A stretch of 36,263 nt of DNA from a virus: positions 1 to 36,263 of the IMG/VR virus record IMGVR_UViG_3300046751_000632, one strand, 5' to 3'. The number at the start of each line of letters is the position of its first letter. Positions within the stretch are counted from its first letter, which is position 1. A model generated the notes under the pieces. That model was not told the origin of the DNA. It made no database searches and saw nothing but the letters and a program-made list of their open reading frames with translations. This document shows positions 1 through 36,263 of the stretch, in pieces. The translations under genes were made by a program, and so were the position numbers.

Positions 1-51
1 GACGGTAACAATCTTGGTTCATTGGCAGACTTTACTGCTGCAATGGCCTAA
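1..51 (+). CDS. 3' end of a truncated small late gene
   Basis: The window opens in an open frame that reads DGNNLGSLADFTAAMA and stops at a TAA at 49-51; its start lies outside the window. The DGNN stretch resembles the YDGTNW end of the small repeated module seen in the 673-921 gene. The gene left unfinished at 36263 encodes the first half of that same module, so both fragments may belong to one gene interrupted by the window boundary. Too little remains to assign a function. Confidence 0.5.
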   Translation, partial: DGNNLGSLADFTAAMA

Positions 52-67
52 CACTTGAGTTTGCTTA

Positions 68-259
68 ATGAGTGCGAAAGGTAAAAAAAGAGATACATCG
101 TCTCTAACTTTTCGTCTCACAAGCTCGCAAAAGAAGGAGGTAGCTGGGATCGCTCATACGCTCGGTCTCAGCTCCTCCGCTCTTTTACAATCCTGGGTAA
201 CCCGTATTCTGAATAACATGAACGGACGGGGTGACCACGATCAACAGCTAAGAGACTAA
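68..259 (+). CDS. Small ribbon-helix-helix-like DNA-binding protein
   Basis: This 63-residue basic protein has a short beta-like segment (SLTFRLTSSQKKEV, about residues 12-25) followed by two predicted helices (AGIAHTLGL, SSSALLQSWVTRILN). This is the size and layout of Arc/MetJ/CopG-type ribbon-helix-helix repressors. Such proteins dimerise through the N-terminal strand and bind short inverted repeats. The next intergenic stretch holds a promoter-like sequence flanked by an imperfect inverted repeat, consistent with local or autoregulation, although that link is inferred. It is the only regulator-like DNA-binding protein I recognise in this integrase-encoding phage. The fold is judged from pattern alone. 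Confidence 0.6.
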   Translation: MSAKGKKRDTSSLTFRLTSSQKKEVAGIAHTLGLSSSALLQSWVTRILNNMNGRGDHDQQLRD

Positions 260-271
260 AAACGACACACT

Positions 272-330
272 TAGTAGGTAAGTCATGCATCTTGACAGTA
301 TATGTTTTAAGAAGTACACTTAACCTACTA
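272..330. promoter_or_regulatory. Imperfect inverted repeat flanking a promoter (operator candidate)
   Basis: TAGTAGGTAAGT at 272-283 is matched by ACTTAACCTACTA at 318-330, whose reverse complement is TAGTAGGTTAAGT: 12 matching positions with one inserted base. The roughly 34-base centre contains a sigma-70-like promoter. The long spacer and lack of a following T-run argue against a terminator. The adjacent ribbon-helix-helix gene is a natural candidate ligand, by inference. Confidence 0.4.
292..320 (+). promoter_or_regulatory. Sigma-70-like promoter
   Basis: TTGACA (292-297, perfect -35 consensus) is followed after exactly 17 bases by TACACT (315-320, four of six -10 positions). The next gene begins at 353. 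In this late region most transcription would be expected from the phage RNA polymerase, so a host-type promoter here is notable. It has not been demonstrated. Confidence 0.45.
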
Positions 331-352
331 CACTTTTACTATATTAAATATT

Positions 353-673
353 ATGAGACTTCTCGGACTAGAAAAAAAGACGTTGCTTTCATCCGTTACT
401 TCATCGGGAGCGGGTAGCGCATTCGCAGTCGAGCGTTCAAAAGGTTGGACTTTTGTTATTGAATCGGATTCCGTGTCTAGCGGAGCGACTGTCGCGGTTG
501 AAGCATACATAGGCAATGGATGGCGGACGATTGATAGCAGGGCTATAACATCTTCAGGTAATATTATGATACGCGATGCTGACGGTCATTATGAAAAGAT
601 CAGGGCTTCGGTATCAAATCGAGTGGACGGTACTTACAGCGTATATGCTACCGGTACTGTTGCTTCCCTTTAA
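353..673 (+). CDS. Small beta-rich protein, probably virion-associated
   Basis: This 106-residue protein is not firmly recognised. It is rich in Ser, Val, Thr and Gly with alternating hydrophobic residues (GWTFVIESDSVSSGATVAVE, about residues 31-50), the look of a small beta-sandwich such as head-decoration or neck proteins. There is no signal peptide or membrane span. Its TAA shares a base with the ATG of the next gene at 673, so the two are probably translationally coupled. Its place between tail-appendage genes and terminase suggests a structural role, but that is inference. Confidence 0.6.
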   Translation: MRLLGLEKKTLLSSVTSSGAGSAFAVERSKGWTFVIESDSVSSGATVAVEAYIGNGWRTIDSRAITSSGNIMIRDADGHYEKIRASVSNRVDGTYSVYATGTVASL

Positions 674-921
674 TGTCATTAGTAGCCGTCGCTTTACCGC
701 CTCCTTCAAACGTTGAGGCATCGAGTGAGTTTGTCGCTCCTCAATTCGGTACAAACTTTCCGTTGGATCTGTTTGATGCTACCTTCCAGGCGGGATACGA
801 CACTCAAGCGAACATCGAAGCGAGAACAGGCGACGCTGTAGGCACGATCTTAATGGCCTCTGATGTCGTTCGTTTATATGTTTACGACGGCACTAATTGG
901 CAATATTATACAGGGGTATGA
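673..921 (+). CDS. Small protein with C-terminal NIxART...LYVYDG module
   Basis: This 82-residue protein has a variable N-terminus and a C-terminal module running from NIEARTGDAVGT to LYVYDGTNWQYY (about residues 47-79). The same module occurs in the 35843-36037 protein, and its first half occurs in the truncated protein at 36080. Similar short segments are common near the ends of marine phage tail or fibre-associated proteins, so a tail appendage role is possible. The ATG overlaps the upstream TAA, and its own TGA overlaps the ATG of the small terminase at 918. Confidence 0.6.
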   Translation: MSLVAVALPPPSNVEASSEFVAPQFGTNFPLDLFDATFQAGYDTQANIEARTGDAVGTILMASDVVRLYVYDGTNWQYYTGV

Positions 922-1160
922 AAAAACGAGAACAATTAGAAAATCTACAGGTTTTACTCGCCGATACCTATCGTGAGATTATATCGACTATGGATCTTGA
1001 CGACCCTAATGCGGCGGTCTTAAACGGAGCTAGGCAATTTCTCAAGGACAACAACATCATTAGCGTCACTGAGAAGACATCGCCATTGGGTAAGCTTGCA
1101 GATGTATTACCCTTTGACGATTCTCCCGAAGACAAAGAAGCGATTAGACAGTCGCAGTAA
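918..1160 (+). CDS. Terminase small subunit (DNA maturase A)
   Basis: This 80-residue protein lies directly upstream of the large terminase, with its stop overlapping the next ATG at 1160. T7 gp18 has the same position and a similar length (89 aa). The segment AAVLNGARQFLKDNNI (about residues 38-53) matches the helical motif common in podovirus small terminases. These proteins recognise the genome junction and help the large subunit during packaging. The ATG at 918 overlaps the preceding TGA; a more upstream in-frame ATG at 897 lies inside the previous gene and is less likely. Confidence 0.85.
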   Translation: MKKREQLENLQVLLADTYREIISTMDLDDPNAAVLNGARQFLKDNNIISVTEKTSPLGKLADVLPFDDSPEDKEAIRQSQ

Positions 1161-2848
1161 TGAGCGTTCAACACGAAGTTCCAGCGGAGCTTCAAGACTT
1201 CCGTAACTTCCTATTTGTCTGTTGGAAACATTTAGGACTGCCTGATCCAACGCCGTTACAATACGACATATCACAGTACCTTCAGAACGGCCCTAAACGC
1301 GCCATAGTGATGGCTTTTCGTGGCGTTGGTAAATCGTGGATATGTTCCGCCTATGTCGTTCACCAACTCCTCCTAGACCCATCTAAGAATATACTCGTCG
1401 TATCGGCGTCTAAAACGCGGTCTGATGACTTCTCTACCTTTACGCTTAGGTTGATCCATGAGATCCCGGTATTAGCGTCTTTAAAGCCGCGTGATGGACA
1501 ACGCTTTAGTAAGATCAGCTTTGATGTTGGTCCTGCTCCAGCGTCCCATGCACCGTCGGTTAAATCGTTAGGTATTACTTCGCAGTTAACCGGGTCACGG
1601 GCGGATATAATCGTCGCTGATGACGTGGAGGTAGCGAACAACTCAGCGACCCAAGGAATGCGTGATAAGCTATCAGACCAGGTAAAAGAGTTTGATGCGA
1701 TTATAAAGCCTCTTAAGACCTCCAGGATCTTGTTTCTAGGTACGCCTCAATGCGAGGACTCTATCTACACTAAACTACGGGAGAGAGGCTATGAGACGCG
1801 TGTGTGGCCGTCAGAATACGTCGGGCATAAAAAGAACGACACTATCTATGAAGGAGCCATAGCACCCTTTATAAACGACGCTACAACGGACGACAACATT
1901 GGTAGATCGACAGAACCTTTAAGGTTTAACGATATAGACCTGGAAGAAAGAAAGCTTTCCTACGGACGATCAGGGTACGCTTTACAGTTCCTTTTAAACC
2001 CCCGCTTAAGCGACGCTGATAGATACCCGTTAAAGATTAACGATTTAATCGTACAAGATTTAGACAATGATGTAGCACATGAGAAATACGTATGGGCCAG
2101 CGGCCCTGATCAAGTGATCGACAACATTCCTAACATGGGCTTTAATGGAGACCGTTATTATCGTCCGTTAGAAACCTTAGGAGACATGGTCGATTACACA
2201 GGTTCCGTCATGTCTATCGATCCTAGTGGTCGAGGAAAAGACGAAACAGCTTATAGCGTCGTTAAAATGTTAAACGGGTTTTTATTTGTCCACGATTGTA
2301 ACGGAATAAAAGGAGGTTATGGAGACAATGTTCTGAAAGAACTATCCCTTATAGCGAAACGCTTTAAAGTAAACGAAGTAATTATCGAGTCTAATATGGG
2401 AGACGGAATGTTTACAGAGCTTTTAAAGCCCGTTATAAACGCGATTTATCCCGTTACAATAAATGAAGTTAGACATCACATTCAAAAGGAAAAACGTATT
2501 ATAGACACCCTTGAACCAGTTCTTAACGCGCATAGGTTAATCGTCGATCCTATCGTCGTTAAGAACGATTTCAAGAGTATTGTTTCTTACCCTATAGAAA
2601 GTCAGAACCGTTACGCTTTATTCTATCAGTTATCGCGTATTACTCGCGAAAAAGGCAGTCTGTTACAAGACGACCGCTTAGACGCTCTTTCTATCGCCGT
2701 TAATTACTGGACGGAACAAATGGCGATTAATGCGGATCTTAAGATAAAAGATAGAAAAGAAGATCTTATTCAAGAGGAGTTAGAAAAGTTCATGAACAGC
2801 GCGTTTAATATTTCGAATAAAGCGAAGCTACAAACGACATGGTTCTAA
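1160..2848 (+). CDS. Terminase large subunit (DNA maturase B)
   Basis: This 562-residue protein is a T7 gp19-type packaging motor (T7: 586 aa). The N-terminal ATPase has Walker A FRGVGKS (residues 53-59), Walker B ADIIVADDVE (148-157) and a coupling motif LFLGTPQ (191-197). The C-terminal RNase H-like nuclease has acidic residues in MSIDPSGRGKDE (D354), the IIES strand (E410) and DDRLDAL (504-510). It pumps concatemeric DNA through the portal and cuts it at genome ends. In T7-like genomes this gene lies near the right physical end, which helps orient this map. Confidence 0.97.
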   Translation: MSVQHEVPAELQDFRNFLFVCWKHLGLPDPTPLQYDISQYLQNGPKRAIVMAFRGVGKSWICSAYVVHQLLLDPSKNILVVSASKTRSDDFSTFTLRLIHEIPVLASLKPRDGQRFSKISFDVGPAPASHAPSVKSLGITSQLTGSRADIIVADDVEVANNSATQGMRDKLSDQVKEFDAIIKPLKTSRILFLGTPQCEDSIYTKLRERGYETRVWPSEYVGHKKNDTIYEGAIAPFINDATTDDNIGRSTEPLRFNDIDLEERKLSYGRSGYALQFLLNPRLSDADRYPLKINDLIVQDLDNDVAHEKYVWASGPDQVIDNIPNMGFNGDRYYRPLETLGDMVDYTGSVMSIDPSGRGKDETAYSVVKMLNGFLFVHDCNGIKGGYGDNVLKELSLIAKRFKVNEVIIESNMGDGMFTELLKPVINAIYPVTINEVRHHIQKEKRIIDTLEPVLNAHRLIVDPIVVKNDFKSIVSYPIESQNRYALFYQLSRITREKGSLLQDDRLDALSIAVNYWTEQMAINADLKIKDRKEDLIQEELEKFMNSAFNISNKAKLQTTWF

Positions 2849-3053
2849 ATGACTTCTTGAAATTCTTCTTTCTTAATCGTGTCGTTTATAACGAAAGAGT
2901 TTGTACACGCGTATATAACGGATTATAACGATTTACAACCATTACAGGCGACATGTCAACACTAGAGTTGTAAGTCGTTGTTTATAACGTAAATAAAATC
3001 GCGTTAAAAACAAGCTAGTAAAATTTAAACTTTAACTTTAATATAGTCGTAAT

Positions 3054-3242
3054 ATGGATATCGACGAACAAACAGACTCCTTCTTATTCGATCTACAAAA
3101 CGTAGTACATCGTTACAGACAAGAATATGACCTTAATCACGCGACTATAGTCGGTGTTATCGAAATGCTTAAACTTGATTACATGACCGATGACTCGATC
3201 TATTTCGACGCTGACTTCCTCGATGACAACGAAAGAGACTGA
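3054..3242 (+). CDS. Small acidic hypothetical protein
   Basis: This 62-residue acidic protein has a predicted helical centre (FLFDLQNVVHRYRQEYDLNH) and ends in an Asp-rich tail. Short proteins of the same shape are common after the terminase in marine podoviruses, but I know no function. A 205-base leader at 2849-3053 precedes it. That leader is AT-rich and carries repeated TTTATAACG words but no confident promoter. The 3' end overlaps the next gene. Confidence 0.6.
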   Translation: MDIDEQTDSFLFDLQNVVHRYRQEYDLNHATIVGVIEMLKLDYMTDDSIYFDADFLDDNERD

Positions 3243-3426
3243 AGAAGATCTTCCCATCATTAGAGTCGTCAAAGAAACGAAAGTAACCTGTTACGATTGG
3301 GAACTCGAGATGGACGACGATACCTTCGCCATGATGGTCAAGATGGGAAAGGAAGAAGCGACCGACCAGGACTTCGTTAATATCGCGATGTTAGCCGGAC
3401 TTAAACATTATTTAGACAAAGAATAA
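3223..3426 (+). CDS. Small acidic hypothetical protein
   Basis: This 67-residue acidic protein starts at the ATG at 3223, inside the end of the previous gene. An in-frame ATG at 3190 would lengthen it by 11 residues and cannot be excluded. It contains a beta-like start (DLPIIRVVKETKVTCYDWEL) and a helical C-terminus (NIAMLAGLKHYLDKE). I do not recognise the family. Its position between terminase and membrane-protein genes is its only functional clue. Confidence 0.6.
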   Translation: MTTKETEEDLPIIRVVKETKVTCYDWELEMDDDTFAMMVKMGKEEATDQDFVNIAMLAGLKHYLDKE

Positions 3427-3436
3427 CCACACACAT

Positions 3437-3754
3437 ATGAAACTAGACGATAATACCCAGATCAAAGCGAACGCTGCTTTCGCCGCTAAACTCGTCGTTG
3501 GGATCTGTGTAGCCGTCTGGTCATACTCTGTCATCGTTAATCGTATATCCACGCTGGAGGTCGAAATAATCCGCCTTAAAGACGATATACATATGAATAG
3601 TGAATTTCGTATTAAATGGCCTAGAGGCGAACTAGGCGCGCTCCCAGACGACGCTCAACAAAACATGAGACTCGACTTCTACGAAAGAGAAATAGATAAC
3701 CTTAAGAAAATCGTCGATGAACTACGCTTTAAAGAACTTAAGAATGAGTTGTGA
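3437..3754 (+). CDS. Membrane protein with coiled coil (i-spanin or holin candidate)
   Basis: This 105-residue protein has one membrane segment (about 14-36, containing LVVGICVAVWSYSVIV), then a charged coiled-coil region split by a PRGELGALPDD stretch. A single N-terminal anchor followed by a periplasmic coiled coil is the topology of inner-membrane spanins. Its place beside the terminase matches T7, where gp18.5/18.7 spanins lie between the terminase genes. It could instead be a holin-associated protein. The stop overlaps the GTG start of a tiny hydrophobic gene. Confidence 0.65.
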   Translation: MKLDDNTQIKANAAFAAKLVVGICVAVWSYSVIVNRISTLEVEIIRLKDDIHMNSEFRIKWPRGELGALPDDAQQNMRLDFYEREIDNLKKIVDELRFKELKNEL

Positions 3755-3870
3755 GCGAGTTTCAAACGGAGATCAGGTGGATCATAGCTATGGCTCTCTT
3801 CTTCGTTGAACGCGACGTTATCATCGACACCATGTTCGCTCTTATAGACATCGTGTTTAGCCTGTTATAA
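3751..3870 (+). CDS. Tiny hydrophobic protein with GTG start (holin-like)
   Basis: A GTG at 3751 overlaps the preceding TGA and opens a 39-residue frame ending in TAA at 3868-3870. The product is mostly hydrophobic (WIIAMALFFVE and ALIDIVFSLL), giving one or two short membrane segments separated by RDVIID. The overlap and context suggest translation coupled to the spanin-like gene. Very small membrane proteins here could be holins, but no family is recognised. It is the last + strand gene before the reverse-strand island. Confidence 0.5.
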   Translation: MSEFQTEIRWIIAMALFFVERDVIIDTMFALIDIVFSLL

Positions 3871-4359
3871 AGGGCGTAATTACCGTATTTACCACGCGTT
3901 TAAGGCTGTTCGTGTTAAAACGACGATTATGCCTGATTAAAAACGCGTTTAAAAAGTTTAGGTAAAAAAATCTGAAGCCCCTTATATACGGTGCGTACCC
4001 GTTCATCCCCCCATCGGGCCGCCAAAAATAGCAAGAGGGGTGGGGGGTATGCCGCATCGATCGCATAAGTACCTGATTACCAACGCTTGGCAACGCATAA
4101 TAGATGCGATTGCAGCCCGTTTGGGCCGCGATTGAAACGAGATCGCGTGTATTTGTGTTTACAGGTGTTTTTTGCGTCGTCTTTAAACGCCGCCCTAACG
4201 CCGCATTCAATCGTATGGATTAAGCAGCCGTCAAGGCAGCCAGGACCGCCGTTTCAATCTCATTCCATACCATAATAAAGGCAGCGATAAGGTCCGCCGT
4301 TATAATCGCGACCAGGTCCGCCGTTATATGTAGACACAGCAAATGAAATGAGCGGGCAC
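3871..4359. other. Non-coding left flank of the reverse-strand island
   Basis: I see no convincing gene here. The stretch holds the palindrome-centred 13-mer AAACGCGTTTAAA (3941-3953, repeated at 6187-6199). It also has an inverted repeat CCCCCCA/TGGGGGG (4007-4013 with 4041-4047) and, near its right end, three AGGNCCGCCGTT repeats. In a T7-like genome this is where the right physical end or terminal repeat would be expected, so packaging signals may lie here; no such site can be identified by eye. Confidence 0.5.
4242..4328. repeat. AGGNCCGCCGTT repeats on a 24-base period
   Basis: Copies begin at 4242 (AGGACCGCCGTT), 4290 and 4314; the last two share the identical 15-mer AGGTCCGCCGTTATA. 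The starts are 48 and 24 bases apart, both multiples of 24, so the copies would lie on the same helical face only roughly. This arrangement resembles an iteron or operator cluster just past the island's terminator. Confidence 0.55.
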
Positions 4360-4393
4360 AAAAAAGCCGCCGTTCACGGTTGCAAACGGCGGC
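4360..4393 (-). terminator. Rho-independent terminator of the minus-strand operon
   Basis: Read on the minus strand, GCCGCCGTT (4393-4385) pairs perfectly with AACGGCGGC (4374-4366) across a 10-base loop and is followed at once by six T residues (4365-4360). A nine-pair GC-rich stem plus a U-tract is a textbook intrinsic terminator. It lies 25 bases past the stop of the last minus-strand gene, which strongly supports a real leftward transcript. Confidence 0.88.
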
Positions 4394-4418
4394 CAGGGGT
4401 TGCGATTACTTCGCGCTT

Positions 4419-4556
4419 TTAATCCATAGCGTCGAGCATCAGTATTATGATAGTGAACCAAAGCGCGGTCCCGATGATACCAATTGCGGCGGCTACAATT
4501 TTGTCATAAGTAGACATTACTTGGAACCCGTTGTCATCAAATTTTTTATTTTTCAT
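4419..4556 (-). CDS. 45-residue single-span membrane protein
   Basis: The frame starts at ATG 4556 and stops with TAA at 4419. An N-terminal charged stretch (MKNKKFDDNG) precedes one long hydrophobic segment (about residues 20-41, with IVAAAIGIIGTALWFTIIIL) and an acidic end (DAMD). An internal ATG at residue 14 (MSTYDK) is an alternative start. It is the last gene before the terminator, 10 bases below the GP88-type gene. The leader is AT-rich with no Shine-Dalgarno sequence. No family is recognised; small membrane proteins in such operons can be effectors or anchors, but that is speculation. Confidence 0.6.
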   Translation of the reverse strand: MKNKKFDDNGFQVMSTYDKIVAAAIGIIGTALWFTIIILMLDAMD

Positions 4557-4566
4557 ATTGTATTTA

Positions 4567-5274
4567 TTAATTAAGGATAAAACCTGATTGATCTTTTTTA
4601 GCGCTGCCTTTGGCTTTCAGGCCGACTATATGGCCGGCTGGGTCCAGGAAGCGCAAATCGTTTATATCGCCGTCTAATACCGGCAGCCCTTGCCATTCTT
4701 CCGGCAGCTTCTCGCGAAATACGGCGGCAACGTTCGCCCCGCGTTTTGCCAGGCTTGCGGCTTTAGCACCGTTTTGCTCGTCGCGGCTGAATGTCAGCGA
4801 ATAATTTTCAGGCAGCTTGCCGGCGAGATATTTTTCGATTCTGTGAGATCCTTTGCTGTAATCATAAAAAGGAACGTGAGGGAAGCGGTCCTGGATACCG
4901 TACTTTTCCCAGGCGACGTCACTTGTACCATTTAATCGCACCGAAAGCCGAAAGCCTTGACTTGCGGACCAAAAAACGGCCTTTTTAATCTCGCTTGCCA
5001 GAATATCGACAAATTGCTGCGGGTCCTGCTCGAATAACTTTGTTTTTCTTAGTCGGCCTTTTTGGACATTGGACATTTTGCCGCGGCCTTGGTTAAAAAG
5101 ACAAGCTTGTTTGCAAGCGCCGGCCCAGGGGCATAAATTCTTCGTGCCTAGTTGACCTGCCGGGACCAAGTAAAGAATTGCTGTAAGCCAGCCCATCTTT
5201 TGACCTTTCCTGGTCTTAGGATCTCCGCCAATGGCTAATAGGTCGAACCGTTTCGATATTGTTTTGCTTTTCAT
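4567..5274 (-). CDS. GP88-family protein (Cys-motif protein of unknown function)
   Basis: This 235-residue protein resembles the phage/plasmid GP88 family, named after a mycobacteriophage gene product, for which I know no established function. Its hallmarks are a Cys cluster (LCPWAGACKQACL: C48, C54, C58) followed by GRGKMSNVQKGRLRKT, a central VRLNGTSDVAWE (about 112-123), and a C-terminus LRFLDPAGHIVGLKAKGSAK then GFILN. Three closely spaced cysteines suggest metal or Fe-S binding, by inference. Its ATG overlaps the upstream gene's TGA (ATGA), so it is coupled to the 65-residue gene. It is the central recognisable member of the reverse-strand island. Confidence 0.8.
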   Translation of the reverse strand: MKSKTISKRFDLLAIGGDPKTRKGQKMGWLTAILYLVPAGQLGTKNLCPWAGACKQACLFNQGRGKMSNVQKGRLRKTKLFEQDPQQFVDILASEIKKAVFWSASQGFRLSVRLNGTSDVAWEKYGIQDRFPHVPFYDYSKGSHRIEKYLAGKLPENYSLTFSRDEQNGAKAASLAKRGANVAAVFREKLPEEWQGLPVLDGDINDLRFLDPAGHIVGLKAKGSAKKDQSGFILN

Positions 5275-5468
5275 GATTTTTCTATAAATTTGTTGGATTC
5301 AATAATTTGAACGTATTGAGGCCGAAGATTCGGGTAAGCCATTTTGGCCATTCTCTCAGCGGTCCTTTTATCTTCGTATTGATATAAGTAACCGTCGGAC
5401 CGGCGAACGTTGGCCCACTGGCCTGACTCTTCGTCGAATATTCTTATTCTGTAGTAAATCGTTTTCAT
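5271..5468 (-). CDS. Small 65-residue hypothetical protein in the reverse operon
   Basis: The chosen start is ATG 5468, because GGGAG lies nine bases upstream on the minus strand, the clearest ribosome site in this operon; longer in-frame extensions run into the preceding gene. The product (MKTIYYRIRIFDEESGQW...) is a compact alpha/beta protein with KRTAERMAKMAYP as a likely helix. Short proteins of this general kind occur in phages and plasmids, with no known role. It overlaps the GP88-type gene by four bases, suggesting coupled expression. Confidence 0.65.
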   Translation of the reverse strand: MKTIYYRIRIFDEESGQWANVRRSDGYLYQYEDKRTAERMAKMAYPNLRPQYVQIIESNKFIEKS

Positions 5469-5469
5469 A

Positions 5470-5880
5470 TTAATAGACTCCCAATGTTGAAAGGTCAGCC
5501 CGGTCCTTTTCGAGCGCTGCCAATAAATTTGCAAGCGGCGTGAAGATCTTGTCAATGGCCTGAAATATTTCTTTCTGCCGCGGTTCCCAAAATAGCATAG
5601 TTTCAATCGATATCTTGTAAGGATTTGCATTGGCTATTACTGACCAATAAAGCGCCGTTGCAAGCGCGGCCTTTTCTTCTTCTTCAAAGGTCTTTTGCTT
5701 GTTTTGAGAATAACGGCGGGCCACGGTCGCTTTGCTAACTAGCCAGCCTTCCTTGTTAAATAACTCAGGCCACACGGCGGCGAGATCTTCGCCCGTTATA
5801 TCTTTTGGCAATCTTTCCGCCGTAAGCTTAGGAAAAGCGCCGGCAATCATGTTGATAATTTTAAATCTATTTTCTTTCAT
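5470..5880 (-). CDS. 136-residue hypothetical protein in the reverse operon
   Basis: The start at ATG 5880 follows the TAA of the upstream 59-residue gene (5884-5882) by one base; the longer in-frame start at 5919 would overlap that gene. The product is mostly helical. KEGWLVSKATVARRYSQNKQ (about residues 43-62) could be a small DNA-binding helix pair, but this is weak. The C-terminal half is amphipathic (DKIFTPLANLLAALEKDRAD). No family is recognised. It ends one base before the next gene's ATG, as expected in an operon. Confidence 0.65.
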   Translation of the reverse strand: MKENRFKIINMIAGAFPKLTAERLPKDITGEDLAAVWPELFNKEGWLVSKATVARRYSQNKQKTFEEEEKAALATALYWSVIANANPYKISIETMLFWEPRQKEIFQAIDKIFTPLANLLAALEKDRADLSTLGVY

Positions 5881-5881
5881 A

Positions 5882-6061
5882 TTATAGTTCTTCGCTTTTA
5901 ACCTCGAATTTGAAACCAAGCGTTTTAATTTCCTCGACCGCGTGCGGCGGCAAGGTCTTTTTATTTATCAGGCGAGCAAAAGCCGCAGATAGTGGGCAGT
6001 TAGGGTAAACCAGACGGTTCCCATATTTTGTTTCTATTTTTACAAGTAACGTATCATTCAT
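5882..6061 (-). CDS. 59-residue hypothetical protein, first gene of the reverse operon
   Basis: The frame runs from ATG 6061 to TAA at 5882. The protein (MNDTLLVKIETKYGNRLVYP...) has a beta-hairpin-like start, then CPLSAAFARLINKKTLPPHA and a final strand (LGFKFEVKSE). No clear Shine-Dalgarno sequence precedes it. It is followed with one-base spacing by the 136-residue gene, so it probably heads the leftward transcript. A palindrome GCAACCGTTGC at 6123-6133 lies about 60 bases upstream and could be an operator. The function is unknown. Confidence 0.6.
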   Translation of the reverse strand: MNDTLLVKIETKYGNRLVYPNCPLSAAFARLINKKTLPPHAVEEIKTLGFKFEVKSEEL

Positions 6062-6230
6062 TTTTATTTTGGGTTTAGCGGGGCTTAATTGCGACCGCTG
6101 GATCTCTTAAAATAGAAAAGCCGCAACCGTTGCAAGTCTTTTTTTAAATAATTTCTTTCAATGAGCCATTGCAAGGCACCAGGGGTAAACGCGTTTAAAT
6201 CGACCAAGTGCACCAGCTGCGGGCCTGGTA

Positions 6231-6290
6231 TAAATCGACCGTTTCCACCGTTTCCATCGACCGATTAAAAGCACCGTTTCCACCGATTTT
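6231..6290. repeat. Three ACCGTTTCC iteron-like repeats
   Basis: The 9-mer ACCGTTTCC occurs at 6238-6246, directly again at 6247-6255, and at 6273-6281. ACCGAT or CGACCGAT words lie between and after the copies. Three copies in 44 bases, two in perfect tandem, suggest a protein-binding array such as a replication iteron or operator cluster. Confidence 0.55.
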
Positions 6291-6356
6291 GTTTTGTGGC
6301 TAAATGCACTAAATACACCGATTATGGCCGCCTCGCGCGTAGCCCAGGCCCGTAAG

Positions 6357-6400
6357 TTTTACGTGTACGTGTTCGTGAAATGTTTTACGTGTTCGTAAAA
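6357..6400. repeat. TTTTACGTGT direct repeats with an inverted-repeat end
   Basis: TTTTACGTGT occurs at 6357-6366 and 6383-6392, 26 bases apart, and GTGTTCGT is also repeated nearby. The second copy forms TTTTACG-TGTT-CGTAAAA (6383-6400). It lies about 70 bases before the first early gene, so it could regulate early transcription. There is no T-run placement to make it a terminator. Confidence 0.45.
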
Positions 6401-6472
6401 AAATAGCTTGCATCGGGGGTTATGTTTCTCATATGTGGACATTTTAACCATTAACAACAAGAGGAGATATGT

Positions 6473-6628
6473 ATGACACCTGTAACACAATTAGAAACCG
6501 CTGAGATACGCGTTTTAATCGCCAGCTATAACCGTATGCGTCGTCGCATCATCGACAATAACGCCGCCAGAGAACGATTGGAGTCGTTAAAGGACGAGCT
6601 AATAGCGAGGGGGGAGTTAGCGGTATGA
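6473..6628 (+). CDS. First early gene, 51-residue helical protein
   Basis: The ATG at 6473 has a strong GAGGAG ribosome site at 6461-6466. The 51-residue product (MTPVTQLETAEIRVLIASYN...) is charged and helical, with many Arg residues (MRRRIIDNNAARERLESLKD). No family is recognised. Its stop overlaps the ATG of the next tiny gene (ATGA at 6625). As the first gene after the genome-end region it is in the position of T7 class I genes, which often act against host functions; that role is not shown here. Confidence 0.6.
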   Translation: MTPVTQLETAEIRVLIASYNRMRRRIIDNNAARERLESLKDELIARGELAV

Positions 6629-6696
6629 GCATGGTGACTTTTGCTTCGATTATACTCATCATGGTATTTATCTTTGCGATGCTTTATTCGGACTGA
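6625..6696 (+). CDS. 23-residue membrane mini-protein
   Basis: This ATG-started frame overlaps the previous TGA. It encodes only 23 residues, almost all hydrophobic (FASIILIMVFIFAMLY), forming a single membrane segment. Its TGA overlaps the next gene's ATG in a TGATG arrangement. The chained overlaps are the main support for it being translated. It is unrelated in sequence to the other small membrane proteins here. Confidence 0.45.
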   Translation: MSMVTFASIILIMVFIFAMLYSD

Positions 6697-6824
6697 TGAG
6701 CGATAACGATCTATGTATATGGTGTGGATTGGAACTTCAAGGTCGTGACCGCGAGGGGAACATCTGTGCTGAATGTATAATGAGAGAAAATGAAAAGGAG
6801 AACAACGATGAAGATAACGATTGA
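6696..6824 (+). CDS. 42-residue zinc-ribbon-like protein
   Basis: The product contains two Cys pairs, CIWC (residues 7-10) and CAEC (24-27), spaced as in a small zinc ribbon, followed by an acidic tail. It starts at the ATG overlapping the 23-residue gene's TGA and ends inside the next gene, which starts at 6808. Small early zinc-binding proteins often touch host RNA polymerase or other proteins, but no specific role can be claimed. Confidence 0.55.
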   Translation: MSDNDLCIWCGLELQGRDREGNICAECIMRENEKENNDEDND

Positions 6825-6951
6825 ACACTACGGAAGAACCGTGACTTGGGAAGGACCGGAAGAGTCCGACTTATACGATGTGATGGACGCGTTTAAAGGC
6901 TTGCTACGCATCTTGGAGTATGTCATTGACGACAACGATGAGGACCAGTGA
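6808..6951 (+). CDS. 47-residue small early protein
   Basis: The ATG at 6808 follows a GAAAAGGAG ribosome site about eight bases upstream. The product (MKITIEHYGRTVTWEGPEES...) is acidic, with two strands then a helix (LYDVMDAFKGLLRILEYVI). Its TGA at 6949-6951 overlaps the ATG at 6951 of the frame that overprints the methyltransferase, while its own 3' end overlaps the methyltransferase start in the third frame. All three + frames are therefore in use around 6920-6951. Confidence 0.6.
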   Translation: MKITIEHYGRTVTWEGPEESDLYDVMDAFKGLLRILEYVIDDNDEDQ

Positions 6952-7819
6952 TGTGGGTCGTACCGAAAACATTATCAGCTTTTGCTCCGGCTACGGCGGT
7001 CTTGAAAACGGAATCCGACGAGCTGGTGTCGATGTTAGGACAGTCTGTTACTGTGAACGGGAAGCTTATGTCCAAGCAGTATTGGTCAAGGCGATTGAAG
7101 AAGGAAGGATGGATAGCGCGCCTATATGGTCAGATGTTGTCACATTCCCAGCAGAAAGCTTTCGAGGAAAGGTGGACGGAATCACTTGTGGGTATCCATG
7201 CCAACCGTTTAGTTCCGCAGGAAAGCGAAAGGGAGAAAAAGATCCTAGACACTTGTGGCCCTACATCCGAGAACACGCCAGGACAATTGGAGTTCGATGG
7301 ATTTTCGCAGAGAATGTCGAAGGACACGCCACGCTTGGACTCTCCACAGTCATCAGCGATTTGGAAGAAGATGGTTTCAAGGTGGAGGCAGGAATATTCA
7401 GCGCGGAGGAAGTTGGCGCTCCTCACCGAAGGAAACGCGTCTTTATCTTGGGCCACACCACAAGCGAGCGATTATGTCGAGGGAGCCAGGACGAGCTTAG
7501 AGAGCAATCAGAAATGTCTAGGGAGGGATCTCAAGATGTGGCCGTCGCCTCGAGCGGGGAATCCCGGGAGTCGCAAGCCAGGGACGGGTGGCAAGGTACT
7601 AGCGGAAGAAGCGAAGAGACACGCTGGCCTTCTCGACCAGGAGAGCAGCAATATGGATGGGAGTCACCGAGAACAGTTGTCACCCGATTGGGTGGAAAGC
7701 CTCATGGGTCTGCCCATAGGAACAACCGACTTAGGCTCCTGGGGAACGGAGTTGTACCACAAACAGCAGAATTAGCTTGGCAAGTATTATCGAATCGTTT
7801 ACACAACACACAACCATGA
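6920..7819 (+). CDS. C5 cytosine-specific DNA methyltransferase (Dcm type)
   Basis: This frame encodes 299 residues from the ATG at 6920; an in-frame ATG at 6938 is an alternative. It has the C5-methylase motifs: I FCSGYGGLENG (21-31), IV GYPCQPFSSAG with catalytic C94, VI ENVEGH (131-136), VIII GAPHRRKRVFILG (166-178) and the terminal LLGNGVVPQTAELAW (273-287). The region between VIII and the C-terminal motif, where target recognition lies, is Ser/Arg/Glu-rich and low in hydrophobics, which fits a sequence constrained by a second frame. It likely protects phage DNA from host restriction. Its TGA overlaps the lipoprotein ATG at 7816. Confidence 0.9.
   Translation: MSLTTTMRTSDVGRTENIISFCSGYGGLENGIRRAGVDVRTVCYCEREAYVQAVLVKAIEEGRMDSAPIWSDVVTFPAESFRGKVDGITCGYPCQPFSSAGKRKGEKDPRHLWPYIREHARTIGVRWIFAENVEGHATLGLSTVISDLEEDGFKVEAGIFSAEEVGAPHRRKRVFILGHTTSERLCRGSQDELREQSEMSREGSQDVAVASSGESRESQARDGWQGTSGRSEETRWPSRPGEQQYGWESPRTVVTRLGGKPHGSAHRNNRLRLLGNGVVPQTAELAWQVLSNRLHNTQP
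6951..7775 (+). CDS. Overprinted gene inside the methyltransferase, TPxASD/GLPxG family
   Basis: This 274-residue frame lies wholly within the methyltransferase gene, in a different + frame. It starts at an ATG overlapping the 47-residue gene's TGA, with GAGGA at 6940-6944 as ribosome site. The protein has features of a family I recall from methyltransferase-bearing phages: SKQYWSRRLKKEGWIARLYG (41-60), RMSKDTPRLDSPQSSAIWKK (121-140), WATPQASD (167-174), WPSPRAG (197-203) and SPDWVESLMGLPIGTTDLG (244-262). In some one-chain methylases TPxxSD and LMGxPxG segments sit in the target-recognition region, so a partner or specificity role is plausible. A chance frame would not be expected to carry such motifs. 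Confidence 0.7.
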   Translation: MWVVPKTLSAFAPATAVLKTESDELVSMLGQSVTVNGKLMSKQYWSRRLKKEGWIARLYGQMLSHSQQKAFEERWTESLVGIHANRLVPQESEREKKILDTCGPTSENTPGQLEFDGFSQRMSKDTPRLDSPQSSAIWKKMVSRWRQEYSARRKLALLTEGNASLSWATPQASDYVEGARTSLESNQKCLGRDLKMWPSPRAGNPGSRKPGTGGKVLAEEAKRHAGLLDQESSNMDGSHREQLSPDWVESLMGLPIGTTDLGSWGTELYHKQQN

Positions 7820-7974
7820 AAAAACTACTACTATTATTAACGCTATTCGCAGTCGCGTCTTGTACGACGACTAAAACCGCAATATGGGACACCTGTCCAT
7901 CGGACCTTGGCTACTCCTGCCCTGAAGACGGAAGCCCTTGCCCGTTTTGTAACGACGAAGATGACGACTCCTAA
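7816..7974 (+). CDS. Small Cys-rich lipoprotein
   Basis: This 52-residue protein starts at ATG 7816, overlapping the methyltransferase TGA. It has a typical lipoprotein signal: MKK, a Leu-rich core (LLLLLTLF) and the lipobox AVASC with the lipid Cys at residue 16. The mature part is about 36 residues, contains four more cysteines (CPSDLGYSCPEDGSPCPFC) and ends in an acidic tail. Early phage lipoproteins elsewhere block superinfection by masking receptors, which would suit a temperate phage. An outer-membrane spanin is less likely given the early location and Cys content. The function is inferred. Confidence 0.65.
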   Translation: MKKLLLLLTLFAVASCTTTKTAIWDTCPSDLGYSCPEDGSPCPFCNDEDDDS

Positions 7975-8119
7975 TCCATTTGACAACGGGTTGTTTTGGT
8001 GCGAGGGATGTCAGGTATTTGATCAACGCCGTTACCTTCGCGAACACGACGGGTGCTTCGACAACGACGAAGACGACGACAACAACAATAACAACGAAGA
8101 AAACGAAAACGATGAGTAA
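7961..8119 (+). CDS. 52-residue protein with putative zinc-binding residues and acidic tail
   Basis: The start at ATG 7961 overlaps the end of the lipoprotein gene. The N-terminal half has CEGC then a HDGC (CEGCQVFDQRRYLREHDGC), resembling a minimal zinc finger. The C-terminal half is a low-complexity Asp/Asn/Glu run encoded by repeated GAC/AAC/GAA codons. Its TAA lies inside the start of the dNMP kinase gene. No family is identified. Confidence 0.5.
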   Translation: MTTPNPFDNGLFWCEGCQVFDQRRYLREHDGCFDNDEDDDNNNNNEENENDE

Positions 8120-8582
8120 ACTAATAGCTTTAACAGGCCCGAAAGGCGTAGGTAAATCGACCTATGCGAAGTTTGTAGCGGGAGAGAATGGCATAGTAAT
8201 ATCTTTTGCAACGCCGATTAAACAGATGCTGACTGCGATAGCAGGGGATGAGTATATCTTTGGGACGAAGAAGAACGCGATAGTACCGCACCTTGGGGTG
8301 ACAGGACGGTTCCTGATGCAGACATTGGGGACGGAATGGGGACGCGAGACAATCGACCAGGACATATGGGTTAACTCAGTGCGTCGTATGTTAACGAAGA
8401 GCTTCTTCAGTGAGTACACTCCTGTGATCATCGATGACTTACGCTTTGAGAACGAAGCCAAGATGGTACGGGAGATGGGCGGAGAAGTATGGGAGATTGA
8501 TCGTAAGAACTTCTCTCCTGAATCGGATGAACACGTGTCTGAAGCTGGCGTAAAGGCTGTCGATAAGAAAGTCCTGATATGA
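8112..8582 (+). CDS. Deoxynucleoside monophosphate kinase
   Basis: This 156-residue P-loop kinase starts at ATG 8112; upstream in-frame codons belong to a low-complexity overlap. It has the Walker A GPKGVGKS (residues 9-16) and the segment RFLMQTLGTEWGRETIDQDIW (split here as RFLMQTLGTEWGR, 66-78, then ETIDQDIW), characteristic of phage dNMP kinases of the T4 gp1/T5 type. These convert dNMPs from degraded host DNA to dNDPs. IIDDLRFENEA (about 114-124) is the expected following motif. The ATG overlaps the stop of the upstream gene, and its TGA overlaps the next ATG at 8579. Confidence 0.85.
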   Translation: MSKLIALTGPKGVGKSTYAKFVAGENGIVISFATPIKQMLTAIAGDEYIFGTKKNAIVPHLGVTGRFLMQTLGTEWGRETIDQDIWVNSVRRMLTKSFFSEYTPVIIDDLRFENEAKMVREMGGEVWEIDRKNFSPESDEHVSEAGVKAVDKKVLI

Positions 8583-8902
8583 ACGAAGAAGAAGATTTGT
8601 CTTTTTCTAGCGGCGACTTGATGTCGTATGGATCGGAGTATGGACAAGGTGATTGGTTATACTTTGCCAGCGACTTTCCTGCGTATGAAGATGTCGTCAA
8701 AGGCTTTGATAACTTTTGGAATAATACTCAAGTAAAAGAGTTTCCAAAAGATGAGAACGGAAATAACTTGCGTGATGAGAACGGAGAGATAATAGTCATC
8801 CGCACAAACAAACCAAGAAAGCGTTTAAAGACGCAGCTTTATTTCCACAACCACAAAAAAAGAAAAGCAAAAACGAATAATGAAAGTACTGAAATTAGCT
8901 GA
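8579..8902 (+). CDS. Hypothetical protein, acidic N-terminus and basic C-terminus
   Basis: This 107-residue protein starts at an ATGA overlap with the kinase stop. The first 60 residues are acidic and aromatic (YGQGDWLYFASDFPAYEDVV); the middle repeats DENGNNLRDENGE. The C-terminal part is Lys/Arg-rich (RKRLKTQLYFHNHKKRKAK), as in nucleic-acid-binding tails. No family is recognised. It overlaps the integrase start by 23 bases. Confidence 0.6.
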   Translation: MNEEEDLSFSSGDLMSYGSEYGQGDWLYFASDFPAYEDVVKGFDNFWNNTQVKEFPKDENGNNLRDENGEIIVIRTNKPRKRLKTQLYFHNHKKRKAKTNNESTEIS

Positions 8903-9716
8903 CGAAGTATACAAGAGACACTGGCGCGGGTGTAAGGATGGAATGGGATTGCTAAACAATGCGGAGGATGTATGTAAGCGTCTTGGGAACGACGTTGAGA
9001 TCCGCGAAGTAAACGAACGAAGGATCGACGACCTGGTGCTGGGTTTAGAAGACGATAACAAGGCGGCAGGCACGATTAACAAGCGATTGGCGGCGCTATC
9101 AAAGATGTTACGCTTCGCTTACAGACGCGGTTATATCGAGCGTATGCCCGTGATTGAACGGAAGAAGGAACCGCAGGGTCGTATGCGTTGGTTGAGCGAG
9201 GAGGAAGAGTATCGTATGCTAGGTAAGTTTCATGCGATGGGTAAGCCTTTCATAGCTGACTTCTGCAAGATACTCATTGATACCGGAATGAGAACAGGTG
9301 AGCTGTTTAAGTTGCGGGGCAGGGATGTCGATATAAGCGGGGTAAACTTCCAACGCATGATCCATTTGTGGGAGACAAAGAATGGTAAATCGAGATCTAT
9401 CCCGGTTACTAATCGTGTGTACGAGATATTATGTCGTTATAAAACATCGAACGACGCTTTATTGTTTACCTTTAAGCAACACACTTTAAATCGTGCTTGG
9501 AAACAGATGAAGACTGAGCTTGGCATGGGCGACGATAAAGAGTTTATACCGCATTGCTTGCGTCATACTTGTGCGTCCAGGTTGGTACAACGAGGAGTAG
9601 ACATTCGTGTAGTACAGGAGTGGCTCGGTCATAGCTCGATACAAACGACGATGAGGTACGCCAAGATCGCGCCTAAGAATCTAGCAGATGCACGAGATGT
9701 TTTGGAAAGACATTGA
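8880..9716 (+). CDS. int: Tyrosine recombinase (phage integrase)
   Basis: This 278-residue protein has a SAM-like N-terminal core-binding region and a C-terminal catalytic domain. Visible catalytic residues are Arg138 (GMRTGEL), H225-x-x-R228 (PHCLRHTCA), H251 (LGHSSIQTT) and nucleophile Tyr260 (MRYAKI). It would integrate phage DNA at a host attachment site, making lysogeny possible. Integrases just upstream of the RNA polymerase are known in several marine T7-like phages. I could not find an attP core or tRNA-like segment nearby (9717-9752 shows none). No excisionase is evident. Confidence 0.93.
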   Translation: MKVLKLADEVYKRHWRGCKDGMGLLNNAEDVCKRLGNDVEIREVNERRIDDLVLGLEDDNKAAGTINKRLAALSKMLRFAYRRGYIERMPVIERKKEPQGRMRWLSEEEEYRMLGKFHAMGKPFIADFCKILIDTGMRTGELFKLRGRDVDISGVNFQRMIHLWETKNGKSRSIPVTNRVYEILCRYKTSNDALLFTFKQHTLNRAWKQMKTELGMGDDKEFIPHCLRHTCASRLVQRGVDIRVVQEWLGHSSIQTTMRYAKIAPKNLADARDVLERH

Positions 9717-9752
9717 CAAACCTCATATTAACAGATTTTATCAAGCTAACGA

Positions 9753-12161
9753 ATGAATCAAAGCGAATTGAATAAGGAGATGGTATCTCACGGTATTGCC
9801 CGTTACCGTCGTCGAGTACAAACAGCCAAGGAACGCCGTCAAGAATCTGATTCACCTTATGGTCAGCGATTGTTGCGTAATTATTTACCGCTGTTTATTG
9901 ATGCCGTAGAAAAGCGTTTTGATTATCATCGTAAACATCCGCATGCTGTACCCGTTTGGATGCCATTGGTATGGGACATGGATACGAGAAAGCTGTGCTT
10001 GTTGGCGTTTAAATGCGTCCTTGATGGTATCAGTGAGCGTCGTCCTTTAACTTCAGCATCTATTCGTATCGCTACTGCTATTGAAGATGAGATCCGTTAT
10101 GAACGATTAAAGGAGGAATATCCTAAAGTCTTTTACTACGCACAAAAGGATGTGGAAAAGAATAAGAACGCTTCATATCGCAGACAACGCGAAGCATTTC
10201 TGGCACATGAAAGAGGCGAAGCAAAGAAGGGCCATATTGAAGCTTGGAGACAATGGACTCGTCGTGAAAAGACGATGATGGGTACATGGTTATTAGAATT
10301 GATACGAGCCAATACGCATCTTATCGCATTTAAACTTATAGGTATACGCAAGCAGAGTGTGTTTCATGTTACAGCTACCGATGAATTATTCGAGTGGATG
10401 GCTGAGTATAATAAGGACCAAGAAATTTTGAAACCTCTGTGGTTACCAACGGTGGAACTCCCTGAGCAATGGTCGTCTATTTGGGTTGGCGGCTATAACG
10501 ATATTGAGGGAGTTCCGCCGTTATCTTTTATCAAGTGTCACGACTATAAGTACATGAACTCGCTGGACTTTGACGCGATGAAACCTGTAGTCGATGGGGT
10601 CAATCATTTACAAGCGACTAAATGGGAGGTAAACGAAGACATTCTAGGTATCGCTAAATGGGCGTGGCAAAACAATAAAGAGATTGGTGAGATGATCCGT
10701 CGTGAAGACTATGAGTTACCTGTATGGAAGCCCGAGTATGACGACGATGAAGACGGAGCCAAGGAGTTTAGTCGTAAGTGTGGAAGCATTCATCGTTTGA
10801 ACATTGCGATGAGATCCAAGCGTTTGATGATTATGAAGACTCTGTGGACGGCTGAAAGATTCGAAGATAAAACGATATACTTTCCACATCATTTAGATTT
10901 CAGGGGTCGTATGTACCCTATTCCTTATTTTCTATCTCCGCAAGGGACCGACCTATCAAAAGGCTTGTTACGTTTTGCTACATCGCAAACTATTAACAAC
11001 GACGCTGATGCACGATGGTTGGCGATCCATGGAGCAAACTGTTTTGGACACAACAAACTGACATTCGACGAGCGAGTTGAGTGGGTGAATAGCAGACGCA
11101 AAGAAATCGAAGAAGTACACCAAGACCCGCAAGTGAATGACTGGTGGCAAGCTGCGGAAGAACCGTGGCAATTCTTAGCGTTCTGTCGTGAATGGTCGCG
11201 TTACTTGGAGCAAGGCTACGGCTTTGAAACTAAACTTCCTTGTGCTATGGACGCGTCTAATAACGGTATTCAAATACTCAGCTTGCTCGGTCGTGATGAA
11301 ATAGGAGGACGAGCCACTAACGTCGTCGCAACTGAACAGCCGGCCGATCTATACACATATGTAAGTGACCGTGTTAATGAGTTGTTGAAGATGCATATGG
11401 AGAAAGGTAATCATGTTGCGGCGGCGTGGCTCAAGTTTGGTATTGATCGCAAGACAACCAAACAACCTGTGATGGTTAAGCCTTATGGTGGGACACAATA
11501 TTCCTGTCGTGAATTGATCAGCGATTGGTATCGCGATAAATGCATGGCTCACTCACTCGATCCTTTCGGATATGAAGCGACGGAAGCAATTGGCTATTTA
11601 AATAAGTTAGTATGGCAGGCGATGAACGATTGCATGAAGCGTCCGACAGAGGTCATGAAGTGGTTACAACAAACAGTCAGGATCTTAGGCAAGGAAGATA
11701 AGCCGATTACCTGGACGACTCCATCAGGATTCAAAATAAAACAGAACTACATCAACAATAAAACAGTACGAATACAGACACTGCTGGGCGATAAGATTTC
11801 CTGGATTAAATGCCGGGAACCACAGTTAGGTGTTGATAAAACACGACAAGCAAACGGAATCAGTCCTAACTTCGTTCACAGTCTCGATGCAAGCGTCGCT
11901 CAACAAACAGCGACCAAGGCGAAAGCTGCAGGCATTGAGGCATTGGCGATGGTACACGATTCTTTTGCGACGCACTCAACGCATTGTGATAAGTTGTCAC
12001 AGTTAACAAGAGAGACTACAGCCGATATATTTTCTACTGATCAACTCGCAAAGTTTCGCGACGAGATCTCAACACAAACAGAGAAGGAGTTACCTGAGCT
12101 ACCGACTTATGGAAAGTTAGATCCAAAGGACGTGTTAGACTCACAATACTTCTTCGCATAA
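9753..12161 (+). CDS. T7-type single-subunit DNA-dependent RNA polymerase
   Basis: This 802-residue enzyme is somewhat shorter than T7 RNAP (883). Catalytic Asp500 lies in MDASNNGIQ (motif A). Motif B reads DRKTTKQPVMVKPYGG with R566, K570, Y578 and G579, equivalent to T7 R627, K631, Y639 and G640. Asp736 is in MVHDSFATH (motif C). LDFRGRMYP (381-389) is another family signature. It should transcribe the replication and structural genes from phage promoters, whose consensus I could not derive by eye. The ATG at 9753 gives the usual N-terminus ending in EMVSHGIARYR. Confidence 0.98.
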   Translation: MNQSELNKEMVSHGIARYRRRVQTAKERRQESDSPYGQRLLRNYLPLFIDAVEKRFDYHRKHPHAVPVWMPLVWDMDTRKLCLLAFKCVLDGISERRPLTSASIRIATAIEDEIRYERLKEEYPKVFYYAQKDVEKNKNASYRRQREAFLAHERGEAKKGHIEAWRQWTRREKTMMGTWLLELIRANTHLIAFKLIGIRKQSVFHVTATDELFEWMAEYNKDQEILKPLWLPTVELPEQWSSIWVGGYNDIEGVPPLSFIKCHDYKYMNSLDFDAMKPVVDGVNHLQATKWEVNEDILGIAKWAWQNNKEIGEMIRREDYELPVWKPEYDDDEDGAKEFSRKCGSIHRLNIAMRSKRLMIMKTLWTAERFEDKTIYFPHHLDFRGRMYPIPYFLSPQGTDLSKGLLRFATSQTINNDADARWLAIHGANCFGHNKLTFDERVEWVNSRRKEIEEVHQDPQVNDWWQAAEEPWQFLAFCREWSRYLEQGYGFETKLPCAMDASNNGIQILSLLGRDEIGGRATNVVATEQPADLYTYVSDRVNELLKMHMEKGNHVAAAWLKFGIDRKTTKQPVMVKPYGGTQYSCRELISDWYRDKCMAHSLDPFGYEATEAIGYLNKLVWQAMNDCMKRPTEVMKWLQQTVRILGKEDKPITWTTPSGFKIKQNYINNKTVRIQTLLGDKISWIKCREPQLGVDKTRQANGISPNFVHSLDASVAQQTATKAKAAGIEALAMVHDSFATHSTHCDKLSQLTRETTADIFSTDQLAKFRDEISTQTEKELPELPTYGKLDPKDVLDSQYFFA

Positions 12162-12179
12162 AAGGAGATAACAACAACC

Positions 12180-12794
12180 ATGAATACATTAACCACACCT
12201 ATAGGTACAGCTCGTTATTGCTGGCTTACTAATCCTTCAAAGGGACAATACGACGGAGAGCACGGTCTTTACCGTTGTGAATTAGTCCTGGAGAAATCAG
12301 ATTGGGAGGCATTAAAAACTCAGCTAAAGCCTATCTATGACACAGCTTACGATGCAGAATGCAAGAAGCAAGGTAAGGAACTAAAGAAAGCAGAAACGCC
12401 TTTTAAGATCGACGCTGAAGGCAATCACTACATCAAGACGAAATTGAAAGCAGGAGGTATTGATCGTAATAATAAACCTTACACGCTATCAGTCGCTCGT
12501 CACGATTCACAAGGTAACCCAATCACTGATGACACTATTGTCGGAGGAGGCAGCCGGATAAAACTAGGAATTAAAGTACGTCCTTGGTTTGTCGGACAAC
12601 ACGGATTTGGAATCACACTTGAACCACACGCTGTACAGATTATTGAGTTAGCAGAGGTTTCAGGCGGTAGTAAATTCGACTTCACATCAGAAGAGAACGG
12701 TTACACACATGGCGGAGAGAGTTACGAGTTCTCCGAAGAAAAACCTAATGCCGAAACGAAAGAGGAGAACAAACCGCTCGCGGCGGACTTCTAA
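12180..12794 (+). CDS. Single-stranded DNA-binding protein (gp2.5-like)
   Basis: This 204-residue protein has the position and form of T7 gp2.5. An OB-fold-like body is followed by a Glu-rich C-terminal tail ending in ADF. In T7 the acidic tail with terminal Phe contacts the polymerase and primase-helicase. A strong AAGGAGATAACAA ribosome site precedes the ATG, indicating high expression. Its 3' end overlaps the endonuclease I gene by about 47 bases in another frame. Confidence 0.88.
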   Translation: MNTLTTPIGTARYCWLTNPSKGQYDGEHGLYRCELVLEKSDWEALKTQLKPIYDTAYDAECKKQGKELKKAETPFKIDAEGNHYIKTKLKAGGIDRNNKPYTLSVARHDSQGNPITDDTIVGGGSRIKLGIKVRPWFVGQHGFGITLEPHAVQIIELAEVSGGSKFDFTSEENGYTHGGESYEFSEEKPNAETKEENKPLAADF

Positions 12795-13200
12795 TTTTCG
12801 TTCTGGATTTGAAGCGAAGACCGCTGACTATTTGAGGCGGTTGGGCATCGAGTTCGAGTACGAAAGTTTGAAGATCAATTATATGCGAGAAGCTACATAC
12901 ACGCCTGACTTTATATTACCTAATGGAATCATCGTTGAGACTAAAGGGCTATGGAAAAGTGAGGATAGAACGAAGCACTTGCTGATCAAAGAACAACATC
13001 CCGAACTCGATGTCCGTCTTTGCTTTCAAAATGCATCAAATAAAATACGAAAAAACAGTAAGACTACATATGCTATGTGGTGCGAAAAGAAAGGAATAAA
13101 ATACTGTGATAAAACCATACCAAAATCATGGCTGAATACAAAGAAATGCACACGCCGTGTCCAACTTGCGGGTCAAGTGATGCCCGATCAGTCTATCTAG
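12748..13200 (+). CDS. Endonuclease I (Holliday junction resolvase, gp3-like)
   Basis: From ATG 12748 the protein is 150 residues, like T7 gp3 (149). The active-site residues align well: E22 (SGFEAK), D54 (YTPDFILPNG), E64 and K66 (VETKG). LLIKEQHPELDVRLCF is also typical. It cuts branched DNA and helps break host DNA and resolve replication intermediates. A longer in-frame start at 12709 lies deeper in the SSB gene and is less likely. The last 73 bases overlap the primase-helicase start. Confidence 0.95.
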   Translation: MPKRKRRTNRSRRTSNFRSGFEAKTADYLRRLGIEFEYESLKINYMREATYTPDFILPNGIIVETKGLWKSEDRTKHLLIKEQHPELDVRLCFQNASNKIRKNSKTTYAMWCEKKGIKYCDKTIPKSWLNTKKCTRRVQLAGQVMPDQSI

Positions 13201-14738
13201 ATGGACACACTCATTGTTTTAGCTGTGGCGAAACAGTTCAACCCAATAAACGAATGGAACCACAACAAGAAACCCAACAATCAACATTTATACACAATGG
13301 AGAATATACTAATCTTAACCGGAGAAACTTAACGGAGGCGACCTGTCGCAAATGGGGATACCAAACAGCGATAGTAAACGGAGAGCAAGCACAGGTAGCA
13401 AACTATCGTAGTCGTGACGGTAAACTCGTCGGTCAGAAAATCAGATTCGCAGATAAGTCATTCAAGATACGAGGCGAGTTAGTCGGCTTATATGGTCAGC
13501 ATTTATGGCGTGACGGTGGAAGAAAGGTCGTAGTGACTGAAGGTGAGATCGATGCTTTATCTGTAAGTCAAGCATTCGGACACAAGTGGCCTGTCGTTTC
13601 CATTCCGCATGGAGCACAGTCAGGAAAGAATCATGTATCACAAGCTCTTGATTGGCTGGAACGCTTTGAAGAAGTGATCTTTATGTACGACATGGACGAT
13701 GTGGGTCGTAAGGGAGCGACGGAATGTGCGGCGTTATTAACGCCAGGTAAGGCGAAGATAGCAGAGCTCCCGTTAAAAGATCCGAACGATATGCTGGTAG
13801 CTAACCGTTCAAAGGAGTTAGTGGATGCTGTGTGGCAAGCACGGGAATATCGTCCTGATGGAATCGTCGGAGCTGAAGAACTATGGGAAAAGATTACCGA
13901 AGTAAACAACGCGGAGACAGTGCCGTATCCTTACGACGAATTAAATCGAATGACATTTGGTTTGAGACGAGGAGAACTGGTTACATTGTGTGCGGGTTCA
14001 GGGATAGGTAAGTCGTTGTTCTGCAGGGAGATAGCATATCATCTATTAGAGCAGGAACAAACGGTAGGATATATCGCGCTCGAGGAGAGTGTCAGACGGA
14101 CAGCCTTGGGAATCATGGGACTACATATTAATAAACAATTGCATCTTGAAGACGATGTTCATCATGAAGCGTTACGGCCTGTATTCGAAGAGACGGTAGG
14201 TAACGGACGCTTTTATACTTACGATCACTTCGGTAGTTGTGACTCGGATAATCTATTAAATCGCATCAGATACCTATGCAAAGGACTGAACTGTAAATGG
14301 ATATTCCTTGATCACCTGTCGATTGTAGTGAGTGGCTTTGACGGCGATGATGAACGACGCTTAATCGACAATACCATGACGAGACTAAGGTCGCTTGTTG
14401 AGGAGACTCAATGCGGAATGGTTCTTGTCAGTCATCTGAAGCGACCACCAGGCGGTGGACACGAAGAAGGACACGCCACATCCCTGTCACATCTGCGAGG
14501 ATCTCATGCGATACCTCAGTTGTCGGACATGGTGATAGGCTTGGAGCGTAATCAACAATCGGAACAAGAAGCAAACCAAACAAAACTACGCGTATTAAAG
14601 AATCGTTTCAGTGGCGACACAGGCGAGGCGGGTACGCTTTACTTCAACAAACATACAGGGAGATTAAATGACAAGGATACAACGGGGTTTAGACCTATTA
14701 ATACTAACAATCAAACGGTGGATACGAATCCTTTTTAA
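13128..14738 (+). CDS. Bifunctional primase-helicase (gp4-like)
   Basis: This 536-residue protein has the full T7 gp4A layout (T7: 566). An N-terminal zinc ribbon (CPTC 11-14, CFSC 30-33) is followed by a TOPRIM primase (VTEGEID with E138; MYDMDD 186-191). The RecA-like hexameric helicase has Walker A GSGIGKS (290-296), Walker B WIFLDHLSI (391-399) and SHLKRP (435-440). It unwinds DNA and makes primers at the fork. Its C-terminus ends in Phe, as in T7, where this residue helps polymerase contact. The start lies inside the endonuclease I gene. Confidence 0.97.
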   Translation: MAEYKEMHTPCPTCGSSDARSVYLDGHTHCFSCGETVQPNKRMEPQQETQQSTFIHNGEYTNLNRRNLTEATCRKWGYQTAIVNGEQAQVANYRSRDGKLVGQKIRFADKSFKIRGELVGLYGQHLWRDGGRKVVVTEGEIDALSVSQAFGHKWPVVSIPHGAQSGKNHVSQALDWLERFEEVIFMYDMDDVGRKGATECAALLTPGKAKIAELPLKDPNDMLVANRSKELVDAVWQAREYRPDGIVGAEELWEKITEVNNAETVPYPYDELNRMTFGLRRGELVTLCAGSGIGKSLFCREIAYHLLEQEQTVGYIALEESVRRTALGIMGLHINKQLHLEDDVHHEALRPVFEETVGNGRFYTYDHFGSCDSDNLLNRIRYLCKGLNCKWIFLDHLSIVVSGFDGDDERRLIDNTMTRLRSLVEETQCGMVLVSHLKRPPGGGHEEGHATSLSHLRGSHAIPQLSDMVIGLERNQQSEQEANQTKLRVLKNRFSGDTGEAGTLYFNKHTGRLNDKDTTGFRPINTNNQTVDTNPF

Positions 14739-14741
14739 ACG

Positions 14742-16613
14742 ATGAGTAAACCACTGACATTATACTTCGACATAGAAACCAACGCGATTGAGGACTTCAC
14801 ACTACTGACAGATTTAGAAGTCATTCATTGTATTTCTATCTACGAACCACAATCTGAAAAGATCGTCACCTATAGCGGAACTTCTATTGAAGAAGGACTA
14901 CGACAATTAGACAGGGCGACTACCATCGTCGGTCACAATGTAATAAACTTCGACATTCCTGCGATACAGAAGCTATACCCTTGGCGACCTAAGGCACGGA
15001 TCTTGGATACATTGGTATCTTGTCGTGCGGTGGATAGCGACATTGCATTACTTGATGCTGTCCGTGAAGACTTCCCTCCTGAACTGATGGGATCGCATAG
15101 TCTGAAAGCTTGGGGCCATCGATTAGGTATGGAGAAGATTGAGTTCGGGGAGGAATCGTTTGATAAGTTCTCGAAAGACATGCAGTTATACTGTGAGAAC
15201 GATACGATCCTAACCGCTGCTGTCGGTCAATACTTACGACAAGAGAATCCAGCTACCAAGATGTTGAACATCGAGCACAACTTCGCTCGACTGATGCGAG
15301 CCCAAGAGTTTCGTGGCTTTGCGTTTGACGAGGATAAAGCTAGAGAACTTGTACGCGTATTAACGACGAGAAGGGCGGAGCTTACAGACGACCTGCAAAA
15401 GATGTTTCCACCTGTAGTCGAAGAGATGAAGACTCCGTTGGGATGGAAGCTCGAGATTGAATGGGAGAAAGGGATAGAAGTTATAGTTGCCGATACTCAA
15501 AAGCAGATTAAAGAGGCTTTAAAAGTAAGGAATCTTAAACAAGTTCTAGTTAAGAACGCGGTAAGACTGGAGAATAAGACAAAACAGATACCGTTTAACC
15601 CTAGCAGTCGTGATCAGATAGCAGATCGATTGAAGGAACTTGGATGGAAACCAAAGGTATTTACCCCTAACGGAAAACCAAAGATCGATGAAAGTGTATT
15701 GGAAGCAATAGATCATCCATCTGCTCGAAAGTTAAACGAGTACCTTATGGTATCCAAGCGGCTTTCGATGTTAGACGAAGGAGATAACTCCTGGTTAAAC
15801 TGCGTAAGGAACGGACGCATCCACGGGCGTGTCAATTCAGGAGGAACCGTGACAGGTAGATGCACACATTCGTTTCCCAATGTCGCACAAGTACCCGCAG
15901 TACGCGCTCCCTACGGCAAGGAATGTCGTGAGTTATTCAGAGCCGGAGATGGATACAAGCTTGTCGGTTGTGACGCAAGTGGACTCGAGTTGAGAATGCT
16001 TGCCCATTACCTCGCTATTTATGACGGTGGTAACTACGCTAAGGAACTACTGACGGGAGACATCCATAGTCATAATCAAAAGAAAGCGGGATTGGAAACA
16101 CGTGACCAGGCTAAGACTTTTATCTACGCCTTTTTATACGGAGCAGGTCCCGTTCGTATCGGCGATATAGTCGGGGGTACAGCGAGAGATGGTAAGATAT
16201 TACAGAAAAGATTCTTGGCATCACTGCCCGCTTTAGCACGATTAAAGAGCGAAGTGGAAGATCGGGTAAGAAAGCATGGCAGACTACGCGGTATTGATGG
16301 TCGCGTATTACCGATAAGATCCGAGCATTCTGCATTAAACACTCTGCTACAATCAGCGGGAGCTGTCGTTATGAAGCAGGCTTTGATCATGTTACACAAC
16401 CAACTAGCTGGTAACGCGTGGGAGATCGGTAAGCATTACGCGTTTGTGGCGAACATCCACGACGAGTTCCAAGCGGAGGTAGTCGAGGACAGGGCTGAAC
16501 GCTACGGAGATCTGGCAGTTCGTGCACTCCGATGGACAGGTAAGCATCTGAAGATGAGATGTCCGCTTGATGGCGAGTACAAAATTGGTTATACTTGGGC
16601 CGACACCCATTAG
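14742..16613 (+). CDS. Family A DNA polymerase (gp5-like)
   Basis: This 623-residue enzyme has a 3'-5' exonuclease domain: FDIET with D10 and E12, IVGHNVINFD (62-71) and CENDT with D154. Its polymerase domain has motif A GCDASGLELR (D411), motif B RDQAKTFIYAFLYGAG (K458, Y462) and motif C NIHDEF (D574). Y462 corresponds to T7 Tyr526 and to E. coli Pol I position 762. It replicates the genome with the helicase; T7 uses host thioredoxin for processivity. It is shorter than T7 gp5 (704), and I could not define the thioredoxin-binding loop. Confidence 0.97.
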   Translation: MSKPLTLYFDIETNAIEDFTLLTDLEVIHCISIYEPQSEKIVTYSGTSIEEGLRQLDRATTIVGHNVINFDIPAIQKLYPWRPKARILDTLVSCRAVDSDIALLDAVREDFPPELMGSHSLKAWGHRLGMEKIEFGEESFDKFSKDMQLYCENDTILTAAVGQYLRQENPATKMLNIEHNFARLMRAQEFRGFAFDEDKARELVRVLTTRRAELTDDLQKMFPPVVEEMKTPLGWKLEIEWEKGIEVIVADTQKQIKEALKVRNLKQVLVKNAVRLENKTKQIPFNPSSRDQIADRLKELGWKPKVFTPNGKPKIDESVLEAIDHPSARKLNEYLMVSKRLSMLDEGDNSWLNCVRNGRIHGRVNSGGTVTGRCTHSFPNVAQVPAVRAPYGKECRELFRAGDGYKLVGCDASGLELRMLAHYLAIYDGGNYAKELLTGDIHSHNQKKAGLETRDQAKTFIYAFLYGAGPVRIGDIVGGTARDGKILQKRFLASLPALARLKSEVEDRVRKHGRLRGIDGRVLPIRSEHSALNTLLQSAGAVVMKQALIMLHNQLAGNAWEIGKHYAFVANIHDEFQAEVVEDRAERYGDLAVRALRWTGKHLKMRCPLDGEYKIGYTWADTH

Positions 16614-16616
16614 TAT

Positions 16617-17012
16617 ATGCCTTCATCTAACGCCCAACGCATTGGCACGATTGCGGAATACAAGTTTATTGTCGCTTGTTTGGAACGCGACTTTGAGCCA
16701 CATCTGTCAATCACTCCAATGCCCTGGGATTGTCTGCTTGCCTGCCCTGCTGGTGACCTCAGAGTACAGGTTAAATCCACAAGCTTCCGCAAGGGGCAGT
16801 CATATAATGTGGTAACTGCATCGGGATGCACGGGCAAGTCGGAATTGTCTAGTGATGTCGATGTTGTCGCTTGTTATGTAAGTCCTGAAGATACATGGTG
16901 GATGATACCAAGAGATGAGTTGACAAGTAAATCGATCAAGCTAAACCCGGAACCTGACAGCAAAAGTAAATACAAAAAATACCAAGATAACTGGAGCATA
17001 TATTACAAATGA
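16617..17012 (+). CDS. PD-(D/E)XK nuclease-like protein
   Basis: This 131-residue protein shows a small PD-(D/E)XK fold pattern: G10-T-I-A-E14 in the first helix, D38 in PWDCLLACP, and Q51-V-K53 (LRVQVKST). That layout matches Holliday-junction-resolvase-like or PDDEXK_5 nucleases, with Gln replacing the usual Glu before Lys. It sits between DNA polymerase and the 5'-3' exonuclease and overlaps the latter's ATG (ATGA), which suggests DNA processing. T7 has no clear equivalent at this place. Confidence 0.7.
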   Translation: MPSSNAQRIGTIAEYKFIVACLERDFEPHLSITPMPWDCLLACPAGDLRVQVKSTSFRKGQSYNVVTASGCTGKSELSSDVDVVACYVSPEDTWWMIPRDELTSKSIKLNPEPDSKSKYKKYQDNWSIYYK

Positions 17013-17860
17013 AAACGACACTATTAATAGACGGCGATGTACTCGCGTACCAATCCGCATTCATCGCACAAACAAACTTCCAATGGGAAGAAGAACTATG
17101 GACAGTACAAAGCGACCTAGCCATCGCCAAGGAATGGATCGTAGATCGATTGGCAACCTTCAAGGAGAAAACAAATGCGGATGATTGCATCCTAGCTATA
17201 AGCGACCGCAATAACTTCCGCCGTAAACTATTCCCTGATTACAAAGCTAATCGTCGATCTAAGTTTGCACCGATAGGACTAAAACCTATACGCGAATGGC
17301 TCGACCAGGAATACGGTACAGTTATCTATCCTAATCTAGAGGCGGATGATGTGCTCGCTATACTCGCGACTGAACGACCCGATAGAAACGACGATCGTAT
17401 CATCGTGTCTATCGATAAAGACTTCAAAGGAGTTCCGTGTAAGTTCTACGACTTCAATCGCGATGAGATGCATGAGATCAACGAAGAAGAAGCGAATGCG
17501 TATCACTTGATGCAGACGATAGCTGGCGACGCTGTTGACGGATTCAAAGGCGTACCAGGTGTAGGCACAGTTAGAGCAAAGCGTATGCTCGACGATGAAG
17601 GCGCGACATGGGCGACGGTTATGAAGGCGTATGAAAAGGCAGGGTTATCGGAAGAAGACGCGTTGACAAATGCGTGGATGGCGTACTTAATTCGTAAGGG
17701 ACAATATAATAAAAAGAAAAAAGAACTAACATATTTATGGATGCCTGAGGAGTTTACACCCGCTAAAAAGCGTAACTATTCCCATATCATTCATCAGGTT
17801 ACGGGAGACTTGGACGAAGATTTGTCTCGACCAAAAGCTTTTGAACCATTAAATATATAA
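17009..17860 (+). CDS. 5'-3' exonuclease (gp6-like)
   Basis: This 283-residue protein has the FEN/5'-nuclease motifs: LIDGD (D8, D10), FRRKLFPDYKANR (70-82), LEADDV (110-115), SIDKDF (134-139) and a helix-three-turn-helix region GFKGVPGVGTVRAKR (178-192). It matches T7 gp6, which removes primers and degrades host DNA to supply nucleotides. The start overlaps the stop of the upstream nuclease-like gene by four bases. Confidence 0.95.
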   Translation: MKTTLLIDGDVLAYQSAFIAQTNFQWEEELWTVQSDLAIAKEWIVDRLATFKEKTNADDCILAISDRNNFRRKLFPDYKANRRSKFAPIGLKPIREWLDQEYGTVIYPNLEADDVLAILATERPDRNDDRIIVSIDKDFKGVPCKFYDFNRDEMHEINEEEANAYHLMQTIAGDAVDGFKGVPGVGTVRAKRMLDDEGATWATVMKAYEKAGLSEEDALTNAWMAYLIRKGQYNKKKKELTYLWMPEEFTPAKKRNYSHIIHQVTGDLDEDLSRPKAFEPLNI

Positions 17861-17864
17861 TATA

Positions 17865-18068
17865 GTGGAAAATTCTGTTGACAGAAAACTACCCGACCTT
17901 AGTAAGGATTTGCTCGACATCTTGGATGCTCGGTTTCCTTCTCGTTGTCCTGATCCTAAAGATAGTGAGCGCGAGATATGGATGAAGGTTGGTCAGAGGA
18001 AAGTCGTAGAGTTTCTACAAGACGTTTACGAAGAACAAAATACAACAATCATTTCAACAAAGGTATAA
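17865..18068 (+). CDS. Small conserved-type protein upstream of the portal, GTG start
   Basis: A GTG at 17865 opens a 67-residue frame four bases after the exonuclease stop. The protein is helical and charged, with FPSRCPDPKDSEREIWMKVG (about 24-43) and FLQDVYEEQN. Similar small proteins sit before the portal in marine T7-like phages; their role is not known to me. It may mark the boundary between replication and virion genes. Confidence 0.6.
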   Translation: MENSVDRKLPDLSKDLLDILDARFPSRCPDPKDSEREIWMKVGQRKVVEFLQDVYEEQNTTIISTKV

Positions 18069-18070
18069 TT

Positions 18071-18280
18071 ATGTGCATGGGCGGCTCAACTCCTCCACCA
18101 CCTCCACCTCCTCCACCACCACCGCCTCCACCTGCGGCGACAGCCGAACGCGTACAGCCTGCTCAAGCTTCCAAACGCGGTGGATCTACGGTTAAACGTA
18201 AAAGAGGTACAGCACAACTTACGCGTCCTTCTATGGGAGGAATGGCTAAGGGAACTGCTGGTGTAAATCTTCCTAGGTAA
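18071..18280 (+). CDS. Proline-rich MCMGG small protein
   Basis: This 69-residue protein begins MCMGGST and then has 14 consecutive prolines, followed by a basic Gly/Thr-rich end (RGGSTVKRKRGTAQLTRPSM). Short MC-GG proteins just before the portal are common in marine podoviruses and probably virion-associated. The poly-Pro run would be expected to stall ribosomes unless EF-P assists. It starts at ATG 18071, a few bases after the previous stop, and ends two bases before the portal ATG. Confidence 0.6.
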   Translation: MCMGGSTPPPPPPPPPPPPPPAATAERVQPAQASKRGGSTVKRKRGTAQLTRPSMGGMAKGTAGVNLPR

Positions 18281-18282
18281 GT

Positions 18283-19845
18283 ATGCATTACGAAACGGCT
18301 CAAAGCCTCTACACTTCGTTAGAGAATACGCGGTGGACATTTCTTGATCGTGCCAGGACTTCATCGGAACTAACCCTTCCGTATGTCCTGCCGCCCGAAG
18401 GTCACGGTCCACACACTAAGTACTACACTCCGTTCCAAGGTATTGGAGCGAAGGGTGTAAACAACTTAGCATCGAAGTTACTTATGGCTTTGCTTCCGCC
18501 TAACGCTCCGTTCTTCCGCTTGGTCATTGATCGGTATGAACTCGACAAAGCGAAAGCTGAGATGGGTGAAGAACAAGGGGAACAGCTACGCACGGATCTC
18601 GAGAAAGCTTTGAGTGAAGTCGAGCGAGCTGTGTCGCAAGAGGTTGAAGTAGAAGCATTTAGAGTAGGAGTTTTTGAGGCGTTAAAGAATCTACTAATTA
18701 CAGGTAATACTTTACTATATCTTCCTGACGAAGGAGGTATGCGAGTATTCCGTCCTGATAGATATGTCGTTAAGCGTGACCCTATGGGTAATGTTACGCA
18801 CATAGCTGTGAAGGAAACGGTAGCTCCAATGATGTTACCTGAAGAAGTAAGACAAGAAGTATATAAAGAGTCCAAAGATAATACATGCGATTTATACACT
18901 TCGATTGTCAGGGAAGATAATAAGTTCTATGTCCAACAGGATGTTAAAGGTATCGTCATTGAATCGTCGAAAGGATCGTATTCTATCGACAAGTCACCTT
19001 GGATACCTTTACGATATACACGTATTGACGGCGAGGATTATGGTCGCGGTATAGTCGAAGAGTACATCGGTGATCTAAAGTCTTTAGAGTCATTAACAAA
19101 AGCTATCGTTGAAGGCTCCGCTGCTGCGGCGAAGGTATTGTTCATGGTTAATCCTAACGGCACAACCAGAGCGAGGACATTAGCGGAAGCGTCAAACGGT
19201 GCAATCGTCCAGGGTTCCGACGGCGATGTATCTGTTCTTCAACTTAATAAGTTCAACGACTTTCGCGTAGCTCAACAGGTCATGGCACAGATCCAAGATC
19301 GATTAAGTCACGCCTTTCTTTTAAACAGCAACGTCGTTAGAGACGCAGAGCGAGTTACCGCCGAGGAAATACGTATGTTATCACAAGAACTCGAGGCGGC
19401 TCTCGGCGGGCTGTATTCTATTTTGTCACAGGAGTTCCAGCTTCCGCTTGTATCGCGTTTGATGGACCGTATGGGCAGGAAGGATCGTCTACCTAAACTA
19501 CCTAAGGACATAGTCAAGCCTACGATTGTAACGGGCGTTGAGGCATTGGGACGTGGTAACGATTTGAATCGATTGGATATGTTCCTGGCAGGAGCGAGTC
19601 AAGTCGTCGGCCCACAAGCTATCGCTGAGTACGTCAATGTAAGCGACTACTTTAAACGCAGGGCAACCGCGTTAGGAATCGAGACCGAAGGTTTGATTAA
19701 GACAGAAGAAGAAATTCAACAAGCCATGCAGCAGGCTCAAATGATGGAGATGGCTCAGAAGTTAGGAGCGCCAGCAATGGGACCCGCTATCAATGCAATG
19801 GCTAACCAACAACAACCACAACAACCAACACAACAAGAGGAATAA
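18283..19845 (+). CDS. Portal (head-tail connector) protein, gp8-like
   Basis: This 520-residue protein (T7 gp8: 536) has the family's N-terminus with RWTFLDRARTSSELTLPYVL and PFQGIGAKGVNNLASKLLMA, and the Gln-rich C-terminal end typical of T7-type connectors. Twelve copies normally form the ring at one head vertex through which terminase packs DNA and to which the tail attaches. It is followed directly by the scaffold gene. Confidence 0.95.
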   Translation: MHYETAQSLYTSLENTRWTFLDRARTSSELTLPYVLPPEGHGPHTKYYTPFQGIGAKGVNNLASKLLMALLPPNAPFFRLVIDRYELDKAKAEMGEEQGEQLRTDLEKALSEVERAVSQEVEVEAFRVGVFEALKNLLITGNTLLYLPDEGGMRVFRPDRYVVKRDPMGNVTHIAVKETVAPMMLPEEVRQEVYKESKDNTCDLYTSIVREDNKFYVQQDVKGIVIESSKGSYSIDKSPWIPLRYTRIDGEDYGRGIVEEYIGDLKSLESLTKAIVEGSAAAAKVLFMVNPNGTTRARTLAEASNGAIVQGSDGDVSVLQLNKFNDFRVAQQVMAQIQDRLSHAFLLNSNVVRDAERVTAEEIRMLSQELEAALGGLYSILSQEFQLPLVSRLMDRMGRKDRLPKLPKDIVKPTIVTGVEALGRGNDLNRLDMFLAGASQVVGPQAIAEYVNVSDYFKRRATALGIETEGLIKTEEEIQQAMQQAQMMEMAQKLGAPAMGPAINAMANQQQPQQPTQQEE

Positions 19846-19848
19846 ACG

Positions 19849-20625
19849 ATGGGTGATTACCAAAAAGTAGAGATCAACGAACCTACTACAAACGAAGTAG
19901 AACCAGAGGAGAAACCACAAGAAGAAGCTGTCGAACAACAGCCTGAAGTACAGGAAGAGCAACAAGCTGATCGTCCTGAATGGCTACCTGAAAAGTTTGA
20001 GTCTGCCGAGGATATGGCGAAAGCTTACTCGGAACTTGAAAAGAAGATGGGAGCGGGGGAGGAAGAAAAAGAACAAGAAGAAACAACAGAAGAGAATGAA
20101 TCGGAAGAAACTCAACAAGATCTTACGGAGTTACAAAGCCGTGTTAACGACGCTTCTACTAAATACTTTGAAAGCGGCGGTGAGATTACTGATGAAACTT
20201 ATCAAGCTTTGGAAGAAGTGGGTATTAGCCGCGAGCTTGTGGATCGTTTCAAAGCTGGACAAGAGTCACTTGAAAACGCCGAGATAAGCGACATTCAATC
20301 CGCCGCTGGAGACGAGTATGAAGCGATGGCTCAATGGGCAGGTGATAGTCTTGATGACGATGAGTTTAACGCATTTAACGAAGTGGTGAATAACGGTACT
20401 GTCCAACAAGCCAAGCTTGCAGTCAAAGGATTATATGCGCGTTATAAATCCGAAGTGGGTGCGACGGGACCGAAGCTTGTCAGCGGAAGTACTACCGGAA
20501 GTTCCACAATGCCGTATCAATCGATGCAGGAAGTCAGTCGGGCTATGCAAGATCCTCGTTATAAGAGCGGAGATAAAGCTTATCATAACGAAGTGGATCG
20601 TCGTTTGGCGGTGTCTAACTTTTAA
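19849..20625 (+). CDS. Capsid assembly (scaffold) protein, gp9-like
   Basis: This 258-residue protein is strongly acidic and helical, with a long Glu/Gln-rich N-terminal half and a short basic-containing C-terminus. This composition and the position between portal and capsid match T7 gp9, which guides procapsid assembly and then leaves. DRPEWLPEKFESAEDMAKAY (about 43-62) is a conserved-looking motif of marine podovirus scaffolds. Confidence 0.9.
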   Translation: MGDYQKVEINEPTTNEVEPEEKPQEEAVEQQPEVQEEQQADRPEWLPEKFESAEDMAKAYSELEKKMGAGEEEKEQEETTEENESEETQQDLTELQSRVNDASTKYFESGGEITDETYQALEEVGISRELVDRFKAGQESLENAEISDIQSAAGDEYEAMAQWAGDSLDDDEFNAFNEVVNNGTVQQAKLAVKGLYARYKSEVGATGPKLVSGSTTGSSTMPYQSMQEVSRAMQDPRYKSGDKAYHNEVDRRLAVSNF

Positions 20626-20627
20626 CA

Positions 20628-21092
20628 ATGTTTGAACTGTTGACACTATTCCTTACAGGAGGCGGAAGCGCCGCGATGGGATCGCTTTTAAAAGGGGTCT
20701 TTGGTATGATCGTGGATAGTCGTCAACATAAGTACGAGTTGGAAATGGCGAGGGAGGCGCGAAATAATGAATATGCAATCAAGTTTCAAGAGAGTCTTAA
20801 TAGCGGTGATGGGGGTGCTTTCACTAGGGCTACTCGCCGGATGCTCGCATTTATCGGAATGGGAGTCATCGCCTTCGTCACATGCCTCACAGCGGTTTAT
20901 CCGTCAGTCCCAATACTCAGTACAACAAACATTACAGGGGAAGGGCGAACAGAAATTCTTTTCGGGCTCCTCAGTTTTCCAGCAGAGCAAACCGCTATGG
21001 TCATTACAAGCGGACACCTCTGCCTCTTTGAATGCTCCGTCGTGTTGCCGATGATTGTCGGTTTCTATTTTACACCCGGAGGAAGGAGATAA
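20628..21092 (+). CDS. Membrane protein between scaffold and capsid (holin candidate)
   Basis: This 154-residue protein has a Gly-rich hydrophobic N-terminus (LFLTGGGSAAMGSLLKGVFG), a charged helix (QHKYELEMAREARNNEYAIK) and further hydrophobic segments (MLAFIGMGVIAFVTCLTAV; VVLPMIVGFYF), ending in TPGGRR. Related-looking proteins occur beside the capsid gene in marine T7-like phages. A holin or other lysis role is possible but unproven. A separate lipoprotein frame is embedded out of phase within it. Confidence 0.75.
   Translation: MFELLTLFLTGGGSAAMGSLLKGVFGMIVDSRQHKYELEMAREARNNEYAIKFQESLNSGDGGAFTRATRRMLAFIGMGVIAFVTCLTAVYPSVPILSTTNITGEGRTEILFGLLSFPAEQTAMVITSGHLCLFECSVVLPMIVGFYFTPGGRR
20767..21054 (+). 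CDS. Embedded out-of-frame lipoprotein (o-spanin candidate)
   Basis: This 95-residue frame lies entirely inside the 20628 gene in the +1 frame. It has a strong ribosome site AGGGAGG (20751-20757) nine bases before ATG 20767. The product has a textbook lipoprotein signal: basic start (SFKR), hydrophobic core (VLIAVMGVLSLG) and lipobox LLAGC with the lipid Cys at residue 26. The mature part is Ser/Gln-rich. This mirrors the outer-membrane spanin Rz1, embedded in Rz in lambda. The host gene here is not a classic i-spanin, so the partner could be the 3437-3754 product. Confidence 0.62.
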   Translation: MNMQSSFKRVLIAVMGVLSLGLLAGCSHLSEWESSPSSHASQRFIRQSQYSVQQTLQGKGEQKFFSGSSVFQQSKPLWSLQADTSASLNAPSCCR

Positions 21093-21097
21093 CAATT

Positions 21098-21208
21098 TTG
21101 ACATCTAACAAAGACAGAAGTCGTTGCCCTGTGCGCAGGATAACCTCGAACGAAATCGGCGCGAGAAGTCAGCTAAACACTAACAATAATCTAAATATAA
21201 GGAGATAA
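21098..21208 (+). CDS. Possible 36-residue TTG-started small gene
   Basis: AAGGAG at 21083-21088 is followed nine bases later by TTG 21098, which opens a 36-residue frame (MTSNKDRSRCPVRRITSNEI...) ending at TAA 21206-21208, next to the capsid ribosome site. The spacing and site match those of the strong SSB and capsid leaders. The TTG start and lack of any recognised family make it uncertain; the segment could instead be the capsid gene's leader and promoter. Confidence 0.3.
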   Translation: MTSNKDRSRCPVRRITSNEIGARSQLNTNNNLNIRR

Positions 21209-21214
21209 ATAATC

Positions 21215-22279
21215 ATGGCTAATGGAGATACAGATCCATCACGCGTCGGTCAGATTAACTCAGCGGGCGATGTTAACGCATTGTTCCTGAAGAAGTTTGC
21301 TGGCGAAATCCTAACGACCTTTGAAGAGAATAACATCTTTAAAAGTCTTCACACAGTACGCACCATCGAGAATGGTAAAAGCGCTCAGTTCCCTGTTACA
21401 GGTATTGCTTCCGCTTCTTACTACACTCCTGGTCAAAACATCGCTGATTCTGGAAACAGTTACTTGAGCGACATCAAGAAGAACGAAAAGGTTATCACTA
21501 TTGATGACGTCCTTCTCGCTTCTACCTTCTTGTCAAACATTGACGACGTAAAGAATCACTACGACATCCGTTCCGTCTACGCTTCCGAGCTTGGTAAAGC
21601 TTTGGCACTTCGCTTTGATAGCGCTCTTGCTAAAGTCTTCATCGCTGCTGCTCGCGAAACTACTCCTAATGTAACAGGTGGAAAACTCGGAGGAATCCTT
21701 GACGTTTCTGCTAACGCAATGGGAACAGGAGCTGACAGTGCTGACGATTCCGACGACACAGATCCAACAGGAGCTGAACTTGTCGCTGCGTTGTTTACTG
21801 CTGCTCAAAAGCTCGACGAAAACGACGTTCCTTCCGACGGAAGATTCGCAGTTCTGCGTCCTCAAGAATACTACAAGTTGATCACAGGTGGCAGCGGTTC
21901 ACTCGTAATCAACACTTCCGCCGTCAATAAAGACGTTGGAGGATTAGGTTCTATCGCATCAGGAAACATCCCTCAAGTAGCTGGCATCACTATCTACAAG
22001 TCCAATCACTTACCTTCAACTGACTTATCAGGTGGAGCAGGAGTTGACGCTGGTGGATCTAACGATGTATTCGGCGCTGGAGGAGTAGGTTATGATGGCG
22101 ACTTCACCAACTCGCTTGGTATCGTTGCTCACCCTGCTGCTGTAGGTACAGTAAAACTGCTTGATCTTGCTACTGAGTCTGAGTATCAGATTGAGCGTCA
22201 AGGAACTTTGTTTGTAGCGAAGTACGCAATGGGCCACGGAATCCTCCGTCCTGAGTGTGCTATCGAATTACAGAAGTAG
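21215..22279 (+). CDS. Major capsid protein, gp10-like
   Basis: This 354-residue protein (T7 gp10A: 345) has the family's N-terminal features, including GQINSAGDVNALFLKKFAGE and TVRTIENGKSAQFPVTG, and GHGILRPE near the C-terminus. It forms the icosahedral head with an HK97-like fold. The leader carries a strong AAGGAGATAAATAATC ribosome site. I saw no slippery sequence for a T7-style minor capsid frameshift product at its end. Confidence 0.96.
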   Translation: MANGDTDPSRVGQINSAGDVNALFLKKFAGEILTTFEENNIFKSLHTVRTIENGKSAQFPVTGIASASYYTPGQNIADSGNSYLSDIKKNEKVITIDDVLLASTFLSNIDDVKNHYDIRSVYASELGKALALRFDSALAKVFIAAARETTPNVTGGKLGGILDVSANAMGTGADSADDSDDTDPTGAELVAALFTAAQKLDENDVPSDGRFAVLRPQEYYKLITGGSGSLVINTSAVNKDVGGLGSIASGNIPQVAGITIYKSNHLPSTDLSGGAGVDAGGSNDVFGAGGVGYDGDFTNSLGIVAHPAAVGTVKLLDLATESEYQIERQGTLFVAKYAMGHGILRPECAIELQK

Positions 22280-22298
22280 TTCTTTTCTTGGTTGTGTG

Positions 22299-22339
22299 GC
22301 GGGTGCGTGGTTTTTTCATTCGTTTTACCTCGCACCCGC
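22299..22339. terminator. Strong hairpin between capsid and tail tube genes
   Basis: GCGGGTGCG (22299-22307) pairs perfectly with CGCACCCGC (22331-22339) across a 23-base T-rich loop, with extra GG/CC pairing inside. T7 has its main terminator at exactly this place, after gene 10. The T-tract here is in the loop rather than after the stem, where TTCCTTTATTT is only weakly U-rich. It could therefore be a terminator or an mRNA-stabilising hairpin. Confidence 0.5.
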
Positions 22340-22367
22340 TCACTTCCTTTATTTAAATATTTTAGTT

Positions 22368-22952
22368 ATGGCACTTACTACAAAGCTTGAAGCAGTAAAC
22401 ACGATGCTCGGAGTCGTTGGAGAATCTCCAGTTAATTCGATTATAACATCTCCTGGTAATAGTCTTCCTGTTTCTGTCGTTACAGCTTTGAATGTGCTTG
22501 ATGAAGTCAGCCGGGAGATACAGTCGGAAGGCTGGCACTACAACACGGAGCATGAATATCCTCTTGTACGCACGGCTGAGAATAAAATCAATCTCCCAAA
22601 CAATACATTGAAGGTCGATACTGAGGTTAATAAATATACCGATATAGACATCGTTCAAAGAGGCACTAAACTATATGATCGCAAGAATCATCGTTATACA
22701 TTTACTAGCGATCTAGATGTCTCTATCACTTTTGAGTTAGAGTTCGAAGAACTGCCCCAACAATTTAGAACATATATTATTACAAGATCTTCCCGCAAGT
22801 TTGCTAATCGTTATTTAGGCGCACAGGAGATCGAAGGTTTTACCTTACGCGATGAGATCATAGCCAAAGCTTTAGCGGTTGATAGCGACAGCGAGAACGC
22901 CGATAGAACGATCTTTGATAACTACGATGTAAAACGCGTACTTGATCGCTAA
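22368..22952 (+). CDS. Tail tubular protein A, gp11-like
   Basis: From ATG 22368 the protein is 194 residues, close to T7 gp11 (196). The N-terminus (LEAVNTMLGVVGESPVNSI) and DVLDEVSREIQSEGWHYNTE-type region (here LDEVSREIQSEGWHYNTEHE) are typical of the family. It forms the gatekeeper ring between portal and nozzle. The upstream in-frame extension to 22257 passes through the hairpin region and is rejected. The stop overlaps the next ATG (TAATG). Confidence 0.93.
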   Translation: MALTTKLEAVNTMLGVVGESPVNSIITSPGNSLPVSVVTALNVLDEVSREIQSEGWHYNTEHEYPLVRTAENKINLPNNTLKVDTEVNKYTDIDIVQRGTKLYDRKNHRYTFTSDLDVSITFELEFEELPQQFRTYIITRSSRKFANRYLGAQEIEGFTLRDEIIAKALAVDSDSENADRTIFDNYDVKRVLDR

Positions 22953-25627
22953 TGCCTTTAATATCCACATCTGTACCGAATCTTGTACAAGGCGTTTCAC
23001 AACAGCCTGATAACCTTCGCTACCCTGGTCAAGCCGAAGAACAAATAAACGCCTTTAGTTCGGTAGTGGACGGGCTTAATAAACGCCCCCATCGCGAATT
23101 GATAAAGGGGTTAGGTACGACGCTTGAAGACGACGCTCTCATACACTTCGTTGATCGTGATCCGCAGAATAAACACGCGATGCTCTTCAACCACAACGGC
23201 GGTACAACGAGCGTTAATATCGTAGATGTAACCACAGGTAACGCGATTACTACGAATGTAAGCGTATCCGCTCAACCTTATTTAAACAGTATTACTTCTC
23301 CTTTGTCGCAGCTTAGAGCGTTGACTGTAGCGGATTATACCTTTGTTGCTAATACGAATAAAGCAATAGAGATGACAAGCGACGTTTCTGACGCGTTAGA
23401 ATACGAAGCTTTAGTGTTCGTTAAACTCGGCGATTACAGTAAAGAATATAACATTTTTATTGATGGCGAGAAGTTCACTTATCGAAGCGGTGACGGGCAG
23501 GGCTCAGGTACAGATTCAACGGGAGGTAGTGCTGCGGATGGTAGCGCTGCAGATACTGAATATATCGCTTCTCAGTTGGATGTTACTTTAGAAACCACAG
23601 GCTCCGTTGCAAGCGTTACTGTAACAAACGGAGGTAGCGGATACACTTCACCGCCTGATGTTACCTTTCCTAATCCAGGAGGAGGCGGCGTAAGAGCCGA
23701 GGGTTACGCATCTTTAAATGGAGGAGTAGTTAGTGAAGTTGTAATTACTAAAGCAGGATCAGGATATACCTCCGCTACAATCGCGTTAACATTTAGTGGT
23801 GGAGGCGGATCAGGAGCGGCAGCTACAGGTAATGTACGATTAGGCAGTATTGCTCAACATGTAATGGTTCGCGGTAATTTACTGAAAGTTAGCCACGCTA
23901 CCACCGACTTTAACATCAGTGTAACCGACGGTCTATCTGATCAAGCTTTAGGCGTTATTTACAAAGAAGTATCGAGCATAGCCGAGCTTCCTCAAAAGTG
24001 CTTTAACGGATTTAAAGTAAAGATCAAGGGCGATGTAGAACTCGTACAAGATGACTACTATGTTAAGTTTGTAACGAAGGATAATAAGGATGTTGACGAT
24101 CACTTTGGTGAAGGCTCATGGGAAGAGGATGTCGGATACGGTGTTAAAACGACATTGGACAACACAACCATGCCGATTCAAATCGTACCTACCTTGGACG
24201 CTAATGGTGTAATTACTTCCTATCAAATAGATGTAGCTTCTTGGACAGGTCGATTAGTAGGCGATGATGACACGAATCCTTTACCGTCGTTTGTCACTAC
24301 CGATCCTTTGATTCCTAAAAAGATAAATGATCTATTCTTCTTTAAGAACCGTCTAGGTATATTGACAGATACAGCGGTTTTATTTTCGGAAGCAGATGAA
24401 TACTTTAACTTCTTTCGTACCACAACTCTATCTCTTTTAGACTCCGCTCCTATCGACGTTGGGGTCGCGCATACAAAGGTATCTAAGTTGACTCATGCAT
24501 CGGCGTTTCAAGAGAAGTTAATCTTATTCTCCCCGCAATCGCAGTTTGTATTGAGAGGGTCGGATCTACTGACCGCTAAGACGGTTAACATATCGCCTAT
24601 TACGGAGTATAATGTCAGCTCACAAGTGCGTCCCTTATCGCTTACTAACTATGTTTACTTCAGTTTCCAACGCGATTCTTACGAGGGTATCTATGAGTTC
24701 TTTGTTGATCAAGACAGTCAAGTGTTTGACGCGTCGGAAATAACGCAGCAAGTACCGACCTTCTTACAAGGTAACCTCAGAAGTCTTTCAGGTAGTGCCA
24801 GTGAGAATGTCATTGTAGCTTCGTCTGATGACGACTTGTCCAAACTCTTTGTATATAAATATTATTGGAGTAATAAGGAGAAGATACAATCTGCTTGGAT
24901 GCGTTTTGATTTTGATAAAGAGATTGTCGGCATGGGCTTTATTGACTCCGATTTATTCATCGTTACAAAGGACGGTTATCTCGAAAAGATGGCGATGGAG
25001 TCGGGCCATAAAGATCCAGGTTATGACTATGCTTTACATTTGGACCGTCGCATAGACAACACTTATAGCGGAGTTACCCTATCGTCGTATGATACTATTA
25101 ATAGAACGACGACTATAAGCGGAATGCCTTACGATCCTGAAGGTGCGGTCGTTTATACAAAGACAGGAATACGACTACCTATAACGCGTCTTAGTGCGAC
25201 CTCATTTACGGTTAGATACGATGTTACGGATAAACCGTTTTTTGTTGGCTTTGAATACGAGATGTCTTACACCTTCTCCATACAAACTTTAAAACAACCA
25301 ACCGAGCGTGGAGGGCGATCATCTAGTAACTTCACGAAACAACTACTAAGAAACGGAGCTATTGACTATTCAGACACAGGACACTTTACGGTGGAAGTAA
25401 CGCCACTTTATCGTGATACTTATAGCTATGCTTTTAATCCTACTAAGCTTGGGGCAAATGCGGTTATTGGATCTCTTGTACTTGATAGTGGATCGTTTAG
25501 GTTCCCTATACAAGCGCGTCATGACGAGGTGGAAATAAAACTAACATCTACATCTGCATTGCCTATGAAGTTATTGTCGGCAGAGTTTGAAAACTTCGTT
25601 CATTCCCGTTCAAAACGATATGGATAA
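22952..25627 (+). CDS. Tail tubular protein B (nozzle), gp12-like, with an inserted repeat domain
   Basis: This 891-residue protein matches T7 gp12 (794) in its start (PNLVQGVSQQPDNLRYPGQA), its central LIPKKINDLFFFKNRLGILT and order in the genome. It forms the hexameric tail nozzle to which fibres attach. Residues about 180-295 carry a Gly/Ser-rich insertion with two copies of a VTxGGSGYT-type unit (SVTVTNGGSGYTSPPDVTF; EVVITKAGSGYTSATIALTF). This explains much of the extra length and probably forms a small surface domain. Its stop overlaps the next gene's start. Confidence 0.94.
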   Translation: MPLISTSVPNLVQGVSQQPDNLRYPGQAEEQINAFSSVVDGLNKRPHRELIKGLGTTLEDDALIHFVDRDPQNKHAMLFNHNGGTTSVNIVDVTTGNAITTNVSVSAQPYLNSITSPLSQLRALTVADYTFVANTNKAIEMTSDVSDALEYEALVFVKLGDYSKEYNIFIDGEKFTYRSGDGQGSGTDSTGGSAADGSAADTEYIASQLDVTLETTGSVASVTVTNGGSGYTSPPDVTFPNPGGGGVRAEGYASLNGGVVSEVVITKAGSGYTSATIALTFSGGGGSGAAATGNVRLGSIAQHVMVRGNLLKVSHATTDFNISVTDGLSDQALGVIYKEVSSIAELPQKCFNGFKVKIKGDVELVQDDYYVKFVTKDNKDVDDHFGEGSWEEDVGYGVKTTLDNTTMPIQIVPTLDANGVITSYQIDVASWTGRLVGDDDTNPLPSFVTTDPLIPKKINDLFFFKNRLGILTDTAVLFSEADEYFNFFRTTTLSLLDSAPIDVGVAHTKVSKLTHASAFQEKLILFSPQSQFVLRGSDLLTAKTVNISPITEYNVSSQVRPLSLTNYVYFSFQRDSYEGIYEFFVDQDSQVFDASEITQQVPTFLQGNLRSLSGSASENVIVASSDDDLSKLFVYKYYWSNKEKIQSAWMRFDFDKEIVGMGFIDSDLFIVTKDGYLEKMAMESGHKDPGYDYALHLDRRIDNTYSGVTLSSYDTINRTTTISGMPYDPEGAVVYTKTGIRLPITRLSATSFTVRYDVTDKPFFVGFEYEMSYTFSIQTLKQPTERGGRSSSNFTKQLLRNGAIDYSDTGHFTVEVTPLYRDTYSYAFNPTKLGANAVIGSLVLDSGSFRFPIQARHDEVEIKLTSTSALPMKLLSAEFENFVHSRSKRYG

Positions 25628-26093
25628 TGAATACTATACTTACAAAGATTGCATTATTGAGCCCGCAAACGGCGATTATGACGCAGATGCTTTGTACGCT
25701 GATATGAGAACGTTAGATATGCTTGAGATAATAGGACTAGGCAATCATCCTCGTTTAGCACTTGTTGAATCCTACAAAGTAACCGAGAGACCCTGGACGA
25801 TATTGACGCGTGATTATCGTATGATAGGCTCGTTTGGAGTCGCTAATTCTACGATTGAAGGCATGGGCGTACCTTGGTTATTAGGAACTCATCGTATGCA
25901 TTTAATCAAAAGAACTTTTATCGCAAACTCAAAAGAGTGGCTAAGTCGTCTATTTAATGATAAATATGAAGTGTTAACTAATTATATTATGGAAGAAAAC
26001 ACACTATCTATACGCTGGCTAAAATGGCTAGGAGCGTCGTTTAATGACTGCGATGTAGAAGGTTATAAACAATTTACTTTTTATAAGAAATAA
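25620..26093 (+). CDS. Internal virion protein gp13-like (GNAT-like)
   Basis: From ATG 25620 the protein is 157 residues (T7 gp13: 138). The C-terminal SIRWLKWLGASFND...FTFYKK closely resembles the T7 gp13 end and the fold of GNAT acetyltransferases. In T7 gp13 is needed for infectious particles and assembly of internal proteins. It overlaps the tail tube B stop by eight bases. A longer start at 25587 would overlap more and is less likely. Confidence 0.82.
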   Translation: MDNEYYTYKDCIIEPANGDYDADALYADMRTLDMLEIIGLGNHPRLALVESYKVTERPWTILTRDYRMIGSFGVANSTIEGMGVPWLLGTHRMHLIKRTFIANSKEWLSRLFNDKYEVLTNYIMEENTLSIRWLKWLGASFNDCDVEGYKQFTFYKK

Positions 26094-26098
26094 TCGTT

Positions 26099-26638
26099 AT
26101 GTGTGATCCTGTAACATTGACAACAATAGCGGTAGTTTCCGGCGGCGCTCAGTACATTGGTCAACGCCGTATGGCTCGCCAGCAAGCTCGTTATCAAGCG
26201 AGAGCGGCGGAGATGGAACGGCAACGGGCGATGCAGGAGCAGTCGTCTATACGGATTCGTCAAGCACAGGAACAAGAAGCAGCTAACAGAGAATTGGCAG
26301 ATGTATCGTTAAAGAGTCGTGAGGCACTCGCTAAAGCCCGTACAAGTGCGGGAGAAGCGGGTGTAAGCGGAGCATCTGTCGAAGCTTTACTTGACGACTA
26401 CACCCGCCAGGAGGCTGCTTATAGAATCGGTATTAGTCGTCAGAGGGAACTACAGGATGTGCAGACAGGATTAGCTTTAACGGACGCTGGTTATCGCACA
26501 CAAATGCGTCAAATAGATATTAACCGTCCTATCAATAAACCGAGCTTCCTGACGGCTGTTGCTTCTACCGCTCTTAACGCTGCAAGTGCTTACGCTACGG
26601 GTCAACAGATACAACAAAATAAGACTTCCAAAGACTAG
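26099..26638 (+). CDS. Internal virion protein gp14-like
   Basis: This 179-residue protein (T7 gp14: 196) starts MCDP and has a long Arg/Gln/Ala-rich helix (RRMARQQARYQARAAEMERQ). A middle GEAGVSGASVEALLDDYTRQ and an Ala-rich end SALNAASAYATGQ-type segment follow. T7 gp14 is ejected into the cell and forms an outer-membrane channel for DNA entry. Its order between gp13- and gp15-type genes supports the call. Confidence 0.9.
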   Translation: MCDPVTLTTIAVVSGGAQYIGQRRMARQQARYQARAAEMERQRAMQEQSSIRIRQAQEQEAANRELADVSLKSREALAKARTSAGEAGVSGASVEALLDDYTRQEAAYRIGISRQRELQDVQTGLALTDAGYRTQMRQIDINRPINKPSFLTAVASTALNAASAYATGQQIQQNKTSKD

Positions 26639-26646
26639 ATAATATT

Positions 26647-28533
26647 ATGGCTTCTTTAGACGACCTAGTTAAAGCATCGCGTAATAAACGCGTTCAAGTT
26701 GCGGATCTACCGGACGCTCCCAAGCTTCAGCCTACGATTAGAAGCGGCGGTCAATACACGGTAGCTGTACAGCAGGCAGGTCGTAATAAGCTGATGGATT
26801 TAGCGGATGCTTTATCTAAGGTTAATCCCATCCTTCAACAATACGGAGCCATCCAAAAAGCAGAACGCGAATATCAACGCGAACAAGGCGAATTGTTTGC
26901 GATGGAATCTCCCGAGAAAGCGATGGAAACGCTCGATGCACAGCGCGATAAAACAAAGCAAGAACTTCGTAAGTTACGCGAACAAGGCGTTATTGACGAG
27001 CGTTCTGATCCTGAGTTCTTACTGGGTATTAGAGCGGCTAGAACAAAGGTACAAGCGAAGGAATTTAGAAACAATTTATTAACGGACGCAGAAGCGTTAC
27101 AAACGGATAACCCAACAGGATTGGCACAGCAACGCATTGCTGAGTTTTTACAAGGTGTTGATAGTCAATATGCTAAACAGGCGGTTGCTCCGATGTTAGA
27201 TGCGATTGGAAACGAATTTGTAAACACAGTTACAAGACAGCAACAAGACGCTGCTATAGCTCAAGGTAAAACCGATTGGTTGAACATGGCGGGGGATTCG
27301 TTTAAAGCCTGGACAGCGAATGAAGCGGAGTTGAATAGTCCTGAGTTTCGTGAGTGGATTAATGATCCATCAGGGGCGTTTAAAGGGAATCGTGAGTTTG
27401 TTCTCCAAGAGATGATTCAACCTATGCTGATGGATATGACCGAGCGTGGTAATGTCGCAGGTGCTTTGCGTAAGATTCAACAACTCAAAGATTGGAAGAT
27501 AAACGAAAAAGGAGCGAAGTTTATTACGAGTACAATGCAGGATTCATTAAACGCATTGGAACGGACGATAGTTAGTCAGGGAGCTTATTGGCAACAGCAA
27601 GCAGTCACGACTTACAACACTGTATTAGATGAAGCTACAGGCCCGTTTACTGCTGAGTTTTTACAACGACTAAACGAAGGTAAGCCAATTACCGAAAACT
27701 ATTTTAAAGATTGGTCGGGAAGAGCTCGTGAGGAATTGTCGGCTAAAGGCGTGAAGCCTGACAATGTCGAAGAATATATTACAAAACAACGGGAAGAAGC
27801 TAATAAAACTTACAACCGTCAAAGACCTGATACTGTCGCCACAGATTCCGTTATATTAGGCTCTATCCGTGGTAACTTAAACTTAGGAATTGATCAACGA
27901 AGTCAGATTGATGTAGCTAGAGATAACGGGGAGTTAAGTCTTTCCGATTATAAATCTTTATTACAAGCAAACGCGGATGAAACGGACTTCGAGGCGAATG
28001 TAATGCGTCGTCAACCTGTTAGGGATTATTCGGATATCATTGAAAACAGATTTAGCGATAAGGCGATAAAAGACGGTCTACCTATACCTATGGTCGATAA
28101 CGCGACTAATATCGTAAAGGATATAACAGGCATAACTAAGAAACAAATACCGGGTAATACTTTAATAACTTTAAAAGCAACTGCTTCACAGCTATTTCGA
28201 GATGAAATGCGTAAAGAGCGTGATCGGTTAGTTCTTCAAGGCATGGGTCAACTATCGCGTCCTGAATTAGATAGACAATTAGATGACCGTGTGGCAGTTG
28301 TTTACGAGAACATCTCACCTCAAATTGAAGAAATGGTCAGAACAAAGTTAAAAACGGCTCAATTTAATTTAGGAAGTTATTTTGATAAAGATGTTTTAGA
28401 CGGGTTTGACAGAAGAGTCCCACGTTCCGTTGAGGCTTTAAATTCAGTTCTACATCGTATAGGTTTCCAGGAAGACGACTTTCAAGGGAAGGCTGATTTT
28501 CTCAACGCTTATCGCACAAATCATATTGATTAA
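26647..28533 (+). CDS. Internal virion protein gp15-like
   Basis: This 628-residue, mainly helical Gln/Arg/Glu-rich protein (T7 gp15: 747) lies in the gp15 position. The N-terminal part (QQAGRNKLMDLADALSKVNP, PILQQYGAIQKAEREYQREQ) resembles the ejection-core proteins of marine podoviruses. In T7 gp15 forms the inner core and the periplasmic tunnel with gp16. No catalytic motif is visible. Confidence 0.88.
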   Translation: MASLDDLVKASRNKRVQVADLPDAPKLQPTIRSGGQYTVAVQQAGRNKLMDLADALSKVNPILQQYGAIQKAEREYQREQGELFAMESPEKAMETLDAQRDKTKQELRKLREQGVIDERSDPEFLLGIRAARTKVQAKEFRNNLLTDAEALQTDNPTGLAQQRIAEFLQGVDSQYAKQAVAPMLDAIGNEFVNTVTRQQQDAAIAQGKTDWLNMAGDSFKAWTANEAELNSPEFREWINDPSGAFKGNREFVLQEMIQPMLMDMTERGNVAGALRKIQQLKDWKINEKGAKFITSTMQDSLNALERTIVSQGAYWQQQAVTTYNTVLDEATGPFTAEFLQRLNEGKPITENYFKDWSGRAREELSAKGVKPDNVEEYITKQREEANKTYNRQRPDTVATDSVILGSIRGNLNLGIDQRSQIDVARDNGELSLSDYKSLLQANADETDFEANVMRRQPVRDYSDIIENRFSDKAIKDGLPIPMVDNATNIVKDITGITKKQIPGNTLITLKATASQLFRDEMRKERDRLVLQGMGQLSRPELDRQLDDRVAVVYENISPQIEEMVRTKLKTAQFNLGSYFDKDVLDGFDRRVPRSVEALNSVLHRIGFQEDDFQGKADFLNAYRTNHID

Positions 28534-28535
28534 AA

Positions 28536-31500
28536 ATGTCTAATAAAGTTTATACCGCCGAAGATTTCATGCCGCAACAGGACTTGGTAGATGTACCGGG
28601 CACAGCACAGCGTCAAGACATCTTAGATCCTGAAACGGAAGAAGCTAAAGGGTTATGGCAAGAGACTAAGGCGATTGCTATGGAGACCCTACCTGGCCTA
28701 GGTACAGGAATAGCGACGAGTCCTTGGTTGTTATACGGGCCTAAAGGTTGGATAGGTTATGGGTTATTGAACTTCGCTACAGGACTAGGAACTAATACAA
28801 TCGCGCAGAAAATGCGTAACCCCGAAAAAGACACTAGCTTTAAGGAGGCGACTCTAAACGGAATTTTTACTGCGGTCCCTGGATTATATCCCGTTAAAAC
28901 CGCTAAATTAGGTAAGAAAGGTTTGATGGGAGTTAGAGCCGCTGAAGGAGGGATTATGGCTGGCGGTGAAGAATTTGGTCGTCAGTTAATTGACATATCC
29001 GAAGGTGAGAGGGAAGCTTTAAGTCCGTTTGAAATTGGTTTTAGCACTGTCATTGGATCAGGTTTAGGAGCAGGTATGGGGCGTTATGAGCACGGGATGT
29101 TTAATCGTGCAGGAGTATCTATGCAACAAGCTCAAAAGATACAGACGCAGATGGAGGCTCATGTAGCGGATCGTATTAATACGATTGATGGTCTACTTAA
29201 AAAGAACCCGGAATTAGCCGACGGCGAAATGGGTAGAGCTTTACAAAAGGAACGTGAAACTTTAGCCGAACAACTCACCGAAGTATCGCGTACGGATCGC
29301 AAATATTTAGAAGGTCTGCGAGATAGAGCTCAAGCGAAAAAGGAAGAACAAGAAAAGCAATGGGCAGAGATTGTTAAAGAATTTCAAGAAGAAAAGCCCG
29401 AAGGGTTTGAAACAGTTCTTAGACCTAAAGGCGAAGTCCCAACAACAGCGAAACCTAAGCCTAAGCCTGAACCTGAAGTTGAAGCCGAAGTTACACCTCC
29501 ATCCAAGTTAACAAAAGAACAAAAGCTCCAAGCTCTTGAGCGAATGAAGATAAGCGACGAGGATTTACTGAACTACCTCGAAGGTAAGACCGATTTACTA
29601 CCGATTAATGTCGGGGCTTTTACCGACCAGCAAGATGTACAACGTTCTATGGCTGCGGTTTTAGAACAAGTTAAAGAAGGGTTTAAAAAGCGTGGACCTA
29701 AAACTGATCGTGAATCATTAATAAAAAGATCAGCGGAACTTCGTAAGCAACTGAATCCTGATATTGACCCGCTTAAATATACCAAGGAAATAGCTAAAAA
29801 ATCTGAAGACATGATCTTCGAAAGCGTCGTGGCGGATTCCATGACCCTAAACGCTTTTAAACAATTCAATAAGAAACTAAGCGGAGATTTAGATTTTAAC
29901 GACCCAGCGGTTATTAACGACATAATGGCAGACTTTGACCGCCTCGGCGAGTTCGCTGAAGCTTCAGGATCTATCGGCAGTAACGCTGGTAAACTATTAC
30001 AAAGTAGAAAAGTGTCGAGAGACCAACTAGCGGCTGTGGTAAGTCAAATGGAAAAGGATGCTATTACCGCCGAACAAAAGCTAACTAAAAAACTTGTTAA
30101 ATACTCGAAGGACCTTTCTCCTGAAGAACTGCAAAAGCAATTACAAGATTTAGGCGGTTTAAAAGCGTTGCGTGGTTTAACAACAGAACTCCGTGTGTTA
30201 CGGGATACCGGAAAATTAGGTCGTATGCTTGAGCTAAGACGGCGTGGTGTAGCGGGTAAAGTCGCAGCCATGACTACGGAAGTTTTGTACAGTAACATTC
30301 TTAGTGGTCCAGTTACGCAAGCTGCCGCGTTTACAGGTAATACTTTTATGGGGATATATTCGCTGTCCAACCAAGCTTTAGGCGCGTTAATAGGCGGAGA
30401 TTTAAAGACTTCTAAACACGCAGTAATGACGGTACGAAACCTTTTACACGCGTTACCGGATGCGTGGGAAGCCGCTAAGGTCGCCGCTAAAAACTCCAAA
30501 GGACAAATGGCTCTTGATTCTCATTTTGAGAAAGTGGGCGGTAAAGCCTTTTCTATGGAAGAGACGGGTTTGAGCGGAGCTATTGGTGAGGGTGTGGAGA
30601 ATCTTGGTGAGCTCATGGCGTACGGGCCTAAAGGTTTAGTATTTCAGGACGAGTTTTATCGTCACTTATTTGCTAAGTCTCAAGTAAAATCTTTATTGTC
30701 TCAGGAGTACAAAGATCTTGTAGCTAAAGGCGAAGCCCCTATCGAGGGGATGACTGATTATATTGAAGGTAAGATGTCCCGTTATTTTGTAGATGGTAAA
30801 CGCTACAAGACTCAAAACGACGTTCAGATGGAAGCTGTAAGACACGCTCAAGAGCAAGGACTTGACGGCGATGAGGCGGTTGATTTCATTAAGAATTACA
30901 CGAAAGAAAATTGGAATACTAAACTTTCGAGTGAAATGGAATACTTAAGACAGTTTGGTGATCGTATTACATTTCAATCGGATCTTAAAAAAGGTTATGG
31001 GCCGTTTGAATCGTTAGGAGTAGGCGTTCAAGAACTAAGGACTGAAGGCGGTGCTACAGGTTTCATGGCTCAATATCTTGTTCCGTTCCTCAAAACTCCT
31101 CTTAATATCTTCAAAGAGTTCGGAGGTACTACAAGTCAATTCGCTGAACTTCCCGGTATTGGTCGATTGTGGGCGAGATCGCGCGAGGAGTTAATGAGCG
31201 ATAATCCTATGATTAAAGCTAATGCCCGTGGTCGTCAAATTGTTGGGGCAGGACTTTGGGCGAGCGCTCTTTATTTAGCTGACCAACAAATTATTACTAA
31301 TAGCGGTCCTCGAGATTATAAAGAACTAGAAAATAAGAAAGCTACAGGATGGATGCCTAACGCGATTAACACATCCGCCCTTAGTCGCTATTGGGAAACA
31401 GGCGATAGTGGAGGAGATCAATTAGGTGATAACTATATCAGTCTTCAACGAGCTGATCCTGCTGCGACTATAACAGCTTTGGCTGGCGATTTAATGCGGG

Positions 31501-32351
31501 CCAGGGAAGATAATGATTTTTCAGATAACGAGTTGACTTACTTATTGCAGACGACCGGGTTTGCTTTGAGTAGAGCGGTAGGACAAAAGAGTTATCTAGA
31601 GACAGTTGGAGGGTTTTTAGATGCGTTGGTTAGTGGTCGTGTAGCCGCTGAAGACGACTATGGATCTGCTGTACTCGAAGACGTCACGCGTAAGATTGTG
31701 CCTTTTGGTTCCGCTCTTAACGCTTTAGGACGCACCGATGATCCGTATATGCGCGAAGTAAACGGTCCGCTAGAAACTCTTTTAAATCGTTTACCTGGCT
31801 TTGTGCAAACACTTGATCCAGCTCGTGATGCATTTGGTCAACGGAAGCCTTCATACGGCGGAGGTTTAATGCGTAGAGAAGTAAACGCTATCAATCCTTT
31901 TACGATGTCTAAATCGCGTGGTGATCGTTCCGTTGAAGCTATCTTGAAATACAGAAGTGGCTATGCTTTTCCCGATCCTAAAAGAACTATACCCGGTTTG
32001 GATCTACGGGATATAAAGGTAGAAGGTTCCAATCAGTCTTTATACGATAGATGGAAACAGATATATTCAGAAAGCGATGTTAAACAAGCGGTTATAGAAG
32101 CTTATGATAATCCTGACTTATCAAAGATTACAGTTCCGCGAGCTGGTAATAGTTTGCCTGAAGTGCAAAAAGAAGCTATAAGCAAAGTTTTTGAGGCATA
32201 TAGAAATGCAGCTTTCGGTCAATTGTTAGAAGAGTATCCTATGTTACAGAAACAATACGAATATAATGTCGAACTACAAACGCTTCAATTCGAAGGTAAG
32301 GATCTTCCGAAGGAAACCGTCGCACCTGAATTACAGGAGTTAGTAAAGTAA
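28536..32351 (+). CDS. Large internal virion protein gp16-like
   Basis: This 1271-residue protein (T7 gp16: 1318) is the largest gene product. Near its N-terminus are Gly-rich hydrophobic stretches (residues about 45-85), then a charged coiled-coil and a KPKPKPEPEVEAE linker around residue 305-325. Hydrophobic helices follow near 578-625 (SGPVTQAAAFTGNTFMG, SLSNQALGALIGG). I could not find the N-terminal transglycosylase motif that T7 gp16 uses to open peptidoglycan. The position and size support a DNA-ejection core protein. Confidence 0.88.
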   Translation: MSNKVYTAEDFMPQQDLVDVPGTAQRQDILDPETEEAKGLWQETKAIAMETLPGLGTGIATSPWLLYGPKGWIGYGLLNFATGLGTNTIAQKMRNPEKDTSFKEATLNGIFTAVPGLYPVKTAKLGKKGLMGVRAAEGGIMAGGEEFGRQLIDISEGEREALSPFEIGFSTVIGSGLGAGMGRYEHGMFNRAGVSMQQAQKIQTQMEAHVADRINTIDGLLKKNPELADGEMGRALQKERETLAEQLTEVSRTDRKYLEGLRDRAQAKKEEQEKQWAEIVKEFQEEKPEGFETVLRPKGEVPTTAKPKPKPEPEVEAEVTPPSKLTKEQKLQALERMKISDEDLLNYLEGKTDLLPINVGAFTDQQDVQRSMAAVLEQVKEGFKKRGPKTDRESLIKRSAELRKQLNPDIDPLKYTKEIAKKSEDMIFESVVADSMTLNAFKQFNKKLSGDLDFNDPAVINDIMADFDRLGEFAEASGSIGSNAGKLLQSRKVSRDQLAAVVSQMEKDAITAEQKLTKKLVKYSKDLSPEELQKQLQDLGGLKALRGLTTELRVLRDTGKLGRMLELRRRGVAGKVAAMTTEVLYSNILSGPVTQAAAFTGNTFMGIYSLSNQALGALIGGDLKTSKHAVMTVRNLLHALPDAWEAAKVAAKNSKGQMALDSHFEKVGGKAFSMEETGLSGAIGEGVENLGELMAYGPKGLVFQDEFYRHLFAKSQVKSLLSQEYKDLVAKGEAPIEGMTDYIEGKMSRYFVDGKRYKTQNDVQMEAVRHAQEQGLDGDEAVDFIKNYTKENWNTKLSSEMEYLRQFGDRITFQSDLKKGYGPFESLGVGVQELRTEGGATGFMAQYLVPFLKTPLNIFKEFGGTTSQFAELPGIGRLWARSREELMSDNPMIKANARGRQIVGAGLWASALYLADQQIITNSGPRDYKELENKKATGWMPNAINTSALSRYWETGDSGGDQLGDNYISLQRADPAATITALAGDLMRAREDNDFSDNELTYLLQTTGFALSRAVGQKSYLETVGGFLDALVSGRVAAEDDYGSAVLEDVTRKIVPFGSALNALGRTDDPYMREVNGPLETLLNRLPGFVQTLDPARDAFGQRKPSYGGGLMRREVNAINPFTMSKSRGDRSVEAILKYRSGYAFPDPKRTIPGLDLRDIKVEGSNQSLYDRWKQIYSESDVKQAVIEAYDNPDLSKITVPRAGNSLPEVQKEAISKVFEAYRNAAFGQLLEEYPMLQKQYEYNVELQTLQFEGKDLPKETVAPELQELVK

Positions 32352-32398
32352 ACCTTGAAACAATCGCAATTAAAAAGTAATAATATAACACAGAAATC

Positions 32399-34480
32399 AT
32401 GCCGAACACATACGTAGAATATACTTCCGCTATATCGGATCAAGTTGAGAATGGTTTTGAATTTTCTTTTCCATACTTAAACGACCTGGATGGTACACCT
32501 TTAATTGATGTTTATGTCAACGGCACTCAAATATTGTCGAGTCAGTTTTCAATTAGCGCTTCTAAAATCGTTATAACTTCGGGTTTGGTCGCCGTTGGAA
32601 ACGCCGTTAAAATTGCCCGCAATAGTACGACGGCTTCGCCGTTGGTTGATTTCGTTAATGGTTCTGTTCTTACGGAGGAAGCCCTTGATGACGCTTATCT
32701 TCACACCTATTATCTATCCCAAGAAGCGGCGGAAGGTGCAGGAGGTGAACAACTTACGAAAAAAGGACTAGAGCACTACGACGCTGAAGGTAACAAGATC
32801 ATAAATCTGTTTACTCCATCCGAGAACACAGACGCTGCTAATAAAGCCTACGTAGATCAAACAATAGACAACGCTATAGCTCTAGGCGGTAGTCCTGCTA
32901 TTGTATCGCTTGGTGGGTACGACGTTACAGCACTTGGTTCAAGCGAACCCAGAAGTCTTGCTAATCGTTTTAGTGATGTTGTTAACGTGTTGGACTACGG
33001 TGCTCATAACAACGGTACAAACGGCCCGGATACAACGACAGCTTTCAATAATGCGTTGCGCGCTGCCGATGGTAAAGCGTTAGAAATACCACCGGGAACT
33101 TATTTAATTGAATCAACCTTAAACATATCAGAATATACTAATAATAAACCTAAGTATATCTATGGTGGTGGGGGTTTATCTTATAATGGCACAGGTGCTT
33201 GTATTAGATTAGATGGCTCAATCATCGTGGATGATATAAAATATTCTTTTCAAAGGTTAACTATACAAAATATCTCAATAGGAAGAGCAGCTACTAACTC
33301 AAATACTAATTTAATAGGTTTACACTTAGATGGGGGAACCGTTGAAACGAGTAGAGTAAATGTCTATAATGTTCTTATTGCTGGATTCAATACAACAGAT
33401 TCAATCGGTTTGAAATTACAAAGATGTTGGGTGAATGCTTTTTATGGATGCGAGCTTTTTGAAAACTATATCGGAATAAATCTAAATAACACATCTAATC
33501 AAAATGCTTTTTTTGGTTGTAAAATAAACAATAACGATAACCACGGTGTATTATTTAATAGTAGTTCGGTTTCCACTTTAATATCAGGTAGCGAAATTGA
33601 AGCCAACGGGGCTGCGGGGATTAAGGTGGAGGGCCAAACTTGTATAGGACTTACCGTTGATTCTTGTTATTTTGAGTCTAACACTACATACGATGTGCAT
33701 TTAAACGCTAGTAATACTGTAGGCACAGATTTAAGAAACAACTTCCACGAAATGAAGAGTTCAGCTTCGGGTGTATTTTACGGAGAAGCTCACTCTGATT
33801 TATATATAAGCGGGTTCTTTCAATCATCTGATCCAAATGAAACAACGTCTGGTTTTAAAACAACAGGCAATGGACAGAATATTACTAGAGGAAATACGCA
33901 CCTAAATGGGTGGTCAAACGGTGCTAATTTCTACGACCTAGATCCAGCGACTAAAATTGTTTCGATAGATAACGGCTCTATTTCATCAAATGGAGGTATA
34001 AACGGTGACAATATTAAAACAAGTCCGAGCAACGCTGACTTAACTTATAGTTTTATAACTGATCCACAAACCATCAGCGGTCAAACAAACTGTAATGTAA
34101 GAGTACTTACTAAGTCTTTAGAAATTACACATACAAACGGAGTAACCACAAATACTGATTTTAAAATACACGCTCAGGCAGACGCACAGGGTTGGGTAGC
34201 GTGTTATGTGATGTATACCTTTAATCACAAATCCGGTCAACCTAGTAACTATTACGGAGCTAATTGGTCAATAGGCGGTCACAGTGATAACGGAACTGCG
34301 TGGACTACTGCATATTCAAGTTTATTACATAGTATGTTTGCGACAGGTGGAGGTCATACGGCTTCAGCAGTTGTTGACGGAGACGGTGATCTTTGCTTTA
34401 GACACACAATAACGAGTCCTATCCCTAGCACAATAGGAGTAGGTACTGTTACTGTACTATTTTCACGCTCAACCGTTTAA
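32399..34480 (+). CDS. Tail fibre or tailspike with T7 gp17 N-terminal domain
   Basis: This 693-residue protein begins with a T7 gp17-type tail attachment domain (NTYVEYTSAISDQVENGFEF; VNGTQILSSQFSI; LTEEALDDAYLHTYYLSQEA). After a short linker, VVNVLDYGAHNNGTNGPDTT (about 190-210) is the start of a pectate-lyase-type beta-helix, with repeated Asn/Gly-rich turns to about residue 480. A C-terminal beta-rich domain follows. Beta-helix spikes often cleave or bind surface polysaccharide. The central and C-terminal parts are AT-richer than neighbouring genes, as is common for exchanged host-range modules. Confidence 0.92.
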   Translation: MPNTYVEYTSAISDQVENGFEFSFPYLNDLDGTPLIDVYVNGTQILSSQFSISASKIVITSGLVAVGNAVKIARNSTTASPLVDFVNGSVLTEEALDDAYLHTYYLSQEAAEGAGGEQLTKKGLEHYDAEGNKIINLFTPSENTDAANKAYVDQTIDNAIALGGSPAIVSLGGYDVTALGSSEPRSLANRFSDVVNVLDYGAHNNGTNGPDTTTAFNNALRAADGKALEIPPGTYLIESTLNISEYTNNKPKYIYGGGGLSYNGTGACIRLDGSIIVDDIKYSFQRLTIQNISIGRAATNSNTNLIGLHLDGGTVETSRVNVYNVLIAGFNTTDSIGLKLQRCWVNAFYGCELFENYIGINLNNTSNQNAFFGCKINNNDNHGVLFNSSSVSTLISGSEIEANGAAGIKVEGQTCIGLTVDSCYFESNTTYDVHLNASNTVGTDLRNNFHEMKSSASGVFYGEAHSDLYISGFFQSSDPNETTSGFKTTGNGQNITRGNTHLNGWSNGANFYDLDPATKIVSIDNGSISSNGGINGDNIKTSPSNADLTYSFITDPQTISGQTNCNVRVLTKSLEITHTNGVTTNTDFKIHAQADAQGWVACYVMYTFNHKSGQPSNYYGANWSIGGHSDNGTAWTTAYSSLLHSMFATGGGHTASAVVDGDGDLCFRHTITSPIPSTIGVGTVTVLFSRSTV

Positions 34481-34484
34481 TAAC

Positions 34485-34721
34485 ATGAATCCTACATACA
34501 ATGTAAATATAAGAAAAAAGGACGATGGAATAACCGAAGGTTATGTATATTGTCTTTTTCCTGACAAATCTTTTGGTAGTCGTGTTGAACTTACCGCTAA
34601 AGAATCTTTAGGATTATCGGAAGATGGTTTAAAAACCGCTATGTATGCTAAGGTAAAAGCTGATATGGATGAATGGGTTTCTAAATCAGAAGTAAACATG
34701 GAAGGAAACTTTCAACCATAA
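34485..34721 (+). CDS. Small hypothetical protein after the tail fibre
   Basis: This 78-residue protein begins five bases past the fibre gene. It has a beta-like first half (YNVNIRKKDDGITEGYVYCL) and a helical second half (ESLGLSEDGLKTAMYAKVKA). It is not recognised. Small genes immediately after fibres are often assembly chaperones or caps, which is only a context-based guess. Confidence 0.65.
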   Translation: MNPTYNVNIRKKDDGITEGYVYCLFPDKSFGSRVELTAKESLGLSEDGLKTAMYAKVKADMDEWVSKSEVNMEGNFQP

Positions 34722-34724
34722 GCA

Positions 34725-34976
34725 ATGACTGAATCACTCTCCCACTTCTTAGATACAGCTCTTGGCGTAATACTTGCCGTTATCGGATGGATGATAAAGA
34801 AACTGTCAGATAGATTAGAGAACGATGAGAAACGACTGACTAGGATAGAGGTGGAGTTGGCAGCACAAAGTGAAAGAGATACTGCTGTTGAGAATCGTAT
34901 GGGAGGACTTGAAACTAATATTAAAGAGATAAACACTAAGCTTGATCGTATGATGGAGCTGCTAATGAAGAGATAG
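34725..34976 (+). CDS. Membrane-anchored coiled-coil protein (holin- or spanin-associated)
   Basis: This 83-residue protein has one N-terminal membrane segment (ALGVILAVIGWMI, about 12-24) followed by a heptad-like charged helix (DRLENDEKRLTRIEVELAAQ). It ends IKEINTKLDRMMELL, similar in style to XhlA-type or i-spanin proteins. It could form part of the lysis machinery with the 3437 product and the embedded lipoprotein. The start follows the previous stop by three bases. Confidence 0.65.
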   Translation: MTESLSHFLDTALGVILAVIGWMIKKLSDRLENDEKRLTRIEVELAAQSERDTAVENRMGGLETNIKEINTKLDRMMELLMKR

Positions 34977-34978
34977 AT

Positions 34979-35107
34979 ATGCCAAAAGGATTATACGCAA
35001 ACATAAACAGAAGAAAGAAACTCGGTATTAGCCGTAGTAAGAAGAAGTCAACGATTAGCCCTAAAGCTTACAGTAACATGAAGCGTGGGTTCCCGAAGAA
35101 GAAGTAA
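34979..35107 (+). CDS. MPKGLYANI-type 42-residue basic protein
   Basis: The ATG at 34979 lies two bases after the previous stop and encodes 42 residues, very rich in Lys, Arg and Ser (MPKGLYANINRRKKLGISRS...). Short proteins beginning MPKGLYANI are common in the late region of marine podoviruses, often next to the type of gene that follows. The function is unknown; charge suggests nucleic-acid or virion association. Confidence 0.65.
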   Translation: MPKGLYANINRRKKLGISRSKKKSTISPKAYSNMKRGFPKKK

Positions 35108-35108
35108 G

Positions 35109-35345
35109 GTGGGTGTATCGTTGTCCATAGGCAGAGGTGAGAAAAGCCGTAAAGGTGGACTCACTGCGAAGGGAAGACGTAAATACAATCGTGCTACTGG
35201 GTCTAATCTGAAAGCTCCTCAACCCGGTGGTGGTCCTCGTAAACGTTCCTTCTGTGCTCGTATGTCAGGAGTAAAAGGACCAATGAAAGACAGTAAAGGC
35301 AGACCTACCCGTAAAGCTTTAGCGTTGCGTCGTTGGAAGTGCTGA
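35109..35345 (+). CDS. DUF6321-like small basic protein, GTG start
   Basis: The most natural start is GTG 35109, one base past the preceding TAA, giving 78 residues; an upstream in-frame GTG at 35085 would overlap the previous gene. The core GGLTAKGRRKYNRATGSNLK and CARMSGVKGPMKDSKGRPTR with a terminal ALALRRWKC is highly typical of a small family widespread in marine phages, which I recall as DUF6321. It is very basic, with two cysteines. Role unknown. Confidence 0.8.
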   Translation: MGVSLSIGRGEKSRKGGLTAKGRRKYNRATGSNLKAPQPGGGPRKRSFCARMSGVKGPMKDSKGRPTRKALALRRWKC

Positions 35346-35347
35346 GT

Positions 35348-35569
35348 ATGCCTCGTCGTCCAATAGCTCGTCCACACCCTCTGTCTGCTCAACAACGGAC
35401 ACTAGCAGCTGTATCTTCAGGAAAGGTGAAGGAGAATAAAGAGAGAGCAGACGAACTACAAACGAAGGTTACATCGCTGGAGAGTGATCCATTTTTTGTT
35501 ACTATTGACGGGGGTGGTCCTGTATTGGACGACACTGATATATTCGACGGAGGACAACCAGATGCCTAG
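35348..35569 (+). CDS. Small hypothetical late protein
   Basis: The start ATG 35348 follows the preceding TGA by two bases; an in-frame ATG at 35333 would overlap it. The 73-residue product begins MPRRPIARPHPLSAQQRTLA, has a helical middle (KENKERADELQTKVTSLESD) and an acidic C-terminus (GGGPVLDDTDIFDGGQPDA). No family is recognised. Its TAG overlaps the start of the next gene. Confidence 0.6.
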   Translation: MPRRPIARPHPLSAQQRTLAAVSSGKVKENKERADELQTKVTSLESDPFFVTIDGGGPVLDDTDIFDGGQPDA

Positions 35570-35798
35570 TTTTACAAAACGTATACAATTAAGACGTGGT
35601 ACTTATGCTGAGTGGAGGGAAGAGAACCCTGTACTACTGGAAGGAGAGGTTGCTATCGAGCTAGATACTGACCGTAATCGTATTAAGATAGGAGACGGGA
35701 CGACTGCTTGGAACGAACTACCTTACTTCCTAGATGCACGTGAAGAAGAAGTGGGTGACCACGCAGAATTTCTTGAAGGCTTGACAGGTGATCCGTAA
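35562..35798 (+). CDS. Mtd N-terminal-like small tail-appendage protein
   Basis: The ATG at 35562 gives 78 residues, preferred over a longer hydrophobic start because it matches the family's usual opening. RIQLRRGTYAEWREENPVLL, EGEVAIELDTDRNRIKIGDG and TTAWNELPYF form the short beta domain found at the start of many phage fibre proteins, as in the Mtd tropism determinant. Here it stands alone, with only a short acidic tail. It may cap or connect a fibre. Confidence 0.75.
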   Translation: MPSFTKRIQLRRGTYAEWREENPVLLEGEVAIELDTDRNRIKIGDGTTAWNELPYFLDAREEEVGDHAEFLEGLTGDP

Positions 35799-35842
35799 TT
35801 CACTAACAAGTGTCGGATTTAACCAATTAATGAAAATAAAAT

Positions 35843-36037
35843 ATGAGCGTATGGTATCAAATGGGACAGAGCGTCAGGAACTTATTAATATCTCTTACTA
35901 GCACTAGCAAGGCTATATTAGACACTGAGAGTAACATTCAAGCAAGGACTGACGACGACTTAGGAACGATGGCGTATGCCACGGACACTAATAAATTGTA
36001 TGTATTTACAGACTCAGGATGGCAAGCTGCTCAATAG
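35843..36037 (+). CDS. Small protein with C-terminal NIxART...LYVF module
   Basis: This 64-residue protein has a helical N-terminus (SVWYQMGQSVRNLLISLTST) and then the module NIQARTDDDLGTMAYATDTN with KLYVFTDSGWQ. The same module appears in the 673-921 protein and begins in the truncated 36080 protein. The three have unrelated or only loosely similar N-termini, suggesting a reused attachment module. Probable tail-associated role, by context. Confidence 0.6.
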   Translation: MSVWYQMGQSVRNLLISLTSTSKAILDTESNIQARTDDDLGTMAYATDTNKLYVFTDSGWQAAQ

Positions 36038-36039
36038 TT

Positions 36040-36068
36040 TTGACAATCAATAATCACTAACATAAAAA
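36040..36068 (+). promoter_or_regulatory. Possible sigma-70-like promoter
   Basis: TTGACA (36040-36045) is followed after 17 bases by TAAAAA (36063-36068), four of six -10 positions, just before the gene starting at 36080. A perfect -35 box with correct spacing also occurs at 292. In this AT-rich gap the -10 match is weak. Confidence 0.3.
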
Positions 36069-36079
36069 TATAATCACTA

Positions 36080-36263
36080 ATGGCTAACATACTTCAACAA
36101 ATCGGACAGACCGTTAAGACGAAGTTGGATGACAAGGTAGATAAAACGGACGCTGTGACGGACTTCTTAAAGTCTATTCTCGGCTTCCCTGAAGATACCG
36201 TTGCACCCGATGTAGACACGGCAGCAAACATAACAGCAAGAACCAGCGACAGCACTGGTACTA
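36080..36263 (+). CDS. 5' part of a small module-bearing gene, cut by the window end
   Basis: The ATG at 36080 opens a frame (MANILQQIGQTVKTKLDDKV...) that runs off the window after NITARTSDSTGT, the first half of the module shared with the proteins at 673 and 35843. Its N-terminal IGQTVKTKL resembles MGQSVRNLL of the preceding protein, so the two look like tandem duplicates. The missing part would be expected to read as the LYVYDG half, which is what the fragment at 1-51 seems to contain. Confidence 0.6.
   Translation, partial: MANILQQIGQTVKTKLDDKVDKTDAVTDFLKSILGFPEDTVAPDVDTAANITARTSDSTGT

Follow-up and report, generated by a model that had tools for sequence, protein, structure and literature searches.

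The window, by which we mean the entire 36,263-base virus record IMGVR_UViG_3300046751_000632, comes from a marine T7-like phage. Near its left end, a late-region gene for a 63-aa ribbon-helix-helix (RHH, Arc/CopG-like) protein (68..259, plus strand), which has relatives in 85 contigs, begins 16 bases after the stop codon of a tail gene (49-51). It is followed by a 93-bp spacer and then, on the same strand, by g106 (353..673), which encodes a 106-aa all-β protein whose family is found before the portal gene in relatives, and by its 82-aa partner g82 (673..921). The latter overlaps the gene for the small terminase subunit TerS (918..1160; PF11123, phrog_891), and the large terminase subunit TerL (1160..2848; PF22530) comes next. 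The spacer contains a candidate plus-strand promoter, with the -35 box TTGACA at 292-297 and the -10 box TACACT at 315-320, and an inverted repeat with its left arm (TAGTAGGTAAGT) at 272..283 and its right arm (ACTT-A-ACCTACTA) at 318..330.

Genome layout and the g106-g82 pair

Elsewhere in the window lie the genes for a tyrosine integrase (8880-9716), a single-subunit RNA polymerase (9753-12161), the portal (18283-19845, PF12236), the major capsid protein (21215-22279) and the nozzle protein (22952-25627), and a tail fibre gene was also recognised by profile match. The large terminase bears a T7-type nuclease domain. Its closest counterpart belongs to the uncultured phage MedDCM-OCT-S45-C18 (Ayaqvirus S45C18, AP013544, Autographivirales; 64.5%), followed by those of roseophages (about 59%), LUZ100 (56.1%) and then pelagiphages.

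The integrase is present in four of the 17 records searched, namely the window, G010, G011 and G016, the last of which was reached via its g106 gene. Two records with the RHH gene, G001 (41.8 kb) and G002 (42.3 kb), gave no integrase match, and neither did nine shorter RHH-bearing and two g106-reached records, although absence means little for the shorter ones. The preliminary description had supposed that the locus might contribute to lysogeny; since G001 and G002 carry the RHH gene and gave no integrase match, the RHH gene itself is not tied to lysogeny. On the other hand, among the 14 RHH-bearing records, most of the others being fragments, those with an integrase (the window, G010 and G011) are precisely those with the repeat unit. 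In records long enough, the repeat unit has so far been seen only together with an integrase, but its carriers represent one close lineage. A minus-strand gene group at 4365-6061 (59 aa, 149 aa and GP88-like), which ends at a strong terminator-like hairpin (4394-4365), is a candidate lysogeny operon, within which no repressor domain was recognised. All three of its genes are shared with the integrase-bearing G010 and G011; G001 gave no match to them, and G002 gave one to a GP88 relative only.

In G001 and G002, the portal gene immediately follows the g106-g82 pair, whereas in the window the place ahead of the portal gene is empty and the pair is found at 353-921 instead. The small gene of the window that has the portal gene (from 18283) at once behind it (17978..18283, plus strand) gave no significant family match, and we take it to be gp7.3-like. 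The G005 contig ends at g106, which there follows an exonuclease gene. The order RHH-g106-g82 also occurs in L003 and L045, and L004 shows at least RHH-g106. At 72 further g106 loci, drawn from the best 80 of 217, the upstream stretches inspected by eye held the end of another gene and no RHH gene.

The g106 protein of the window has no Pfam or PHROG match, a few of its relatives weakly match PHROGs of unknown function, and tblastn against the phage collection (E up to 1) returned no match. Its structural model is all-β, with seven strands (mean pLDDT 80.5). Foldseek retrieved from the PDB a wide mix of unrelated β-sandwich folds, eight of them at E 0.001 or better, and from BFVD 87 matches at this level, the 50 listed being mostly uncharacterised phage proteins. 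Because these matches are mixed or uncharacterised, the identity of g106 stops at a β-sandwich that is perhaps part of the virion.

The RHH protein and the inverted repeat

The AlphaFold2 model of the RHH protein (mean pLDDT 76.3, pTM 0.50) contains helices at residues 19-32 and 36-51, and no strand is assigned in residues 1-18; the RHH strand is expected only in the dimer. The best Foldseek matches of the model are RHH proteins (CopASO, PutA, CopG, AtaR, AmrZ and, later, Arc), all at E 0.33 or worse. When 24 family members were compared with family profiles, RelB matched 19 (best E 0.0039) and a NikA-like profile matched 12 (best E 0.03), while unrelated families scored similarly weakly; the match to the Arc-like phrog_582 was also weak (E 0.075). 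A sequence search of the PDB gave no RHH match, tblastn against the phage collection (E up to 10) gave no match, and none of 53 pattern matches to relatives in bacterial genome contigs was upheld. In the literature, our search found nothing joining RHH proteins with Autographiviridae. As modelled, the 63-residue protein has an RHH-type fold, which bears out the Arc-like product that had been assigned to the gene beside the promoter. By its position, SLTFRL is presumably the DNA-contacting strand, and it is unchanged in L010, a contig without the repeat site.

The inverted repeat is carried by six contigs: the window, L002, L005, L006, L033 and L050. Among them, the RHH gene differs at 29 of 192 positions (two contigs being partial), as compared to 3 of 93 in the spacer (269, 270 and 278) and 5 of 321 in g106. 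This contrast between RHH alleles that differ from phage to phage (190-250) and an almost constant unit behind them suggests recombination. The change G278A, which breaks one pair of the left arm, is found in L006, L033 and L050, the same three contigs that have a different RHH allele, and no compensating arm change occurs among the six.

The 12-position repeat of the preliminary description was recovered as eight perfect pairs (272-279/323-330) plus AAGT (280-283) paired with ACTT (318-321) past the bulged A322, giving 12 pairs with one bulged base. The promoter had been placed between the two arms. The arms do flank the boxes, but the promoter is not wholly enclosed, because the right arm covers the last three bases of the -10 box and the predicted start site.

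With ungapped arms, the best 12-position score is 9/12, which is equalled or beaten at 10 of 52 promoter-like sites (this site included) and at 59 of 300 random places. The view taken from this test, that the repeat is wholly ordinary, was dropped after RNA folding revealed the longer arm with one bulge, and the repeat was retested with gaps. Counting the bulge (score 10), nine stems of this quality occur in the window, where 20 shuffles average 4.85 ± 1.9. When the 93-bp spacer was shuffled 2000 times, an equal repeat appeared in 45 cases (about 2%). Folding of 257-352 as RNA gave z = -2.75, one of 200 shuffles being equally good. The corresponding value was -3.04 in L002 and -1.68 in the L006 variant (-14.0 kcal/mol; 11 of 200 shuffles equally good). 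The repeat is thus real and locally unusual, yet not exceptional within 36 kb.

Paired arms were found on the plus strand of the window, G010 and G011, and in none of the seven other RHH records (G001, G002, G003, G005, G006, G007 and G008). The half-site TAGTAGGT is observed more often than a second-order model predicts in all five records tested (window, 3 vs 0.68; G001, 5 vs 1.69; G002, 6 vs 2.32; G005, 5 vs 1.30; G007, 3 vs 1.46). However, 17 of its 22 copies lie within genes, and two of the three intergenic copies of G001 represent a single site, present at both of its redundant-looking ends. We did not count TAGTAGGT as evidence of a genome-wide site for the RHH protein. By eye, TACACTTAACCTAC/TACACTTTTACTAT at 315-342 looks like a decayed 14-bp tandem duplication that created the right arm.

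The candidate promoter and the spacer in relatives

The sequence TTGACA-17-TACACT is present as had been described. It matches the consensus at 10 of 12 positions and, with a 17-bp spacer, has the form of a σ70-type promoter (two hexamers, 16-18 bp apart), from which transcription would start at about 326-328. Since promoter-like sites are not over-represented in 1-20000 (23, as compared to 32.2 ± 5.7 in shuffles), a 10/12 match alone is not above chance; within the 93-bp spacer, such a match was reached by a fraction of 0.048 of 500 shuffles. The -35 box is the same in L003, L004 and L045, and the -10 box reads TACACT in L045 and TAAACT in L003 and L004. Between the window and L045, the hexamers are identical at 12/12 positions while the promoter spacer is identical at only 9/17, and between the window and L003 the values are 11/12 and 8/17. 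The exact 29-base promoter of the window was found in five IMG/VR contigs, the same five that bear the repeat.

To place the spacer among relatives, we compared 86 RHH-bearing contigs: the window, 49 from the first search and 36 more among the 80 listed of 85 relatives. In 47 of them, no more than 20 bp separate the RHH gene from TerS. A gap of 80 bp or more behind the RHH gene leads to TerS in 30 others and to g106 in nine. The repeat-bearing spacer occurs in six of the 86, all from one close lineage. Absence of the repeat wherever the gene is conserved had been named beforehand as the outcome that would speak against a regulatory unit, and this is largely what the comparison returned.

A scripted search, which covered 50 of the 86 contigs, detected terminators in 13 of the 14 long TerS gaps and in three of the nine g106 gaps (L003, L004 and L045), the six repeat-bearing spacers yielding none. 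L032, the sole scripted miss among the long TerS gaps, has by eye a terminator-like hairpin that falls outside the rule of the script, and inspection by eye of the 16 long spacers in the other 36 contigs likewise showed hairpins with a T-run.

In six of the seven spacer clusters other than that of the window, a σ70-like match of 9-10/12 was found with its -10 box ending 6-8 nt before the ATG, in most cases downstream of an intrinsic terminator. The exception is L032 (score 7, shuffle fraction 0.403). The window departs from this near-leaderless pattern: its -10 box ends 32 nt before the g106 ATG, which would leave a leader of about 26 bases, and in the near-leaderless test its cluster reached 8/12 (shuffle fraction 0.205). 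Summed over all eight clusters, with the two misses included, the score is 71 as compared to 50.7 ± 3.1, and 0 of 1000 shuffles reach 71, a result that overstates independence because the clusters are related. For comparison, a score of at least 9 is reached by 18 of the 237 gene starts in eight records, and these include some of the sites discussed here. When the promoter was allowed anywhere in the spacer, most long TerS spacers among the 50 contigs gave shuffle fractions of 0.3-0.4 (L042, 0.042; L037, 0.050; L032, 1.0). The promoter signal in the TerS spacers therefore comes from its fixed place before the ATG.

Interpretation of the spacer and related systems

We estimate a probability of about 0.55, from the sequence comparisons, that a host-type promoter in the spacer, at the border between two transcription units, feeds g106-g82-TerS-TerL and that the repeat is incidental or minor. 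The region 260-352 would then separate the tail/RHH transcription unit from the packaging unit, and a promoter for the host σ70-type RNA polymerase within it would drive g106-g82-TerS-TerL. Ancestrally, and in sister phages to this day, an intrinsic terminator would precede a σ70-like promoter with its start site on or beside the ATG of the following gene. In the lineage of the window, g106-g82 would have come to lie in front of TerS, the terminator would have been lost, and the promoter would have gained its leader of about 26 bases; we infer that the pair moved before this lineage lost its terminator. The repeat would be a lineage-specific by-product with a minor role at most, probably a local accident and not a docking site of the neighbouring small protein, and the RHH protein would be the product of a conserved late gene with its target elsewhere. 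Given that the hairpin beats all but one of 200 shuffles, there is room for some function of the repeat, and the proposed role in the timing of terminase expression is possible. From the preliminary description, the RHH fold and a plausible, recurring host-type promoter before the packaging genes are thus retained, whereas the self-contained unit and its link to lysogeny are not.

The repeat could instead serve as an operator: the RHH protein, made late, would bind both arms, whose centres are 51 bp apart, bridge or occlude the promoter, and silence or delay g106-g82-TerS-TerL. Such a role would suit the RHH-type fold of the adjacent gene product and the placement of the arms, which flank the boxes and cover the predicted start site, but a conserved site is not what the six contigs of one close lineage present, and the seven other RHH records lack paired arms on the plus strand. 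The association of G278A with the other RHH allele could be co-variation, yet SLTFRL is the same in L010, which has no site. The excess of TAGTAGGT in all five records is likewise offset by its largely intragenic copies and by the repeated site in G001. We regard an operator as unlikely, although it comes closest to the favoured reading, and its specific version, in which an Arc-like protein on arms 51 bp apart times the packaging genes while arm and repressor allele change together in one lineage, as the least credible of the proposals weighed here.

RNase III cuts hairpins in T7 messages, and the repeat might act as RNA: read-through tail transcripts would form a hairpin at 272-330, which would be cut or would slow ribosomes or polymerase, replacing the terminator of the sister phages. 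The sister contig L045 does have a terminator hairpin at the same place, and the folding of the window and L002 is in keeping with this idea; the weaker fold of the L006 variant, the A+T-rich stem with no U-run directly behind it, and the lack of compensating change among the six contigs make it slightly more doubtful than an operator. A little further down still, we place the suggestion that there is no promoter at all, the boxes being chance letters in an A+T-rich spacer and the late genes being read through from upstream phage-polymerase promoters. The lack of any excess of promoter-like sites in 1-20000 and the 47 contigs with no room for a promoter between the RHH gene and TerS agree with it, but the hexamers and their 17-bp spacing are conserved while the spacer diverges, and the pattern recurs in several lineages.

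Late transcription in T7-like phages is usually attributed to the phage polymerase. The Pseudomonas phage LUZ100, which is T7-like with temperate features, resembles the window in having its integrase near the RNA polymerase in a T7-like order, and it mixes host-type and phage-type promoters, according to the portion of its report considered here (PMC10134795). The same portion places three host-type promoters in the early region and assigns the late genes to phage-specific promoters (PMC10134795). TerS and TerL lie near the right end of the LUZ100 genome, and in the annotated stretch considered no promoter is marked before TerS. The lysogeny regulator proposed there is MarR-like (PMC10134795), and no such protein was matched among the window ORFs scanned. 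Ayaqvirus S45C18 shares with the window the order of a tail-region gene, a small gene, a TerS-like gene and TerL, as well as an integrase before the RNA polymerase. However, its small gene encodes 53 aa with a hydrophobic stretch, is holin-like by eye and not RHH, and ends 5 bases before the next gene, leaving no comparable spacer.

Arc of phage P22, one of the structure matches of the RHH model, sits in the immunity region and acts near its own promoter. In the window, by contrast, the RHH gene is late and closely trails the tail gene, and the neighbouring promoter lies downstream of it, an arrangement at odds with the self-contained regulatory unit that had been proposed. Phage morons are additional genes that sit between two genes neighbouring each other in relatives and bring along a host-type promoter. 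The g106-g82 pair is similar in lying between the RHH gene and TerS, which are at most 20 bp apart in 47 of the 86 contigs, and in having a predicted promoter of its own. It differs in two ways: g106 and g82 are genes of the phage family itself, which G001 and G002 carry ahead of the portal, and no terminator directly follows the pair, g82 overlapping TerS. A 17-bp mycobacteriophage repeat with 34 copies in Corndog, as described in PMC4351075, is a different thing.

In several related marine lineages, candidate host-type promoters at a terminator/promoter border ahead of the packaging genes suggest that the host polymerase may have access to some late genes, and such access would matter for prophage behaviour. 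If transcription were shown, a promoter of the host type at this place would be modestly novel, since LUZ100, as far as the cited portion describes it, has host-type promoters early and phage-type promoters late (PMC10134795). The repeat itself would matter little unless binding were shown.

Several further sites were noted. A sampler for phage-polymerase promoter motifs in 12 intergenic stretches, a thirteenth being too short to include, gave nothing convincing, with a best information of 13.63 from 25 starts on the real set, as compared to 12.26, 13.10 and 13.31 in three shuffled sets with 8 starts each, which is a weaker control. TTTACG-17-TATTAT at 881-917 lies inside the end of g82, 8 nt before the TerS ATG, and could be a coding coincidence. 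TTGACA followed by CACTAACA (36035-36082) stands directly before a small gene at 36080 in seven of eight records (the window, G001, G002, G005, G006, G007 and G008), the eighth, G010, beginning too late to show the site. In G006, this site scores 11/12 as a near-leaderless σ70-type promoter; in the window and G001, the best pair there is another one (9/12). A similar TTGACA...CACTAACA (35778-35810) precedes 35843 in five of the eight records (the window, G001, G002, G005 and G008), with TTGACA within the preceding gene. Finally, in G001 (L139-L141), the stretch after the large terminase gene recurs near the opposite contig end (around 915 and 40604), and for this reason the ends of G001 look redundant.
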